From: Hahella chejuensis KCTC 2396
GTDB lineage: Bacteria; Pseudomonadota; Gammaproteobacteria; Pseudomonadales; Oleiphilaceae
NCBI RefSeq assembly: GCF_000012985.1
Contig: NC_007645.1
Location: 5,788,581 to 5,852,580 of the forward strand
Reading direction: 5' to 3'
Length of the DNA: 64,000 nucleotides
Part shown: piece by piece, positions 1-64,000 of the stretch
Numbering within the stretch: position 1 is the first letter of the stretch
Layout: each line of letters starts with the position of its first letter
Notes under the pieces: model-generated
What the model saw: only the letters and a program-made list of their open reading frames with translations
The model's database searches: none
Told to the model about the DNA's origin: nothing
Program-made: the position numbers and the translations under genes

Positions 1-20
1 GTATCAAAGGGATTCAGCAT
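1..20 (-). CDS. Start of phage major capsid protein (gpE-like), cut by window edge
   Basis: Only the first codons are inside the window: the minus strand reads ATG then codons for L-N-P-F-D, a start typical of lambda gpE-type major capsid proteins. A Shine-Dalgarno-like CTCCTGAG stretch lies just upstream. Its place directly after the decoration-protein gene matches the lambda order D then E. The call rests on six residues and on context. Confidence 0.5.
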
Positions 21-42
21 GAACTCTTTCTCAGGAGGGACG

Positions 43-414
43 TCAGGCGCTCGCGCGCACCAGCAGGCCGCGCGCTTTCAGTTGCGCCATTGCAGCGGCT
101 TTTTGTTCGGGGGTAATGTCGGAAGGCCAGATCAGCGCATCGCTTGCGACCACCGCGTGACGGGCGATAAAAAGCGCGTCATGTCGCTCCGCGCTGGTGG
201 CGTCGATGCTCACGGCCAGAACGCCGACGGCCGTATCGCCGCCCTCGGCGGCTGGCGTCAGCGCTTTCAGTCGTCCCTCCGCATCCAGGGAAACAACGGC
301 TCCCAGCGCCAGCTTTTGTCCGACCGCTACGCTGGCCACATCGCGGGAATAGAGATTAGGGGCTTCGAACTTGAGCAGATCCCCTAGATTGTTGGCTTCG
401 TGAATGGCGGGCAT
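43..414 (-). CDS. Phage head decoration protein (lambda gpD-like)
   Basis: This 123-residue protein resembles lambda gpD, the trimeric cement protein that stabilises the expanded capsid. The N-terminus (MPAIHEANNLGDLLKFE) is followed by a region rich in short beta strands, with a GAVVSLDAEG turn near residue 38. The C-terminus contains ITPEQKAAAMAQLKARGLLVR, common in decoration proteins. It lies between the S49 protease and the capsid start, exactly where gpD sits in lambda. The length (lambda gpD is about 110 residues) fits. The assignment is from family resemblance and gene order. Confidence 0.8.
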   Translation of the reverse strand: MPAIHEANNLGDLLKFEAPNLYSRDVASVAVGQKLALGAVVSLDAEGRLKALTPAAEGGDTAVGVLAVSIDATSAERHDALFIARHAVVASDALIWPSDITPEQKAAAMAQLKARGLLVRASA

Positions 415-417
415 TGA

Positions 418-1641
418 CTACGCCTCTCCCGCCAAACGCTTGACCGCGGCGACAACCGGACTGTGCTCGGGGCGCAGCTGCGTCCCGGTTTCCGCTGTAA
501 TGCGCGAGGCGATGTCAGGCTGCTCCGCTCGCGCGCTCAGCAAGACCTGCCGGACCTGCGCCTCACTGCTGCCCGCGGCGAGAAACTCGGCGGTGCGTTG
601 GGGAACGCCAGCAATCAAACAAAGCTCGGCAATGGCCTGCGCCTGGGCGTAAGGCGGCGCCTGCACCGGCGGCGAAGCCGGCTCGATAGACGCTTCCACG
701 ACAGGATCGTCAATGTGGTTGGGTAAGGCTTCTGGGAGGACTTCAGACACAATAAGCTCCTTGGACGAGCGGGGGTAAGCGTGCGCGTTGCGACGTTCAC
801 GAGGCGTGAGTGCGCCTTGTCGTCGTAACGCATCGGTGAATTCAGAGAGGGTTTGATCAAAGCTTGAGACGGCGTCCGCCAGCCCTAACGACACGGCTTC
901 TTCGCCAAAGAACAGACGCGCTTTCGTATTGCGCACGTCGTCCTCGCTCAGGTTGCGCATCTGGGCGACCTGGCTGACGAAAATCCGGTACAGACGATCC
1001 ACTTCCGCCTGGAGAGAACTGGCGGCTTCCGGCGATAACGGGGCATGGGGAGACAGATCGTTTTTATGCTCGCCGGCGTACAGGGCCGTGTACGCTAATC
1101 CGTCGCGGGCGTCTTTCGCTGACTGGTCTACGTGCAGCGCGATCACGCCTACCGAGCCCACGCCAGCGGTCTGCGACACGCTGAGCCGACCCGCGCTTGC
1201 GGCGATGGCGTAGGCGGCGGAGAAAGCGGAGTCATTGGCGTGCGCCCAGACTGGCTTGCGGGCGTTCACCGCGCGGATGCGTTCAGCCAGCTCAAAGACC
1301 CCGCCGGCCTCACCGCCCGGCGAATCAATGTCGAGTAAAATACCCGCCACCTGTGGGTCGGCCACGGCGGCATCCAGGCTTTGCGCGATCTGGCCATAAG
1401 AAGACAGGCCTGACGCGGCTTCAAGGCCCAGCGTGCGCCGCACCAGCGAGCCATGCACGGGGATAACCGCAATGCCGGGCGCGCTGTCTTTGCGCGCTCG
1501 CGGCGCCGGCGGCGTGAGGCTCACGCCCGTGTTGGCCAGTCCTATGCGACCCCCCACCACCGCCAGGATCACATCCAGTTTGCAGCGGGCGATCAGTAGC
1601 GGCGTCCCGATCAAGCGGGACGCTAAATGAATCATGGGCAT
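418..1641 (-). CDS. Phage capsid-maturation protease, S49 (ClpP/SppA fold) family
   Basis: A 407-residue homologue of lambda gpC. The S49 core spans about residues 40-270: GIAVIPVHGSLVRR starts the fold, DIDSPGGEAGG is the oxyanion strand, and the segment NDSAFSAAYAIAASAG holds the likely nucleophile serine. The C-terminal third (about 290-407) is low in complexity and rich in P, A and E, as expected for an internal scaffold that lies in frame with the protease in lambda-type phages. It presumably trims portal and scaffold during procapsid maturation. It lies between the portal and decoration genes and is probably co-transcribed with them. Confidence 0.88.
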   Translation of the reverse strand: MPMIHLASRLIGTPLLIARCKLDVILAVVGGRIGLANTGVSLTPPAPRARKDSAPGIAVIPVHGSLVRRTLGLEAASGLSSYGQIAQSLDAAVADPQVAGILLDIDSPGGEAGGVFELAERIRAVNARKPVWAHANDSAFSAAYAIAASAGRLSVSQTAGVGSVGVIALHVDQSAKDARDGLAYTALYAGEHKNDLSPHAPLSPEAASSLQAEVDRLYRIFVSQVAQMRNLSEDDVRNTKARLFFGEEAVSLGLADAVSSFDQTLSEFTDALRRQGALTPRERRNAHAYPRSSKELIVSEVLPEALPNHIDDPVVEASIEPASPPVQAPPYAQAQAIAELCLIAGVPQRTAEFLAAGSSEAQVRQVLLSARAEQPDIASRITAETGTQLRPEHSPVVAAVKRLAGEA

Positions 1642-1648
1642 ATGTGTT

Positions 1649-3121
1649 TTAGTCTTCTGAGGAATCGGAAGGGGCGGCGTCGGTCGCTGCTGCGGCTGGT
1701 CTGGGATCGGAGTCGAACGTCAGACCGAGCTCGTCTGCGCGCGCGTTATCAGCGGCAATTTCTCTGTCGATGGTTTCCGCGTCATAACCAAACGCGGAGA
1801 TGGCTTCAGAGCGCGACAGTAACCCGGCGCGAATGGCCACGATCAGCGCATCGAATTCTTTCTTGGGATCAACCCACTGCCATCCCTGGGGCACCCATTT
1901 GACGGCGAGATAGTCCCGCCGACGGTTAGCGAAATCGGGCGCGCGCAACACGCCTTCCAGCACCGCTTGAGTCATCCATGCGCGCCAGATGGGACGGCAT
2001 AGCTGATGGACAATGACGCCGTGTTGAATCGCTTCGCAGCGACGTCGAAATTCCAGCAGGCCGGCGCGGATCGAGGAGTAATTTACCTGGGTCAAATCGC
2101 CAGTGAGCATCTCGTAGGTGATGCCCATCGCTGCGGCGACGGCGCGAAACTGTTGACGCATGAAGTCCGCATAGCTGGCGCCGACGTCCGCCGGTTGCGA
2201 GAACTTGATGTCCTCGCCGGGCTCAAGAATCTGCAACGCCCCGGGCTCCAGTCCCGCCAACGCGGCTCCCTGTCCGTCCGGCGCGCCTTCGCCCATCAGG
2301 TTGTCCTCCGGGCCGATGCGCGTGATGAAACCGGCGAACATCGCCGCCGTTTTCTTGCGCACCAGCTCGGCGTCGTCGTATTGATCCAGCTCGTTGAGCT
2401 TGACCAGGGCCCGGGCCAGCCAAGGTTCGCCGCGGATCTGACCCGGTCGCAGCGGCCGGAACACATGTAGGATTTCGGCGGCGGGAACCCGCACTGTTTC
2501 CAAGTCCGTCGCGCCGGACGCCGGGGCGAGCAGACCGTCTCCCGGATGCGTGCGAAAAAGGTGGTAGGCGACGCGCCGCCCCAGGCAATCGAACTCGATG
2601 CCAGCGCGCACGGTATGGCCGTTGGGCAGGTCCTGATTCAGCGTCGGGTCCAGATGCTCCGGCTCCAACACCTGCAGTTGCAGACCTACCGGCAGATCGT
2701 CTTCCGGACGACGGTAGCGCAGGCGCACCAGGCACTCGCCGCCCTCCAGCATGGCGCGACACACCAACGCCTGCAGGCCGTAGAAATCCGTCAGTCCGGC
2801 AGCGTCGGCATCCTCGCACCAGTCGCGCCACCGTTCATGAATGGCTTCCCGCAAACGGGGATCTTTGACCAGGGACTGCGGCTTGACGCCGACGCCGATG
2901 GCATTGGCGACGTAGGCTTCGACGCCCGCCGCGGCCCAGACATTGCGGCGGGCCAGATCCCGGCTTTTGGCGCGCAGCTCATTCTGGGTAAACGCCAACG
3001 CCGCCACCGCACCGGGATTGCCCACTTGCCAGGCGAGCGCCCGCCGGCCGCCGCCAACGCCGTCATAGGTTGGCGCGGTCTGCCCGAACAGCCCTTTGCG
3101 CAGACGCGCGAACCAGGCCAT
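1649..3121 (-). CDS. Phage portal protein, lambda gpB family
   Basis: A 490-residue portal protein that would form the dodecameric DNA-entry ring at one capsid vertex. Typical features are the basic N-terminus, VGNPGAVAALAFTQNELRAKSRDLARRN (split by residues 33-60), AAGVEAYVANAIGVG, and the FRAVAAAMGITYEMLTGDLTQVNYSS segment near residue 325-350, which is diagnostic for lambda-type portals. The C-terminus is acidic and rich in A and D. The start codon overlaps the gpW stop (TGATG), so translation is probably coupled. Length is close to lambda gpB (533). Confidence 0.92.
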   Translation of the reverse strand: MAWFARLRKGLFGQTAPTYDGVGGGRRALAWQVGNPGAVAALAFTQNELRAKSRDLARRNVWAAAGVEAYVANAIGVGVKPQSLVKDPRLREAIHERWRDWCEDADAAGLTDFYGLQALVCRAMLEGGECLVRLRYRRPEDDLPVGLQLQVLEPEHLDPTLNQDLPNGHTVRAGIEFDCLGRRVAYHLFRTHPGDGLLAPASGATDLETVRVPAAEILHVFRPLRPGQIRGEPWLARALVKLNELDQYDDAELVRKKTAAMFAGFITRIGPEDNLMGEGAPDGQGAALAGLEPGALQILEPGEDIKFSQPADVGASYADFMRQQFRAVAAAMGITYEMLTGDLTQVNYSSIRAGLLEFRRRCEAIQHGVIVHQLCRPIWRAWMTQAVLEGVLRAPDFANRRRDYLAVKWVPQGWQWVDPKKEFDALIVAIRAGLLSRSEAISAFGYDAETIDREIAADNARADELGLTFDSDPRPAAAATDAAPSDSSED

Positions 3122-3324
3122 CAGGCGCCTTTGCCCGTCGTCATATAAATCCGTCGCACCCGCGGCGTAAGTTCGCGTCGGGAAATCTCCGCCTCCACGG
3201 TGCGTATCGCCGCCTGCAGCTCGGCCACCGAACGGTACTCCACCGTTTTGTCGCCGAAGCTCACCCGGCGCTCGCCGGTGGCCAACGCCCGCTTCAAAAC
3301 ATCAAGTTGCTCTTGGGTATACAT
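3121..3324 (-). CDS. Head-tail joining protein, gpW family
   Basis: A 67-residue protein, the size of lambda gpW, which binds the portal after DNA packaging and prepares the head for tail attachment. It starts MYTQEQLDVLKRALATGERRV, then has a short beta hairpin (VSFGDKTVEYRS) and a helix, matching the alpha-beta-alpha gpW fold. It sits between TerL and the portal as in lambda, and its stop overlaps the portal start. Its small size limits certainty, but the order supports it strongly. Confidence 0.88.
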   Translation of the reverse strand: MYTQEQLDVLKRALATGERRVSFGDKTVEYRSVAELQAAIRTVEAEISRRELTPRVRRIYMTTGKGA

Positions 3325-3331
3325 GGGTCTC

Positions 3332-5299
3332 TTATCGTGTCAGCCACGCGCTCTGAATGCGGCGTCGACTTGGGGATCGGGATTTAGAAACGACAAGGCC
3401 GCCTTCGAGGGCGGCCTTGTCGTCATAACGTGCAATAGGAGGTTCTGGCGTATCTGGCGGACGCAGTGTTTTTTCGAGCTCGCGCCAATGGCGTTCTTCA
3501 AAACGATCCAACCCCGCCGCACAGGCCGCGGCGCGGGCGTAGACATAACAGTCCAACGCTTCATTGCGCTCACGCATCTTGCGCCATTCGCGCACCGGAA
3601 AACCGTTGCGGTCGCGGCGCGTCACCAGCTGCTCCGCACAGAGCTGCTGGAGGAACTCGGCGTCGACCCGGGGTAAGTGAATGTAGCCAGCCGGATAGAC
3701 GGGAGTGACCCCATCTTCCGCCATGTCCGCGTGTTTGCGCAGGTTGTTGTATAACTCCAGTTTGGCGATGCCCACCGCCACCGAGAACAGTTTGACGCCC
3801 CGACGCAATTTGCGACCGCCTTGGGTGACGTCCACTGCGGTGGGCGATCCGACCAACGCCGCGCCACGCGCTCGTCCTTTGACGGCCATGAGGCGTGGAT
3901 CGCGACGGGCGCGCACGAATGCATAGGCTTCCTGTGTAGCGAAGCCGGTATCCAATGCGAATCGCGTTAGGGGGATTGGCGCGCCGTCCTCATGGCTCCA
4001 GGTTTCATCAAGTAACGCCGCCAAATGCTTCCAGACGTCCTCGCGCGCGGTATCGCCCATCAGCACCCGATGCTCAACCAGCCACGCTGTCTTGCCGCGA
4101 CCAAAGGCCCATATCGACGCTTCGATGCGATCCTGTTGTACGTCCGCGCCTCCCACCAGCAAGAGGCCGCCAGCGGGTACGCAACCGATCGGATATTCCT
4201 CACGCCGCTCGGCCAGCTGTTGCCAATCCGGCGTTTCGCCTTCCTCCACCCAGGTCTCGCCCAATTCGGTGTTCTTGAAGGTTTTGATCGCGGCGTTGGA
4301 GCCGGACTCTTTGTTGACGGCGCTCTCCCAGGCGTAGGCGATATCCGCCCAGGTGCGCCAGCCTATCGGGCTGTACAAGGAAGATAAGTGAAAGCCTGCA
4401 GTCTTGGTTCCGCGCCCGGGCGCCATCGCTAGCCACTCGCCGCGCTCCAGCATCCAGGTTTTGTGGTGCTCGGCGATGGGGACGACGCAGGCTTCGCACA
4501 CGTAGGCGGCGGTGTCGGGACGGCCACGCTCCCATCTTAGCTGCTCAAAGCGCAGCCACTGCGGGTGGCCGCAATGTGGACAAGGCACGACATATCGCCG
4601 CTGGTCGGACGCCTCGTATTCGCGCTCAATCGCGCTGGCTCCGGCGATAGTCGGCGTGGAGACAATGAAGATCTTGCGCCGGGAGAAGGTGCGCGTGCGC
4701 GCTTCCGCCAAGGTGATGGCGTCGCCTTCGCCTTCCACATCCACCGGGTAGGCGTCCACCTCGTCCAGGAACAAATAACGCACCGGCATGGAGCGCAGCC
4801 CCACCGCGGAGTTGGCGCCGGTCATGACCAATACGCCGCCGCGATACTCCTTCGACAAGATGGTGTTGCCAGAGTCTCTTGATCTCGCGGGGGCGACCAA
4901 TTCTGTCAGCGCCGGCGTCTCCTCCAGCAAGGGATCTATCCGCTGCTTGGAGCTCCGCTTCGCCATATCCACGGTAGGCCAGACCGCCATCATGGGACCG
5001 GGGGAATGATGAATAACGTAACCGATCCAGTTAGTGCCGGCCTCAGTACCGCCGACCTGCGCCCCCTTCATAAACACGACGCGTTCAACTGGCGAGGTTG
5101 GAGAGAGGCAGTCCATGATCTCGCGCAGGTAGGGCGTGCGTTGAGTGCGCCAGCGCCCGGGTTCCGCAGAGGCTTTGCTGGACAGGACCCGATGGTGGTC
5201 GGCCCACTCCGACAGGGAGAGCAAACGCTCTGGGGTCAGTCCCTCACGCCACGCCCGTTCGATATCCGCCGCCCCGTCATAATCCGGGCCCGAAATCAT
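3332..5299 (-). CDS. Terminase large subunit, GpA family
   Basis: This is the 655-residue packaging motor (lambda gpA is 641). The ATPase domain occupies about residues 40-300, with a Walker-A-like GAQVGGTEAG near residue 80 and Walker B LFLDEVDAYP near 178. A zinc-binding stretch with CPHCGHPQWL is followed by paired cysteines (CEAC). The nuclease domain starts near residue 380 with VGGADVQQDRIE, whose Asp is a likely metal ligand. The start overlaps the TerS stop by ATGA. The last 30 residues are basic and unusual, and their coding DNA contains a perfect 14-bp hairpin at 3390-3423. Confidence 0.93.
   Translation of the reverse strand: MISGPDYDGAADIERAWREGLTPERLLSLSEWADHHRVLSSKASAEPGRWRTQRTPYLREIMDCLSPTSPVERVVFMKGAQVGGTEAGTNWIGYVIHHSPGPMMAVWPTVDMAKRSSKQRIDPLLEETPALTELVAPARSRDSGNTILSKEYRGGVLVMTGANSAVGLRSMPVRYLFLDEVDAYPVDVEGEGDAITLAEARTRTFSRRKIFIVSTPTIAGASAIEREYEASDQRRYVVPCPHCGHPQWLRFEQLRWERGRPDTAAYVCEACVVPIAEHHKTWMLERGEWLAMAPGRGTKTAGFHLSSLYSPIGWRTWADIAYAWESAVNKESGSNAAIKTFKNTELGETWVEEGETPDWQQLAERREEYPIGCVPAGGLLLVGGADVQQDRIEASIWAFGRGKTAWLVEHRVLMGDTAREDVWKHLAALLDETWSHEDGAPIPLTRFALDTGFATQEAYAFVRARRDPRLMAVKGRARGAALVGSPTAVDVTQGGRKLRRGVKLFSVAVGIAKLELYNNLRKHADMAEDGVTPVYPAGYIHLPRVDAEFLQQLCAEQLVTRRDRNGFPVREWRKMRERNEALDCYVYARAAACAAGLDRFEERHWRELEKTLRPPDTPEPPIARYDDKAALEGGLVVSKSRSPSRRRIQSAWLTR
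3390..3423 (-). terminator. Perfect 14-bp hairpin inside the 3' end of the large terminase gene
   Basis: Arms 3390-3403 and 3410-3423 are exact inverted complements (ACGACAAGGCCGCC) with a six-base loop. On the minus strand it is followed by TTTCTAAAT, so it looks like an intrinsic terminator although it lies about 60 bases before the stop codon. It could attenuate transcription into the head genes. Termination is an inference; the inverted repeat is directly visible. Confidence 0.5.
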
Positions 5300-5808
5300 C
5301 CATCCACTCGGGGACGCAGCTCGCCAAGTTCTTGCAAATGCTCGCGCACCGCCGATTCCAGCGCCACATGGAAAGCGTGTGGATCAACGCCAAGATGGGC
5401 CGCCATATGAGGGGACACCCGCGAGGGCCAATTCAGCCAGGCGTCGCGTTCGGTGCGCGCCAACTGAAACACATGGGCGATCGCCTGCGAGCGATCCACC
5501 AATTCTCCTTTAAGCCGCGCCAGGCGAACCTTGTTCGTCTGCGCCTTGACCACCTCATTAACGGTGCGCGCTTGTAGAAGTGAGGCATTCCCGTTGCCGG
5601 CGATGTCTTCCGGGGTTCGCGCTTTGACGACGCCTCGGCGCGATCCCACCTTGGGTGATTCGGTATTGCGCTCCCACTCCCGATCCGCCCGTTCCTGATC
5701 CAGCGTTCCGTCCTGCTCGGGGGTGATGCGTCCTGTCTGAATCGCCTTACGAACGGCGGTATCGGAGACGCCTCGATGACGCGCATAGGCGCGAATAGAA
5801 ATTCCCAT
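5296..5808 (-). CDS. Terminase small subunit / Nu1-like DNA-packaging protein
   Basis: A 170-residue protein in the position of lambda Nu1, the subunit that recognises the packaging site. The N-terminus (ISIRAYARHRGVSDTAVRKAIQTGRI) is a winged-helix/MerR-like DNA-binding motif, followed by a charged linker and a helical C-terminal half that should contact TerL. It overlaps terL by ATGA. I use the ATG at 5808; an in-frame TTG at 5820 is possible, and neither has a good ribosome-binding site. A degenerate copy of this 5' end lies at 6807-6899. Confidence 0.8.
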   Translation of the reverse strand: MGISIRAYARHRGVSDTAVRKAIQTGRITPEQDGTLDQERADREWERNTESPKVGSRRGVVKARTPEDIAGNGNASLLQARTVNEVVKAQTNKVRLARLKGELVDRSQAIAHVFQLARTERDAWLNWPSRVSPHMAAHLGVDPHAFHVALESAVREHLQELGELRPRVDG

Positions 5809-6132
5809 GAGCTGTATCAATCACATCGGGAAATAACGCTTAAAACACTTGGATTGCATCTTTTGCTTTTCGGGATGCGCTGTGTCGCCACTAAGCTAAA
5901 CATGTATAAGGTTCTGAGCGCCACAGCGCCGAGGTCATCGTTTTGTAGGCCTTTGACGTAGAAAAACGTGTCGCCTTGTATTTGGCATTGGCCGTTTGTT
6001 GCAAGTGCTTCGTGAGAAATGCGAGGAGTATCTATAAATCATCAAAAGCTGTTGACTTCATATCTGCCTAGCCAAAGTACAATAAATTGTGAGTTTTGAT
6101 TAGGCAGACGAATATCAATTATGCGTTTTCTA
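5809..6132. other. Intergenic stretch with half of the shared leader element
   Basis: No gene is seen. Bases 5833-5852 carry the left half of the leader found in front of the plus-strand cargo genes (AACGCT, three As, CACTTGG), after which the similarity stops. The rest is AT-rich, and this is where the inserted segment carrying the 6133-6651 gene begins. Confidence 0.55.
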
Positions 6133-6651
6133 TTAGCACACCGCTAAATAGATACTTAACGTCCAACCGTCAGGTAGACTAAAGTCCTCCCTTTGGACAT
6201 TATCGCCAAAGTAAGAATCAGTCTCCCTTCTTGCTTCGTCGCTAATGATGAACATAAGAGCTAGCGGTATGCTTTGTTGCCTTGTTCGTGATCTGAGCTT
6301 TTGGATATCGTCTTGGAAGTTTAGATAGAATCTGTTGCCAGCTTGTTGCGTGGCGCTGTCTGCAGAGGCAAATAGCGATTCACATTTTAGCTCTACCAGG
6401 AATGATTTTTGTTGGTTGACGTCTGTAATCTTTATGTCGACCGCTTGCCGCGCATTTTCATATGCGTGAACTTCTCTTTCAACATTAACAACACCGTCGC
6501 CAGGTAATGTCTGAAATACATTCGTCAGCTCTACTTGAGCCCAGCCTTCCCATCCACCTTTTTGCATGAAATTTCTAACAATTTCCCCTCCTTTGTTTTT
6601 AGCCCAGCCTTGCGCCCAGCCAAAAATCTGTTTTTCCGTGATTACAGGCAT
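6133..6651 (-). CDS. Unrecognised protein with a PD-(D/E)XK-like signature
   Basis: A 172-residue protein I cannot assign to a named family. The centre reads AVDIKITDVNQQKS then FLVELKCES, which places D and ExK on adjacent strands as in PD-(D/E)XK nucleases (about residues 70-92). The N-terminal half begins ITEKQIFGWAQGWAKNKGGE; the C-terminus contains LALMFIISDEARRETDSYF. A GGAG box 8 bases before the ATG supports the start. It is AT-rich compared with the terminase genes and lies in a segment bracketed by a duplicated terS start, so it looks like a late insertion. It could be a nuclease-type defence cargo gene, but the fold call needs a structure comparison. Confidence 0.6.
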   Translation of the reverse strand: MPVITEKQIFGWAQGWAKNKGGEIVRNFMQKGGWEGWAQVELTNVFQTLPGDGVVNVEREVHAYENARQAVDIKITDVNQQKSFLVELKCESLFASADSATQQAGNRFYLNFQDDIQKLRSRTRQQSIPLALMFIISDEARRETDSYFGDNVQREDFSLPDGWTLSIYLAVC

Positions 6652-6806
6652 TCCAAAGTCTCCAAGATAAAGTTAACCATAATAAGTTAAGGCGCAACAT
6701 TTAAATCTCGCCGCTAGTGAATGCGCGAGATATGTGCAAATGCCGTCAATAAACTTTTAGGCCACTCACATATCCGTATGCCAAAACGGAGCTTTCACAA
6801 GGCCAG

Positions 6807-6899
6807 TCACTTACCCCCTCTCATTCGACTAATAGCTCTCGCTACGGGGGCCTTATTAGCAGCATAAACGCGAATATGCATTCCCATGAGCTGTATCAA
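6807..6899 (-). pseudogene. Degenerate duplicate of the small-terminase 5' end
   Basis: On the minus strand these 93 bases read as a 30-codon fragment starting M-I-Q-L-M-G and containing IRVYAANK, ending in TGA. The first codons and the DNA around them (CCCATGAGCTGTATCAATCAC) are identical to the start of the terminase small subunit at 5800-5823, and the AACGCT/CACTTGG leader half follows in both. It is a remnant from the event that inserted the 6133-6651 gene. Confidence 0.75.
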
Positions 6900-6914
6900 T
6901 CACTTCAAAAAAAT

Positions 6915-6957
6915 AACGCTAAATCCACTTGGCTTCCTGCTCGAATGAAGCGTTCAT
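6915..6957 (+). promoter_or_regulatory. Shared leader element, copy 1 (before 6992 gene)
   Basis: AACGCT, a short gap, TTGGCT, exactly 17 bases ending ATGAAGC, then GTTCAT. AACGCT and AGCGTT form an inverted repeat. The same arrangement precedes four other plus-strand transcription units of this prophage. TTGGCT and GTTCAT sit at -35/-10 spacing, so it is read as a phage promoter or activator site. Confidence 0.6.
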
Positions 6958-6991
6958 GTCGGCGTCTTAACCAACCCGCCAAGGAGCTTTT

Positions 6992-7504
6992 ATGAAATCT
7001 ACATTGTCACCCACACAACACGCTGTTTTGTCCCACGCCATCGATCACCGCGAGGGTCGCGTGGACTGGTTTCCAGACCACATCAAAGGCGGCGCGCGCA
7101 AGAAAGTGCTGACCAGCCTGATGAGGCTTGAATTGATCCACGCTGAGGGAGAGGCATGGCGAATCAATGACGCCGCCTACGAGGCGCTGGGACGCGGCAA
7201 GCCAATTCCTGCAGAGCCCGAGCCTGAGTCCCTCGACACGGAACGGGACGTGGCCCAAACAGCGCCACAGCGCCAGCCACCTCGCCTGCGCGCCAACAGC
7301 AAGCAAGCCCTTGTCATCCAGATGCTGGAGCGCCCGGAAGGAGCCACCATCGACCAACTCAGCCATGCCACAGGATGGCAAAAACACACGGTGCGCGGAA
7401 CGCTCTCTGGGGCGCTGAAAAAGAAGCTGGGACTCAACGTGATCTCAGAGAAATCCGCAGATGGCGAGCGCATTTACCGCATCGCCAAAACCGACCAGCC
7501 CTAA
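6992..7504 (+). CDS. DUF3489-type protein, putative DNA-binding
   Basis: A 170-residue protein. The C-terminal half (about 98-165) has the DUF3489 pattern: SKQALVIQMLERPEGATIDQL, then an HTH-like ATGWQKHTVRGTLSGALKKKLGL, then a short wing ending in YRIAK. The N-terminal half (SPTQHAVLSHAIDHREGRVDWF) is a second small winged-helix-like unit also seen in DUF3489 proteins, and the two are joined by a Pro/Glu linker. A clear AAGGAG box lies 5 bases before the ATG. It has its own leader element, so it is probably a separately expressed prophage gene. DUF3489 proteins are common near phage integration modules; their role is unknown. Confidence 0.75.
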   Translation: MKSTLSPTQHAVLSHAIDHREGRVDWFPDHIKGGARKKVLTSLMRLELIHAEGEAWRINDAAYEALGRGKPIPAEPEPESLDTERDVAQTAPQRQPPRLRANSKQALVIQMLERPEGATIDQLSHATGWQKHTVRGTLSGALKKKLGLNVISEKSADGERIYRIAKTDQP

Positions 7505-7550
7505 CGCTCTAAATCACTTGCTAAGCCGGCGCTATGAAGCGTTCATAGCG
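7503..7550 (+). promoter_or_regulatory. Shared leader element, copy 2 (before 7581 gene)
   Basis: AACGCT directly after the previous stop codon, then TTGCTA, a 17-base spacer ending ATGAAGC, then GTTCATAG. The spacing is the same as in the other copies; the -35-like hexamer is the most divergent. Confidence 0.55.
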
Positions 7551-7580
7551 CCACACGAACCACCCAAAAGGAGCGACAAA

Positions 7581-7856
7581 ATGGGAACCTGGAGCCAACC
7601 CAACACCGAAGAAAAAGCCGCCAAACTGGAACGCCTGATGGCCAAGCCGCTGCTGAAGAAAGACGCCAGCGACAAGCTTTACCACCTCACCGGTGACGAC
7701 GACCTTTTTGACTTTTTTGAAGAGTTTGAGGAGGACGCCGATGTCCGCCTCCTGGTGCGCTTTCACCTTGAGCGGGCGCTGGACAACCTGCACCTCTCCT
7801 ACGTGACCTGGGACGAGGCGGCCATCGCCATCTGCAAGCGCATCATCGAAGCCTGA
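7581..7856 (+). CDS. Small acidic prophage protein, paralogue of the next gene
   Basis: A 91-residue acidic protein with no family I recognise. It shares a frame of identities with the 7916-8197 product: NTEEKAAKLERLMAKPLLKK versus HTEEKALALTRLMSEPLPKR near the N-terminus, then a DxxxxFxEEFEEDADVRLLVRFHLE block versus LEEDEDARLLIRFHLL, and W.(D/E)xAxxxCxRxI near the C-terminus. I start at the ATG at 7581 because AAAAGGAG lies 7 bases upstream. Mostly helical by eye. The two genes look like a tandem duplication expressed from one leader element. Confidence 0.65.
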   Translation: MGTWSQPNTEEKAAKLERLMAKPLLKKDASDKLYHLTGDDDLFDFFEEFEEDADVRLLVRFHLERALDNLHLSYVTWDEAAIAICKRIIEA

Positions 7857-7915
7857 CCCTAGCAACTACCCGGCGGCGCGACGCAGCCGCCTCACCACAA
7901 AAAGGAGAAGCCCTA

Positions 7916-8197
7916 ATGGAAACCATCCACCAACCACACACCGAAGAAAAAGCTCTTGCTCTGACGCGCCTGATGTCGGAACCGCTCCCCAAGCGCGAGG
8001 CGATCACCAAGCTGCATGGGTTGCTGATAGATGAGCGTCTTGCCCGCTACCTGGGCAAACTTGAGGAAGACGAAGACGCCCGGTTATTGATTCGGTTTCA
8101 TCTCCTCGGCCTGCTATCGGACGCTAGCCGCCTTATCGCCCCCTGGGAGGACATCGCCTTAAAGTTGTGTTGGCGGCTGATTGATCGGCCCTCCTGA
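7916..8197 (+). CDS. Small acidic prophage protein, paralogue of the previous gene
   Basis: A 93-residue protein clearly related to the 7581-7856 product along its whole length, with the shared core TEEKA...RLM, EDEDARLLIRFHLL and the final tryptophan/cysteine helix. AAAAAGGAG lies 8 bases before the ATG. No leader element separates it from its paralogue, so both are probably on one transcript, which ends at the strong terminator at 8206-8231. The function is unknown. Keeping two diverged copies suggests either dosage or partners in a heteromer. Confidence 0.65.
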   Translation: METIHQPHTEEKALALTRLMSEPLPKREAITKLHGLLIDERLARYLGKLEEDEDARLLIRFHLLGLLSDASRLIAPWEDIALKLCWRLIDRPS

Positions 8198-8205
8198 ACG
8201 CTTAC

Positions 8206-8231
8206 AGCCGGCCTCGTCGCCGGCTTTTTTT
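8206..8231 (+). terminator. Intrinsic terminator of the paralogue pair
   Basis: AGCCGGC at 8206-8212 pairs with GCCGGCT at 8219-8225 and is followed by an uninterrupted T run to 8231. It lies 9 bases after the stop of the 7916 gene. Confidence 0.85.
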
Positions 8232-8276
8232 GTTCGCCGCCCCTGACGCAAAAAACCTCGGTTATCCCTCCAGATT

Positions 8277-8314
8277 CAACTTGGATTTCCGCTCATATGA
8301 AGCGTTACTAGGGG
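8277..8314 (+). promoter_or_regulatory. Shared leader element, copy 3 (before 8351 gene)
   Basis: AACTTGGAT, a 17-base spacer with GCTCATATGAAGC, then GTTACTAGGGGCG. It is nearly identical to copy 4 over about 35 bases. This copy lacks the upstream AACGCT half. Confidence 0.6.
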
Positions 8315-8350
8315 CGTCAAGATTAACGACGCAACACAAGGAGAAAGACA

Positions 8351-8710
8351 GTGAAAACCATGACCCTCACCATCACCCGAACCCCTCGCACTCTGATCGT
8401 TGATGGCGCCAGCATTGAGGTGGAAGAGCTGGGCGTCCGTCTGCCCCTCGCCCGGAAGCCGGTCGACCTGAACGAGGTCGGCGGTTACGGACAACACAGG
8501 ATCTACGTTACCGAAACCCGGGAAATGACGACGATTGAGTTTGACGTGTTCACCAACCACCTCAGCGCACGTCGGGATTGGCTGCGCGGCAAAGGGGGAA
8601 GCGTTCACGGCGGTGAGCTTTGCATCGAAGTCACCGCCCCGGGCCGCCCCTACCTCTACATCAACCCCGATCATGGAGACTACCCTCGCTACGTCGCCAG
8701 ACTTGGGTAG
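8351..8710 (+). CDS. Small hypothetical prophage protein
   Basis: A 119-residue protein I do not recognise. GTG start at 8351, chosen because AAGGAG is 7 bases upstream; an internal ATG at 8360 is too far from it. The sequence is rich in beta strands, with alternating T/I/V in the first 30 residues (MTLTITRTPRTLIVDGASIEVEELGV split across residues 4-29), and has a basic middle (SARRDWLRGKGGS). No membrane segment or signal peptide. It has its own leader element at 8277-8314. Confidence 0.55.
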   Translation: MKTMTLTITRTPRTLIVDGASIEVEELGVRLPLARKPVDLNEVGGYGQHRIYVTETREMTTIEFDVFTNHLSARRDWLRGKGGSVHGGELCIEVTAPGRPYLYINPDHGDYPRYVARLG

Positions 8711-8738
8711 CGATTTATCCAAAGGGAAGCCGAGGATT

Positions 8739-8774
8739 AACTTGGCTTCCCGCTCATATGAAGCGTTACTAGGG
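8739..8774 (+). promoter_or_regulatory. Shared leader element, copy 4 (before 8806 gene)
   Basis: AACTTGGCTTCCCGCTCATATGAAGC, split here as TTGGCT, 17 bases, GTTACT. It matches copy 3 at nearly every base and shares the ATGAAGCGTT core with copies 1 and 2. Confidence 0.6.
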
Positions 8775-8805
8775 ACGCAACAAACTGACCCAAAGGAAAT
8801 CAAAG

Positions 8806-9162
8806 ATGGAACGCTCAACACCCATACCCACCACCCAAAACGTCGCTTGGGGCTTCTTCGGAACGATGAATGAGGAGGCCAATGTCGCTTGGCCTCTAGC
8901 CATGACAGCCATTTCGAACGCGACGGGGCAACCGCTTGAATCCATCCGAAACTTTTTGGATAGCCGCTACGGAAGACGCTTTGCGGATGAGGTTCAAGGT
9001 AAGCAATTGTCCGGGCTAACCCTTGCGGCCGCTATTGAGGCAACCACCCAAAGCTGGATGAAACGCACCATCGGACGAATCACCAGCGTACAGCGCGGCA
9101 TCCCTTACGGACTGCCTGAACTGGTTGGGTATGTGGTTTATTGCGAGCCTGCTGAGGCTTAA
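8806..9162 (+). CDS. Small hypothetical prophage protein
   Basis: A 118-residue protein not assigned to a family. The ATG at 8806 follows AAGGAA by 7 bases. The middle reads ATGQPLESIRNFLDSRYGRRFADEV, a helix-turn-helix-sized unit that need not bind DNA, and the C-terminus GIPYGLPELVGYVVYCEPAEA. No export signal. It is the last gene of the plus-strand cargo series and converges with the Nmad2-like gene just 3 bases downstream. Confidence 0.55.
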   Translation: MERSTPIPTTQNVAWGFFGTMNEEANVAWPLAMTAISNATGQPLESIRNFLDSRYGRRFADEVQGKQLSGLTLAAAIEATTQSWMKRTIGRITSVQRGIPYGLPELVGYVVYCEPAEA

Positions 9163-9165
9163 GCG

Positions 9166-9843
9166 TCAACCGCCACCCAGCTTCGAGCATGGGTGGCCAT
9201 TATCGGTTGGATCGAAACCTTTACCATTTGGATTCGCTCCAATCTCATCCACATTCGCCCCCAGCGCAGACAGCCAGTCACGAAGTTTGACGCAGGCTTC
9301 TTCCGGCTCTCCATGAATTCCCATACTCCAGCGTGATAGCCAAATTTTAAATCTGTCTAAATCGGTATCGCGTCGATTCTTATGCACGATATTACCTTGG
9401 TGTGGCGGCGACAGATGAGTCAGGTCGGTTGAGATAAGCTGGCTATTGGCGCCGAAATACCAGAATTTATTGCTGACCAGCACCGTAAGGCTACGAATAT
9501 ATTCCTCATAATTAGGGCCGATGTGAGCAGGACTTACTTTGTGCTCCAGTTGCCTCTTCCTGTCGAGGATGTGGATATTCTCTGAGGATGTGGCGGGTTT
9601 AGGGATAGAGTCAGCAAATCTCTTGTCTTTCAAGTAATCAACTAGAGATAGTGTTTCCCTGACTTGCATGGCGTACACGACGTGATTTGGCGTTTTGCTC
9701 TGAAAGCCAATCATCCAGTCATCTATTTCTACCGGCTCTCTGATGTGGGACATGCAGACAGGCATGACGCAAAAACCCTCATAGAGACTTGGTGCGCTCT
9801 CACAGTCGTAGCGAACCACATAGCGAAAGATATTCGGTTTCAT
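9166..9843 (-). CDS. Nmad2-like nucleotide-modification-associated domain protein
   Basis: A 225-residue protein. The first 90 residues (FRYVVRYDCESAPSLYEG, VMPVCMSHIRE, DDWMIGFQSK, HVVYAMQVRETLSLVDYL) match the pattern of the Nmad2 domain: an YxVRYDxGxAPN-like opening, a CxxxIR strand, a D(W)xxG turn and an LxYxM(R)V strand. Such domains occur beside DNA-base modification genes in phages, with roles inferred rather than proven. The start at 9843 is set by AGGAGGGG 4-8 bases upstream; the longer reading frame to 9882 lacks such a site. It is followed downstream only by the opposing cargo gene. Confidence 0.65.
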   Translation of the reverse strand: MKPNIFRYVVRYDCESAPSLYEGFCVMPVCMSHIREPVEIDDWMIGFQSKTPNHVVYAMQVRETLSLVDYLKDKRFADSIPKPATSSENIHILDRKRQLEHKVSPAHIGPNYEEYIRSLTVLVSNKFWYFGANSQLISTDLTHLSPPHQGNIVHKNRRDTDLDRFKIWLSRWSMGIHGEPEEACVKLRDWLSALGANVDEIGANPNGKGFDPTDNGHPCSKLGGG

Positions 9844-9897
9844 GACTTCCCCCTCCTGAAAGTCTTGAACGAGATAGTCCAATTAAAGCACATTATC

Positions 9898-11169
9898 TCA
9901 GCCGTCTAACTTGAGATTCTCGCCATACTTAGATCCATCACTTTCACGGATAGCGCTTTCTCCCGTCCACTCCTGCCAGCGGCGCACGATCACATCCACG
10001 TATTTGGGATCAAGCTCGATCAGACGCGCGACGCGTCCTGACTTTTCCGCTGCGATCAAGGTGGTGCCTGAACCGCCGAAAGGATCAAGCACCCTATCTC
10101 CCGGCCGGCTGGAATTGCGGATGGCGCGCTCCACCAGTTCCACGGGCTTCATGGTGGGATGCAGATCGTTTTTCGCCGGCTTTTTAATTTGCCATACGTC
10201 GCCTTGATCGCGATCGCCACACCAGTGTCGGCGCGCGCCTTCCGGCCAGCCGTACAGTATCGGCTCGTATTGGCGCTGATAGTCTGAACGTCCCAGCGTG
10301 AAGGTGTTCTTGGCCCAGATGATGAAAGTCGACCACTTGCCTCCCGCTTCCCGAAACGCCGCCTGCAGGGTGTCCAGCTCGCTGGAGGACATGGCGATGT
10401 ATATCGCGCCCCGACAATGTGCAAGGGTTGGGCTCAACGCCGCCAACAAGAAGTCGTAAAAACCGTCGCCGAGATTGTCGTTTAAGATCGCGCGATTCTT
10501 ACCGCGCAGCTTGTCTTTGGCGCTGTTCGCGTAATTCACGTTATAGGGAGGATCGGTAAATACCATATCCGCCAGCTTCCCATCGCTGAATAATGCGGCG
10601 TACGCATCCGGTAAGGTTGCGTCGCCACAGAGGACGCGATGTTCGCCACACAACCAGACGTCGCCGGATTGGGAGATTACGGCCTCTTCCTCTTCGGGAA
10701 CCGAGTCGTCGTCAGTTTGCCCCTCTACCTCGGTTTCCTCCGCCTCCAACAACGCTGCCAGATCGTCGGCGTCGAAGCCGGTCAGATCCAGGTCGAAACC
10801 ATCTTCCTGCAACGCCTCCAACTCAACGCGCAACAATTGCTCGTCCCAGCCCGCCTTCAAGGCCAGCTGATTGTCCGCGAGGATATAGGCGCGTTTCTGC
10901 GTCGGCGACAAATGCGCGAGCTCAATGACCGGGACCTCAAGCAGTCCCAATTTTCTCGCCGCCAGCAAGCGCCCGTGGCCGGCGACCACGCCGTTCTCTC
11001 CGTCGACCAGGATGGGGTTGGTCCAGCCAAACTCCGCAATACTGGCGGCGATCTGCGCCACCTGTTCCTCGGAGTGCGTACGCGCGTTTCGGCAATACGG
11101 GATGAGCGTTTCCACTGACCGGTATTGAACAACCAATGGCGGATAGCTTGGGGCGCCAACCGCGAACAA
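9898..11169 (-). CDS. ParB-domain DNA methyltransferase (N4/N6, beta-type motif order)
   Basis: A 423-residue fusion. Residues about 12-110 are a ParB/Srx-like domain (LIPYCRNARTHSEEQVAQIA, then GHGRLLAARKLG); residues about 165-410 are an adenine-N6 or cytosine-N4 methyltransferase with the catalytic motif TDPPYNVNY first and the AdoMet motif DPFGGSGTTLIAAE near the C-terminus. An acidic linker (EEAEETEVEGQTDDDSVPEEEE, split at 150-172) joins them. This fusion is widespread in prophages and may protect phage DNA. The start codon appears to be TTG at 11169. An intrinsic terminator at 11191-11229 separates it from the replication operon. Confidence 0.9.
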   Translation of the reverse strand: MFAVGAPSYPPLVVQYRSVETLIPYCRNARTHSEEQVAQIAASIAEFGWTNPILVDGENGVVAGHGRLLAARKLGLLEVPVIELAHLSPTQKRAYILADNQLALKAGWDEQLLRVELEALQEDGFDLDLTGFDADDLAALLEAEETEVEGQTDDDSVPEEEEAVISQSGDVWLCGEHRVLCGDATLPDAYAALFSDGKLADMVFTDPPYNVNYANSAKDKLRGKNRAILNDNLGDGFYDFLLAALSPTLAHCRGAIYIAMSSSELDTLQAAFREAGGKWSTFIIWAKNTFTLGRSDYQRQYEPILYGWPEGARRHWCGDRDQGDVWQIKKPAKNDLHPTMKPVELVERAIRNSSRPGDRVLDPFGGSGTTLIAAEKSGRVARLIELDPKYVDVIVRRWQEWTGESAIRESDGSKYGENLKLDG

Positions 11170-11531
11170 AGAATTCAGATTCAGGGCCTCAAAAAAGAAA
11201 CCCGCCGGTGAATCGCTTCACGGGCGGGTAAAGGGAAGTACGTTGGAATCGGGCCTGCGAACCGCAAACCCTGCAAACCTCGTTTTTAGCGCTGACGCTA
11301 AACAAACGCGGCGCTCACGCCCCCCGCTTCAATTCATGGCCAGGAAGGACCCATCGGGAGCCCAAAAGGCGCCCAGATAGGCCAAATAATCGCCTGACGG
11401 CTGCCATAGCGGGGAGGTGCGCTCGTGTCACGAGGTAACGCAAATATTACCAAAAAAGCCGGCGGATGTTACGCCCCCAATTGGCGTCCAACCCGCACCA
11501 ATACTACGTTTTCCGCAGGAGTTGTTTATAA
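11170..11531. other. Gene-free stretch between replication operon and methyltransferase
   Basis: It holds the minus-strand terminator at 11191-11229 and otherwise no credible gene. No open frame here has a plausible start with a ribosome-binding site. Promoter elements for the methyltransferase must lie within this interval or the gene must rely on read-through. Confidence 0.6.
11191..11229 (-). terminator. Intrinsic terminator of the replication operon
   Basis: Read on the minus strand, an arm ACCCGCCCGTGAA and its complement (one mismatch, loop GCGA) are followed by TTTCTTTTTT. It lies about 300 bases after the last operon gene and just before the methyltransferase start. Confidence 0.8.
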
Positions 11532-11927
11532 CTAATTAAAACTAATCCTTTCCTCGGGATCGTTAAGTCGAACCGCCACAGTAGACAAGGCCGCCTTCCA
11601 GCGACGCCACCCTGTGGTGCGGTCCATACCGAAGTGCGCACAGACTTCTTTCCAGGGACAGCCATCCGCCCGCATCCACACCAGGTGACGTTGATCCTCG
11701 GTCAACCATTTCACCCAACGGAAGGTCTCAAGCATGCGATCAATCGCGGCCGGATCGGGCGGCAATCGCTTCACCACAGGCTCCGCGCCCATGTTCTCCC
11801 AGGGCTTGCGTAGAATGGCTGGCCAGCTGTTAGCGTATCCCTGTACCCGGACAGGGGGCAGCCGTTGCGCTGTGATTGCCGCGTCGGTGAAACGGTCAGC
11901 CACATGCTCTAAAGTCCAATCACTCAT
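11532..11927 (-). CDS. DUF6362-like phage protein with sigma-type HTH
   Basis: A 131-residue protein with the appearance of DUF6362 prophage proteins. MSDWTLEHVADRFTDAAITAQRLPPVR opens, and the C-terminal part ADGCPWKEVCAHFGMDRTTGWRRW is a helix-turn-helix of the type found in sigma-70 region 4. The start at 11927 overlaps the end of the upstream small gene, so translation is likely coupled; the longer frame to 11963 lies inside that gene. It is the last gene of the operon and could regulate late genes, as small HTH proteins at this position often do. That role is inferred from position. Confidence 0.6.
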   Translation of the reverse strand: MSDWTLEHVADRFTDAAITAQRLPPVRVQGYANSWPAILRKPWENMGAEPVVKRLPPDPAAIDRMLETFRWVKWLTEDQRHLVWMRADGCPWKEVCAHFGMDRTTGWRRWKAALSTVAVRLNDPEERISFN

Positions 11928-12132
11928 GCTTAGGTTCCCCTGCGCCGTAGAGGCGCTCTCCAATCCGACACAACAGCTCGCTCTCTATCCAGTTCAACCG
12001 GTCATCGTCAGGTGAAATCACCAGGATACGTTGACTGCGCCACCCCTCGCGTTTGATTTTCTCGGGATCGGGTCCTTGATCAGGCTGATATTTTCCCAAG
12101 GGGCTGCGGTAAATGGGCTTAGGCGTTTTCAT
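11920..12132 (-). CDS. Small hypothetical phage protein
   Basis: A 70-residue protein starting MKTPKPIYRSPLGKYQPDQ, chosen at 12132 because CAGGAGAC lies 7 bases upstream. The centre (EGWRSQRILVISPDDDRLNWIESELL) suggests a strand then an amphipathic helix. It overlaps the RuvC-like gene at its start and the DUF6362-like gene at its end, so it is embedded in the operon. No family recognised. Confidence 0.5.
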   Translation of the reverse strand: MKTPKPIYRSPLGKYQPDQGPDPEKIKREGWRSQRILVISPDDDRLNWIESELLCRIGERLYGAGEPKHE

Positions 12133-12598
12133 ATTCCGTCTCCTGTGTGTCCTGCACCCACAGCATGATCGCCAGGGCATCCGCCTCGTTATCATCCGAG
12201 GGATTGAATCCCCGTTTCCGTACAGCCGCTATCACATCCTCCTTGCTGGCGTTGCCTTTGCCGCTGACGTGACGCTTGATGGTCCCCACAGGCACGCCTT
12301 GGTATGGGATCTCATGATGCTCGCACCACGCCGTTAGCGTCGCCAGAAAGCCGCCATAGGCATGCGCGGAATCGGTGGAGACATGCCGGCGAACCTCTTC
12401 GAAATACAGCGCGTCAATGCCGTCCAGATTCGCTTTCAGCTCGGTCAGCCAACGTTTGAATCTCAAAAAGCGCATACCGCCGCCTTCAAAGCGCTGGGGT
12501 TTAAAGTTCATCACGCCACTGACGATGGCGCGATCCTTTCCTTTCGCCGCCCATCCGGTGCGTGTTCCCAGATCCAGCGCCAATACTGATAAGGTCAT
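12119..12598 (-). CDS. RuvC-like nuclease (putative Holliday-junction resolvase)
   Basis: A 159-residue RNase-H-fold protein. It starts MTLSVLALDLGTRTGWAA, where the first Asp is a metal ligand of RuvC-type enzymes; the second acidic strand is ALYFEEVRRH near residue 70; DDNEADALAIMLW near 140 supplies the final acidic cluster. It also has the conserved GVPVGTIKRHVSGKGNASKEDV stretch. The start at 12598 gives the GGAG box 6 bases of spacing, better than the ATG at 12604, which abuts it. It should resolve branched recombination or replication intermediates of the phage. The candidate origin repeats lie just upstream. Confidence 0.85.
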   Translation of the reverse strand: MTLSVLALDLGTRTGWAAKGKDRAIVSGVMNFKPQRFEGGGMRFLRFKRWLTELKANLDGIDALYFEEVRRHVSTDSAHAYGGFLATLTAWCEHHEIPYQGVPVGTIKRHVSGKGNASKEDVIAAVRKRGFNPSDDNEADALAIMLWVQDTQETEYENA

Positions 12599-12620
12599 TT
12601 CCATCTCCGTTTGAGAGAGT

Positions 12621-12710
12621 GGTGACGGATAGTGACTGGCCTACCGAATAACACTATTACGCGTACGCGCGTATAGGGGTAAATCAGAACGATGGTCACC
12701 ATCCGTCACC
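12621..12710. repeat. Inverted repeat with GGTGAC-type iterons, candidate replication origin
   Basis: Arms 12621-12636 (GGTGACGGATAGTGAC) and 12695-12710 (reverse complement with one mismatch) flank an alternating CG/TA stretch with ACGCGTACGCGCGT. Four copies of (A/G)GTGAC occur in 90 bases. It lies directly after the P4-type primase gene; P4 alpha protein binds GGTGA-type iterons, hence the origin suggestion. It could also act as a strong RNA hairpin. Confidence 0.45.
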
Positions 12711-12714
12711 AGAG

Positions 12715-14991
12715 TTAGTCGTAATAGCTATATTGATAAGGTTTGGGGCGTAGCCTCAGGCCTTTAAAACCACGCGTTCCGCCATGCAAACGGCTTTGCA
12801 TGAAATCCCGCGTTATGAGGGTTTCTGAGAAACGTTTGATGGAACCCACGTATTCGCCTGCGCGCTCGGCCCACTCACGCCAGTCTGCATAAAGCTCGGA
12901 CGATGCGGTTTTCGCCTGCCCAATACGTTCGCAACGTTCTTCAATCCACTGTCCAAGGGCGTCCTCCGCCTCAAAATACTCCTCCGTCGCCGCCCGTACG
13001 CAATCTGGGGGCTTGAGCCCATCGCGCAGCCACTCCAGACATCCTTCCACTGCCCAAGCGAGAATGCCGCCGCGCTCGGCGAGTAGTTTGTCGGTCAGGC
13101 CGCCATCGCGCTTTTCCGGAGGTACGGTCACAGTGAATGGGATCAGATGTAACCGACGCTTCATCGCTTCGTCGACGTTGCGAATGGCAGGCTTGTGATT
13201 ACCGGCGATCAGCAATTTGAACTGGGGGGCATACTCAAAGAAGTCCTGGCGCATGAAGCGCGCGGAAATCTTGTCGCCACCGGTAATGGCTTTGACCTTG
13301 GACTCGTTCCAACGCCGGCCTTGCTCGGTTTCAATGGCCGACACGAATCGTGCTCCGCGCAGGCCCGCCAGATCCGTTGGGTGCCGATCGCCGCGCGCCT
13401 CCATGAAGGTGTCCATGGGCGCATTGGCGGCGTAGTCGCCCAGGATGGCGCCGACCACGTTCACGAACACGCTCTTGCCGTTGGCCCCTGTGCCGTAGAG
13501 GAAAAACAACGCATGCGCGCTGGTGGCTCCACTCAGGCAATAGCCGACCACTCTTTGCAAATACTCCTGCAGCTCAGCATCCTGTCCGGTGACGTCCGCC
13601 AGAAAGGTGCGCCAAGTCGGGCAATCGCCTTTGGGTGTCGCGGAAGTTGACTTGGTCATGCGGTCCTCGCGTCTGTGGGCCCGGATCTGACCCGTTCTCA
13701 GCTCGACCACACCACCGGGCGTATTCAACGCCCAGATATCCGCATCCCACTCCTCAGGGGTGGAGGCATGTGCGGGATCAGAACGCGCGATCTTTTCCAC
13801 TGCGGCGATTGTCGCAGCGCTTGCGAGTCGGCCCTTACGTTTGTCGCTGTCCGCTTTTTGAGACGCGGCGCGACAAACACCGCGCACAAGATGCTGAACA
13901 AACAGCATTTGGTCTGAGTTCCAGCGCATGCCTGACCACACCAACCATTTGCCCCAGAGAGAGCAATACCGCCAGTCCTCGCCATAGCGACGCGTGAAGG
14001 CCATGGCCAGGCCGTCCTCGGTGGCCCAGTCGACGTCACTCAGGAGTGTTTCTGAATCCTCCTCGTCGCAGCTGGGTTCTATGGGCATGCGGGGGCCAGC
14101 TGAAATAAACCCGACGGCATCAAAGCCTTCCTCCAGAGCGTCCGCTGAATCCCAGCCCTCGGGTTTGTCCTCCGATGGCGTCAGAATGGCGACCGATAGT
14201 CCTCCCGCCCGCAGAATCGCCTGAGAGGCCTGGTCGGCGTAGGCCCAACCCGGCGCATCCCGATCAGGCCAGATGATCACATGCTTGCCAGTCAGCGGAC
14301 GCCAGTCGGTTTTGTCCACTGGCGCTTTGGCTCCATTCATCGCCGTGGTGGCGCAGATACCTGCATCGATCAGCGCCTGGGCGCATTTCTCGCCTTCCAC
14401 CAACACCACCTGTTCCGACTGCGCGATACCGGGTTGGTTGTACAGGGGACGTGGCTCAGGCGGCGTCATCTTGCGACGCTTGGCGTCCCACGGCCGAAAC
14501 TCCTTCCTTCGCCCAGGAGGATCGTAGCGATACACCACCCCCAGGAGTTTTCCATTCGCGTCCAGATAATCCCACTTGGCTGTCGCCGGACCGAGATCAT
14601 CCATCGGCGGCGACTTGCTTCGCTTGCGTGTGGGCTGGGTGCGAGAACGCCCCAACAACTCGACGGCCAGATCAAGAACCCTGGAAAAGTCCACGCATGC
14701 GTCAACGTGGTAATACCCGGCAATCATGGCGTAGATATCGCCGCCGACGCCTTCCGCCCGATCAGTCCAAAGACCCGCTTTTTCGCCTTCAAGGACCACT
14801 TCCAAACTTTCGCCAGGACTGCCCAATACGTCACCAATCAAGAACAGATTGCGGCGACGTTTGCCCGCCGGATACAGCGTTGTCAGCACCGACTCCAGAT
14901 TGGCGATCAGTTCGGCGCGAATCGCCTCACGCTCGGCATGGAGATCGCGGTTTTCCAAAGGGGGAGCAACGCGCTCGTTGAAGTCGATCAT
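12715..14991 (-). CDS. Primase-helicase, P4/D5 type
   Basis: A 758-residue fused replication protein. The Toprim-like primase part has VLVEGEKCAQALIDAG near residue 197 and IIWPDRDAPGW near 243. The SF3 helicase part has Walker A LYGTGANGKSVFVN near 500, preceded by a D5_N-type region and followed by ETEQGRRWNESKVKAITGGD and NHKPAIRNVDEAMKRRLHLIPF, both diagnostic for the P4/D5 family. The start at 14991 overlaps the stop of the upstream nuclease by ATGA, with GGAGG 7 bases before it; the longer frame to 15045 lies inside that gene. No zinc-binding CHC2 motif is visible. Confidence 0.92.
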   Translation of the reverse strand: MIDFNERVAPPLENRDLHAEREAIRAELIANLESVLTTLYPAGKRRRNLFLIGDVLGSPGESLEVVLEGEKAGLWTDRAEGVGGDIYAMIAGYYHVDACVDFSRVLDLAVELLGRSRTQPTRKRSKSPPMDDLGPATAKWDYLDANGKLLGVVYRYDPPGRRKEFRPWDAKRRKMTPPEPRPLYNQPGIAQSEQVVLVEGEKCAQALIDAGICATTAMNGAKAPVDKTDWRPLTGKHVIIWPDRDAPGWAYADQASQAILRAGGLSVAILTPSEDKPEGWDSADALEEGFDAVGFISAGPRMPIEPSCDEEDSETLLSDVDWATEDGLAMAFTRRYGEDWRYCSLWGKWLVWSGMRWNSDQMLFVQHLVRGVCRAASQKADSDKRKGRLASAATIAAVEKIARSDPAHASTPEEWDADIWALNTPGGVVELRTGQIRAHRREDRMTKSTSATPKGDCPTWRTFLADVTGQDAELQEYLQRVVGYCLSGATSAHALFFLYGTGANGKSVFVNVVGAILGDYAANAPMDTFMEARGDRHPTDLAGLRGARFVSAIETEQGRRWNESKVKAITGGDKISARFMRQDFFEYAPQFKLLIAGNHKPAIRNVDEAMKRRLHLIPFTVTVPPEKRDGGLTDKLLAERGGILAWAVEGCLEWLRDGLKPPDCVRAATEEYFEAEDALGQWIEERCERIGQAKTASSELYADWREWAERAGEYVGSIKRFSETLITRDFMQSRLHGGTRGFKGLRLRPKPYQYSYYD

Positions 14992-15734
14992 CCTGTCGCC
15001 TCCCCACTGGTCCAGCACCGGTTGCGCCATGCGCACATCCGACATTCCCAGTGCTCTTCGTCCAAGAACGAGCGAGGCAGCAACTCTCCCGCATCGGTCG
15101 CCAGGATGATCTTCACCGCGCGATCGGACATACGCTGCGCGAGTTCGCCGTTATAAGGGACAAGCTCGGCGTAGATGTCCATGGTGTCGGCGTTCAGGGC
15201 GGTAAACAGCGCAGGCGCCTCATGCAGCCCCAGATAGGCTTGGTAGATCGCCACCTGAGCCGCATAGACCGGCTTTGATTTGGCCAGACGATGCTTTTCA
15301 AGATCACGCCATGACTTGGCGCCAAGGCATTTGTGCTCCCACAACGCGGGGTAAACGAATCCCTCCGGCCCACTTACGATAACGCCATCGACATGCCCCT
15401 GAAGGCGTTCGTCCACAGCGGAAAATCCAAACTGTTCGCCTACCTCATTGCGGGTGAGAACCGTGAAGCCGGCTTTTTCCAGCCAGTTCAGCATGCAGTC
15501 CTCCATGACATGACCACGCTCAAAGATCCGCAGAATACGGCCCTGCGTTTCGCGCCCCGGATCGACCGGCGCCTGGGCGTATTCAAACTGCAGCGCCCGT
15601 TCGCAGGCTACGCCCAACCGTGAGGCGCCCAGGTAGGTCCTTGGCGATTGCTCATCCCTTACTTTGCGCAGCCCGATATCGACCAACGCCGAAATCCGTC
15701 CGGAGAAACTTTCGGTTGAGTTGAAATCCATCAT
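14988..15734 (-). CDS. Cas4/RecB-like nuclease with Fe-S-type cysteines
   Basis: A 248-residue PD-(D/E)XK nuclease of the Cas4-like phage exonuclease kind. Residues GHVDGVIVSG and ALWEHKCLG supply D and ExK; RTYLGASRLGVACERALQFEY gives the first cysteine near the N-terminus, and the C-terminal WECRMCAWRNRCW supplies three more, the usual layout for a 4Fe-4S cluster. Lying next to a Sak4-like ATPase, it probably makes single-stranded ends for annealing. The start at 15734 overlaps the preceding stop by ATGA. Confidence 0.85.
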   Translation of the reverse strand: MMDFNSTESFSGRISALVDIGLRKVRDEQSPRTYLGASRLGVACERALQFEYAQAPVDPGRETQGRILRIFERGHVMEDCMLNWLEKAGFTVLTRNEVGEQFGFSAVDERLQGHVDGVIVSGPEGFVYPALWEHKCLGAKSWRDLEKHRLAKSKPVYAAQVAIYQAYLGLHEAPALFTALNADTMDIYAELVPYNGELAQRMSDRAVKIILATDAGELLPRSFLDEEHWECRMCAWRNRCWTSGEATG

Positions 15735-16189
15735 GCAGATTTCTCCCAAGGCAGTTCTCCCTCCAAATCGGAAAACAGATGCGCCTTTGGCTCTGACCTC
15801 ACGCCAGACGAACGAACCGGAGCACAGCGTGCGGACTCGTGGTATTGAGTCATCGCCGCCACGTACCCGCTTATAATCGCCTCGACAACCGTCATCGCCT
15901 CCGCCTCAGAGTAAGCGCCTAACGGCTTGTCAAAACCGATGGCGGTCGCCGCGTCGCCGAAGGGTTTCAGACACCCTCGTAAAGCGGCTTGCTCAATGTC
16001 GGTGGTATTTAGCATGACTTCCTCCTTCGCCCCTCTCAGCCAATCCGCATACAGCGCGTGAAAGGCTTTCTGACATCGCGCCGAGCAGAACCGCCAGTCG
16101 GTGGGATAACGCTTGGATTCGCCCGGTCGATGCCGTGTGTTCAAGTGACCAAACCCTTTGGCCTGGCGAGCGCAGACTCGGCATTTCAT
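15731..16189 (-). CDS. DUF6511-like protein with N-terminal zinc ribbon
   Basis: A 152-residue phage protein. The first 40 residues form a zinc-binding unit: MKCRVCARQAKGFGHLN and then RFCSARCQKAFHALY, i.e. CxxC plus CxxxC. The C-terminal half (AALRGCLKPFGDAATAIGFDKPLGAYSEAEAMTVVEAI, split at 78-115) matches the DUF6511 pattern seen beside phage Cas4-like nucleases. AAGGAAAA upstream supports the start. It overlaps the nuclease gene by ATGA, suggesting that it acts in the same recombination step. The role is not known. Confidence 0.65.
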   Translation of the reverse strand: MKCRVCARQAKGFGHLNTRHRPGESKRYPTDWRFCSARCQKAFHALYADWLRGAKEEVMLNTTDIEQAALRGCLKPFGDAATAIGFDKPLGAYSEAEAMTVVEAIISGYVAAMTQYHESARCAPVRSSGVRSEPKAHLFSDLEGELPWEKSA

Positions 16190-16264
16190 AAGATGTGTTT
16201 TCCTTAGCCGCCCTAGTGACGGCGGCTGTTTGACATACTTCGAACAACATGAGAAATAACGCTC

Positions 16265-16876
16265 CTACTGAGCCCAGGCGGGCTTGCCCGCCGCAACAGC
16301 CGGTTGCATGGTTGCAGGCGCCGCAGGCGCGCCGCCGCCATTTGGAGGCGTCCTATATGGAGCTGCTCCCGCCACCCAGGCGGCGTATTCTGGATGGTCC
16401 GGCTCCACCGCGTTCTTGATCACATTGCGATCTCCGCCTTTGGCGTCTTTTTCAACGTCCACCCGGGCCAGAAACTCCAGCCCATTGAGCTCCACGAAAC
16501 CATGAATGCGACGCGCGGCGGCCGCCTGGGGCGAGTTATCGTTAGGGTTGACTCGTCTGGCGCTGTTGAGCGCGGCGCGGATAAAACTCCGTCCCATTTG
16601 CGCCCAGGTCGGTCCTTTCGGCGAGTACAGACCGATATTGCTCCACAGTTTTCGCTTGGCGTACTCGCCGCCAGTGACGATGAACTCCGCCGCCAGGTAG
16701 ACCGCTCCGGTGTCGTTTGAGTAGGTGGCGTAACCGCCGTCCCAGCCTTGGTTGGGATCGTCATAGCCACCGGGTTGCAGCGACATGCGTACGGGCACGA
16801 CCGTTCCCCGGGGAATCACATCGAATGCGGACTGTTGTGGATCGGCATCGTTAAAGTCGTTCCATGCCTGATTCAT
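16265..16876 (-). CDS. Phage protein, probable ssDNA-binding role (DUF669-like position)
   Basis: A 203-residue protein. The body (GTVVPVRMSLQPGGYDD, AVYLAAEFIVTGGEYAKRKLWSNIGLYS, then FVELNGLEFLARVDVEKDAKGGDRNVI, each separate) is beta-rich and typical of the OB-like phage proteins next to Sak4 ATPases, which bind single-stranded DNA. The C-terminal 45 residues are a Pro/Ala/Gly linker ending in PAWAQ rather than an acidic tip. It overlaps the Sak4-like gene by ATGA. The assignment as ssDNA-binding is from context and general shape, not from a firm motif. Confidence 0.5.
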   Translation of the reverse strand: MNQAWNDFNDADPQQSAFDVIPRGTVVPVRMSLQPGGYDDPNQGWDGGYATYSNDTGAVYLAAEFIVTGGEYAKRKLWSNIGLYSPKGPTWAQMGRSFIRAALNSARRVNPNDNSPQAAAARRIHGFVELNGLEFLARVDVEKDAKGGDRNVIKNAVEPDHPEYAAWVAGAAPYRTPPNGGGAPAAPATMQPAVAAGKPAWAQ

Positions 16877-17748
16877 AGAGCTTGCTCCTTGGTTTCATTG
16901 AGGTGATCGACAGCGGGCGGCTGCGTGTATTCCAGACGCTCCAGAGCCGGTTTCGCGGGCCCTGCGACCTTTTCCATAAGCCGCCCCAGGTGCGGTTCCT
17001 CCACCGCCTCCAGGCGGCCTGAACGATCCTTGGCGGGGTATCCCCAGGGATTAAGGGTGTGACAGACGAACGCGCGATAGCCCGCGCCGTCATCCGACTT
17101 CAGTTCGGCCAAGGTGACGACCTCGTCGACAATGCCCGGCAGTTCCAGTCCTGTTTTTGAGCCGTCGATCTGCAGGGAAAATATGCGGCGGTTGTAATCA
17201 TCGAGACGTTCATCAAGGATGCCGACGAACCAGACATTTTTGTCCCGTGTGTGCTGCAGATGGGTGAGCCAGGCGATCATCTCCTGGCCCATCAATCCGT
17301 ATGCGCCGCGTGCGTCAGGCTTGCCAGTTCTCTCCGAATGCGCCTGCGGCTGCCCCTTGCACCACTGCATACACAGACGGCCCGCCACGGTAATCGAGTC
17401 GACAAACAAGGTGTCGTATTTGTCCAAAATGGACGGGTCGCCAAAACGCTCGCATACCGCCTGAAAGTGAGCTTGGCTGAACGGCTGATCCTCGCGGAGC
17501 GCGGGATTGGGTCCACCAATGAACACAGCGAAGTCTCGGCACTCCGGCCACGTGCGTGGACGGATGGAGTCGCCTTTCCATCCCTCAACCGCGAGATCGC
17601 CGGCCTCCAGATCGAAAAACAACGTGCGCTGGGCGTCGAGCGTCCACAGTTGAGACGTCTTGCCGATGCCGCTTTTGCCAATCAACACGCCTTTGACGCC
17701 GCGCTTTTCAGCTAACCTTTGATCGGCGGTGATGATGGGAAGACTCAT
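16873..17748 (-). CDS. Sak4-like RecA-fold ATPase (phage recombination, AAA_24)
   Basis: A 291-residue P-loop protein with Walker A IGKSGIGKTSQL near residue 23-34, the Walker-B-like strand TLFVDSITVAGRL near 113, and FFDLEAGDLAVEGW after strand 2, all typical of the phage nucleotide-binding AAA_24 group that includes Sak4. Sak4 proteins anneal single strands together with an SSB. Here it is flanked by the presumed ssDNA-binding gene and, two genes on, by the Cas4-like nuclease. ATGA overlaps on both sides mean translational coupling. Confidence 0.82.
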   Translation of the reverse strand: MSLPIITADQRLAEKRGVKGVLIGKSGIGKTSQLWTLDAQRTLFFDLEAGDLAVEGWKGDSIRPRTWPECRDFAVFIGGPNPALREDQPFSQAHFQAVCERFGDPSILDKYDTLFVDSITVAGRLCMQWCKGQPQAHSERTGKPDARGAYGLMGQEMIAWLTHLQHTRDKNVWFVGILDERLDDYNRRIFSLQIDGSKTGLELPGIVDEVVTLAELKSDDGAGYRAFVCHTLNPWGYPAKDRSGRLEAVEEPHLGRLMEKVAGPAKPALERLEYTQPPAVDHLNETKEQAL

Positions 17749-18215
17749 GAGCGCGCCTCCCTGAGAGACAAACGAATCGACGGCTTGCCTGGTTTACGAA
17801 TGCGCGCCTGCTCGAAAGAGCGTCTCAAACTCTGCGGCCAGGCGTTATACTTGTCCTCGCTGACGCAGTAAGTGATATCCAGAAAGTCAGCGGGATCGCA
17901 ACCCGCCTCAGCAATGCGTCGCGCAATCTTCGTCAGGGCGTCCTGACGCCATTCCACACGCTCGGATACGCTGGCGTGAACATCCACTGCGCCGTCCTCA
18001 AAACTCACGGAATCAGCTTCTTTCCACCGGCGTAACGCCTTAGCGCGCCGGCCGTATTTGGCCTCCAACGCATAATCCAGGTGGGACACCAACACTTTGG
18101 CGGCGGCGAGCATGATTGACGCTTCCGTTCTTAGACGGTAGAGCGTTTCGCCGGAATACTCCGCCAGTTCTTTGGCGGGCGTCCCGATCAGTTCCTCCAT
18201 GGCATATCGGCTCAT
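17745..18215 (-). CDS. Hypothetical phage protein of the recombination operon
   Basis: A 156-residue protein I do not recognise. The first 70 residues are helical (ELAEYSGETLYRLRTEASIMLAAAKVLVSHLDYALE, split around residue 30), followed by a basic segment KYGRRAKALRRWKEA and a helix ending in the acidic/aromatic stretch DFLDITYCVSEDKYNAWP. It is coupled by ATGA to the AlpA-like gene before it and to the Sak4-like gene after it. It probably assists recombination or replication, inferred only from its position. Confidence 0.55.
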   Translation of the reverse strand: MSRYAMEELIGTPAKELAEYSGETLYRLRTEASIMLAAAKVLVSHLDYALEAKYGRRAKALRRWKEADSVSFEDGAVDVHASVSERVEWRQDALTKIARRIAEAGCDPADFLDITYCVSEDKYNAWPQSLRRSFEQARIRKPGKPSIRLSLREARS

Positions 18216-18424
18216 GCGGCGTCTCCCTTCTCAAACCGTTCGGAAGTGCTCTTACGCAGGCTCTCCGTTTCGAAGGCCTCCACGTCTTCAATGCGGTAAA
18301 GCACGCGCCCATGCAGCTTGAGATAGACAGGACCGCTGCCGATAGTGCGCCAACGCTCCAGACAGGCTTCAGATACGCCCCAGCGATGAGCCAACTCACG
18401 TTGACTGAAGTGTTTTATTTCCAC
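18212..18424 (-). CDS. AlpA/excisionase-like HTH regulator, first gene of the operon
   Basis: A 70-residue MerR/HTH_17-type DNA-binding protein: FSQRELAHRWGVSEACLERWRTIGSGPVYLKL is the helix-turn-helix and RVLYRIEDVEAFE the wing, the common AlpA layout. GTG start with AAAGGAG 6 bases upstream. As the first gene of a coupled operon it could control excision or early transcription. Confidence 0.75.
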   Translation of the reverse strand: MEIKHFSQRELAHRWGVSEACLERWRTIGSGPVYLKLHGRVLYRIEDVEAFETESLRKSTSERFEKGDAA

Positions 18425-18839
18425 GATTAGCTCCTTTGGGTTATTGCGGAATCGTGGATCTATCTTGCAAAACAGGTAGTGGGAAAATTGGGAGGGTTAC
18501 ACAGAGGAAAGGCAGTGGGATTTTCAATATCTGGTTGAGTTATGACTGTGTGCTTTGCAAGACGATTGTAGGCAGGTAAATCAAAGTCTAGCTTCCACCG
18601 TACAAAGGAAAACCAGCATTTAGATACGGCAAGCACACCGAAGCGAGTCTCATGCGACAACCGGTGTTAAGCCCATATGCTTCAAACTGCCCCAAAACAC
18701 AATAAAAACCCACAAGTCCCACCTCAAACACAAGTCGGCCATGAAATGTGAAAGAAATTAGCAAATCAAAAAACTCGCCAAGGGTTAGATCTCACTTTTT
18801 CGCTTCTTGAGTACAGCAAACAAAAGGAGATTATTGATC
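18425..18839. other. Divergent regulatory interval
   Basis: No gene supported. It separates the leftward replication operon from the rightward 18840 gene and must hold both promoters. I see no copy of the shared leader element and no convincing operator repeat. The only reading frame of note on the minus strand (18460-18660) lacks a ribosome-binding site. Confidence 0.5.
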
Positions 18840-19541
18840 ATGCCAATCCAAGCTAATAACTTTGTTTTTCAAGGGGCCAATGACATACCGCAATTGCCTC
18901 AATTGAATAATCGGCAAGCTATGAGGAGATTCCAGGCTAGCACGCAAACGATAGTAAACAACGGCATATATGTGCCCCAGCAAGGTTATGTCATCGTCAG
19001 TAGAACTGACAGAGCCATCGCGGCTAACAGAAGGTATCTATATACGAACAGTGTTAATCCATGTGTTGCTGTATATATTTTGGTCAAATACAATGGGGAC
19101 AATGATCTTGTGGCTCTTGCACACTTTGATTCGGATGCAATTGACGTACAAAACTGCTTGGTAGGAAGAGTCTTTCCTGCGCTTGTAGAGAAGATGCATA
19201 TCATGCTTAAACGCCGCTTTGCGGCAGTGGGCAACACATACGTTCAGACTTTGTTTGGGATAAACCCAAATAATACGAGTCGACAAATTAGGGACAGCAT
19301 CAGAAATACTTGCCAGCAAAACAATTACGTTATTTCTCCAAATCCTGTATTTAACGGTCCTAACAATGGGTTGCGCGCTTTTCAGTCGACGGCTATGGCT
19401 TGTGACTTGAGAAATGGTACCCACCGCATAATGAGTGAGAACGCAATCAATATACAGGATGACGTAGAAGAGCAAAGAAATCAGGCATATGCCCAGCAAG
19501 GAATACTAATTGCAGGTAGGCTAACAACTTCATTAGCTTAA
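18840..19541 (+). CDS. Unrecognised protein with a CheD-like Cys/His pattern
   Basis: A 233-residue protein starting MPIQANNFVFQGANDIPQL; the ATG at 18840 follows AAGGAG by 10 bases, and the upstream TTG at 18807 has no such site. The central segment NPCVAVYILVKYNGDNDLVALAHFDS places a cysteine 21 residues before a histidine on neighbouring strands, which recalls CheD-type deamidases (GSCVAV...AH). No other CheD signature is certain, so this is only a lead. Asn/Gln-rich overall. It is AT-rich against the prophage core and transcribed alone, ending in a strong hairpin. Confidence 0.55.
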   Translation: MPIQANNFVFQGANDIPQLPQLNNRQAMRRFQASTQTIVNNGIYVPQQGYVIVSRTDRAIAANRRYLYTNSVNPCVAVYILVKYNGDNDLVALAHFDSDAIDVQNCLVGRVFPALVEKMHIMLKRRFAAVGNTYVQTLFGINPNNTSRQIRDSIRNTCQQNNYVISPNPVFNGPNNGLRAFQSTAMACDLRNGTHRIMSENAINIQDDVEEQRNQAYAQQGILIAGRLTTSLA

Positions 19542-19550
19542 GGAACGAAA

Positions 19551-19580
19551 GTCCCCTGTGGTAATACTTCTACAGGGGAC
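19551..19580 (+). terminator. Hairpin terminator after the 18840 gene
   Basis: GTCCCCTGT (19551-19559) pairs exactly with ACAGGGGAC (19572-19580). The T-run after it is short (ATTTAA), so termination may be partial; it could also serve the opposing gene. Confidence 0.6.
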
Positions 19581-19626
19581 ATTTAACGCTAAATGTGTGC
19601 AGATAAATACGAGATTAGTAAGCCTA

Positions 19627-20577
19627 TCAATACCCATCAAGGAAATAATATCCACCCCCTTCTTTTTTAATGAGACTATTCCAAAGTGGATGTATTACCC
19701 ATTTCCCATCGATTTTATTCCGCATTATTCTGTGCAGCTCTTCATTAGTCTCCGCTTCTGCACGAAGCAAATCTTTGTGTGCACGTCCTCCTTCTCGATA
19801 CAAGGCTTCCATCACTGCCGATTGCTTCTTGGTGAGCGTATACCACTGTCCATTCCAGCGAACGCGCCGAAAGTCAGTAGAAAATCGAAGTCCGATACCG
19901 CCTTCATTTTCAGACGCTTCAGAATAGCCTTGTAGAATTGACAGGACGGAGAGCTCGTCCAGCACACAGTAACCGCCAGTTCGGCTCAGAAGCCTATCAA
20001 GAGAAACTAACGCTATATCTTGCGGCATATCTATGCCCGTAGGAAGTTTGCTTGAGGTGCTTACCACAATCGCTGGCGCTCTGGCCGACTCTTTCCTAAG
20101 TTCCTTCATGACAGACAACAAGCGCTCTGTCGTATCCAGGCTCCGCACAAAATACAGGTTCACGCGATATCCGCGAATCCGAGTCGCTCCCAAGTGCCAC
20201 AGCCAGTCGTCCAATAGAGGCGTGACCCTATAATGAGCGCCAATCGTGAAGAAGCCCTGCAGCCAGAGAAGCAACCTATCCACATCAACTGTATACCGAT
20301 GTATCTCCTCGGCCGGAACGCTGACCCAGCCGGCGCTGGAAGAGAAGTAGCGATGCCGCCTCGTCTCCGAGCACCAAGTCAAATCAGCAAATCCCTGATG
20401 CCCATGAGTTAAATAGCCCAAGCAACCTGTTGGCGTTAAGAAAAGCCGATTCACAAGCTCGTAGGCGACGCCAGGGAACTCTTCAAACAGCAAACTGCCA
20501 GCGATAGTCGGCGCCGGACTATTTAGTAATCGCAGAATGAGCGTCAATGCTTCCAGAGTAATTGAGTCAGTTGTCAT
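19627..20577 (-). CDS. Unrecognised protein with C-terminal winged-helix look, second gene of a pair
   Basis: A 316-residue protein without a family I can name. Start at 20577, overlapping the upstream stop by ATGA. The middle (GYRVNLYFVRSLDTTERLLSVMKELRKE, then AIVVSTSSKLP and DIALVSLDRLLSRTGG) resembles an alternating alpha/beta domain. The last 75 residues read RRVRWNGQWYTLTKKQSAVMEALYREGG and KDLLRAEAETNEELHRIMRNKIDG, the layout of a winged helix like those of response regulators. It may be a regulator or sensor paired with the 21026 gene. Confidence 0.55.
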   Translation of the reverse strand: MTTDSITLEALTLILRLLNSPAPTIAGSLLFEEFPGVAYELVNRLFLTPTGCLGYLTHGHQGFADLTWCSETRRHRYFSSSAGWVSVPAEEIHRYTVDVDRLLLWLQGFFTIGAHYRVTPLLDDWLWHLGATRIRGYRVNLYFVRSLDTTERLLSVMKELRKESARAPAIVVSTSSKLPTGIDMPQDIALVSLDRLLSRTGGYCVLDELSVLSILQGYSEASENEGGIGLRFSTDFRRVRWNGQWYTLTKKQSAVMEALYREGGRAHKDLLRAEAETNEELHRIMRNKIDGKWVIHPLWNSLIKKEGGGYYFLDGY

Positions 20578-21026
20578 CCGTGAATATCGTTCAATAGCCC
20601 CCAACGTTTTAGATATTTCTCACCAACAAGCTTTTCTTTGCTCGTGCGCGTAAGCAGGTCGCATCCATTGGGGAGCGTGATATTGATTGGCAGAGTATTA
20701 CTTCGACTGCCTTGCTTGTCAGGGTGAAAGCGAATAATGATCTTCGCTTGTGTGGGAATAAACGCGCCAGATGCGAGAGGACAGTGGCCTCCGAAATATT
20801 CGCGCGAATATTCATGCAGACCAAGTACGCTTTGCGCGGGAGATTCCACCTGGATACGCCCGTATCCAGCAAGGTCCTTTAGTTTAAGCATGACCACGTT
20901 CACTGACTCAATACCATCTTCGGCATCCCAAGTCAGAGGCGCTCCCGTCATTAGCGGAGTTAAGTCATAGCGTTTTTGTGGCGGTAATTTATTTTCAATG
21001 GCAGGCATAAATACAGCAACCTTCAC
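20574..21026 (-). CDS. Hypothetical protein, first gene of a two-gene unit
   Basis: A 150-residue protein with no recognised family. Two starts are possible: GTG at 21026 and ATG at 21008; neither has a perfect ribosome-binding site (GAAGG lies between them). It contains KRYDLTPLMTGAPLTWDAEDG and AKIIIRFHPDKQGSRSNTLPINITLP, which suggests a beta-rich fold. It is coupled to the winged-helix-like protein and divergent from an XRE regulator 246 bases away, so the three probably form one regulated module in the prophage. Confidence 0.5.
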   Translation of the reverse strand: MKVAVFMPAIENKLPPQKRYDLTPLMTGAPLTWDAEDGIESVNVVMLKLKDLAGYGRIQVESPAQSVLGLHEYSREYFGGHCPLASGAFIPTQAKIIIRFHPDKQGSRSNTLPINITLPNGCDLLTRTSKEKLVGEKYLKRWGLLNDIHG

Positions 21027-21272
21027 TGGTTAATGTTCAATAGAATCCGTTACCGTTTATACGGAATGGGTGATCTATCATCTGCTCAGGCAATTGTTTT
21101 TTGTTATTGGCACCCAGCCCTCCTTGGGGGTGTTGGACGGAATCGTTCGGTAGGCTGAACGGATTATTCCTAATGGGCTATTTTCTGTCAAGAACAAGAA
21201 GATGCGCGTGTAGTTGGCATAGTGATATGATTTATAAATAAAAAAGTAATAAATATAACAAAGGAACGTCTT

Positions 21273-21608
21273 GTGCCATCAACGCTAGGCCGCAAACTTC
21301 GTAAGTTGCGTGAACAACAAAAACTCAGTCTTGAACAGCTGGCAATGCTGTCCGGTTCCAGTAAAAGTTATCTGTGGAATCTGGAGAATTTCGAATCAAG
21401 TAACCCTTCAGTGGAGAAGATAGACAAGATCGCCACAGCGCTTAAAGTCACCTCGGAATTTTTACTGAATGGCTCCGCCACTACGCCAGATCAGGGCGTT
21501 ATTGATGAGGCCTTCTTCCGCAAATACAAATCCCTGCCGGAAGCGGACAAGAAAAGGCTTCGCCAGATCGTCGATGTGTGGACGGAGGAGCACACTAGGC
21601 AAGTATAG
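21273..21608 (+). CDS. XRE-family transcriptional regulator
   Basis: A 111-residue HTH_3 protein. The DNA-binding domain covers about residues 5-66: LRKLREQQKLSLEQLAMLSG, SKSYLWNLENFESSNPS, and IDKIATALKV. The C-terminal 40 residues (FFRKYKSLPEADKKRLRQIVDVW) are a dimerisation-type helix seen in CI-like short repressors. GTG start with AAAGGAA 7 bases upstream. It probably represses the divergent pair at 19627-21026, or is the prophage repressor; the sequence does not decide between these. Confidence 0.85.
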   Translation: MPSTLGRKLRKLREQQKLSLEQLAMLSGSSKSYLWNLENFESSNPSVEKIDKIATALKVTSEFLLNGSATTPDQGVIDEAFFRKYKSLPEADKKRLRQIVDVWTEEHTRQV

Positions 21609-21978
21609 TCTTGAGTAGGCTGTGGGCCTTCCAAGATTAAGTGTCACAGAACCCGCTTACGGGTGTCATTTCTAGCACCCTCATTTTTCGGTCGGCAATG
21701 ATTGCTGGGACTTCCCCCCCTACAAATCAACTTTTTCGAGTGTCTGAATTCGGACTGCTTAGCATATCTAGCTGGTTAATACCCAATCAATTTATAGGGC
21801 GTAACTCTAAATCTCCTTCGCCTGTATCCTACATCTATAGGATATTTAAAGTATAGCTAACCGTGTGAAAATCAACGAACTGTTGATGGATTGTATGTTA
21901 GGCAATGGAGGTTTTAATTTATATCAGTAGAACTAGGTTTTAATAATTTAATAAATTATAATTTTCTGAGATATAAAT

Positions 21979-24000
21979 ATGTCAAAATTATCGAAAGCTT
22001 TGATTGTTTCATGTTTGGGGCTAACGTTCTCACAAAGTCATGCGGCTAGTATTGGTGATTCTGTTCGACTAGTTGATGCTTATAGCGATGCGACTAATGC
22101 TGCTAATAAAAGAGTGCTACGTCATTCTGGCTCTTATATTTGGGATGTTAGTCTAAACCCTCGGCCAACAGATCTTGATATTAATGACTCGCAATTTTTT
22201 CTTAGGCAAGGGTTGGCTTCAGAAGAGTGTTATTCATTCGAGTCGGTGAACTATCCAGGATATTTTATTCGTCATGAAGGTTTTAGATTGAAAATATCTG
22301 AGGATGTCGAAATGTATCCTACTTCACGTGAGGATGCTACTTTTTGTTTTGATGATTATGGAAAGCTGGCTGCTTTCAATTACTCTGATTATAAATTTGG
22401 CTTCGAACAAGAAAATGGCCTTAATGCTTGGAAAATAACTAATGACCCCCAGTTGCAAAGAAGTATTAGGCTGGAAACTAGCGATATACTGCATACCCCA
22501 TTCAGTAACGACGGTAGTGAAAATAATAAACAAGGATACAACTGGTACCTTGATAGACACTTTGTCAATTGCTCCAATAGTGATAATGGAGCCTTGCAAG
22601 GGTTTCAGCTAGAGCGCGATAATTCTGGAAAACAGATTAGGTATAGATTTAAATGTGATAGCTATAAAGAGGTTGTTAATAAAGAAATCAAGTCTACTGC
22701 AATAAATGATGACGGTGATGGGAACTCTATTTATCTGGATAGGCATAATGTAGATTGTGGTTACAACCCTGTTATATCCTTTAAATTGACTAGGGTTGGT
22801 AGTGATCATATAAAGTATGATTATATTTGTGGAGATAAGGAGTTGTTGTCTTCAAAACCAATATATGAGAGGCATACGTCTTATGGGGCGGACGGTGCTT
22901 CTGATAGCAACTTTGGTAGCTCTTTGTATCTTGATAGACATAATGTAGATTGCCCGGATGGAAATTTTATTTCAGCTTTTAAGTTGCATGTAAATGGCTC
23001 TCACGAATACAGATATAATTATACTTGCCGCCCCTTTATAGATAGCAAAAGTAGCGAGGTGAATTGGCAGCCATCAGCAGGGCGATCATCTAGTTCTTCT
23101 GCTAATCCAAGATTGTTTTTTCGGGTTATAGAGCGGACAAATGTAGAAATAACTTTAGAGTCTGATGATGTGGATACTTTCTTGTATCTTGTTGATGAAA
23201 GTGGGCGTGTAATTCGCTATAACAATGACTTCCATATTAATCCCGACGATGACAATACTAATTCTAGGATCGCTTTGACTCTCGATCCAGGTAGTTATGC
23301 TGCTGTATCTGCTACTAATGGTATAGCTTATGGTGATGGCATTATTAGTATAGAGTCTGCCTTTGGTACAGTTACCAATATATATGGCGGAAATGAAGTG
23401 AGGAATGCGTTGCATAAGGCTGAGACAATATTTGCAGGGGAATCAGATAATATCCGGGAAAATAAAGATGACTTGTTTGAGTTTATGACATGGAGGCGAC
23501 CTGATATACAGCCTATTTCGTTTGATTTGCCATATGTTAAAAAGCATGTAGAAGTTAGCTCTTGCGTTAATGCTATAGGAGTTTCTGTAGTAAGGTTTGC
23601 ATTGTTTGCTTCGTCTCTTGCAGGCCTACCTGCTAAGTTTTCTAATGATGAAATAAATGCAGTTGTCTATAAACTCTCTCAAAGCAGCCTTCCAGCTGGC
23701 TTGCAGGCAGCAATAATTAGATACCATAATCAAGTAGGCGCTTATGATAAAGCAAAGGCAGCTCTGAATGTGTTGAGCCAAATAAATAACGCATCATTAA
23801 TCTATCCAATATTTCAGGCCTACAAAGGAAAGATGGTGTTTGGAGACTGGATAAAAGCCTTTGTGACACTTAGCCTCCAACTCACAGCTTGGATAGCTAG
23901 TGATGGAACGGCGTTCATTGCTGAAGCTGGGTTCGTAATAATGAGTGCTGATGCACTGGCTGAAAGTTCAGCTGATGTATACCACTATTGTAGATCATAA
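21979..24000 (+). CDS. Secreted multi-domain protein with AbfB-like trefoil and YLDRH repeats
   Basis: A 673-residue exported protein of unknown role. Signal peptide at residues 1-22 (cleavage after SHA). Residues about 27-130 resemble an AbfB ricin-type trefoil: SFESVNYPGYFIRHEGFRL and EDATFCFDD are its hallmarks. Then three repeats begin YLDRHxVxC near residues 190, 251 and 316, each ending in Y(R/D)(Y/F)xC. Residues about 388-450 look like a PPC-type beta domain (VDTFLYLVDESGRVIRYNND). The last 190 residues are helical with hydrophobic stretches. The gene is strikingly AT-rich, pointing to recent transfer. It may be a carbohydrate-binding toxin or adhesin. Confidence 0.7.
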   Translation: MSKLSKALIVSCLGLTFSQSHAASIGDSVRLVDAYSDATNAANKRVLRHSGSYIWDVSLNPRPTDLDINDSQFFLRQGLASEECYSFESVNYPGYFIRHEGFRLKISEDVEMYPTSREDATFCFDDYGKLAAFNYSDYKFGFEQENGLNAWKITNDPQLQRSIRLETSDILHTPFSNDGSENNKQGYNWYLDRHFVNCSNSDNGALQGFQLERDNSGKQIRYRFKCDSYKEVVNKEIKSTAINDDGDGNSIYLDRHNVDCGYNPVISFKLTRVGSDHIKYDYICGDKELLSSKPIYERHTSYGADGASDSNFGSSLYLDRHNVDCPDGNFISAFKLHVNGSHEYRYNYTCRPFIDSKSSEVNWQPSAGRSSSSSANPRLFFRVIERTNVEITLESDDVDTFLYLVDESGRVIRYNNDFHINPDDDNTNSRIALTLDPGSYAAVSATNGIAYGDGIISIESAFGTVTNIYGGNEVRNALHKAETIFAGESDNIRENKDDLFEFMTWRRPDIQPISFDLPYVKKHVEVSSCVNAIGVSVVRFALFASSLAGLPAKFSNDEINAVVYKLSQSSLPAGLQAAIIRYHNQVGAYDKAKAALNVLSQINNASLIYPIFQAYKGKMVFGDWIKAFVTLSLQLTAWIASDGTAFIAEAGFVIMSADALAESSADVYHYCRS

Positions 24001-24677
24001 AATTAGCGCAGGCTAACAGCTATAAATATAGCTTATGTATGAAGAATAGTTAGATTAGCTGGAAAGGGAGTTCCAGCTTTAGCCTTCTCAGACTAACTTA
24101 CCTAGTTTTAACTCCTACTCATTTAGAGTTCGCTCTCAAATACCTGCAGCTCCCTCGTAGTGAAAAAGACCAGCCCCGCAATCCAAGGCATAAGATTCCG
24201 CGCCTTACGTTGATTTTCCTCATTTAACTGTCCCAGGCTTCCAGCTAGGAAGCACCAGCTATCACTAATCAGAACGCGGCTCCGATGAACACAATGGTAT
24301 AAAGCAGATATAGTGTGACTAGAACTCCCTAAGTCATGCAATCTCCCAGGAAAAATCGCGTCTAATAATGATTCTCAACCATGCTATGTTCGAACGAAGG
24401 GGTTAATCATTATTAAGAACAAGCTCTTGCTGCGGTGTGCCACTTCCCTCCGTTCACGCCACTTTAAGGGGGAGAAGCATTAAAATTTTCCGTCCTTCCC
24501 TAAGTCGCCTGAAACCCCTCACAACTGTTCGCAGCAGCTTGAAACTCCCTCATGGCCAGGCTGGTTGCTTGAGCCGATAATTGCCCCTCCATCAAGCAGT
24601 TTGACAGTCAGGACCGCCCAGCAATGCCATCAAGCCATTCCCCGTACAGCCCTTGCAAAGCCATTCCTCCCGAGCGT
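24001..24677. other. Gene-poor interval before the recombinase module
   Basis: No gene that I can support. The AT-rich start gives way near 24400 to GC-rich sequence like the recombinase genes, so the boundary between foreign cargo and integration module lies here. Bases 24368-24416 contain AATAATGATT and AATCATTATT, an inverted pair that may be a regulatory or crossover site. Confidence 0.4.
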
Positions 24678-24845
24678 ATGAGTGCAGAGCAGCGTAGACA
24701 GGAGGTCGCTCTTATCCTCGCTCACGGGCTTGTTCGCCTTCGCGAGAAGAATTATCAAAAAGAGAGCAAGGTGGGACTTGCCTTCCAGGGGCGACAGAGC
24801 GTTCATCCAACTCCGCTAAAAACTGAGAGCACGGAGGTTGAATGA
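24678..24845 (+). CDS. Small protein of the serine-recombinase module
   Basis: A 55-residue protein: MSAEQRRQEVALILAHGLVRLRE, then a basic tail. This (E)VAxILAxGLxRLR signature is characteristic of the short gene that precedes DUF2924 and serine-recombinase genes in many prophages. Its stop overlaps the DUF2924 start by ATGA. An in-frame ATG at 24624 would add 18 residues; the conserved part starts near 24678, so the shorter form is given. Confidence 0.6.
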   Translation: MSAEQRRQEVALILAHGLVRLREKNYQKESKVGLAFQGRQSVHPTPLKTESTEVE

Positions 24846-25333
24846 GCCAAATAGAATTGATATCCACGCCTTCCATCGCAGCCCGAGTGGCTGCTTTGCC
24901 CACGCTGCCCATGCCCCAGCTCCGGGGGCTCTGGCGAAAGCTGTTCGAGACCGATGCCCCAACGCACGTGCGCACTTACTTAGAGCGCCGCATTGCCTAT
25001 CGGTTGCAGGAGGAAGAGTTCCGCAAGACAAATCCAGAGCTACTAGAGAGCAACCAACGCCGCATCGCTGAGTTGGTGGAGGCCACTGACCCGGGCAAGC
25101 CTGTCCGCGAAAACCGGCCGCCCGCTGGCACGGTGCTGACACGTGAATATCACGAAGTTGAGCACCATGTGACGGTGCTTGCGGATGGGCAATATGACTA
25201 TCAGGGCCGCCTGTATCCATCCTTGTCCATGATCGCTCGGGAAATCACGGGCACGCGTTGGTCTGGCCCAGCGTTTTTTGGGCTGAAGTCAGCCTCGAAA
25301 CCCAAAGGCGCGCGCAAAGGAGGCAAACGATGA
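24842..25333 (+). CDS. DUF2924 protein, recombinase-associated
   Basis: A 163-residue DUF2924 protein: LPMPQLRGLWRKLF and THVRTYLERRIAYRLQEE in the N-terminal half, and GTVLTREYHEVEHHVTVLADG then YPSLSMIAREITGTRWSGPAFFGL at the C-terminus, where the last block resembles a small DNA-binding unit. DUF2924 genes are found almost always directly before large serine recombinases and probably assist site choice. ATGA overlaps couple it to both neighbours. Confidence 0.9.
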   Translation: MSQIELISTPSIAARVAALPTLPMPQLRGLWRKLFETDAPTHVRTYLERRIAYRLQEEEFRKTNPELLESNQRRIAELVEATDPGKPVRENRPPAGTVLTREYHEVEHHVTVLADGQYDYQGRLYPSLSMIAREITGTRWSGPAFFGLKSASKPKGARKGGKR

Positions 25334-26685
25334 ACGACGTAGTGAAACGTCGGCTGCGTTGCGCGGTCTACACGCGTAAATCCCATGAGGAGGGCCTTGA
25401 CCAGGAGTACAACTCGATCGACGCCCAGCGCGAGGCTGGTCACGCCTATATTGCTAGCCAACGAGCGGAGGGGTGGATTCCCGTAGAGGATGATTATGAC
25501 GATCCCGCCTATTCCGGCGGCAACATGGATCGCCCTGCGCTAACGCGACTGCTCAGGGATATTGAGGCGGGTAAAATCGATGTGGTTGTTCTGTACAAGC
25601 TTGATCGACTCACACGCAGCCTGACAGATTTTTCCCGGATGGTGGAAGTCTTTGATCGGCACAACGCCTCCTTTGTTTCCGTTACGCAGCAGTTTAATAC
25701 GACCACGTCCATGGGACGACTGATGCTGAATATCTTACTCTCGTTCGCCCAATTTGAGCGTGAGGTAACGGGTGAACGTATTCGCGACAAAATTGCTGCA
25801 AGTAAGCGAAAAGGAATGTGGATGGGCGGTATTCCTCCGCTGGGTTATGACGTCAAAGACAGGCGTCTGGTCCCTAATGAGCGCGAAGCCAAGCTGGTCC
25901 ATCATATCTTTCGACGATTTGCCGAACTGGGTTCCAGCACGACGCTGGTGAAAGAGTTGCGTTTGGATGGCGCCACTTCCAAGTCCTGGACCACGCAGGA
26001 TGGCCGGTTTCGTAAAGGCAAACCCATTGACAAGAGCTTGATCTATAAGCTGCTGAACAATCGCACCTACTTGGGTGAGCTGCGCCACAAGGATCAGTGG
26101 CATCAAGCGGAGCACCCTCCCATTATCGACCAGGAGCTGTGGGAACAGGTCCAAGCGATTCTATCGAAAAACGGGCGGGGGCGCGCCGCCAGCACCCGCG
26201 CGAAGGTATCTTACCTGCTGAAAGGCATCGTGTTTGGTTATGACGGTCGGGCGCTGTCGCCCTGGCACACCACCAAGAAAAACGGCAAACGATATCGCTA
26301 TTACATACCGCAACGGGACGCTAAAGAAGGAGCTGGCGCGTCCGGTTTGCCACGTCTTCCTGCGGCGGAGCTTGAGGCGGCGGTACTGGAGCAATTACGC
26401 GGCATTCTGCGCTCGCCTACGTTATTACGAGAGATGGCGCCAGTCGCCGCAGGGCTTGATCCTGAACTCGACGAGGCGAAGGTCACCGTCGCCATGTCGC
26501 GGTTGGACGAGATCTGGGACCAGTTGTTTCCGGTGGAGCAGACACGCATTGTCAGGCTGCTGGTGGAAAAAGTAGTGGTTTCGCCCAATGACCTGGAGGT
26601 GCGGCTGCGCATGAATGGCATTGAGCGAATGGCGCTGGAGTTACAGCCCGCCATCAATTCATCCCACGAAGGAGCCGCCGCATGA
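25330..26685 (+). CDS. Serine recombinase, likely prophage integrase
   Basis: A 451-residue site-specific recombinase. The resolvase-type catalytic domain covers about residues 8-155: CAVYTRKSHEEG holds the nucleophile serine, VVLYKLDRLTRSLTDF the arginine-containing motif, and FAQFEREVTGERIRDKI the long helix E. The Recombinase domain follows (KGMWMGGIPPLGYDVKDRRLVPNEREA, split), then a C-terminal part with LLKGIVFGYDG that lacks the zinc-ribbon cysteines, as is usual in this DUF2924-linked group. The start at 25330 overlaps DUF2924 by ATGA. It marks the integration end of the prophage. Confidence 0.93.
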   Translation: MNDVVKRRLRCAVYTRKSHEEGLDQEYNSIDAQREAGHAYIASQRAEGWIPVEDDYDDPAYSGGNMDRPALTRLLRDIEAGKIDVVVLYKLDRLTRSLTDFSRMVEVFDRHNASFVSVTQQFNTTTSMGRLMLNILLSFAQFEREVTGERIRDKIAASKRKGMWMGGIPPLGYDVKDRRLVPNEREAKLVHHIFRRFAELGSSTTLVKELRLDGATSKSWTTQDGRFRKGKPIDKSLIYKLLNNRTYLGELRHKDQWHQAEHPPIIDQELWEQVQAILSKNGRGRAASTRAKVSYLLKGIVFGYDGRALSPWHTTKKNGKRYRYYIPQRDAKEGAGASGLPRLPAAELEAAVLEQLRGILRSPTLLREMAPVAAGLDPELDEAKVTVAMSRLDEIWDQLFPVEQTRIVRLLVEKVVVSPNDLEVRLRMNGIERMALELQPAINSSHEGAAA

Positions 26686-27164
26686 GTGGAACGCGTATCC
26701 AGAGTACAGGGAAGACCAGCCTGATCACGGATAGTCATGGCGCCGTGACGCTAACCACCCCGATCCGTTTCAAGCGGCGCAGTGGGCGCAAGCTGGTGAC
26801 GCTTCCTGAGGAGAGGAAAGATCCAAGACCCTGGGATAAGGCGATCACGCCGCTGCAAGTGGCGCTCGCCAGGGCGCATCGATGGTCGGCGCTCTTAGCC
26901 TCAGGAGAAGCGGAAACGCTACGCGAAATCGCAGCCAAGAATGGCGTGGATAACAGCTATGTCAGCCGCATCCTCAATCTGACATTGTTACCGCCTGATA
27001 TCGTGGCGGCCATTCTGGACGACGCATTGCCCAACCACATCACGCTGTTTGATCTGGCGGTTGATCCACCGCTGTTATGGAAAGAGCAGAGAGAAAGAGT
27101 TCAAACAAGTATGTCGAAGAATTGCTGTACGACAGGAGATCAAAGTGAGCGCTCACCTTTCTAA
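26682..27164 (+). CDS. Recombinase-module protein with ParB/KorB-like HTH
   Basis: A 160-residue protein translationally coupled to the recombinase (ATGA). The centre ARAHRWSALLASGEAETLREIAAKNGVDNSYVSRILNLTLLPPDIVAAIL, given here in pieces around residues 60-112, is a helix-turn-helix like those of KorB/ParB, and homologues regularly follow DUF2924-linked recombinases. It is probably a directionality or accessory factor. The C-terminal 20 residues (SKNCCTTGDQ) are unlike the rest and may be a recent frame change. Confidence 0.7.
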   Translation: MSGTRIQSTGKTSLITDSHGAVTLTTPIRFKRRSGRKLVTLPEERKDPRPWDKAITPLQVALARAHRWSALLASGEAETLREIAAKNGVDNSYVSRILNLTLLPPDIVAAILDDALPNHITLFDLAVDPPLLWKEQRERVQTSMSKNCCTTGDQSERSPF

Positions 27165-27166
27165 TA

Positions 27167-27214
27167 ACGCACTGATTCAGTTGCAATCCATCGATGATTG
27201 AGCGTTCATAGGCG
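27167..27214 (+). promoter_or_regulatory. Shared leader element, copy 5 (before radC-like gene)
   Basis: AACGC, then TTGCAA at 27181, exactly 17 bases ending GAGC, then GTTCATAGGCG. Spacing and the GCGTTCATAG core match copies 1 and 2 at 6.9-7.5 kb, which ties the radC-like gene to the same prophage. Confidence 0.5.
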
Positions 27215-27289
27215 ACCTCTAATCGCCGGCGCTGAGTGTTGGTAGCACCCAACGCCGACTAACCAAAACCAACTTTCAAGGAGTTGATC

Positions 27290-27841
27290 ATGGCTGACGT
27301 CGAGTCTACTACGGCCACGCTTCATTTGAACAGGCGCACCGGGGAATTCACCCTATCGGTGCCCTTGGATTCGGACATCGTTTTAAAGGCCGCCAAGCGT
27401 GCTCTGGCGCAACGATTTAAACGTCATTCCTGCAACATGGATGACCCAGGCAAAGTGAAAGAGTATCTGGTGATGCATCTGGCTCCAGAGCCACGCGAAA
27501 CGTTCGTGGGACTTTTCCTGGATACTCAGAATCGATTGATCGCCTACGAAGTGCTATTCCGTGGCGCGATCGACGAGGCCCATATTTATCCTCGCGAAGT
27601 GGTGAAAGCGGCCTTACGCCATAACGCTGCAAAAGTCATCGTCGCCCACAACCATCCCTCCGGCGATCCCAAACCTAGCGTTAACGACCAGCTCATTACC
27701 TACCGTTTGCTACAGGCGCTTATGCTCGTTGAAATTCCGCTTATTGACCACTTCGTGGTGGGAGGGGACCAAGTTGTAAGTATGGCGGCGCAGGGTATTT
27801 TCGGGAAAAGGCCACGGAAGCTGCCAGAGCCAGCAATGTAA
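27290..27841 (+). CDS. RadC-like JAB/MPN-domain protein
   Basis: A 183-residue RadC-family protein. The JAMM metal site is complete: an E in the HIYPREVVKAALRHNA region, then VIVAHNHPSGDPKPS (HxH...S) and a final D in IPLIDHFVVGG. It lacks the N-terminal helix-hairpin-helix part of full-length RadC, as do the short RadC proteins common in mobile elements. Start at 27290 with AAGGAG 7 bases upstream. It is preceded by a copy of the prophage leader, so it is treated as prophage cargo. Function of mobile RadC is unsettled; DNA repair or anti-restriction are proposed. Confidence 0.88.
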   Translation: MADVESTTATLHLNRRTGEFTLSVPLDSDIVLKAAKRALAQRFKRHSCNMDDPGKVKEYLVMHLAPEPRETFVGLFLDTQNRLIAYEVLFRGAIDEAHIYPREVVKAALRHNAAKVIVAHNHPSGDPKPSVNDQLITYRLLQALMLVEIPLIDHFVVGGDQVVSMAAQGIFGKRPRKLPEPAM

Positions 27842-27851
27842 AAATCCTATG

Positions 27852-27884
27852 ACGACGGGAATAGACAAGTCCCGTCGTTTCACT
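27852..27884 (+). terminator. Hairpin after the radC-like gene
   Basis: ACGACGGGA pairs with TCCCGTCGT over a nine-base loop, then TTTCAC. It is 11 bases after the stop codon. The short T run makes it a modest terminator. Confidence 0.6.
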
Positions 27885-27909
27885 CGCTAACCTTTCCAAT
27901 AGGCAAAAG

Positions 27910-28152
27910 TCACCAGCCCCGGGACTTCATCCTCTTTAGCTGATACTCCATTGACGATTGGCTCATTAGACGTGTGATCTCTTTTAAGCTCAATCCACGA
28001 TATGCTTTATATTCTTTATGAGAGCTATTGCCACTTAGCAATGGCGTTTCAAAATCAGCCCTGCTTGCAGCGTTAGGTAAGTATCCAGAGAGGCTTTGTT
28101 GGGTCGCTTCTTGAGCGAATGTATGAAGGGACTTCTTACTACGCGAATCCAT
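27910..28152 (-). CDS. Small hypothetical protein, doubtful
   Basis: An 80-residue reading frame from an ATG at 28152 (MDSRSKKSLHTFAQEATQ). It has a plausible soluble composition, including HKEYKAYRGLSLKEITRLMSQ, but only a weak ribosome-binding site (CAAGG, 13 bases away). It lies between the prophage end and the T6SS island. I see no family. It may be a real small gene or chance. Confidence 0.3.
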   Translation of the reverse strand: MDSRSKKSLHTFAQEATQQSLSGYLPNAASRADFETPLLSGNSSHKEYKAYRGLSLKEITRLMSQSSMEYQLKRMKSRGW

Positions 28153-28469
28153 GTGAATCAACCATCCTTGAAATACAAGATAAAACAAGTGACAATGCTG
28201 CTTGATTGCTAAGCATGCTGTCAAGCTAGTAGTACCGGCTAGTTCTGGAGGTCTAATCGAATTAGACTATACCCCCATAATTGCTAAGCTAGTAAAATTT
28301 ACTTGCATTGTAATTTATTGTAACAAAAATGAAGGCAGACTACACAATCATTGTGTGCAGGGAAATGGAGCAATGAGGCATATAGAAGCGCTCTGTTACG
28401 AGTACACTGCAAAGTAGTCCCTACAGAACTGGAAAGCATTTTTCAGTAATGCAAAGGAAGTCATCAGGC
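28153..28469. other. Upstream region of the T6SS effector island
   Basis: No gene supported. It contains AT-rich promoter-like sequence (TTGCATTG at 28302 and nearby TAATTT/TAACAA), consistent with a promoter for the DUF6484 gene. No terminator or repeat was seen. Confidence 0.4.
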
Positions 28470-28982
28470 ATGAACGCTCTAACCACATCTGAACCTGCTA
28501 CTGCATCTGATAAACAAGGCACACAAACTAACGGCTTATTAATTGGCTGGGTTGTTTCAATCGACAGTCAGGGAATGCCTTTGGTTGCATGGAATGAAGA
28601 AACCAAACAGTCACCTCAGCCTGCGTTAGCAACCATTCCCGTGAGTGAGCAAGATAGAGGTCGCCAGATAGCCTTATCTTTCGCCCAAAATGCCAACAGC
28701 CAACCCATTATTATCGGCTTCCTGTTTAGTCAACTGGATAACGCCATTGCCTACACTCAAACGTCGTCACCAGAAATAGACATTACTTCTCCTTCCCCGG
28801 CAAAGGTTCGCGTTAACGACAAAACCCTGGATATCCAGGCTGACAAATCGATCACCATACGTTGCGGCAAAGCGAGGATCACGTTAACTGCTGACGGGAA
28901 AATACTGTTGCAAGGGGAGCAAGTATTAAGTCGAGCAAGAGGAGCTCACCGTATTCGCGGGGGAAGCATTCAGCTCAACTAA
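28470..28982 (+). CDS. DUF6484 protein of the T6SS effector island
   Basis: A 170-residue protein. After a polar N-terminal 25 residues it has GLLIGWVVSIDSQGMPLVAW, an OB-like first strand pair, and a C-terminal beta part (KVRVNDKTLDIQADKSITIRC and ITLTADGKILLQGEQVLSRA) resembling the gp5/VgrG needle repeat. This matches DUF6484 proteins, which accompany DUF2169 adaptors and PAAR-like tips. Start at 28470 is supported by AAGGAAG 9 bases upstream. It could form part of the delivery spike for this cassette. Confidence 0.75.
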   Translation: MNALTTSEPATASDKQGTQTNGLLIGWVVSIDSQGMPLVAWNEETKQSPQPALATIPVSEQDRGRQIALSFAQNANSQPIIIGFLFSQLDNAIAYTQTSSPEIDITSPSPAKVRVNDKTLDIQADKSITIRCGKARITLTADGKILLQGEQVLSRARGAHRIRGGSIQLN

Positions 28983-29021
28983 TTCTCATTGTCGTGTATC
29001 AGGATAAGGCGGTTTAGGACC

Positions 29022-30038
29022 ATGCTCCGACTATTCAATCAAACGCCCATGAAGGCTCAGTTGGATGTGGCCAGGGACGAGACAGGACGCGATGTAATTT
29101 TACTCGTGGCAAAAGCATCTTTTACTTTGGATGAGCATCCGCGCTTTCATGAGAAGCAGGCTCCCATCTTAGTTCAAAACGAGTTTTGGGATGAGCCCGA
29201 GACTTCTAGTCTTAAGTATCCAGCAGATAACCATCTGCCACAGCCGGGAATGAGTTGCATACTTGTCGGCTCAGCATGGTCGCCTCAGAATAAACCCACT
29301 ACGCAACTGCAAGTATGCGTGGAGGTCGGCGAGATGCTGCAGCATTTAACAGTATTCGGAGATCGAGTTTGGACGGAAAGCGGCCCCAGCTCGCCAGCAC
29401 ATTTCGAAACTATGCCTTTAACCTACGAAAATGCATTCGGAGGTAGTCACCGCTTATCGCAAAATAGCGATCCAGGACAGAACTCTATCTTGTTTCATCT
29501 CGGTAATCCGTTAGGAAAAGGGTTTCGAGGTAAACGCACGGATAAGGAAATGATTGGGCAGCCTTTGCCAAATATTGAGGCTCCTGATTCGTTGATTAAA
29601 GCGTTAAAGGATATGCCAGAACCAGTTGGTGTCGCAGCTATATCACCAACCTGGGAGCCGAGAGTAAAACTCGCGGGAACTTATGATGAGAGCTGGAACC
29701 AAACTCGAGCTCCATTTCTACCCGAGGACTTTGACTCTCGTTTCTTCGTTTGTGGGCCACAATCGCTATATCGTCATGATCAGTTCTATCATGGCGGTGA
29801 AGCTATACATCTTAAGCATGTTCATCCAGAACGTCCCACTATCCACTCTAAGGTTCCCCATTGCGCAGTTACTGCAATGATTGAGTTTGCGGGCGCAAGG
29901 CATGTAGTTGAGCTGAGAAATGAGACCCTAATTCTTGAGCCTGAGCTTAACCGTCAACAAATAGTGATGCGCGGCGTTTTCCCCTGCGAACGAAAAGTGT
30001 TGTCGGTTAAGTCAGTAATATTGAGGCTAGGCAGGTAA
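29022..30038 (+). CDS. DUF2169 T6SS effector adaptor/chaperone
   Basis: A 338-residue DUF2169 protein. The start MLRLFNQTPMKAQL and the strand VILLVAKASFTL are typical of the family, as are EPETSSLKYPADNHLPQPG, GDRVWTESG, PLTYENAFGG and RFFVCGPQSLYR. DUF2169 proteins load effectors carrying DUF4150/PAAR-like tips onto VgrG. It sits between DUF6484 and a ketosynthase-like gene and upstream of an AHH nuclease, its likely cargo. The ATG at 29022 gives an N-terminus that agrees with the family. Confidence 0.88.
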   Translation: MLRLFNQTPMKAQLDVARDETGRDVILLVAKASFTLDEHPRFHEKQAPILVQNEFWDEPETSSLKYPADNHLPQPGMSCILVGSAWSPQNKPTTQLQVCVEVGEMLQHLTVFGDRVWTESGPSSPAHFETMPLTYENAFGGSHRLSQNSDPGQNSILFHLGNPLGKGFRGKRTDKEMIGQPLPNIEAPDSLIKALKDMPEPVGVAAISPTWEPRVKLAGTYDESWNQTRAPFLPEDFDSRFFVCGPQSLYRHDQFYHGGEAIHLKHVHPERPTIHSKVPHCAVTAMIEFAGARHVVELRNETLILEPELNRQQIVMRGVFPCERKVLSVKSVILRLGR

Positions 30039-30084
30039 TCAAAGTGACCGTCCATATAGCATCATTGAAAGCGAAGCTTTTCTT

Positions 30085-31122
30085 ATGAATAAAGTCGCAA
30101 TACTTTCATCCGGTGTGGTGTCTTCACTTGCTTTGGATGTCCCGGTTATGTCGACGGCGGTACAAGCAGGAATTAGTACCCTAAAAACTTACGATTATAT
30201 CGCCTCAACTGGTGAGCCATACCGGATGTCTATACTGCCAGACGAATGCTTACCTGAGCTACAAGATGGCGTAACTAACCAAACGAGCTATCGCTACCGG
30301 AGAATGCTGCAACTACTGGCTGTGGCATTAGAGCAACTCAAGATCAGTGAGAAAGTTACAAGTCCCACTCCATGTTTTATCAATCTGCCTGAGAAACTGA
30401 GCTTACGTAAAACGGTAGCGCCGCAGACACTTCAAGAGATAAACCGACTGACAGGCCTTTCCATCGACTGGTTACACAGTCGTGTTTATCACCAGGGCCG
30501 CGCAGGTGGATATTCAGCACTCGCGGACGCATATCGTTTAGTTAGTGAGGGTGTCGTTAAAACAGCACTCGTTGCTGGCGTAGATAGCTGCCGATGTTTA
30601 AAAACGCTAGGAACATGGGAAAGCGAAGGCCGCTTGCTACTATCCCATGTCGGGGATGGATTTTTACCTGGAGAGGGCGCCGGCTGCCTATTGCTAAGCG
30701 CCGCTGATGAAAACTCTAAGGTAATATTAGATCCGCCAGGCGTCAGCCAAGAAGAAGCACACTATTACAGTGACCAGGTTTGTCGGGGAGACGGTTTAAC
30801 TGCTGCAATGCTTGCTGCCTGTGACCAATTAAACAGTCCTGTCCAGCAGATCATTTGTGGTCTCAATGGTGAGCATTCACCGACAAAAGAATGGGGCGTT
30901 GCAGTTAGTAGACTTGGAGACAAGCTCGATAACAACGCAAGCATCATGCACCCAGCAGACTGTTATGGCGACATTGGAGCTGCTACCGCGCCCGTCCTTG
31001 TGGCGCTTAGCGCCTACATGTTAGAGCAAGGCGATGTTGAAGGTCCTGTGTTGACATGGAGCGCTTCGGACTATGAAACCCGAGGAGCAGCTGCGCTCTC
31101 AATCCCAAAATCAGTTTCTTAA
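30085..31122 (+). CDS. Ketosynthase-like protein of T6SS locus, probably catalytically dead
   Basis: A 345-residue thiolase-fold protein resembling beta-ketoacyl-ACP synthases: AILSSGVVSSLALDVP opens, GGYSALADAYRLVSEGVVKTALVAGVDSC is the equivalent of the helix after the nucleophile, FLPGEGAGCLLL is a conserved core strand, and YGDIGAATAPVLVAL matches the GAAG region. Where the catalytic Cys would be I read HQGRAGGYSAL, and the two expected histidines are not evident, so it is probably a scaffold. Such proteins recur between DUF2169 and DUF4150 genes in T6SS loci. It has ordinary length for the family minus about 60 residues. Confidence 0.75.
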   Translation: MNKVAILSSGVVSSLALDVPVMSTAVQAGISTLKTYDYIASTGEPYRMSILPDECLPELQDGVTNQTSYRYRRMLQLLAVALEQLKISEKVTSPTPCFINLPEKLSLRKTVAPQTLQEINRLTGLSIDWLHSRVYHQGRAGGYSALADAYRLVSEGVVKTALVAGVDSCRCLKTLGTWESEGRLLLSHVGDGFLPGEGAGCLLLSAADENSKVILDPPGVSQEEAHYYSDQVCRGDGLTAAMLAACDQLNSPVQQIICGLNGEHSPTKEWGVAVSRLGDKLDNNASIMHPADCYGDIGAATAPVLVALSAYMLEQGDVEGPVLTWSASDYETRGAAALSIPKSVS

Positions 31123-31149
31123 CGTAGAAGCATGTAGAGGTAAAAGTCT

Positions 31150-31932
31150 ATGGAACTTGGTGAGCCTATTACCGAACCGGAAATTGCATCCGAAAATCAT
31201 GATGAGTCTTGCTACTTTTGTCGTCAACAGCCTGAACTTACTGAAGAAGTAAACGAGTTAACTGACGACATTGATGAAGACCAAGAGGCAATGGATGGCT
31301 CTTTGGGGGATTATAAATTTAAAAATGACGCTGGAAAGCTTGGGCGTGCCTTAGGCGGAAAGCCCAATGCACGCAAAGTGACCATTGGAGGCAAGACTTT
31401 TGACGCTGCTGTAGCTGCCCATCACCTGATACCAGGAAATGCTTCTCTCAAAGAGAGTGAAATCATGGCTTACTTACACATAGATGGAAAAGCTGCAGGC
31501 AATATAGGTTACAACGTAAATTCCATGCCGAATGGAGTCTGGTCACCCGGGAATTATGGGGTGCGCCCATGGGGAGGTGAAGGTAAAGCGTTTAAAGCCA
31601 AACACGGAATAGAACCGAAAGACTTTGCATTCGCCGCAATGGATGAGTGGCGCTGCCAATTCCACGATGCTCATGAAAAGTACAGTATTTTCGTTAGAGG
31701 AGTGCTTGATAAAATAGCTGATAAGTTACGCGATCAGGAAACTATCTGGTGTCCAGAGCAGAAGCATAAAGAGCAAGAGCAGACACAAATCTTCGCGTTA
31801 GTTAGTCGGTTAAACACAGTGTCGACAAGAATGAAGCGAATGCTTAGATTTCCGACCAGAAACTGGAAAGAGAACGTTTATACTTCCAGGTTTGTACGGA
31901 TGTATATGATAGAAAAAGACCACAGAGACTAG
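31150..31932 (+). CDS. AHH-type nuclease, putative T6SS effector toxin
   Basis: A 260-residue protein. An acidic N-terminal 50 residues with a CYFCRQQ pair is followed by a toxin domain: AAHHLIPGNASL supplies the HH pair of the AHH/HNH-like nucleases, GYNVNSMPNGVWSPGNYG carries the conserved Asn-Gly-x-x-x-P loop, and CQFHDAHEKYS gives the final histidines. The AHH superfamily is found in polymorphic toxins and is predicted to cut nucleic acid. The next two genes are DUF1629-type, which fits toxin then immunity order. No signal peptide is present, in line with T6SS delivery. Confidence 0.8.
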   Translation: MELGEPITEPEIASENHDESCYFCRQQPELTEEVNELTDDIDEDQEAMDGSLGDYKFKNDAGKLGRALGGKPNARKVTIGGKTFDAAVAAHHLIPGNASLKESEIMAYLHIDGKAAGNIGYNVNSMPNGVWSPGNYGVRPWGGEGKAFKAKHGIEPKDFAFAAMDEWRCQFHDAHEKYSIFVRGVLDKIADKLRDQETIWCPEQKHKEQEQTQIFALVSRLNTVSTRMKRMLRFPTRNWKENVYTSRFVRMYMIEKDHRD

Positions 31933-31945
31933 AAGGAAAGCTTCA

Positions 31946-32530
31946 ATGTATTACGTATTTGATAGAGATTGCCCTGGAAGATGGATTAAGGGTGCGCGCG
32001 GAGATATTCCTGGGGTCGACTGGTACTACTGGCGCAAGGGGGCGGTACTTCCTTCTCAGCCCCCTAATCCTCTTAAGTTTACTTTAAAACCATGCAGCCC
32101 AGATGTATGGGATCATTCGCCATACCTACCATCATTCCTGAATGCATCCGCCCCTATTTTTAGAGATGACCTAATTGAAGCGCTGGAAGAGTGTGGAGTC
32201 GATAATTTAGATACCTATGATGTTGAGATAACAGACCCAGACAATGGCGCAGTTTATTCCAACTATAAGGTTGTAAATATCATTGGCCTTATTGCTGCCG
32301 CCGATATGCAGAAATCAGACGCGACAATCCACGACTCAGGCAGTCCCCCTCTTTATGATGTGGATTTTGATAGCTTAGTCATCGATCCAGCAAAAGCTGG
32401 TGGGCACTACTTTTTCCGACTTGCTGAGTCAACTAACGCTCTTATCGTTCACGAAAAAGTTAAGCAGCACTTACTGGCTAAAGGCTTTACCGATATCACA
32501 TTCTATGACCCTAGCAAGGTTGCGCTATAA
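31946..32530 (+). CDS. DUF1629-type putative immunity protein 1
   Basis: A 194-residue protein with the DUF1629 (Imm11/Imm43-type) pattern in its C-terminal half: YKVVNIIGLIAAADM, VDFDSLVIDPAKAGGHYFFRLAEST, and ALIVHEKVKQHLLAKGFTDITFY. The N-terminus MYYVFDRDCPGRWI and a W-Y-Y-W segment are shared with the next gene. It follows the AHH nuclease by 13 bases and has an AAGGAAAG box upstream. It would protect against the cognate toxin; direct evidence is lacking. Confidence 0.75.
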   Translation: MYYVFDRDCPGRWIKGARGDIPGVDWYYWRKGAVLPSQPPNPLKFTLKPCSPDVWDHSPYLPSFLNASAPIFRDDLIEALEECGVDNLDTYDVEITDPDNGAVYSNYKVVNIIGLIAAADMQKSDATIHDSGSPPLYDVDFDSLVIDPAKAGGHYFFRLAESTNALIVHEKVKQHLLAKGFTDITFYDPSKVAL

Positions 32531-32555
32531 AACGATGAGCATGTGGTGTTGAAAG

Positions 32556-33140
32556 ATGTATTACGCCTTCGACCGTGATTGCATTGGAAGATGGATTGAA
32601 GAGCCAGATGGAGATATTTCAGATGTCGACTGGTTTTACTGGAGGAGAGGGTCTGCTCTTACTGTGCCTCCTCCTACTCCACTGAAGTTTACGCTTCAGC
32701 CATATAATCCATACTCTGAAGATGATTCGCATCATATGCCTTCTTTTTTGAATGCTGCCGCTCCGATTTTCAGTGATGAGCTGATTAGCGCACTGCGAGA
32801 GTGTGGGGTTGATAGCCTTGATGTTTACGATCTTGAGCTAACTGATCCCGACAGCGACCAAGTCTATACACACTACAAAGTGGTGAATATTGTTAGCTTG
32901 GTCTCTGCCGCAGATATGAAAAGATCTATTGTTACGGGGCATGGGCCTACCAATTCGGCTTTGTACGATGTGGACTTTGACCGCTTGGTTGTTGACCCAG
33001 GAAGAACCAAGGGGCACAACTTTTTCCGCCTTGCGGAATCCACCAACATGCTGATCGCGCATGAAAGTGTGAAACAACATCTACAAGCCAAGGGTTTTAC
33101 CGATTTGGCTTTTTATAAGCTTGGCAACATCGCTACATAA
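32556..33140 (+). CDS. DUF1629-type putative immunity protein 2 (tandem paralogue)
   Basis: A 194-residue paralogue of the previous protein, exactly the same length and alignable end to end (MYYAFDRDCIGRWI, VDWFYWRRGSALT, NAAAPIFSDELI, ECGVDSLDVYDLELTDPDS, HNFFRLAESTNMLIAHESVKQHL). Differences concentrate in the middle loops, as expected for immunity proteins that match different toxin variants. It may protect against effectors of competing strains, or be a duplicate in divergence. Confidence 0.75.
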   Translation: MYYAFDRDCIGRWIEEPDGDISDVDWFYWRRGSALTVPPPTPLKFTLQPYNPYSEDDSHHMPSFLNAAAPIFSDELISALRECGVDSLDVYDLELTDPDSDQVYTHYKVVNIVSLVSAADMKRSIVTGHGPTNSALYDVDFDRLVVDPGRTKGHNFFRLAESTNMLIAHESVKQHLQAKGFTDLAFYKLGNIAT

Positions 33141-33176
33141 GCGTTCCGACAAAATTCAGGAAAACAGGAGAGTTTT

Positions 33177-33560
33177 ATGGCAGTCACCGTTTTCGCCAAT
33201 ACCCGTGGAATATCCCACAAAGGCAGCGGGGGTAAGAGCATTGCGTTTCCCGATGTTTGCAAGACTCCCACTCCAGGAGGCCCTGTGCCGATACCATATC
33301 CGAACCTGGCAATGTCTTCGGATCTGGTAAAAGGAACAAAAACCATCAAAACCGACGGGCAAATGGCGACGATCAAAACTGCGCAGTATTGTACGTCCAC
33401 AGGTGATGAACCAGGCACTGCTGGTGGTGGTATCAAGTCTGGAACCATTAAGAATACTGCAGAGTTTATGATGTATTCTTTTGATGTGAAGTTTGAAGGA
33501 AAAAACGTCTGCAGACTCGCCGACCCGGTGTTTCATAACAAAAAGAACACGGTGCTTTAA
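33177..33560 (+). CDS. DUF4150 PAAR-like spike tip protein
   Basis: A 127-residue DUF4150 protein: MAVTVFANTRGISHKGSGG, then SIAFPDVCKTPTPGGPVPIPYPNLA, the hallmark PxPIPYPN motif of PAAR-like proteins, and KVKFEG-type end NVCRLADPVFHNKKNT (residues 112-127). Such proteins cap VgrG spikes and attract effectors through DUF2169 adaptors. Here it is a free tip with no fused toxin, placed after the immunity genes. GGAGAG lies 7 bases before the ATG. Confidence 0.9.
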   Translation: MAVTVFANTRGISHKGSGGKSIAFPDVCKTPTPGGPVPIPYPNLAMSSDLVKGTKTIKTDGQMATIKTAQYCTSTGDEPGTAGGGIKSGTIKNTAEFMMYSFDVKFEGKNVCRLADPVFHNKKNTVL

Positions 33561-33561
33561 T

Positions 33562-34596
33562 ATGTCTGAGCAGCTCTCCTATAACCCAGAAGTGCTCCAA
33601 TTCTTTATCGAGGACGCAGCAGCGCTCTGGGATAGCTGGTGGGCGCAACGGCAAGAATCAACGCCAGACGAGTACTACATTGCCCAGCTTAAACAGCGGC
33701 TGAAACCTAATATTAAAGGCGTTAGGTTGCTGCGCGAATACGCCTGGGAAGAGCTTGAGGGCCTACTGGACAGTTCCCATGGAGGTGAGTATTTCGTGGG
33801 ATGCATGCTCTCTCTGGAGCCTTTCGACTTTAACCGATTTAAACAAATAGTCGATGCCGGCATAGAGTCGTACATCTTCTGGCATGCGTTATTAGATGCT
33901 TTGACATGGTCTCCCTCGCCAGAGGTTAAGCAGTTATGCTCTCGCATGGTGACCTCGGGTAAACCTGCCCATGCAGCTCTTGGATACTGCGCGCTTATGG
34001 CTATGGATATACAACCAAGCCTTTCCTGGAATGAGCTGATCAATGCCGCCCAAAAACAGAATAATGAAGTTGCTGTTCGCGGACTTTGTGAATACTGCAG
34101 TGCAGACGCGACATCAACATTGATCACTATGCTAGACCAAATGGAAATGAGCGAAAAAGCAGTCGTTCTGGAGCGTTTGGTCAAGCTAGGCGTACCAGCT
34201 GCATCACTACCTCTTGGGCAGTTTGTCTATGAGCCAGGCCCATACAGGGAAAGGCTACTAAAAATCGTTTTCCGGAATCTAGATGCAGACTCTGCAGACC
34301 ATTTAATGCGAGTGCTGCAATCAAAGCCGGAGCCAATACGCTCATGCTTAATTGCCGTGGGGGCAGCCAAGCGCAGAGACTTATTGCCCTGGGTGCTTCA
34401 ACAAATGGAAAATTTGGAACATGCCCGCATAGCCGGTTGGGCTGTAGAGCAAATACTAGGAATAGATTTTATGGAACTGGGTTGGTTGAACCAATCTGAA
34501 AGCTTGGACGAGGAATGGCTTAATAGCCCTGTTGATGCGGATCTGAATTGGCCAGATGTAGAGCTGGTGCGAAGAAGTGTTATTGATTACATATAA
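33562..34596 (+). CDS. TIGR02270-like HEAT-repeat protein of T6SS loci
   Basis: A 344-residue helical protein that starts 2 bases after the DUF4150 stop. WDSWWAQRQ, LERLVKLGVPAASLP and repeated 30-residue helical pairs (for example AALGYCALMAMDIQPSLSW and NLEHARIAGWAVEQILGID) match the TIGR02270 family, which carries HEAT-type repeats and occurs only next to T6SS adaptor and PAAR-like genes. The ATG at 33562 is chosen over the longer frame, which runs back into the DUF4150 gene. It ends 29 bases from the convergent defence operon. Confidence 0.8.
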   Translation: MSEQLSYNPEVLQFFIEDAAALWDSWWAQRQESTPDEYYIAQLKQRLKPNIKGVRLLREYAWEELEGLLDSSHGGEYFVGCMLSLEPFDFNRFKQIVDAGIESYIFWHALLDALTWSPSPEVKQLCSRMVTSGKPAHAALGYCALMAMDIQPSLSWNELINAAQKQNNEVAVRGLCEYCSADATSTLITMLDQMEMSEKAVVLERLVKLGVPAASLPLGQFVYEPGPYRERLLKIVFRNLDADSADHLMRVLQSKPEPIRSCLIAVGAAKRRDLLPWVLQQMENLEHARIAGWAVEQILGIDFMELGWLNQSESLDEEWLNSPVDADLNWPDVELVRRSVIDYI

Positions 34597-34624
34597 TATG
34601 AACTAGTACAGCCTAAATCAGACA

Positions 34625-36652
34625 TTAGTCATTTTCTACAGTTATTGCTAAAAGGAAATCTCTGGCGCGAGATATTGCCACATAATCTTCAAGCAAAGCT
34701 TTTCTTTCCGTAGAATTACCATTTAATATTACTGCAACAGCCTTGAACTCTAGTCCTTTCACTCTTTTTTTAGTTCCATATCGGATACCGGGAGCGGTTT
34801 CGCCAGGATCTTGCTTGTCTGCTTGTAGTTCATATATATCTACCCCTTCTCTGTTAAGGGAGTCGATGAAATATCTGGACCTGCTTGTTATGCAAATTTC
34901 ATGATCCTTTATATTACCTTTGCTTGAGCTCTTAATATCCACTATCCAGTTGGCAATCTCCGTGGCGGCTTGCTGAAATGATGTCACTTTTAAAACTCTT
35001 GGCGAAGCGCCTTTAAAAATAGACCTATCACCGTTAGTATTTGTTACTCCTTCGTCTAGATCGTCGATTGACAGTCCGGCTATTGTTGCATGAGCAAAGT
35101 TTCGAATTTGTTCACTCATTCTATAGTTAATTTTTAGACGGCGAGATCTCCCAATGACATTTATACCAGCATGGCGTAAAGATACTTGTGTGTTACTGTA
35201 TATCCTTTGATGTCCATCACCAACTAGGCACAAAGGGTTGGATGAGCTGCCATCAAGCTTGGACAATGACGCTACAAGACCAAGAGCAGTTAAACTAAAG
35301 TCTTGCAGCTCATCAACTAATACGTGTTTGTATTTTGGGTGCTGGCTGTTTTCAACTTCATTGAGTGCCATCCTTAATAATTCTTCGAAAGAAGCTATCC
35401 CTTCTTTATTAAGGAAAGCTTTCATCTCAACAAATATTGGCCAGAGAGATAACCTTTGAGTGCGTTTTATACGTGGTCGCCCCTTACGAAGAACTTCCAA
35501 ATACTTTCCTTCAGTCTCGATGCTCATCTTTTCTATAACTTCATAGAATTCATCTAAAATAAAGTTATGGGAGAACTCTGTTGTGACCGGCATGTCGCTC
35601 AAAAACTGTCTTAGCATAGAAGTGACAGTTTTATCATCTGATGTACGCAGGTTGAAGCTTGTCTTATGGCAAATATTCTTGGCTAAAAGATGTAAATTTA
35701 TTACATCAATATTATCCATATGCTCAGGAATCATTTGACCTAGCAAGCCTTTGATGGTTACTGCAAGGTTTTTTGTGAAAGTCGTAATGAGAATTTTTTC
35801 ATTAGGTTTAATCTGGCGGGCAAGCCACTGTGCTCTATGCATTAACACTACGGTTTTTCCTGTACCCGCTGCACCATTAACCTTCATTGGGCCTTGAATA
35901 TTCCACTCAACCAGTCTTTTCTGTGACGGGTGGAGGAACAATCTCCACTCAGCTATATCTCCTTGAAGTATTTCTCTTAAATGCTCTTCTCCTTCTATAA
36001 AAATGAGATTGGAGTAGTAAGTGCTTTCAGAGCCTGAGATTGTTTCGTGAGAAATTGTTGAAAGCTGAATTCCAAGCGTTTCCTCCATTGCCACATCAAG
36101 TGTTAAACCACAGGCAATACCATAAAGAATTTGTTTTGCTTCTTCTGGTAGGAAATCTGCAAGGCGTTCAAAGTCATCGTCGCACTTTACTGCTCGTACA
36201 GATGGAATTAGAACTTTCGGTATCCCGGCATAAAAGAGGTCTTCATCAGATAGTGCTGATAGAGGATACTGAGAGCAATTTTCGATTGACTCATCTTGTT
36301 CCTTGGATAAATTGATAATATCAGTGTTCAAGACATGGAAGTAACCGAGTCTTTTGTTTTCTAAAAATAGCTTATTCTTACACCACTGATAGGCCTCGTC
36401 ATGGTGATCTACATACACGACAATATACGTGCTGCCTTCCTCCGGAGCGATAAGAATTGCTCTATAATCGTCTCCTAAACGAGCGCTTCTAACTCTAGAG
36501 TCTTGAGCCATCTCTAATTTTTCGAGATTTATGCTTGCCTGAGTATGATCTTCTTCAAATTTACGAACAAGCTCAACCAGCTTTTTATGTACCTTCTTGG
36601 GTAGGGTCCTTGACTGAAATAATACATCCCGATGAAGAGCTAGTTGAGCCAC
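34625..36652 (-). CDS. SF1 (UvrD-like) helicase with RelE-like N-terminal domain
   Basis: A 675-residue protein, last gene of the defence operon. Residues about 8-100 look like a RelE/ParE fold: LPKKVHKKLVELVRKFEED, then SRVRSARLGDDYRAILIAP and YIVVYVDHHDEAYQW. The SF1 motor follows: Walker A VNGAAGTGKTVVLMHRA near residue 260, Walker B VLVDELQDFS, motif III CLVGDGHQRIYSN, LKINYRMSEQIRNF, RVKGLEFKAVAV and YVAISRARDFLLA, all intact. GTG start with CTGGAG 6 bases upstream. RelE-like domains on SF1 helicases may contact ribosome or nucleic acid; here the use is probably in defence. Confidence 0.82.
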   Translation of the reverse strand: MAQLALHRDVLFQSRTLPKKVHKKLVELVRKFEEDHTQASINLEKLEMAQDSRVRSARLGDDYRAILIAPEEGSTYIVVYVDHHDEAYQWCKNKLFLENKRLGYFHVLNTDIINLSKEQDESIENCSQYPLSALSDEDLFYAGIPKVLIPSVRAVKCDDDFERLADFLPEEAKQILYGIACGLTLDVAMEETLGIQLSTISHETISGSESTYYSNLIFIEGEEHLREILQGDIAEWRLFLHPSQKRLVEWNIQGPMKVNGAAGTGKTVVLMHRAQWLARQIKPNEKILITTFTKNLAVTIKGLLGQMIPEHMDNIDVINLHLLAKNICHKTSFNLRTSDDKTVTSMLRQFLSDMPVTTEFSHNFILDEFYEVIEKMSIETEGKYLEVLRKGRPRIKRTQRLSLWPIFVEMKAFLNKEGIASFEELLRMALNEVENSQHPKYKHVLVDELQDFSLTALGLVASLSKLDGSSSNPLCLVGDGHQRIYSNTQVSLRHAGINVIGRSRRLKINYRMSEQIRNFAHATIAGLSIDDLDEGVTNTNGDRSIFKGASPRVLKVTSFQQAATEIANWIVDIKSSSKGNIKDHEICITSRSRYFIDSLNREGVDIYELQADKQDPGETAPGIRYGTKKRVKGLEFKAVAVILNGNSTERKALLEDYVAISRARDFLLAITVEND

Positions 36653-36692
36653 ATATATCTCCAGGCCGAAGAAATAGATTTAAAATTATCAG

Positions 36693-38348
36693 TTATACTT
36701 TTTTTCTAGAGCTTGATTTTGCCCTTTTTGTGCCTTTTTTCTTGTTTGACTTAAGAGATATTAGTGAATTTATAAAGACGCTTAAAGTCTCGTCAAAATA
36801 GTCCTGTGACAGCGTTTCAATAGGGCAGGCAATTGCTTCCAGATATACAGAGCTGTTATCCATTTTTATACGTAAAACGTCTTTGGTTGAATACGATAAT
36901 TTGAGAAGCTCAATAGCCTTCTCTTTTGTCAGCCTCTCTTTTTGACTTTTCACTTTAAGATCGATGATCTTGACTTTCATCGTGACTAGACTGGCACCAT
37001 ATAGCTGCTGCTCTGCCAATGCGATCCTCGTGTTTTTTGGAAGCTGCATTAACAAGTCCGCTCTAAGTTTTAAAGCAATCCCTTGTTTATTGCTATTAAT
37101 GATGCTTGCAACTAACTTAGAGTTCTGCGCATATTCAACTAATCCCGGCTTTTCTAACTCTGTGCAGCCTTGGTCATTTTCCTCAACTGACGGAGATATG
37201 GTTTCTCTGATGCAGTCCAACATAAACTTTTCTCGCCAGTAGAGCTTGGTATTTACATCATCAGTGTCTCGGTATAAATGATCAAGACTTGCTTCTTTTT
37301 TGTTGATCCAACCGGAAATGATTTCACCATATAGAAAGAATAGGCCAGGATGATTAATTTTCTCTTCCGCTAATAATGAGGCATAGCCATAGTTCCATGC
37401 GGCAAAAAATCCAGCCAACCAAGAAACAGCTTCCCCTGGAGCGGAAGGACTTTCTTTCATCCTATTTATAGAATTTTCATCGGGATTCTGTATGTGAAGG
37501 AGTATGGCCCTAAGAACAATATTCTTCTCATCATTAAGCACAGGCATGTCACGAATACCTCTGCTTATATCCTTTACCATGGACGACCAAGCAGCTATAT
37601 CTTCTCTAGAGCTCAAATTGTCAGGAAGCGCTCGTACAAAATTATCTATGATCTGCTCTCTAACCCAGCTGCCATTGCCTTCATTTTCTATTAGTACTTT
37701 TAAATAGGTTGATATTATGGTAGGCGTAGTTGGGTCGCTTTTCTCAAATTGAGACGCAAGCTGGCTGGAAATAGATTCAATATTTTTTCTGAAGTCTGAA
37801 TTACAGTAGGCTTTAATTGTCTCCAATATTTCATTTTCTTTTTTATTGGAAAATATTAAATAGTTTATTCCTGCTATAGCTGAATCAAAATGCCTATACT
37901 TCTTGCTAAGCGCTCTTTGGTCAAGCTTTGGTAGAAAAAATTCAGCTCTGATGGTGCTATTTTCTATTAGCTTTGATTCAGGTAATGTATCGAATTTGAA
38001 AAGGCAAAAAGGAACGTTCTCGTATCCGCGACAAAGCAGGTCTTCGTACTCATCTTTGCTTTTAAAAAGTATTCTTGATACATCTGCTAGTGGTATTGAA
38101 CCAGCGTCTATTTCCGAATTATTTATCTCTATTAAAGCGGGTCGGGATAGAGGGGTGCCAGATTGCCAAACTAATGAAAGCTGATTTTCTTCAAAATTGG
38201 CAATTCCACCTTCACTAGTTTGACCAACTAAGTCTGGTACAATAAGCCCCTGATCTAGTATACGTAGTAGATGCCGCGCACTGGTCAGTAAGTAACGGGG
38301 TTTTGTCTCAATGCCGGAAAATAAGTCTACTGTGAGTGATTCTGCCAT
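36693..38348 (-). CDS. Unrecognised 551-residue protein of the DISARM-related operon
   Basis: I do not recognise a family. The N-terminus MAESLTVDLFSGIETKPRYLLTSARHLLRILDQGLIVPDL suggests a compact alpha/beta unit; a central helical region runs from about residue 150 to 400 (FLYGEIISGWINKKEASLDHLY); the C-terminus is basic (SNKKKGTKRAKSSSRKKV) and could bind nucleic acid. It overlaps the preceding helicase gene by 22 bases and the downstream helicase starts 40 bases later, so its role is tied to the two SF1 helicases. It might be a nuclease or scaffold replacing DrmC or DrmE, but no active-site pattern is evident. Confidence 0.7.
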   Translation of the reverse strand: MAESLTVDLFSGIETKPRYLLTSARHLLRILDQGLIVPDLVGQTSEGGIANFEENQLSLVWQSGTPLSRPALIEINNSEIDAGSIPLADVSRILFKSKDEYEDLLCRGYENVPFCLFKFDTLPESKLIENSTIRAEFFLPKLDQRALSKKYRHFDSAIAGINYLIFSNKKENEILETIKAYCNSDFRKNIESISSQLASQFEKSDPTTPTIISTYLKVLIENEGNGSWVREQIIDNFVRALPDNLSSREDIAAWSSMVKDISRGIRDMPVLNDEKNIVLRAILLHIQNPDENSINRMKESPSAPGEAVSWLAGFFAAWNYGYASLLAEEKINHPGLFFLYGEIISGWINKKEASLDHLYRDTDDVNTKLYWREKFMLDCIRETISPSVEENDQGCTELEKPGLVEYAQNSKLVASIINSNKQGIALKLRADLLMQLPKNTRIALAEQQLYGASLVTMKVKIIDLKVKSQKERLTKEKAIELLKLSYSTKDVLRIKMDNSSVYLEAIACPIETLSQDYFDETLSVFINSLISLKSNKKKGTKRAKSSSRKKV

Positions 38349-39691
38349 GAAATAGATTCCAATATATCTGTCTCATTTACTGGAAGATGAGTGAGGATAT
38401 CAGGTTTCTCATCTAGATGGGATGAGTATGTTAAGAATAGTGCGTCTCTGGCCCTGGAACACATTACATACATGTTCATTTTGAAATTGTCCAGTTCGCT
38501 ATTGTCTACTTGATAATCTTGTAGCTCAGGTAAAAAAACTATATCAAACTCAAGACCTTTACAGCTTTGATAGTTCAAAACTGTTACCGTTCCAACCTGA
38601 TCGAACACTAAGTCGTTGGGGTCTTTAGCCTCATCCTGGTTGGATGAGTATGTCTGCACGCTATAACGATCGCCTATCAAGGCCTCTAGCTTAGCTACAA
38701 CTTCCTTCCTTATGGAATCCCGTGGAACGATAACGCCAACTTCAGCGGGGGACCTCGAATTTAGGACCTTCACTATATGGCTGATTTGTCCATCCAGATC
38801 GGTAGAGCTAATTAGTAAGGGCTTATCTCCGTGCCGGTCAGGTAACAATGGACACCCTGTGGAGAGGCCTACGTAGAAGCAGTTTGCGAGTTTGGCTATC
38901 TGTAGAGTATTACGAAAATTCTTTGTTAGAAGAAATTCATTCTCTTTTGAGATGGATAGTTCTTCTTTAATATTATTCAACGTCGAGTTATTCTCAGTAA
39001 GTCTTTGATTTTCATCTGCTAGTATCGTTAAGTTTACGTCATTCAGCACCAGACTAACCCTTTTAAAAAAGTGATACATTTCCGGGGGGAAGTCTTGGCC
39101 CTCATCAACTATGAGATGTCCCCAATCGGTCAATGGGTACTCTCTCATTGGGTGTGTCACTAGTGATATGGACATTTTCTCCCAATCATACAGAAATGGG
39201 GCTAAGCGTGGAGGAAAAATAGATTGATCGCTTTTGTCGTTAATCCACTGAGAGAAACGCTGACCAATTTGTTGATGCAGTTCATGGCTTATCCACCATT
39301 TTTTTTCATAATTGTCCCATTGAGCTCCAAGTCCCTTCGCTGCCGCCTTTTCTTCGAAAGGACAGTCTAGGTATACTCTTCCTGGATAGGATACTTTCGA
39401 TGCTATTTTATTGGTTTTCCACCACTTGAATAACCAGCTATGGAGAGTACAGGTCTTCACAGCCTCTCCATCGACTTCAACTGCATTGGATGTATACTTT
39501 TGAAGTACTCTGTTGTACATGAGTACAGTTACGCTTCTTTTTCTTTTCAGTAATGTGCCCGCACGAAGAAAAGCGAGCACTGTTTTTCCTGTACCAGGAG
39601 GCCCGGAAATTAATATATTGCCGGACATTGGCGCATCAAGATAGATAGTCTCTTGCTCGTCACTGATCTGTCTAGAGTTAGGCATCCTCAT
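38327..39691 (-). CDS. SF1 helicase with DUF5710-like insertion
   Basis: A 454-residue helicase from the ATG at 39691 (the frame is open to 39766 inside drmB). Walker A LISGPPGTGKTVLAFLRA starts near residue 30; Walker B HLIVDEGQDFPPEM, TILADENQRLTENN, LTKNFRNTLQIA, YQSCKGLEFDIVFL and YVMCSRARDALFL complete the SF1 set. Residues about 100-140 hold an insert, RVYLDCPFEEKAAAKGLGAQWD followed by KKWWI, matching DUF5710 (YLxVPxxEKxxAKxxGAxWD). It differs from the other SF1 helicase of the operon in lacking the RelE-like part. Start overlaps drmB by 14 bases. Confidence 0.82.
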   Translation of the reverse strand: MRMPNSRQISDEQETIYLDAPMSGNILISGPPGTGKTVLAFLRAGTLLKRKRSVTVLMYNRVLQKYTSNAVEVDGEAVKTCTLHSWLFKWWKTNKIASKVSYPGRVYLDCPFEEKAAAKGLGAQWDNYEKKWWISHELHQQIGQRFSQWINDKSDQSIFPPRLAPFLYDWEKMSISLVTHPMREYPLTDWGHLIVDEGQDFPPEMYHFFKRVSLVLNDVNLTILADENQRLTENNSTLNNIKEELSISKENEFLLTKNFRNTLQIAKLANCFYVGLSTGCPLLPDRHGDKPLLISSTDLDGQISHIVKVLNSRSPAEVGVIVPRDSIRKEVVAKLEALIGDRYSVQTYSSNQDEAKDPNDLVFDQVGTVTVLNYQSCKGLEFDIVFLPELQDYQVDNSELDNFKMNMYVMCSRARDALFLTYSSHLDEKPDILTHLPVNETDILESISWQNHSQ

Positions 39692-41513
39692 GAGAAAAAC
39701 TAGTTCCTTCCGTTGCTCTGATTTGTCGGATTGTGCTTGTGAAATAGCCTTCGCCAGAAACGTCACCTAACAATAGCTTTCTGTCTAACAACAAGTTATT
39801 CATTGTACAGCTGGTTTCTGACACGAGAGAGCATGAGTGGCAGGCCGCCTTGTTAAGTCCCATCACTCCCTGTGTTTCCATTTCACTACACACAGGGTCG
39901 TTTGAGCACCAGCATGCAGTTTCTAAGGCAGCAGCAATCGTCGCATTTAATTTATCTACTTGCCCCTGCTGAACTAGTCCACCAAGACTGCCCTCAGAAT
40001 CTGAGTCTGCTGTATATATGAGAACTCCAGCCTGATTTTCTGCTGCGTATATACGCTCTCGTATGGAGCCACTGGAATAACCACTTTGAAAACTTAGCTG
40101 CCTAATCATCAAATGTGCGAATGTATGAATTAGAAGCAACCTAGGAGTTGGCGTGTCAAGATAGTTGACTTGGCCTTCATCATAACGCTTCTTTATCGGG
40201 TCAATTCTCGAACTAATAAAGTCAGCCTCTTTTCTCTCCCATTGTTCCATTTCTGACTCAGAGAATTGGAAAAATATCCCTTCACCGTATACTTCAATCG
40301 CTGGCAACCAGTTAATGTCATTATTCCCGCTTGGGCTGACGAGAGTATTTCCACCCGGATTCACCCTCTCGAACCCTAAAAATGCTCTTACTTCTCTTAG
40401 ACGGTCAAGCAATACAATTCGATCAAATTTTTTCTCTAAGTCCCACTGGGTGGCTTGATGAAAGCCATGCTCTACTCTGGCAGAAAACGTATTTTCTCTA
40501 TGAGACTCTATATTCTCGGATATAAGGAATGACCACTCTGCTTCTTGGATCTCATAGTGGTCTATAGGTACTTTTGTATCGGAGGGTGTCTGGTGACTTT
40601 CGTTACTTGCAGCATGTTCCAGGTCCTCTAATGTACAATTTTCTTCATTTGTAATTATTTTGGCGAGCAACTCAGCTGAGTTCTTGTCTATGCTTAGTCG
40701 ATTTATATATTCATCAAAAAGACTATTGCTTTTTATTTTTTCGGTTATTGAGCTATCAACTCTACTATTATCTATGGGGATATCTAATGCAGAGCGTACG
40801 ACTGGAAAATAAAGGTTACTGGCACCACGCTGTAGTACCACTGGAGTTGCAGTGCAAGTGCCCAATTGCATCTTTTGCCATGGCTGCCTTCCTGTACAAC
40901 TTAAGCCTATATTTGAAAGCGCACTTGGTGACGTAAGCATTTCGAAGTTTCTACTAGCTCCACAAGATTTACATTCAACACGTAAGGCATCTAAGCCGCT
41001 TCCTTTATTTGAGTCAGTGATAAAATAAAGATAGTTAGCCTTTGATTCACAATGATTTCCTTTAGACGCTGCATGGGCCCATATATCCCAGGGCACGTCA
41101 TCCAAATGTCCTTCCTCACATGCAACGACAAATCTCATTGGTACAAGAACACGCTTTTTGCACTTCTCATATGGGCAGGTTGGCTTATCTTCCAACTCGT
41201 CTTTTAATCTTTGTTGGCTACTTTTACCCCATCGCACCATGTGTCGGCAGTTTGGACAAAACATCCACTTTGGAAACCTAATGGCGCTTATCGAGTGCTT
41301 GTAATTGTTTGATCCATACTCCTCTTTGTGAGGTGGAGCTTTTAATTTCTTTCTTAACAGGCGTGTGAGGCGATCTAATTTGATGGCTTCAAGGTTTTTA
41401 GGCCATCCAGCCAAGTCGGTTAGTAGTAAGGACTCCTCTCCTATGTCTAAAATAGCGCCAGGCCCAAAAGGGGTTATCAATTGAGAGCTTCTTACACTAC
41501 GGTCAATAGCCAT
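39678..41513 (-). CDS. drmB: DrmB-like DUF1998 protein (DISARM core)
   Basis: A 611-residue protein with the DrmB layout. N-terminus VRSSQLITPFGPGAILDIGEESLLL is the family signature; zinc-type cysteines lie at FCPNCRHMVRWG, CPYEKCKKRV and VECKSCGAS; the DUF1998 domain near the C-terminus has GVLIYTADSDSEGSLGGLV, AACHSCSLVSETSCTMNN. In DISARM, DrmA and DrmB form a complex that loads onto foreign DNA ends. The ATG at 41513 is chosen because GGAG lies 6 bases upstream, just past the drmA stop; the frame is open to a TTG at 41525. Confidence 0.85.
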   Translation of the reverse strand: MAIDRSVRSSQLITPFGPGAILDIGEESLLLTDLAGWPKNLEAIKLDRLTRLLRKKLKAPPHKEEYGSNNYKHSISAIRFPKWMFCPNCRHMVRWGKSSQQRLKDELEDKPTCPYEKCKKRVLVPMRFVVACEEGHLDDVPWDIWAHAASKGNHCESKANYLYFITDSNKGSGLDALRVECKSCGASRNFEMLTSPSALSNIGLSCTGRQPWQKMQLGTCTATPVVLQRGASNLYFPVVRSALDIPIDNSRVDSSITEKIKSNSLFDEYINRLSIDKNSAELLAKIITNEENCTLEDLEHAASNESHQTPSDTKVPIDHYEIQEAEWSFLISENIESHRENTFSARVEHGFHQATQWDLEKKFDRIVLLDRLREVRAFLGFERVNPGGNTLVSPSGNNDINWLPAIEVYGEGIFFQFSESEMEQWERKEADFISSRIDPIKKRYDEGQVNYLDTPTPRLLLIHTFAHLMIRQLSFQSGYSSGSIRERIYAAENQAGVLIYTADSDSEGSLGGLVQQGQVDKLNATIAAALETACWCSNDPVCSEMETQGVMGLNKAACHSCSLVSETSCTMNNLLLDRKLLLGDVSGEGYFTSTIRQIRATEGTSFSHEDA

Positions 41514-41515
41514 TT

Positions 41516-44500
41516 TTAACTCCAAAGATCAATTTCAGTTTCTGTGTCGACATTTCTCATAGAGTTTAGAGTTGGCCATAGGCCATTTCTCTTTGGAGCT
41601 TTGAAAGCTTTAATGAGGGGATGGAATTGTTTGCTCGGCGACTCATAACGATTAACGTATCCCTGCTCAGCTTTCTCCTCCCATCTCGAAGCTAATTCAT
41701 CCAAGTAATGCATTACTTCATCAATTTCTCTTTTCTCAAGCCCCTTCATGGCCTCCGTAATTCTTGTCTTTAACAACTCGATTTGGCGCTGGATCTCAGG
41801 GGATTTTAAAGAGAAGTTCCCAGCGCTTTCGTTGCTCCCCATGTTTTCTGAAGCTCTTATGACAGAAACTAGCGCTGCGTGAAGTGCTCTTTGACGTGCG
41901 GGTAAAGCCCACGGAGTAACGCTAGTTGGTTCTACATAGCGATACAGCGCCTGATGATAGGTTGAAAAAGTTTCGTAGTGAGAGCGATCTCGGGGTTTTG
42001 ATGGCGATAGTAACGTTACAACAATTGCAGGGGGTCTTGTTTTGTCCCGTCCAACCCGGCTGGATGCTTGAATATACTCAGCTGTGGTCTTGGGCTGCCC
42101 ATTGATAAGCATTATGCCAAGACGACCAATATCAACGCCCACTGAGATCATATTTGTGCAGGGGAGTATGTCTATGGCATGTTTTTTATCTGCTTGTATT
42201 TTTAACTTTTCTAGCACCTCGGGTATACGAGTCCCTTTTATATTAGCCGAAAGCTCTTCTATGGTGTCACACTGCCTGGGGGAATGGTTTCCTGCGATTA
42301 CTTTTATACGAGCGGGAATGTCATCCCTTGCTAGAGTCATGGTTTTACCCAGCTCCCGGCGACTATTATGGTAAATAGGAAGGGTCCACCAAGTATCGCG
42401 ACATTGGCCATGTTGCCCCGTTGTTATTGGGGCTTGTAATAAGGCCGCAGAGGTCTGGATTAAAGCAGTTTGCCCCGTATGCCCTGATGGCATGACGCCG
42501 ATGTACAATCTTCCAGGTGTATTTCTGTCCTCACTTGAAAAGAAAGAGTCCGAGTCATTTAAGCCTGGAGAGGGAAATACCTGTACCGTACGCCCAAACA
42601 AACATTTAACCTGTTGGTTCGCTGCGCGAATAGTAGCAGTTGCGGCTATGACTTTAGCGCGTCCGCCTAGACTCCTGATAATTGAGTCTATCGCAGCCTC
42701 ATAAAGTCCTGCGATGGTCCCTAAAGGACCCGAAATCAGATGTAGTTCATCCTGAATAATTAGACTGGGGGGACAGAAAGATTGTCGGCCATTAGGAGAA
42801 GAACCAAAGAATACGCTTGTTTCTTGAAGCCAGGGTAGACGAGCAAACTTATCAACCGTTCCAATCAGCAGTGTTGGAGGAGCTTTATATAGTGCTTCGT
42901 CAACTATTTGGATCGGAAGTCGTTCGTGAAATTCGCATGAATCCGTGGGGCAGAAAAATGAAAAGCTTTGAACTGTTGCATTAACACCATAGTCATGAGC
43001 GTCTGAAGACTTGGTGTGTGGGACAATAGATGTTCCGCACCAGGGGCAACTGTGCAATTGGAACGGATTCTCTGGCTTGGGCTCGTCAAGCATTAGCTCA
43101 TACTTTTCTTTGGCTCCTGGTCTATCGTTATCCCCCGTGGAAAAACAATTTGGAGTACTGTCTTGTCCCACCCACAATCCAAGTGATATAACTTCATTCC
43201 CGAGTAGCTGCACATTTTCTCTTCTAATTGTTTCTAGTGCACAAATCATCGTCCCTGCTCTTTGAAACTGCTGAGAAGTAAGCAATCTTAAGGTGTATCT
43301 TTTAATTACAGCCGTGCCTCCACCTTTTGGCCCCTCTTCAAGACGACGGTAGATTATCTCCCAAGCAGCTATACTTAAGTACGCTTCTGTTTTTCCTCCG
43401 CCTGTTGGAAACCATAGTAAGTCAACAATGTCACGTGATTCAGGTATATCACCCACAGAGTTGTATGCGAGCGACTCAATCACTAAGAGCTGAAATGCCA
43501 GCTGGAATGGGCGCCATCTTTTGGATTCGTACTTTGAATCCATATAATCTGGTGTGGAAAAAGTTTTGCTATTTCTTCCTCTTACGACTCCCCCGAAGTC
43601 TTCACTGCTGTGAACCATTTGCCGTAGCATTGTTACGTTCGCAAGCCGGAAAGCGGTATGTGCATTCTTATTATTTGATAGCACTTCAATACCAGAATAC
43701 ATACGGGTTAGTGAATCATGAAGTCTATTTATGATTCTCTCTTTTGCTCTTTCTAAATGCTTTGGAACTTTTGTTTTATTTTGATGTGAAATCCAGCTTC
43801 TGTAAGCATTTATTAGTGTTTTTAGTCCGTCCGTTAATTCAACGGAAGAGGTTTTATTGCTAGATATCCATTGTAGGCTGAATATTTTTTCCGGTATTTC
43901 AGGGTATTTTTTGAAGTCTATATCGGTGCCAAACCCAAACACCTCGCAGCAAGGTAGAAAGGTTGAGCTTATCCAGTTAGGACTGCTATCTGCTTGATCC
44001 CACTCAATCGCGCAGCCATGGCCCACTCCCCAGTTAATCCTTTCACTATATTGCAGCACAATTTCTTCTTGCTCTGGATCAAACTTAAAGCGGTCTGTAG
44101 ACGGGTACTCTTTAAAGCACCCCTCAACTGCCTCGCAGTATATTTTGGGTTGATATAGGCAATCTCTGCTATTAAGTATCTTATCGCTATTTACCTCATT
44201 AGAGAGCGCAATAGTTAGTATGTACCCCTTTCCTAACTCTCGTTTTCTAATGGACAATCTACCAGCGCCGTCAAATAGTGTAATTGTCTGGTTCTGTTGA
44301 TTCTGGCAGTCAAATACAAGATTAGTACTAAGTGGCTCCCGCTCCCACTCATTACCTGTTTGTGTATAGCGCCCGGCCGAAACTCTAAGCTTTAGAATAG
44401 CAATATCATTGGTTGCAAATGATATTGCCACTGACGATGGCTTAAACTCTGATGATAAGGCAATGGAACTGTCAACTTGATCGATTGTTTCGGAATCATC

Positions 44501-44665
44501 CTCATCGCCCTCATCCTGCTCTACGGCCTTGGGAAACAGTACTCCCATAAGGTATCTTTTATGGGGTTTGTCGGTAAGAACTTCTTTCTCTCCGCCTAGG
44601 GGACCGACGAGCTCCTTTTCTAAAAGCATTACGATATCGCTTCGGGGGTCATTTAACTGGATCAT
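41516..44665 (-). CDS. drmA: DrmA-like DISARM SF2 helicase
   Basis: A 1049-residue SF2 helicase. Walker A is LLWFPTGGGKTEAYLSIAAW near residue 415; the DEAD-type motif is LIIQDELHLISGPLGTIAGLYE near 640; the helicase C-terminal part has MISVGVDIGRLGIMLINGQPK, EYIQASSRVGRDK and RDRSHYETFSTYHQALYRYVEPTSVTPWA, a stretch typical of DrmA. An HSCPWCGTSI cysteine pair sits in the insert between the two RecA lobes. AGGA lies 8 bases before the ATG. It is followed immediately by drmB, the order found in all DISARM classes. Confidence 0.87.
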   Translation of the reverse strand: MIQLNDPRSDIVMLLEKELVGPLGGEKEVLTDKPHKRYLMGVLFPKAVEQDEGDEDDSETIDQVDSSIALSSEFKPSSVAISFATNDIAILKLRVSAGRYTQTGNEWEREPLSTNLVFDCQNQQNQTITLFDGAGRLSIRKRELGKGYILTIALSNEVNSDKILNSRDCLYQPKIYCEAVEGCFKEYPSTDRFKFDPEQEEIVLQYSERINWGVGHGCAIEWDQADSSPNWISSTFLPCCEVFGFGTDIDFKKYPEIPEKIFSLQWISSNKTSSVELTDGLKTLINAYRSWISHQNKTKVPKHLERAKERIINRLHDSLTRMYSGIEVLSNNKNAHTAFRLANVTMLRQMVHSSEDFGGVVRGRNSKTFSTPDYMDSKYESKRWRPFQLAFQLLVIESLAYNSVGDIPESRDIVDLLWFPTGGGKTEAYLSIAAWEIIYRRLEEGPKGGGTAVIKRYTLRLLTSQQFQRAGTMICALETIRRENVQLLGNEVISLGLWVGQDSTPNCFSTGDNDRPGAKEKYELMLDEPKPENPFQLHSCPWCGTSIVPHTKSSDAHDYGVNATVQSFSFFCPTDSCEFHERLPIQIVDEALYKAPPTLLIGTVDKFARLPWLQETSVFFGSSPNGRQSFCPPSLIIQDELHLISGPLGTIAGLYEAAIDSIIRSLGGRAKVIAATATIRAANQQVKCLFGRTVQVFPSPGLNDSDSFFSSEDRNTPGRLYIGVMPSGHTGQTALIQTSAALLQAPITTGQHGQCRDTWWTLPIYHNSRRELGKTMTLARDDIPARIKVIAGNHSPRQCDTIEELSANIKGTRIPEVLEKLKIQADKKHAIDILPCTNMISVGVDIGRLGIMLINGQPKTTAEYIQASSRVGRDKTRPPAIVVTLLSPSKPRDRSHYETFSTYHQALYRYVEPTSVTPWALPARQRALHAALVSVIRASENMGSNESAGNFSLKSPEIQRQIELLKTRITEAMKGLEKREIDEVMHYLDELASRWEEKAEQGYVNRYESPSKQFHPLIKAFKAPKRNGLWPTLNSMRNVDTETEIDLWS

Positions 44666-44768
44666 ATTGCATTCCTAAACCAGTAGTGTCTTTTGTTGTC
44701 TCATCCTACGACCTTGGCAATCAAATTGATCCGGACAATTGGCGGACAAATTTAGTCTCAATCTTTCT

Positions 44769-46421
44769 TTAGGGAAAAATCCGGGTGTCAACTGCCAGCT
44801 TTAAAAGGTTGCTCTCTAGCCGGACTAACCCTCTAAGCCCTAAGGTTTGGCAGGTTGGGTTTATATCTCTTCGTGCTATTCTTTGGACTGACTCTATAAA
44901 GCTAGTGTCAACTTCGCCTTGTTTAGCCATAGTAAAAACAGCTCGTTTAAAAGTTACTCCAGCATTTAACTCGACGCTTTCGCTTGGAACTCTAAAAAAA
45001 CTGCCAATAAACTCTTTCCTTTCTAACGATAAAGTAGATTTGGTTGAGTCAACTCTAAGAACAAAAAGAGATGGGGAAATAAATAATAAACTAGGGTTAA
45101 TCTTCAATCGAAAGTAGCACTCGTCGTGGGCTTCTATGATTGGAAAGGTCGAGCCACTCAGCTTGTTAGCCAAGTTCCCAAACTCTTGAGAAAGGGAGGG
45201 GGTGCATATCTGAGCCCAGCCTCCGCCAATACTAGCCACTTTGATTGCTGCTTGGTCTGACGTAGTCTTAAAATTCTTACTTAGTGATGCGAGAAAAACT
45301 AGGATTTCAATTTCTCTACCGGTTAGAGAAATTGATTGAGTTCGCTCTTTACCGGGCCTACCACTTAATAGACTTTCGCCATAGACTGCTGGTAATGTAA
45401 GGCTTCCAATTTCGTCGTCTCCCCAAGTCTCTTCCTGGTAGGAAACAGGGATACTGCCTATGAATTCTTGCCAATCAGAGATACACGAAAAATCACTAAC
45501 TAATGCATCTATATACGCCATTTTTCCATCGGTTGTCTTGGCGTTGATGAGTTCCTGCTGCTCGAACCATACTAACTCTTGATAATGTGACAGCGATTCG
45601 ATCAGCTTGAAGAAGCCTTCAGTTGTTAGCTGAAGTTGAAATATTTTGATTTGGTAATTCGTGAAAGAATGATTTGCTCCAGCCCCTTCAACTTCTCTGT
45701 AGGGAGCAACTGAACGAAGAAGCTTAAAGTCATAATGTTCGTCTGCAGTTAGCCCTGTTTCTTCGTATATCTCCCTCTTAAGTGCAAATTTGAATGCTTC
45801 AGGATAATCCGCAGCGAAAGGGCTCTGAAGAGCTTCCAGCGGATTGGGGATGCTTGCTTGCCTTAAGTCCTCTTGAGTCATTCTCCCGCCAATCAATACA
45901 TAGTTTTTTAACCCGCTGCGCTTCTTATCTTCCCTGGCCCGAAGCAATATTTTTCCAGCGATATGGATAATACCCCAAGCTACGTGAACAAAACGGGTCG
46001 GCTGAGCTTTTCCAGTGAAATGGTGACGACAACGCTGGAGCTCTAGCGTTCTTAATAGAGTACGCTGCTTCTCAGTGTAAGGTGAGTGTTGTTCATGACC
46101 TTGCCAAAAGGCTTTTTCAAAGTAGTATTGGTCTGGATCAGAGAGGGATATTAACAGCGAACGAGCAAATAGGGAGGCAGGAAACGAAACGAATTGCCAC
46201 CTTCCATTTTCAAGCTGATCTTCGCTAATTAACCTTGATATACGAAGTATCCGTTCAAGAACAAGAAGATGTGCCTCAGCTATATCACTGGACACGTGAT
46301 TTTCTAGAATCAATACTTCTACAAGCTTAGAGCGACTAACTGATGTGAACTCTCCCCCCTCTTCTGAATAGAGCGGAAGGTGTTTATAAATCGTCTGAAA
46401 AATCCCTGTTACAATGCTCAT
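44769..46421 (-). CDS. Nudix-domain protein, first gene of the DISARM-related operon
   Basis: A 550-residue protein. Residues 1-140 look like a winged helix plus helical part. A Nudix fold covers about 145-310: YVLIGGRM at residue 177 and ALKREIYEETGL near 214 are the two halves of the Nudix box, but about 25 extra residues lie between them, so the box is split. The C-terminal 190 residues (SLTGREIEILVFLAS and beyond) are unassigned. Nudix enzymes cleave nucleoside diphosphate derivatives; in defence this suggests making or removing a nucleotide signal. A gap of 103 bases separates it from drmA. A promoter is visible at 46458-46487. Confidence 0.72.
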   Translation of the reverse strand: MSIVTGIFQTIYKHLPLYSEEGGEFTSVSRSKLVEVLILENHVSSDIAEAHLLVLERILRISRLISEDQLENGRWQFVSFPASLFARSLLISLSDPDQYYFEKAFWQGHEQHSPYTEKQRTLLRTLELQRCRHHFTGKAQPTRFVHVAWGIIHIAGKILLRAREDKKRSGLKNYVLIGGRMTQEDLRQASIPNPLEALQSPFAADYPEAFKFALKREIYEETGLTADEHYDFKLLRSVAPYREVEGAGANHSFTNYQIKIFQLQLTTEGFFKLIESLSHYQELVWFEQQELINAKTTDGKMAYIDALVSDFSCISDWQEFIGSIPVSYQEETWGDDEIGSLTLPAVYGESLLSGRPGKERTQSISLTGREIEILVFLASLSKNFKTTSDQAAIKVASIGGGWAQICTPSLSQEFGNLANKLSGSTFPIIEAHDECYFRLKINPSLLFISPSLFVLRVDSTKSTLSLERKEFIGSFFRVPSESVELNAGVTFKRAVFTMAKQGEVDTSFIESVQRIARRDINPTCQTLGLRGLVRLESNLLKLAVDTRIFP

Positions 46422-46457
46422 GTCCCTGAAAACTGATACGGTGATTGGATGAGCAGG

Positions 46458-46487
46458 ATATTAGCAAATATATTTTGTTGGGTTCAA
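46458..46487 (-). promoter_or_regulatory. Candidate sigma-70 promoter of the defence operon
   Basis: On the minus strand TTGAAC (46482-46487), 18 bases, then TAATAT (46458-46463), about 35 bases before the Nudix-gene start. Both hexamers match four or five of six consensus positions. Confidence 0.45.
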
Positions 46488-46641
46488 TAAAGTCAGGAGA
46501 AACTCTGGAGGGACCCGATATTAGGGGGCCGAGCTCTAAAGTTAATTGGCTGCTACTCTTTCACTGATTTTGATGTCAAAAGAGCCAGTCGATATAGGAT
46601 AAGACTTAAGGAAAATCTTTGTGGGAGGTTATGGATGGCTG

Positions 46642-47067
46642 ATGATGGATGCTAAAACTGATGTGTTGACCCCTGAACAAAGAAAATTATGCATGTCTAA
46701 AATCAGGGGAAAAAACACAAAGCCTGAGCTGTTACTCAGAAAGGCTCTATGGTCCATTGGCCTCAGATACCGTTTACAGGGAAAAATTACTGGTCGGCCA
46801 GATTTGATTTTTTCAGGCCCAAAAGTTGCTGTTTTTGTTGATGGCTGCTTCTGGCATGGGTGCCCAGAACACTATCGTACCCCCCAAAACAATCAGGCTT
46901 TCTGGAAAGAGAAGCTTCGGAGGAACATGTGCAGAGATAAGGCTGTGAATAGAATATTAGTGGATAACGGGTGGCTAGTGGTAAGACTATGGGAGCACGA
47001 AGTGAAGTCAGATCTAGAGTGTTGTGTTAGCAGAATATTGGCGGCGTTAAGAAAGCAGGCGGGATAA
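46642..47067 (+). CDS. vsr: Very short patch repair endonuclease (Vsr)
   Basis: A 141-residue Vsr. Key blocks are LTPEQRKLCMSKIRGKNTKPELLLRKALW, given in two halves around residues 7-35, RYRLQGKITGRPDLIFSGPKVAVFVDGCFWHGCPEHY, with catalytic D (GRPDLIF) and the CFWHGCP zinc motif, and WLVVRLWEHEV. Vsr nicks T:G mismatches left by deamination at methylated cytosines, so it pairs naturally with the convergent cytosine methyltransferase. The start is unclear: GTG 46621 and ATG 46642 or 46645 are in frame; 46642 best fits the family N-terminus. Confidence 0.9.
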   Translation: MMDAKTDVLTPEQRKLCMSKIRGKNTKPELLLRKALWSIGLRYRLQGKITGRPDLIFSGPKVAVFVDGCFWHGCPEHYRTPQNNQAFWKEKLRRNMCRDKAVNRILVDNGWLVVRLWEHEVKSDLECCVSRILAALRKQAG

Positions 47068-47073
47068 TCTAGG

Positions 47074-47092
47074 AGCCAATCTGGCTTTTTAG
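47074..47092 (+). terminator. Small terminator between vsr and the methyltransferase
   Basis: AGCCA-ATC-TGGCT followed by TTTTT directly after vsr. The stem is only 5 bp, but it lies in the narrow gap between two convergent genes. Confidence 0.45.
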
Positions 47093-47093
47093 C

Positions 47094-48077
47094 TCAAGCA
47101 GCCTGCTCAGATTTCTTTGCGTCGGTGCGGGCAATCGTCCTGAAAATGGCTTCCATTACTTCAGCGCAGACTCCGTTTCCACATAGTTTAACTTTCTCTC
47201 TGCGGTTTCCAACAGGCAGAGAATGCTCTTTTCCCGCGCCCATGGCGTGTTTAAGTTCGTCAGGCTGAAGCATCCTTAAATAAGGAACATCGTCATGCCA
47301 AGTTACCAGCCCAAAGCGATCTAATGTTGTTATTGTGCGAAGAGGCGCTGCCAACGACTGCCATCCCCCAGCATAGTCACTTCCGTAGTAGACAATGATG
47401 AATGGGACGTTGCGTCCTAGAGCCTGAATTGCACGTTCAGCCCTCTCTAATGTTGCTTTTGCTCGGCTAGGTTTATGCAGCGGCGCAGATTTATACTCTG
47501 CGTTCCAATCAATTATGTCCGCTGCACACTTATACTGTGGTGTCATTCCAGTTAGTAAGTCGGCCTCAGATAAGGAAATACCCTCTAAATTGCATATTAG
47601 GAACATTCGCTTTCTTGCTTGGCCCGAGCCAAATGTAGCTGAGTTGAGCAGCAAATCACTCACCTCATAATTCAGTGACTTGATCGATGAAATTAGCTCG
47701 TTATGTCTTCCCCATTTTTTCATTCGATTAACATTTTCCACGATAACCCAGCGAGGGAGCATTGCCTCAATCCAGGGAATAATGCCTATTGCTGTTTCTT
47801 TGCTACTTTCGTTTCCTGGACGAGCGCCTCTAGCAATGGAGTGGGAAGTGCATTCAGGCGATGTCAGAAGAACATCTGGCTTAAATTTTTTAGCCAAGAG
47901 GATGGGGTCTGTATCTTCTATTTTGCTGTGTATGACTTCAGCAGTTGGAAAGTTTGCTTGATAGGTTTGGACGGCCAAATCCCACGCATCAATTCCAAGA
48001 AGGGGTTTGCCACCGCCACGTACTGCACCGCGAGCTCCAAATCCTCCTCCGCAAAATAGGTCTACAAAAGTTGGCAT
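47094..48077 (-). CDS. DNA cytosine-5 methyltransferase with PEC catalytic motif
   Basis: A 327-residue C5-methyltransferase. Motif I VDLFCGGGFGARGA (residues 4-17), the catalytic loop LLTSPECTSHSIARG near residue 75, ENVNRMKKWG near 115, and GSGQARKRMFLI near 150 (the QxRxR motif VIII). The usual PCQ is here PEC-T, i.e. the nucleophile Cys is preceded by Glu, as in a minor subgroup. The C-terminal target region is short. It lies beside Vsr and the DrmA/DrmB operon; class 2 DISARM uses a 5mC enzyme (DrmMII), so it is the likely self-marking partner of this island. Confidence 0.9.
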   Translation of the reverse strand: MPTFVDLFCGGGFGARGAVRGGGKPLLGIDAWDLAVQTYQANFPTAEVIHSKIEDTDPILLAKKFKPDVLLTSPECTSHSIARGARPGNESSKETAIGIIPWIEAMLPRWVIVENVNRMKKWGRHNELISSIKSLNYEVSDLLLNSATFGSGQARKRMFLICNLEGISLSEADLLTGMTPQYKCAADIIDWNAEYKSAPLHKPSRAKATLERAERAIQALGRNVPFIIVYYGSDYAGGWQSLAAPLRTITTLDRFGLVTWHDDVPYLRMLQPDELKHAMGAGKEHSLPVGNRREKVKLCGNGVCAEVMEAIFRTIARTDAKKSEQAA

Positions 48078-48500
48078 GGGAATTTACTGTCTCTTTTTTG
48101 CATAGGAAATTGAAAGCCGATTCTACCAAGTCATTTTTAACATAACCAGGTTCGCTCTTTACTATAGCTGGTATGAGATGTGTACTCTTTTGAATCCCAG
48201 CTAAACTGTGGCGTAGGTTTTTAGAGTTTGAATCGCCATCCAGTGCTGTAATCAAACCTCTCGATTAGTCCGCCATGTAACTAGCTGTTTACAAAGGAAA
48301 AGTAATTTTGGAAAGTCGCGGACTTCAAGGTTAGCGGAGAGCGAGGGAGGAGAGAGAAATGGCCAGGAGAGAGCGAAACAGGGGCAAACACCCGGTTTTG
48401 GGATGAGCCACCAAGTCCGCGAGAACCCGCAGGAGCCCGCGACAGTACGCAGGAGCAGGCAATAAAAAAGGCCAACCCGAGAAGGTTGGCCTTTCAAATT
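48078..48500. other. Interval between defence island and ssrA
   Basis: No gene supported. It contains the ssrA terminator and, around 48428-48456, three CGCAGGAGC-like copies in 40 bases. As the sequence directly downstream of a tmRNA 3' end, this is the usual insertion point of genomic islands, but no copy of the ssrA 3' end was seen elsewhere in the window. Confidence 0.45.
48465..48494 (-). terminator. Intrinsic terminator of ssrA
   Basis: On the minus strand AAAGGCCAACC pairs with GGTTGGCCTTT across a short loop and runs into TTTTTTATT. It begins about 7 bases past the tmRNA CCA end. Confidence 0.88.
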
Positions 48501-48854
48501 TGGTGGAGACGGCGGGAATTGAACCCGCGTCCGCCAGTCCTCTGCCATTGGCTCTACATGCTTAGGACCCTCTATTCAGTTAACCCGTTACGACCCGAAG
48601 GGCAGGGTGTAAAAGGCGATCTCCTGATGTTTCGCGTGTACAACTGGAGCAGCTGCACAGGCTAGCTTGTTATGGGTGACACTCATAAAAACCGCGGTAC
48701 AAGCACCTTGGCATGAGTGCTAGAGCCCTTAGGCTGCTAGAGCGTAAGTTTCGTCGTTTGCGACTATTTTTTACAGTAATTGGAGTACGAGTGTTACTGC
48801 CCACTCGACATGCACCTCAGGGTTTGTAACCGGCGTCGAAACCAAGTCGTCCCC
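48501..48854 (-). ncRNA. ssrA: tmRNA (ssrA), tag ANDETYALAA
   Basis: A one-piece tmRNA of 354 bases that rescues stalled ribosomes. The 5' GGGGACG pairs with CGTCTCC before the encoded ACCA end to form the acceptor stem. The tRNA-like part holds TTGGTTTCGACGCC at the 5' side and GGGTTCAATTCCCGCC as the T-arm. The tag reading frame (48761 down to 48729) encodes ANDETYALAA and a TAA stop. A promoter at 48864-48892 and a strong terminator at 48465-48494 frame it. Confidence 0.96.
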
Positions 48855-48863
48855 GATGATCGT

Positions 48864-48892
48864 AATATGGGGCGTACTTTACCCGATTTCAA
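48864..48892 (-). promoter_or_regulatory. ssrA promoter
   Basis: On the minus strand TTGAAA (48887-48892), a 17-base spacer, then CATATT (48864-48869), with the tmRNA first base 10 positions later. Confidence 0.65.
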
Positions 48893-49046
48893 GAGCGCTT
48901 TTCCAGTCCCCATTTATGTTGCGCTTTATTCTACTGTTCACCGTTCGCTTTCCAACCAGGGGCTTTTCATTCCGCCTTGGCGACCTGATATATAGAAAAG
49001 ACTTTTTCGTTAAGTGGCGATTCTCTATAAATAAGGTGGCGTTGCA

Positions 49047-49746
49047 GTGCTTTCTGTCGACAGTTGGCGGATTAAACGGCATCAGATATCCAATGCCGTT
49101 CACTCTGCGCTGATTCTTGGCGGTATGAGTTTTCTGGCCTGGATGTTGGCGAGCTGGTTTTTCGGGAACCTGGCCGCCTATGCTCTGGCGGGTGTCGTTA
49201 TAGCTTCATTATTAATTACGCCGAGGCTGGCCCCGGACATGCTGATTCGCGCCTACAAAGCGCAATATCTGCCTCCTTCTCAGGCTCCAGGACTGTATCA
49301 ATTGATTCAGGCTCTAAGTGAGCGCGCGGAGTTGTCAAATACGCCCACGGTTTATATTGCGCCCAGTAATGTCCTGAACGCCTTTACAATTGGAGGGAGA
49401 GAGGATGCTGCAATTGGGCCTGTCGCGCACTCGTGAGTACTTGGCTGACGCTACGGCGGCTCAATTGACCGGAGACCCTGCTGGCCTTGCCTCCGCTTTG
49501 CATGCGATTGAAGAGCGGCAGGGCAGCTGGATGGAGCGCATCTTCGCCCCCGGTCGGGGTGAGTCCCAGCCCTCTCTGTTCAGAACGCATCCGCCGACCG
49601 AAAAAAGAATCCAACGTCTGCTTGATCTGATGCAGCAAAGTCCGGATGAAGGTCTGGCAATTTCCAGCTCAGAGGTCTGTCCACAGGACTTGTTAACGCG
49701 TCGCGCCAATCGGCCAAAACGGTATTGGCATGGCTATTGGTATTGA
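49047..49746 (+). pseudogene. M48 (HtpX-like) protease gene with catalytic core deleted
   Basis: Two pieces of one membrane metalloprotease remain in different frames. The 5' piece (49047 to about 49400) encodes two membrane helices and TPTVYIAPSNVLNAFTIGGRED, which in intact M48 proteins leads to the HExxH helix. The 3' piece (from about 49405) encodes LSRTREYLADATAAQLTGDPAGLASALHAIEE, the segment with the third metal ligand, and the normal C-terminal TEKRIQRLL. About 100 codons, including HExxH, are missing at the junction near 49400. The product cannot be an active protease. GTG start with AAGGTGG upstream. Confidence 0.82.
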
Positions 49747-49983
49747 GCTATTGTCCCTGTGCTGAAGAGAGTGACAGACTGTTTATAAATCAACCGAAGC
49801 AAATAAAAATTAAGCGGTTTAAGTTCTGAGAGGGTGTCTTTTTCGCCCCGGTTTAGATAAACTCCGCAGCCCTTTTCATGGTCCAGAGACAGGACCCTGT
49901 TGGGAACGCTCCTCAGTTGCGTTGATGAGCCATGTCCGCAAGCGACGTCAGGCTCAGATCAGCCGGATATCGGAGCGCCGCCG

Positions 49984-50289
49984 ATGATGCGTAAAGGGAA
50001 AAATTATGCACATCCGGCGAATGTCGCCGATACAAATCCGCCGAATATAACCGACTTTAGAGTATTTAAGATGATTCGATGGGAACACCCGAAACAACGT
50101 CGATTTTACCGGGCCAGCATTCAACGGGACCTGTTCGGCCGCCTGGAGATTCTGTGCGTGTCCGGCAAACTGGATGCGCGCAACGGAAGCTGTAAACCCA
50201 TTTACTGCAATAATCCAGATCACCTCAAGGAAGAGTTGAGAAAAATATTTCGCGCCAGAAGGAAAAGCGGTTACAAGCTTTTCCCCTAA
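49984..50289 (+). CDS. Small WGR-domain-like protein
   Basis: About 101 residues. The C-terminal 72 (from MIRWEHPKQRRFYRASIQRDLFGRLEIL, split at the domain start) follow the WGR domain pattern: RFYRASIQRDLFG, then a G-rich turn, and a final RARRKSGYKLFP. WGR domains occur in PARP-like proteins and in small bacterial proteins of unknown role that may bind nucleic acid. The start is uncertain: ATG at 49984 has GGAG 9 bases upstream, while the ATG at 50071 begins exactly at the domain. Confidence 0.6.
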   Translation: MMRKGKNYAHPANVADTNPPNITDFRVFKMIRWEHPKQRRFYRASIQRDLFGRLEILCVSGKLDARNGSCKPIYCNNPDHLKEELRKIFRARRKSGYKLFP

Positions 50290-50369
50290 CGTCCGTTACT
50301 GTCCCCATAAAATCCCGTACTAGCCGTCGCACTGGCCGTCACGTTCATTCTGATGAGCCATAGGCAAGA

Positions 50370-50414
50370 CCGCCCGGGGCGAAAGTCTGCTCCTGCAGGT
50401 TTCGTCTCGGGCGG
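50370..50414. repeat. Long imperfect hairpin between convergent genes
   Basis: CCGCCCGGGGCGAAA (50370-50384) pairs with TTTCGTCTCGGGCGG (50400-50414), 13 of 15 positions, around a CCTGCAGG loop. It lies between the WGR gene and the DUF4360 gene and may terminate both, though no T run follows. Confidence 0.5.
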
Positions 50415-50482
50415 ATCTATCAGTCTCTGATCTTCACTTACCTGAAACCGCGCTTATTCAGCGTTATGTTCCGCAGGCGTCC

Positions 50483-51136
50483 TCAAGGCTGCTGACAAGT
50501 ATCCCACTGTAATTGATACTCGATCTTAGAAGAGGCGTCGACGGTATCCAGTTGGATTTCCGCTTTTCCGCCATCCGCCGCTTTATAGGCTTTAATACTG
50601 GTATTCGCGCGAATAATCGCGTCTTCCCCGCAGGGCGACCAGGAAATAGAGCCAATGCGGAAGTTATCTTCGACCAGGAAATCCTCCACGATAGGGTTTT
50701 CCGGGTCTATCCACTCTTTGTTCAAGCGCGACCCAACGGACTCGCCGGCAAAGAAGTAGTTAGCCTGTAATGATGCATAGGCGCCAGGCGCATTGTCCAC
50801 GTATCCGCGATAGTCCAGCGCCACCAGCGCCACGGTTAAACCATGAGGCACGCGAACGGCGACGCCCAGGTTACAACTCTTGCGTACGCGTCCTGAGTCC
50901 GTGGTGGTGGAGTCTGCAGTATATTGATCAAAGAACATACTGATTTTGGAGTAGTCAGGAGACATTACCGCGCTGGCGGAGCCGGATGGGCATCCAGAGC
51001 CGCCGTATGCGAAGTCATAAATTTCAATATCCTCATTAATGAGGTTAGGTTGGGTGGTTAAGAGAGCATTATCCGCCGTTGCGCCGCCAGAAAAAAATGC
51101 CGCCGCAGTCAGCGCCGCCATGATTCCTTTTTTCAT
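50483..51136 (-). CDS. Secreted DUF4360 protein
   Basis: A 217-residue exported protein. Signal peptide MKKGIMAALTAAAFFSGGATA; the start at 51136 puts it at the N-terminus, whereas the longer frame would bury it. DUF4360 features: YGGSGCPSGSASAVMSPDYSKISMFFDQY (split at residue 60), RKSCNLGVAVRVPHGLTVAL, LDYRGYVDNAPGA, and NYFFAGES. Four cysteines suggest disulfides. DUF4360 is a family of secreted beta-rich proteins of unknown role. It is divergent from selO. Confidence 0.8.
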   Translation of the reverse strand: MKKGIMAALTAAAFFSGGATADNALLTTQPNLINEDIEIYDFAYGGSGCPSGSASAVMSPDYSKISMFFDQYTADSTTTDSGRVRKSCNLGVAVRVPHGLTVALVALDYRGYVDNAPGAYASLQANYFFAGESVGSRLNKEWIDPENPIVEDFLVEDNFRIGSISWSPCGEDAIIRANTSIKAYKAADGGKAEIQLDTVDASSKIEYQLQWDTCQQP

Positions 51137-51412
51137 ATTATGTAATCCATTTTTTGATATCGGTATGTTGTGAAAGTACGCAGAGAAAAGCGTACAGGGA
51201 GGTATTGCACAGGCGCAGTGCTCGCCTGCGCACCCTGCGAGGCTTGACGCTACGTTTACTTTCAACGCCAGCATAATCCGTTAGCACAAAAAGGCGCCTC
51301 CGTTAATTTTACGAAGTAAAATTTACTTAGATGATTTTTCCGGGTAAGCGCGTGCAGGGAATGGTTATGTTAAGGTAAGCGCTACCCGTTTCACTTCATT
51401 CTGAGCTTATCT

Positions 51413-52894
51413 ATGTCCTCCTCCGCGAATTCTCTCAATGCGCTTTCTTTCGATAACAGCTACGCTCGCCTGCCCACCCATTTTTATCAAAAAGTGGCGC
51501 AGACACCGCTGGAAGACGCGCATCTGATCAGCTTTAACGGAGACGTGGCGGAAGCGCTCGGACTGAACCGGAGCCAACTTGATCCTGAAGAGTTGGCGCG
51601 CTATTGCGGTGGCGGCGGCGCGCTCGAAACCGGCGAGTCCATCGCAATGAAATATGCAGGACATCAGTTCGGGCACTACAACCCGGATCTGGGAGACGGT
51701 CGTGGACTACTGTTGGGCGAGGTTGTGACTGCGGATAACCGCCGTTTGGACCTGCATCTGAAAGGCGCTGGACGCACCGCATACTCTCGCTTTGGCGACG
51801 GTCGCGCCGTCTTGCGCTCCAGTATTCGGGAATATTTGGTCAGCGCAGCCATGAACAGCCTTGGCGTATCCAGCACCAGCGCTTTGTGTCTGGTGGGTAG
51901 CGAGGAGTACACCATGCGCAACGGCATGGAGCCCTGCGCCATGGTGTTGCGTGTCACCCCCTGCCATATTCGCTTTGGTCATTTTGAGCATTTTTATTAC
52001 CTGGGCCAGCATGATGACCTCAAACTGCTGGCGGATTATTGTATTGAGCGTTATTTCCCCCAGTTGCAAGAAGCGGACAATCCCTACCTTGCCATGTTCA
52101 ATGAAGTCCGTAACCGCACTGCCGATTTGGTCGCGCAATGGCAGAGCTATGGTTTCGTGCATGGGGTGATGAATACGGACAACATGTCGATCATTGGCGA
52201 AACCTTTGATTACGGCCCTTTCACCTTCCTCGACAGCTACGACCCTAATTTCATCAGCAACAAAAACGATACCGCCGGGCGTTACGCCTTCAAGCAACAG
52301 CCCGGCATTGCGCTGTGGAATCTGTCCGCACTCGCCCAGGCGTTACTACCGCTTATTCCTCTGGACGACCTGAAGCGATCTCTCGATGATTTCGCCGACC
52401 TGTACAGCGCCGCTTTTTATGGGAAGATGTCGCAGCGTCTTGGTTTGACTCAGCAAGGAGCGGATGGCAGTCTGCGCCAACTAATAGACGACTTACTTAC
52501 GCTGTTCGCCGCAAACAACACGGACATGAACCGTTTTATGCGCGCATTGAGCCGCTATGACGGTAATGAAAGCAGTCTGTCTTTTATGTCCGACTTGAGT
52601 TGCGACAGTCGCGGCTTCTCAGAGTGGAAAGCCAGATTCTGCAAGCATGTAGACTCTTCAGACGTGACGCTCGCAGATAGAACACAGGCCATGCTCCAGG
52701 TGAATCCAGAATATATTCTGCGCAACTACATGCTCGAAGAGGCTATCCGGGAAGCGCATCAGGGAGACTACCTGCCGGTGCAAAACCTGCTTAAAATCGT
52801 AAAAAATCCTTTTAACGCGCAACCCGGCGCAGAGCGTTACGCAGAAGCGCCGCCAGACTGGGCGGGCGCCATCTGTCTGACCTGCTCATCCTGA
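51413..52894 (+). CDS. selO: Protein adenylyltransferase SelO (YdiU)
   Basis: A 493-residue pseudokinase-fold enzyme that transfers AMP to protein hydroxyls. Matches to the family include KYAGHQFGHYNPDLGDGRGLLLGEV, read in two pieces near residues 82-106, LHLKGAGRTAYSRFGDGRAVL with the ATP-binding Lys, VGSEEYTMRNGMEPCAMVLRV, and FVHGVMNTDNMSIIGETFDYGPFTFLD with the catalytic Asp/Asn. The protein ends CLTCSS, the C-terminal cysteine that replaces selenocysteine in bacteria. E. coli YdiU is 478 residues, so it is full length. Confidence 0.95.
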   Translation: MSSSANSLNALSFDNSYARLPTHFYQKVAQTPLEDAHLISFNGDVAEALGLNRSQLDPEELARYCGGGGALETGESIAMKYAGHQFGHYNPDLGDGRGLLLGEVVTADNRRLDLHLKGAGRTAYSRFGDGRAVLRSSIREYLVSAAMNSLGVSSTSALCLVGSEEYTMRNGMEPCAMVLRVTPCHIRFGHFEHFYYLGQHDDLKLLADYCIERYFPQLQEADNPYLAMFNEVRNRTADLVAQWQSYGFVHGVMNTDNMSIIGETFDYGPFTFLDSYDPNFISNKNDTAGRYAFKQQPGIALWNLSALAQALLPLIPLDDLKRSLDDFADLYSAAFYGKMSQRLGLTQQGADGSLRQLIDDLLTLFAANNTDMNRFMRALSRYDGNESSLSFMSDLSCDSRGFSEWKARFCKHVDSSDVTLADRTQAMLQVNPEYILRNYMLEEAIREAHQGDYLPVQNLLKIVKNPFNAQPGAERYAEAPPDWAGAICLTCSS

Positions 52895-53193
52895 ACGAGC
52901 CCCATCAGTATGCGGCCGCTTACAGACTTACTCGTTTAAATCCGTCGTTTTTCATGGCTATAATGGCGTTCCTATCGCGCAGCTAAAGGAGCATGGCTAC
53001 CCAGACAACCAAGGACCCTACTCTCAATAATAAATCCCGGGCACGGATCAGCTGAGGATTCTTATCTTAAGAATAATAAGTTAACCGCTCTTGTAGCAGT
53101 AGCGGGCGCATTGCTCGTTATGAACCGCTTCGGAGCAGGTTTAATAACAGCCGACGCCATGCCTGGAAAAGGAACTCATTTTTCAAGGCGACA

Positions 53194-54606
53194 ATGGATA
53201 TGCTTAAAAAACCACCTTATTCGTTATTTTTCGCGTTTATTCTCTCCCTCTTTCTGTCCAGCGCAGGCTATGCCGAACAGGCTCCTGCTCAAGACATTCT
53301 GGAATACCTCAATGGGGTGCAGGGAATGGAGGCGGAGGAACTGGATAACCCACCTGACGGCTATCGTTACATTCTGATTCGCTACGAGCAGCCGGTCGAT
53401 CACGATAACCCCGCTATGGGGACTTTCAAGCAACGTATGGTGTTGTTGCACAAGTCTGCAGAAGCGCCGATGGTGCTGGCCACAAACGGCTATAACATCT
53501 CCGTCAGCACCTATCGATACAACCTCACCAAAGTGCTCAACGCCAGTCAGCTGAAAATCGAGCACCGTTACTTTGCAGAGTCCAGGCCCGATCCGTTGGA
53601 TTGGCAATATCTGACGATCAAGCAGGCAGCGACTGATCACCACCGCATCGTGCAGGCGATCCGTCCGTTCTATAGCGGCAAGTGGATTTCCCGCGGCGCC
53701 AGCAAAGGCGGTATGACCGCGATGTACCATCGCCGTTTCTTCCCCAATGACGTAGACGGCACCGTCGCCAACGTGGCGCCGCAGAGCTTTGGTCGTCTTG
53801 ACCCTCGCTACGTGACCTTCCAGGAAGAAGTGGGACCGCGCGCCTGTCGCGAGACGCTCAAGCGTTATCAGCGTGAGGTGTTGAAGCGCAGAGAAACCAT
53901 GAAGGCGTACATCCAGACTTACGCGGCTGAAAACGGCCTGGAGTTCAATCTGGAAGGCGGTCTGGACCGCGTACTGGACCTGACTATCGGCGAGTTGTAC
54001 TTCCAGTTCTATCAGTACGGGGACCTGGAGAATTGCAAAGATATTCCCGCCAAAGACGCCAGCGATCAGGAGCTGTTCGATTTCATGCTGGCTTGGGGAC
54101 CGTTAACCTTCGTCACCGATTCCGGTCTGGAGCAGTATGAAGCCTATTTCTATCAGGCGATCACCCAGTTGGGCTACCCACGCCTGCTCACCAGCCATCT
54201 GCGCAACCTGTTGATGTACGATCCGAATGACTACAGCGCCTACGTTAGCGAATGGCCGACCCAACCCTTCGACCACAGAGCCATGTGGGACATTGCCGGT
54301 TTCGCTGCGATGAAAAGTACAAACGTCATCATGGTCTACGGCGATATCGACCCCTGGACAGCGGCTGCGTTCTTTATCCCTGACTCCAACCGTCGCGGCA
54401 CCCGCACCTTTATGGTGAAAGGCGGCAATCACGGTTCCGATATTCTGACCTTGAACGAGCGTGATAAGAGCAGAGCATACTCCATGCTGGAGGATTGGAC
54501 TGGCGTAGCGCCGCAAGATCCGCCCCTCATGCTGAGAAGCCTGTCCATCAGCAAAGACAGCGCGCTTGAGCTGGAAGAAGAAGGCCTGCAGCGCCGTCCT
54601 CTGTAA
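53194..54606 (+). CDS. Secreted S37-type tripeptidyl aminopeptidase
   Basis: A 470-residue exported serine peptidase of the S37 (PS-10) family, first known from Streptomyces. A signal peptide ends near residue 28 (SSAGYA-EQ). Family motifs are IEHRYFAESRPDPLDW near residue 127, SRGASKGGMTAMYHRRFFP with the nucleophile Ser near 169, and VMVYGDIDPWTAAAF near 380 for the Asp; GGNHGSD gives the likely His. It removes tripeptides from protein ends in the periplasm or outside the cell. An ATG at 53194 fits the signal peptide. Confidence 0.9.
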   Translation: MDMLKKPPYSLFFAFILSLFLSSAGYAEQAPAQDILEYLNGVQGMEAEELDNPPDGYRYILIRYEQPVDHDNPAMGTFKQRMVLLHKSAEAPMVLATNGYNISVSTYRYNLTKVLNASQLKIEHRYFAESRPDPLDWQYLTIKQAATDHHRIVQAIRPFYSGKWISRGASKGGMTAMYHRRFFPNDVDGTVANVAPQSFGRLDPRYVTFQEEVGPRACRETLKRYQREVLKRRETMKAYIQTYAAENGLEFNLEGGLDRVLDLTIGELYFQFYQYGDLENCKDIPAKDASDQELFDFMLAWGPLTFVTDSGLEQYEAYFYQAITQLGYPRLLTSHLRNLLMYDPNDYSAYVSEWPTQPFDHRAMWDIAGFAAMKSTNVIMVYGDIDPWTAAAFFIPDSNRRGTRTFMVKGGNHGSDILTLNERDKSRAYSMLEDWTGVAPQDPPLMLRSLSISKDSALELEEEGLQRRPL

Positions 54607-54819
54607 GCTATCACAGCCTTCGGCGGCGGAGCCCGCCGTCGGGGGCTTTAGATTTACTCGCAAATATTAGACACATGACTAAGTGTTTGGGCTAGATCTC
54701 CCTCAACCACTTTTTAGAGGACGTTTTTCGCCATATGCAGACTTTCAAGACTGTAGCGCCCAACGTGGGCTGAGACTCTCTGCTTTATTTATTAATCCTC
54801 GATCCAACAACCAGCGCCA

Positions 54820-55236
54820 TTATTCTATCGGAGCCAACGCTTTAACCAAGGTCTGTATTTCTTTGGTTATGCTGATAAGCTCTCTGAGTAAAGTCGGATT
54901 CACATCCAGATGTTCTTCGTATTCCGCTAAATTACGAGCGTTATGGCATTTATCCAACACCCGCCATTTTGCGTTATCCAATCCCAGAGTGTGCTGTAAA
55001 CATTGAAACACCAGATAGCGATTGTCAGAACGGTAGCCGTGCCAGCGCAATGCCGCCAGCGAAAACGAATGAGCTGCACTGTAAGCTAAGGAAAACTGAC
55101 TGTCCTCACTCAATCCTTGAATCTGGCAATCTTGAAGTTTTGTATCGCCAGCCTTGACCAGCCCTGCGAATTCTCCAGCGTCTGCCGGCTCACTTTTTAA
55201 GCTTTTAGTCTTGACCAAGTTATCCAGCTCTTTCAA
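54820..55236 (-). CDS. HEPN-like protein, partner of the MNT gene
   Basis: A 138-residue helical protein. SLAYSAAHSFSLAALRWHGYRSDNRYLVFQ is a typical HEPN helix pair, and HNARNLAEYEEH carries the RN-x-x-E-Y pattern of MNT-linked HEPN proteins. In such pairs HEPN is an RNase-type toxin that the nucleotidyltransferase silences, often by AMPylation of the tyrosine. The start is TTG overlapping the MNT stop (TTGA). It is transcribed from the palindromic promoter at 55846-55888. Confidence 0.75.
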   Translation of the reverse strand: MKELDNLVKTKSLKSEPADAGEFAGLVKAGDTKLQDCQIQGLSEDSQFSLAYSAAHSFSLAALRWHGYRSDNRYLVFQCLQHTLGLDNAKWRVLDKCHNARNLAEYEEHLDVNPTLLRELISITKEIQTLVKALAPIE

Positions 55237-55823
55237 TTATTCTTCTCCATTCCCTGCAGCAGATCTATGCGCGGTTGCGCCATGACTTTGGTTAAAAAGT
55301 TTTGCCCATCAGCTAAGCGCTCCTCAAACTCTGTTAGAGTATATAGCGTCGGATTGATGGTGCGCTGTAGTTCCGATTCGGCGGATTCCAGCATTTGCAT
55401 AACTTCACTGTAGCTCAAATCCTCGCCCACTAGCATCACATCTACATCACTCGCCGCATTATCTTCCCCTTTTGCAACAGAGCCATATACAAATGCTAGC
55501 TTAAGTCTGGGAAGAAGTGGCGCAAGCGCCGACTGCAACACTCCTGATACTCCAAAGGTCTTTTTTACTATATTGACCAGTTCATCAAAAATAGGAGAGG
55601 CTCTGTTGGCCTGATAATGGTTTTGATTACCCTGTTTACTAGACGTCAGCAAACCCGACTCACACAACTTCGACAACTCCCGGCTAATCGCGCCCCTACC
55701 CATAGCCGCCAAGCGCACCACTTCATTCAAATAAAAGCTTCTTTCGGGCTGACCAAAAAAAAGCGCTAACAGTTTTTGCTGCGCTTTGGTAAATAAAGCA
55801 TCTCCAACGCTTGTTGATGGCAT
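55233..55823 (-). CDS. MNT-type nucleotidyltransferase with N-terminal wHTH (antitoxin)
   Basis: A 196-residue fusion. Residues about 8-80 are a winged helix (FYLNEVVRLAAMGRGAISRELSKLCESGLL), likely binding the upstream operator. Residues 95-185 are a minimal nucleotidyltransferase: AFVYGSVAKGEDNAASDVDVMLVGE is the GSxxxG...SDxDv active site. It would modify and silence the HEPN partner, and repress its own promoter. Start at 55823; the frame is open much further upstream but the operator lies there. Confidence 0.85.
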   Translation of the reverse strand: MPSTSVGDALFTKAQQKLLALFFGQPERSFYLNEVVRLAAMGRGAISRELSKLCESGLLTSSKQGNQNHYQANRASPIFDELVNIVKKTFGVSGVLQSALAPLLPRLKLAFVYGSVAKGEDNAASDVDVMLVGEDLSYSEVMQMLESAESELQRTINPTLYTLTEFEERLADGQNFLTKVMAQPRIDLLQGMEKNN

Positions 55824-55845
55824 AGTTGATTTTCGCTCTCTATGA

Positions 55846-55888
55846 GACCCAAATTGGGTACTATAGACCCCAATTTGGGTCTTGTCGA
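55846..55888 (-). promoter_or_regulatory. Promoter with paired palindromic operators of the MNT/HEPN operon
   Basis: -35 TCGACA (55883-55888), 17-base spacer, -10 TATAGT (55860-55865), on the minus strand. Two near-palindromes ACCCAAATTGGGT (55847-55859) and ACCCCAATTTGGGT (55867-55880) flank the -10 with centres about 20 bases apart, two helical turns. The whole block GACCCAAATTGGG...CCCAATTTGGGTC is itself an inverted repeat. This is a classic self-repression layout. Confidence 0.8.
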
Positions 55889-56239
55889 ATGGTCGGTTGA
55901 ATCCAAGAACTATGCTCACAATGTTTCTTATTGTGAGTTGGGAACACTCTTCAGTCCCAAGCCCCAAAGAAAGAGCAGACCCTTTGGGTTTTAGAGGGTT
56001 TGCAGGCAATGGGCGCTCGTTATTGGCAAGGTGCGCTACATCTGGAGGTCGCCACGCTCCCCTACTTGATGGCGAGTAAAACAACGAAAGGGTTAAAGCA
56101 CTAGCCTGCGTCTCCCCGGATTATTTTGCTGGGCGCCCGATGACCCGATTTCGCACTTCAGCTTGGCATGTCCTCAACAGGGGGTTTGCATGTAATATGC
56201 AGGCCCGAATAAAGGCTTAGCGCAACTAAAGTTACTTTC

Positions 56240-56992
56240 ATGGCAAAAAGAACCGAAAAAAGCACAGCGAACAAGAAGCAGAGAAGTTTCGAGCAAACTT
56301 TGTGGGACACTGCCGACAAGCTCCGCGGCAGTGTGGAATCATCTGAATACAAGCACGTGGTGTTGTCTCTGATCTTTCTGAAATTCATCAGCGACAAGTT
56401 TGAAGAACGTCGGAAGGAGTTGATCGAGGAAGGCCACGGCGGCTACGTGGATATGGTTGATTTTTACACCATGAAGAATGTGTTCTATCTGCCGGAGGAA
56501 TCCCGCTGGGAGTTTATCAGCAAGAACGCCAAGCAGGATGACATCGCCGTCAAGATCGACACAGCCCTGCATACCGTGGAAAAGAACAATAAATCCCTGC
56601 GCGGCGCGCTGCCGGATAACTATTTCTCCCGCCTGGGGCTGGATGTCAGCAAGTTGGCCGCCCTGATTGATTCCATCAATAACATCGACACGGTGGAAGA
56701 CAATGAAACAGACGTGGTCGGGCGCGTTTACGAATACTTCCTGGGCAAGTTCGCGGCGACCGAGGGCAAAGGCGGGGGCGAATTTTATACCCCCAAGTGT
56801 GTGGTCAAACTGATCGCCGAAATGATCGAACCCTACCATGGCAAAATCTACGACCCTTGCTGTGGTTCCGGGGGTATGTTTGTGCAGTCGGTGAAGTTTG
56901 TGGAGAACCACCGGGGCAATAAAAAGGACATTTCCATCTACGGCCAGGAGCAGACCAGCACCACTGTTCAATACAGATACTCCGATGCATAA
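56240..56992 (+). pseudogene. hsdM: Truncated type I methyltransferase subunit (hsdM 5' fragment)
   Basis: 250 codons of an HsdM. The N-terminal helical domain (FEQTLWDTADKLRGSVESSEYKHVVLSLIFLKFISD, split at residues 18-52) and the AdoMet motif region IYDPCCGSGGMFVQS near residue 214 are intact, but the frame ends soon after IYGQEQTSTT in an unrelated QYRYSDA and a stop. The catalytic NPPF motif and the C-terminal half are missing, and no hsdS or hsdR is seen. A stop and an RDD gene follow at once, so the rest was deleted. The remaining piece cannot methylate DNA. Confidence 0.85.
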
Positions 56993-57001
56993 GGTAACTC
57001 A

Positions 57002-57478
57002 ATGAATCCCTACCAGGCCCCTCAGGCGCAATTGACCTCAGAAATACATATTGAAGATATGGAGTATGTCGGCTTCTGGGCGAGAACCGGCGCCAGTATT
57101 ATCGACACGATAATCATCATGGCGGTCACCTACCCGATTCTGATCGCCCTGTACGGCTTCAATTATTTCGATGGGGAGACTTTAATCGCAGGGGCGGCGG
57201 ATGTGTTGCTCAATTATGTTTTCCCGGCGCTCGCCGTCATTCTGTTCTGGATATACCGGTCCGCCACGCCAGGAAAAATGCTGCTTAACGCCGTCATTGT
57301 CGACGCCAAAACCGGCGCCAAGCCATCTAAGGGACAAATGATCGGGCGTTATTTCGCATACTATATCTCCGCGCTGCTTCTGGGCCTCGGTTTCCTGTGG
57401 GTCGCCTGGGACCCGAGAAAGCAGGGCTTTCATGACAAGCTCGCAGGAACCGTCGTCGTACGTTCCGACGACATATAA
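57002..57478 (+). CDS. RDD-family membrane protein
   Basis: A 158-residue inner-membrane protein. GFWARTGASIIDTIIIMAVTYPILIALYG is the RDD signature helix (R, D, D-type residues), then a second hydrophobic helix (VFPALAVILFWIYRSATPGKM) and a third (AYYISALLLGLGFLWVAW), ending DPRKQGFHDKLAGTVVV, the conserved RDD tail. Transport or ion-related roles are proposed for the family. It lies after the hsdM remnant and may belong to the older backbone. Confidence 0.88.
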   Translation: MNPYQAPQAQLTSEIHIEDMEYVGFWARTGASIIDTIIIMAVTYPILIALYGFNYFDGETLIAGAADVLLNYVFPALAVILFWIYRSATPGKMLLNAVIVDAKTGAKPSKGQMIGRYFAYYISALLLGLGFLWVAWDPRKQGFHDKLAGTVVVRSDDI

Positions 57479-57523
57479 TCCATCGCCCTGTTTGGGGTTA
57501 TTGACTAAGTTTTCGAGGATTCT

Positions 57524-58348
57524 ATGGCTTCCATCATCGTGGTGAACGGCGAGCAATACTGGCCAAAATACCTGACCGGCCACGAGGTGCATTACCGTCG
57601 CCTGCAAACCAGCAAATGGTTGTATCACGATAACAGACTGTGGGTGTTTGACGCTTCCGGCGTCGTACGGGCGGACGCTGTGTTGTGGCGTCTTGGCGCG
57701 GTTAAACCGGACGAGTCTCATCGCAGTGTACTGGAACTGATTCGTTTCGCTGGCGTTCCCTGCGTAAATCCAGCGCGCACCTTACTGCGCGGCTATGATC
57801 GTCTGTCCATGCTGGCGGAGCTGAGAGAAGCGGGGTTGACTGTCTCCCCTGACACCATCGCCATCGGCGAGAATCTGTTGGATAAAGTCGATCCTCCCCT
57901 GCCCTCGGTGGTGAAGGTCGGAAATTTTCATGGCGGTTACGGCAAAGCCCTGGCGGAAACCGAAACAGCCTGGTCGGATATAAAAGACCTGACGTTCATT
58001 TCCAACGACTACATTACGCTGGAAAAATACATTCCCTATGTCCGCGACATCCGCTGTCTCGCTATCGGCGACCGGATGTGGGCCATGTCCCGCCGTGGCG
58101 CCCGTTGGAAAGCCAATATTGAAACCCAGGAGTTCCAGGTAATTCCTGTACCTGAACCGCTGCGGGAGCAAACCCAAATCGCAATGAATCACCTGAACGC
58201 CGACATACTCGGCCTGGACTTCCTGGAAAACGAAAACGGAGAATTTATCCTGCTGGAAAGCAATGACATCCCAGGCCTGAGCGGCTTCCCAGAAGACGCT
58301 CTGGAAGCGCTTGCGAGGATTGTGAGGGAGAGAATCGAGGGTATTTAG
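57524..58348 (+). CDS. ATP-grasp domain protein
   Basis: A 274-residue ATP-grasp protein like RimK-type ligases. Indicators are the N-terminal alpha/beta part with RADAVLWRLGAVK, LRGYDRLSMLAELREAGL (linker helix), PSVVKVGNFHGGYGKALAE with the ATP-binding Lys and the G-rich loop, DYITLEKYIPYVRDIRCLAIG, and GLDFLENENGEFILLESNDIPGLSGFP with the Glu/Asn metal site. The substrate is unknown. The last bases overlap the opposing 58345 gene. Confidence 0.85.
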   Translation: MASIIVVNGEQYWPKYLTGHEVHYRRLQTSKWLYHDNRLWVFDASGVVRADAVLWRLGAVKPDESHRSVLELIRFAGVPCVNPARTLLRGYDRLSMLAELREAGLTVSPDTIAIGENLLDKVDPPLPSVVKVGNFHGGYGKALAETETAWSDIKDLTFISNDYITLEKYIPYVRDIRCLAIGDRMWAMSRRGARWKANIETQEFQVIPVPEPLREQTQIAMNHLNADILGLDFLENENGEFILLESNDIPGLSGFPEDALEALARIVRERIEGI

Positions 58349-58698
58349 CGGTTTGGCGGCGCCTCTGCTGATAACGGCAAAATGGACTTGCCGTCAGAAC
58401 TAACATAAAGATTTAAAGCTTTATCATTTTCTTCAGGGAAGCCAAGTTGTGACCGGACCTGCCTGATAGCTTCCGCCACCAACTTGGGTGTTACTGAAAA
58501 GGATGTGTCAGGAGTAGCCTCGGCAATCTTAGGGGAGAACCGCCACGGAATATTCATGCCTTTATCCAGCGTAAACCAAGGGGCGCTCTTTTCCCCTTCC
58601 CGCCAGACTTTCAACCTGAGCAGGTTCCATTCAATTTCATCAACTAACCAGACATATCGAGCGTCGTTGACGGTTATTAATCTAGTCCTGGGTTTCAT
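58345..58698 (-). CDS. Small hypothetical protein
   Basis: A 117-residue protein, MKPRTRLITVNDARYVWLVDEIEWN at the start and ALNLYVSSDGKSILPLSAE near the end. No domain recognised; no signal peptide or membrane segment. The composition and the tight overlap with the ATP-grasp stop suggest a real gene. It lies opposite to the ATP-grasp gene and in the same direction as parE but separated from it by the parE terminator. Confidence 0.55.
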   Translation of the reverse strand: MKPRTRLITVNDARYVWLVDEIEWNLLRLKVWREGEKSAPWFTLDKGMNIPWRFSPKIAEATPDTSFSVTPKLVAEAIRQVRSQLGFPEENDKALNLYVSSDGKSILPLSAEAPPNR

Positions 58699-58843
58699 AG
58701 AAAAGGCGCCGTGGCTATTCGTTTTTTTGTTGGTTTATTTCCAGTAAAACTTCTTTGTAGTGACGATGCCGGAGATATTGTGGCCCATAAATCAGGATGT
58801 TAATGACAGGAAAGGTGATACTTGGACAAGCAGAAAGAGTATC

Positions 58844-58875
58844 GAGTGGAAAGCAGGGAATCCTGCTTTCCACTC
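58844..58875 (-). terminator. Perfect 14-bp hairpin after parE
   Basis: GAGTGGAAAGCAGG (58844-58857) is exactly complementary to 58862-58875 with a four-base loop, starting 20 bases past the parE stop. On the minus strand it runs into TACTCTTTCT, a weak T run. Confidence 0.7.
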
Positions 58876-58894
58876 CGAGGCGGCTCTCCAAGGA

Positions 58895-60787
<1,893 letters not shown>

Positions 60788-60994
60788 AAGTTTCTCCTGA
60801 ATACAACTCGTTACTTGCCGACGCGCTTTCGGGCGGCGCTCCCTGCCCGCTATTGACTGAATGGGCCGGACAACGGCCTTTCCCGGAAACGCGCCTGCAT
60901 GCGCTGGTGACTGTCTCCGGGGCGCAGAGGCCGTTGGCCGGAGATTGGAATTGGGCATTAATTTATAGGAATGCCGCCAAAGATCAACTGGGAA

Positions 60995-61016
60995 GGGGTG
61001 AAATTCCTTTCACCCC
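60995..61016 (-). terminator. Hairpin after the subtilisin-like gene
   Basis: GGGGTGAAA and TTTCACCCC are exact complements, 9 bases downstream of the protease stop on the minus strand. No T run, so termination is likely but not certain. Confidence 0.55.
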
Positions 61017-61024
61017 GCCCGGCT

Positions 61025-63553
61025 TCACTTGTTAAGAAGCCGATATTCCTTATGCGCTGGCGAGCCGTCTGCTCCGGCGCCACTGATTTCGCTCTGAAAG
61101 CCCGTGGCGAAAGACAACCCTGACTTGGACTCATTAACCACAATGGTTTCCAGCGCGTTGCGAACCGGATACTCGGCGCAGGCTTCGCCTGAATCACAGA
61201 TTTTGCCATCATTATCCAGATCCGTTCCCGCCGCCAGCAGGTAGCTTCCCGCTTCCACGCCACTGAAAGCGAAGTTGTAAGCCCCGCCCGATGCGCTGGC
61301 GCTGACTTGATACAAAGTATCCAAGGTGTCGGCGTTCACCAGCAAGATATAGTGCTTGCCGGCATTCGCGGGCGAATCCGGGTCGGCCAAGGTCAATGTG
61401 ACAGGCACTGTCAGCTCCGCCGCCTCAGAGCTCTCATCAATGGTATATCCGACAACTATTTCTCCCGGATAGCTGACTCCCAAGTCCAAGCCGCTGGCGT
61501 CTGCGCTTACCAAGAAGGTTGAGGCGTCGCCATCGCTGTTGTCGTTAACTGACAACCATCCCAGATCGCCAGTGGTAGAAGCCGTCACGGAGACGCCGCT
61601 GACGCCGGACGGAATACTCAAGGTGATCAACGTCGCGCTGGTATTGGTGAAGTTCAGACTACTGACCGAGGCCGTGACGGCTGGCGGGGGCTCACCGCCC
61701 GCGGCGACCACCGCTTTGGCTGCGTCAATCAACCCATATCCGTAAAGGTCGTCCCTGCCTGCTGCGCCAATATCCCTCGTCAGGTCGCCATTCGCCAGAT
61801 AAGTATTGATCTCATCCGGCGTAATATCGCGAACCGATTCCATTAGCGCAAAAACGCCCGCCACATGGGGGGACGCCATGGAGGTGCCTTGCATGTAGGC
61901 ATACGAAAGTTCAATAGAACCGGAGCTGTCATCCGCCCAGGTGCTCAACACGCCGTCGCCGCGTCCGTCGCCGTTTACATCTTGAAGCATGTTGCCGCCC
62001 GGCGCTGCGATATCGACGGTGGAGCCATAGTTGGAATAAGGGGCTTTTTGCCCATCCGCGCCCACCGCGCTGACCGATACCACCCCAGGATAGGCTGCCG
62101 GATAAAATGCCGATGAGATATTTTCATTACCTGCAGCCGCCACCACAATCACACCTGCGTTCAGGGCATCCTGAACAGCAGCGCCCAAAGCAGTGGAAAA
62201 GCCCGGGCCGCCAAGACTCATGTTGATAATATCCGCACGCCGGCTGGGGAAGGTTCCAGAGGAATTTGACAGCCCTGCCGCAAACCGAATCGCTTGCACC
62301 AGGTCCGCATCGGAGCCGCTTCCGCCCTGTCCAAGTACTCGAATGGGCATGATGTTGGCCTCAAAAGCGACGCCCACCCCGCCAACCGTATTGGAGGCTG
62401 CGGCGACGGTTCCTGCGACATGCGTACCATGGAAGCTACTGCCCCCCACCAGACTGTCTCCCGGATCAGTGGGATCATTGTCGATACCATTGCCATCCAG
62501 TGAAGAAGAGATTGAGCTGACAAAGTCATAGTCGTCATTGGCGCTCACTAAACGGCCGGACAAGTCGGGGTGCGTGGGCAGTATGCCCGTGTCCAGCACT
62601 GCGACAACTACGCCAGCGCCATGGGCGACATCCCACGCACTGGGCAGGTTAATCTGTGGATAGTGCCATTGTAGGAAATAAAACGGGTCCGCCGGGGTTT
62701 CCATTGCTTTGCGAATGTAGTTCGGCTCGGCGAATTCAATGTCCGGACGCTGACGTAAAGACTCTATTAACTCAAGAGTACGTTGCCTTTCATTGGCTTT
62801 CTGCGTCAGGGATTTAAACGCCGGTCCCTGTACAATCTGGGCGTCATCGAAGCGGAACAACCCCGTATTGGCGTCCTCGAACCGCTCCAGGAAATACCCC
62901 GGCAACGCCTGTGCGGAAACGCCTCGCGTTGATTTATAGCGAATGATCGCCTCTCCCGGAACAAACTCCGCCTGGGCAGGTATGGGCTCAGCAGCTTGCC
63001 TGGTCATCGTGGCGGTTGTCTCGCCGACAACCATGACGTAACTGGAGGGGCCAGCGAGCTCTTGGACTTGAATATAATAATCACCGCTTGAAGGCGCGGT
63101 CAGGGTTGCCGTTCCCGTATTATTCGCGGACAGCGGCGAGCCGCTCCCATCCACCCTGCTCAGGGTCAAAGTCTGGTTTACGCTAAAACTACTGGACGCA
63201 GGACTGGAAGAAAGCACTACCTTCTGGCCAGTCAACAGTTTAATCCGAAAGACATCTATGGGGTCCAGTTGATACAACTCACCTGAGCTGTACAGGCTTG
63301 TTGATGCGCTGACATAGCCCCCAATAATCACAGGATTGCTCAATGTCTGCGCCTCCGCCTCGCTGTTATTGGAGACGGAGCCTGCGCTGGTGTCAGACGT
63401 ATCGGAGTCTACCTGAGTGAATGACGGCGTTGTAATAGAACCAGACAATGTATATGTCGCTGTTTCGTCATCGCCGCCTCCACCTCCGCAGGCAGTCAAC
63501 GCCGCCGCCAGAGTGAGCATTAGAATCTTGCCGGTAAATGAAACGCTTCGCAT
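61025..63553 (-). CDS. Subtilisin-like (S8) lipoprotein protease
   Basis: An 842-residue surface protease. Start at 63553: the N-terminus MRSVSFTGKILMLTLAAALTACGGGGG has a lipobox (LTAC), so it is an anchored lipoprotein. Residues about 60-205 hold a PPC-like beta domain, then an inhibitor-like prosequence. The triad is intact: VVVAVLDTGILPTHP (D, near 320), SSFHGTHVAGTVAA (H, near 374), MQGTSMASPHVAG (S, near 557). The C-terminal 220 residues are beta-rich repeat domains with an EF-hand-like DLDNDGKICDSGEAC calcium loop. It may process secreted proteins. Confidence 0.92.
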   Translation of the reverse strand: MRSVSFTGKILMLTLAAALTACGGGGGDDETATYTLSGSITTPSFTQVDSDTSDTSAGSVSNNSEAEAQTLSNPVIIGGYVSASTSLYSSGELYQLDPIDVFRIKLLTGQKVVLSSSPASSSFSVNQTLTLSRVDGSGSPLSANNTGTATLTAPSSGDYYIQVQELAGPSSYVMVVGETTATMTRQAAEPIPAQAEFVPGEAIIRYKSTRGVSAQALPGYFLERFEDANTGLFRFDDAQIVQGPAFKSLTQKANERQRTLELIESLRQRPDIEFAEPNYIRKAMETPADPFYFLQWHYPQINLPSAWDVAHGAGVVVAVLDTGILPTHPDLSGRLVSANDDYDFVSSISSSLDGNGIDNDPTDPGDSLVGGSSFHGTHVAGTVAAASNTVGGVGVAFEANIMPIRVLGQGGSGSDADLVQAIRFAAGLSNSSGTFPSRRADIINMSLGGPGFSTALGAAVQDALNAGVIVVAAAGNENISSAFYPAAYPGVVSVSAVGADGQKAPYSNYGSTVDIAAPGGNMLQDVNGDGRGDGVLSTWADDSSGSIELSYAYMQGTSMASPHVAGVFALMESVRDITPDEINTYLANGDLTRDIGAAGRDDLYGYGLIDAAKAVVAAGGEPPPAVTASVSSLNFTNTSATLITLSIPSGVSGVSVTASTTGDLGWLSVNDNSDGDASTFLVSADASGLDLGVSYPGEIVVGYTIDESSEAAELTVPVTLTLADPDSPANAGKHYILLVNADTLDTLYQVSASASGGAYNFAFSGVEAGSYLLAAGTDLDNDGKICDSGEACAEYPVRNALETIVVNESKSGLSFATGFQSEISGAGADGSPAHKEYRLLNK

Positions 63554-63730
63554 ATAAATTCCACAACGCAAATGGGTCATATATGTATATCCTAGCAGGA
63601 GAAGAGTGGACGTGAACGCCAATTGCAGCGCCTTCGTCATCATTTGGCGTTTATACTAAAGCGTTCTATATAAAATATAACCAATTGCGCCAGAGCATAA
63701 AAACGCAGCTTCACCCCCGGAATGAGTTTT

Positions 63731-64000
63731 ATGTCTTACGATTTGAAGTCTTTGAAGTTTCCCCGCCTTGCCGGAACGCCCCTGAAAACCCTGGTCAGCC
63801 TGCTCGAAAGCAACTATTCCAGGCGTATTCTGGGACTCGCGCTGTTGCGAGAGGGGGGCGCCTACAAGCTGCGCGAAGCGGAGTTGAATACGACGCCGAC
63901 GCTGTTTCCCAAGCACCCTCCCGGACGCGCCCTGGAAGCGGCTCAGGCCCGAGCCAGCATCGCCATCGCGGAGGAAGCGATTAAAAACGTAAACGACTCG
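63731..64000 (+). CDS. Amidase-like protein, N-terminal part, cut by window edge
   Basis: The first 90 codons of a reading frame open to the window end. It begins MSYDLKSLKFPRLAGTPLKTL and includes ILGLALLREGGAYKLREAEL and TTPTLFPKHPPG, the typical start of proteobacterial amidase-signature enzymes before the Ser-Ser-Lys core. The catalytic residues lie outside the window, so the call rests on the N-terminal look. It is divergent from the S8 protease. Confidence 0.55.
   Translation, partial: MSYDLKSLKFPRLAGTPLKTLVSLLESNYSRRILGLALLREGGAYKLREAELNTTPTLFPKHPPGRALEAAQARASIAIAEEAIKNVNDS

What the first reader, a model, noticed from the sequence alone, without database searches (positions are those of the whole stretch)
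34625..48077. DISARM-related island with a gene set that fits neither class 1 nor class 2
The DrmA and DrmB homologues are clear, and a cytosine-5 methyltransferase lies next to them as in class 2 DISARM, but neither DrmC (phospholipase D fold), DrmD nor a recognisable DrmE is present. Instead the operon adds two distinct SF1 helicases, a 551-residue protein without a known family, a Nudix-domain protein at its head, and Vsr beside the methyltransferase. The six minus-strand genes overlap or nearly abut except for a 103-base gap before drmA, which argues for one functional unit. It could be a further DISARM class or a hybrid of DISARM and a nucleotide-signalling system.
Basis: partly seen in the sequence, partly recalled or inferred. 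Interest (0 to 1): 0.85.

Follow-up and report, generated by a model that had tools for sequence, protein, structure and literature searches.

The report
Third DISARM-like anti-phage operon type
A bacterium's mobile island carries a predicted anti-phage operon whose four-gene core (two DISARM proteins, a helicase and a previously unclassified protein) recurs in several bacterial phyla with exchangeable partner genes, which suggests a DISARM-related type that I could not find described.

The parts
41516..44665 (-). drmA: SF2 (YprA-family) helicase, 1049 aa; GGGKTEA at 422, DELH at 639, SSRVGR at 868; acidic trigger-loop-like segment 46-74; V1039 aligns with the methylation-sensing V1296 of Serratia DrmA if the last aligned columns are ungapped
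39678..41525 (-). drmB: DUF1998/MZB zinc-binding partner of DrmA
   Evidence: MZB 39.9 bits; DrmB_fam 475 bits
38327..39766 (-). third core gene: SF1/UvrD-like helicase with DUF5710 insert (probable start about codon 26)
   Evidence: relatives in 22 of 22 quartet loci
36693..38348 (-). fourth core gene X551: DarT-fold N-terminal domain (by a relative's model), helical middle, possible secretion-chaperone/YbjN-like C-terminal domain (weak)
34625..36652 (-). RelE-like domain fused to UvrD helicase; ArmD-like (ARMADA type II) effector candidate
   Evidence: PMC12458937
44769..46421 (-). Nudix-domain protein at the operon head; accessory, not conserved with the system
47094..48077 (-). DrmMII-like cytosine-5 DNA methyltransferase, probable self-marking enzyme
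46621..47067 (+). Vsr mismatch endonuclease, probable companion of the methyltransferase
48501..48854 (-). ssrA (tmRNA), beside which the element sits
25258..26685 (+). large serine recombinase of the mobile module; the module is kept in a sibling genome without this operon
34599..48250 (.). swapped cargo block: in sibling G374 about 9.2 kb of other DNA lies between the same flanks

Best explanation
This is a DNA-targeting anti-phage operon of a third DISARM-related lineage. Its conserved machine is DrmA-DrmB-SF1 helicase-X551. Shown here: the four genes keep order and evolve together; the helicase motifs are intact; an acidic segment at the trigger-loop place and the aligned methyl-sensing valine of DrmA are kept; X551's N-terminal domain has the DarT fold in a relative's predicted model. 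Inferred: autoinhibited DrmAB loads on free 5' single strands of incoming, unmethylated DNA as in Serratia DISARM; the SF1 helicase extends unwinding; X551, a DarT-fold protein that seems to have lost its catalytic residues, holds the single strand or a nucleotide and links the helicases to an exchangeable helicase-fused enzyme. In most quartet loci examined that enzyme is a NERD-nuclease-helicase; in the window it is a RelE-UvrD helicase related to ArmD of ARMADA. The neighbouring methyltransferase marks host DNA and Vsr repairs its deamination products. The Nudix protein is an added, probably regulatory, head gene. Likelihood by step: separate conserved DISARM-related lineage about 0.85; anti-phage function about 0.85; X551 as a pseudo-DarT DNA- or nucleotide-binding subunit about 0.5; RelE-UvrD as stand-in for the NERD effector about 0.45.
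Confidence: 0.6

Rival explanations
1. Two or three unrelated defence units packed side by side: a quartet defence system, a stray ArmD-like gene, a stray Nudix gene and an ordinary C5 methyltransferase/Vsr pair, with no shared mechanism.
For: Photobacterium quartets lack RelE-UvrD, Nudix and this methyltransferase next to them; Nudix relatives live in other contexts; RelE-UvrD genes occur in still other contexts; the island is swapped cargo.
Against: RelE-UvrD genes lie near drmAB with no ARMADA YprA seen in the fetched stretch in 11 other loci, 10 of them on the window's side of the DrmA tree; in two (L056, and L076 of the other side) they are on drmA's strand, about 5 and 2 kb 3' of it. P0001 is only 40 bases from X551 on the same strand.
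Confidence: 0.3
2. A decayed or trimmed class 2 DISARM that lost drmC and drmE.
For: DrmMII-like methyltransferase beside drmA/drmB.
Against: DrmA groups away from DrmE-type loci; SF1 and X551 were found near none of the 8 DrmE loci and are present in 22 loci without DrmE; reading frames are intact.
Confidence: 0.05
3. Abortive system: DrmAB senses phage DNA and the RelE domain of P0001 cuts mRNA or stops translation, killing or stalling the cell.
For: RelE-like motif positions kept in 17 of 17 ArmD-like rows.
Against: ARMADA with ArmD protects without growth arrest (PMC12458937); no family match of the neighbours scanned is an antitoxin.
Confidence: 0.15
4. X551 is an active DarT-type enzyme that ADP-ribosylates single-stranded phage DNA unwound by DrmAB.
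For: DarT fold; a gene annotated as DarT follows drmA-drmB-NERD helicase in Azospirillum L011; a Glu lies one residue off the DarT spacing in 3 of 22 rows, the window (E79) among them.
Against: Glu exactly at the DarT spacing in 0 of 22 rows and His before the TN motif in 0 of 22, by sequence alignment only.
Confidence: 0.15

Closest known systems
DISARM class 1 (DrmD-DrmMI-DrmA-DrmB-DrmC; Serratia DrmAB structures 7s9v/7s9w)
   Same: DrmA and DrmB; helicase motifs, acidic segment at the trigger loop and aligned methyl-sensing valine kept
   Different: no DrmD, DrmMI or DrmC recognised; the long N-terminal part of Serratia DrmA has no counterpart (my 7 class 1 rows are also shorter than Serratia's there); two extra core genes; other side of the DrmA tree
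DISARM class 2 (DrmE, DrmMII)
   Same: DrmMII-like methyltransferase nearby
   Different: no DrmE recognised; SF1 and X551 not found near the 8 DrmE loci
ARMADA type II (PMC12458937)
   Same: RelE-UvrD helicase ArmD at the 3' end of the operon
   Different: no BrxHII-like ArmA, PglX-like ArmB or Vsr-fused ArmC among the island genes; helicase and DUF1998 module are two genes as in DISARM
DarT DNA ADP-ribosyltransferase
   Same: fold of X551 residues 13-172 in a relative's model
   Different: catalytic Glu not at the DarT spacing and NAD-site His missing by alignment; no DarG-type gene among the island proteins scanned
RTasNERD-Hel (PADLOC)
   Same: 142-161 bit match of three NERD-helicases that accompany quartets
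   Different: not in the window's operon, and no match in its genome at E<=0.001 (no positive control)

Membership tests
DISARM (any class) | DrmA helicase plus separate DrmB DUF1998 protein | tested here: met
DISARM (any class) | DNA methyltransferase in the operon | tested here: inconclusive
   DrmMII-like gene lies upstream on the same strand, but Nudix and an opposite-strand vsr lie between; not conserved in relatives
DISARM (any class) | anti-phage activity | not testable with these tools
   needs infection assays
DISARM class 1 | DrmD SNF2-like helicase, DrmMI methyltransferase, DrmC PLD nuclease | tested here: not met
   none among the families listed (PADLOC list cut at 25 per protein); own genome has no match to one DrmC at E<=0.001 (no positive control)
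DISARM class 1 | DrmA on the class 1 branch | tested here: not met
DISARM class 2 | DrmE | tested here: not met
   not among the families listed for the eight proteins
DISARM class 2 | DrmMII cytosine methyltransferase | tested here: met
   PDLC02654 234 bits
drmA-drmB-SF1-X551 lineage (proposed here) | four genes in order, abutting | tested here: met
drmA-drmB-SF1-X551 lineage (proposed here) | NERD-helicase partner (17 of 22, not universal) | tested here: not met
ARMADA type II | ArmD RelE-UvrD helicase | tested here: met
ARMADA type II | ArmA BrxHII-like, ArmB PglX-like, ArmC YprA with fused DUF1998 and Vsr | tested here: not met
   none in the operon; two long YprA-like frames lie elsewhere in the genome, their type untested
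DarT | ART fold of DarT type | tested here: met
   in L072's X551 model; weak in the window's own model
DarT | catalytic Glu | tested here: inconclusive
   0 of 22 at the DarT spacing; one residue off in 3 of 22 including the window; sequence alignment only
Nudix hydrolase | Nudix domain over curated cutoff | tested here: inconclusive
   18.0 bits against 21.1 for P0006; one relative (L122) reaches 26.4, two stay under

The most novel reading that the evidence does not exclude
A third class of DISARM in which a catalytically dead DarT-like ADP-ribosyltransferase fold has become a core adaptor that holds the single strand made by DrmAB and an SF1 helicase and hands it to an exchangeable helicase-fused effector: NERD nuclease in most lineages, RelE (shared with ARMADA) in this one.
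Probability: 0.35. Interest if true: 0.82.

Novelty: new variant of a known kind. Interest (0 to 1): 0.66.

Why it matters
It would add a third, phylogenetically separate architecture, seen here in seven phyla, to DISARM; bear on how DrmAB defends without DrmC (left open in PMC9142583, passage); show that DISARM and ARMADA share interchangeable helicase-fused effectors; and give a use of a DarT-like fold inside a helicase defence operon. The window's nearest DrmA relatives are annotated only as 'helicase-related' or 'DEAD/DEAH box helicase family' protein and the window's DrmA falls under NCBI's DrmA cutoff, so current annotation may miss the lineage.

Full report
Observation. The eight genes are present as described and intact. 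DrmA and DrmB are certain; the methyltransferase is closest to the DISARM class 2 DrmMII model; Vsr is certain; the 551-aa protein matches no Pfam, PADLOC or NCBIfam family over a cutoff; no DrmC, DrmD or DrmE is among the families listed (PADLOC lists the best 25 per protein). The window lies in a 7,215,267-base single-contig genome, which I recall as that of Hahella chejuensis KCTC 2396.

Relatives. Protein searches of plasmids gave drmA-drmB-SF1-X551 operons in two Photobacterium plasmids and one Deinococcus plasmid, and drmA-drmB-SF1 in a Streptomyces plasmid. Frames were called on all loci and searched with profiles. X551, begun from three sequences and then seven, grew to 22 members counting the window; in that search of 1341 frames no member lay anywhere but in the X551 place.

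The quartet. In 22 of 22 loci the order is drmA, drmB, SF1, X551, overlapping or at most 64 bases apart. Pairwise distances correlate with those of DrmA: DrmB 0.96, SF1 0.93, X551 0.82; 0 of 1000 permutations reached these values. By record titles and taxonomy lines the loci come from Pseudomonadota, Myxococcota, Actinomycetota, Bacteroidota, Chlorobiota, Planctomycetota and Deinococcota. In the 97-row DrmA tree (80 scan loci, 16 plasmid loci, the window), one 100% branch separates 71 rows, holding all 22 quartet and all 25 drmA-drmB-SF1 loci, from 26 rows that hold all 7 class 1 and all 8 DrmE loci (quick method, unrooted). The quartet label needs at least 6 changes on starred branches, so losses or transfers occurred. 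Gene content separates too: of 22 quartet loci 17 have a NERD-helicase, 7 a Vsr, and 0 DrmC, DrmD, DrmMI or DrmE; of 7 class 1 loci 6 have DrmD, 7 DrmMI, 4 DrmC and 0 SF1, X551 or NERD-helicase; of 8 DrmE loci 2 have a NERD-helicase and 0 SF1 or X551 (within 7 kb, stated score limits, same strand except Vsr, ArmD and YprA).

Exchangeable partner. The usual neighbour, 5' of drmA or 3' of X551, is a NERD nuclease fused to an SF1 helicase. The window lacks it in the operon and, at E<=0.001, in the genome (no positive control in that search). Instead a RelE-UvrD protein follows X551 by 40 bases. The same architecture is ArmD, the last gene of ARMADA type II, needed for ARMADA's non-abortive defence (PMC12458937). 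I fetched the surroundings of 8 plasmid relatives of P0001: five (E. coli, Pseudanabaena, Microvirga, Cylindrospermopsis, Tsukamurella) follow YprA-type helicase genes and I took them as ARMADA; three lie in other contexts. On a 22-row tree the window's protein groups with ARMADA ArmD at 93/89 (not starred) on a long branch, while actinobacterial ArmD-like genes near drmAB form another group with the Tsukamurella one; starred branches force at least two changes of the 'near drmAB without ARMADA' label. In L071 the quartet lies between ARMADA-type genes. The window's genome has one full-length relative of P0001, itself.

DrmA. Against Serratia DrmA (7s9v) strong alignment runs from window residue 138, with a weak piece 15-70 against 144-201, so most of Serratia's first 140 residues have no counterpart; my class 1 rows are also short there (median 68 residues before the RYL motif, 42.5 in quartets). 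The segment at the trigger loop (Serratia 176-232, PMC9142583) is shorter in quartet DrmA (median 40.5 against 58 in class 1) but acidic in both (median 30% and 28% D/E; window 38%). The alignment ends at window 1041 and Serratia 1298, which puts the methyl-sensing V1296 at V1039 if those columns are ungapped (I did not see them); that column is V in 93 of 97 rows. This is why I expect loading on free single strands and sensitivity to methylation, as in Serratia DISARM.

Nudix and methyltransferase. The Nudix protein has few relatives: 3 other genomes of 369 in the class sample (one partial match) and 1 plasmid record, none in the 6 other genomes of the genus. Of three full-length relatives one lies beside PIN and Sel1 genes, one beside weaker matches of similar kind, and one 113 bases before a type ISP restriction-modification gene, like the 103 bases here. 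A head-gene regulator is possible (compare CapK/CapS upstream of immune operons, PMC13373217, abstract), but untested. The C5 methyltransferase is not part of the conserved core.

Island. Sibling genome G374 matches window 24659-34598 at 92.7% and again from 48251, with about 9.2 kb of other DNA in place of 34599-48250. The shared module has a large serine recombinase, RadC and type VI secretion-type genes. The 256 bases up to the end of ssrA recur about 77 kb upstream. The operon is thus swapped cargo beside ssrA.

Verdict. A conserved DISARM-related lineage with its own core is well supported within the sample; this member carries an ARMADA-type effector gene; function is inferred. I file it as a new variant of a known kind.

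Noticed in passing
L008 8123-11944, L033 6300-9944, L041 8560-9948, L047 8385-9923, L056 8811-10007: In five actinomycete drmA-drmB-SF1 operons the gene just 5' of drmA is a sigma-70-type factor (annotated in L008; regions 2, 3 and 4 by Pfam in four of the five others scanned, none in L043): a DISARM-like operon that may bring its own sigma factor.
   Followed up: partly
L012 15783-42634: A Tsukamurella plasmid carries a drmA-drmB operon directly followed by an ARMADA type II-like set with a RelE-UvrD gene.
   Followed up: no
L071 4052-23162: Quartet lying between opposite-strand ARMADA-type genes (BrxH-like and ArmD on one side, YprA on the other).
   Followed up: no
L011 15069-15671: A gene annotated as DarT follows drmA-drmB-NERD helicase in an Azospirillum plasmid, a second link between DarT-type folds and DrmAB.
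   Followed up: no
L064 3685-8448 and 16 other loci: Proteins like L064's 1587-aa one (TmtA-like N-terminus, SF2 helicase C-terminus) lie near drmA in 17 of 97 loci.
   Followed up: no
L028, L033, L043, L044, L045, L050, L055: Long opposite-strand YprA-type frames (1620-2146 aa) lie upstream of drmA in these 7 of 25 drmA-drmB-SF1 loci.
   Followed up: no
window 28989-34596: Type VI secretion-type module: DUF2169, weak ketosynthase-like, AHH nuclease (just under cutoff), an Imm11 immunity gene at 31946-32530 with a second similar frame at 32556-33140 (DNA 64-66% alike), and a PAAR-like gene.
   Followed up: no
L108 628-17595 (own genome 5742627-5759594): A second, related element sharing parts of the left module and the 256-base right end with the window's island but with other cargo.
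   Followed up: partly
own genome 5168683-5173269 and 3934503-3939224: Two further long YprA-family helicase frames (1966 and 1746 aa), possible Druantia- or ARMADA-type systems.
   Followed up: no
window 38327-39766: DUF5710 insert (residues 130-174) in the core SF1 protein (listed 479 aa); relatives in L009, L024 and L072 have 373, 363 and 398 aa.
   Followed up: no
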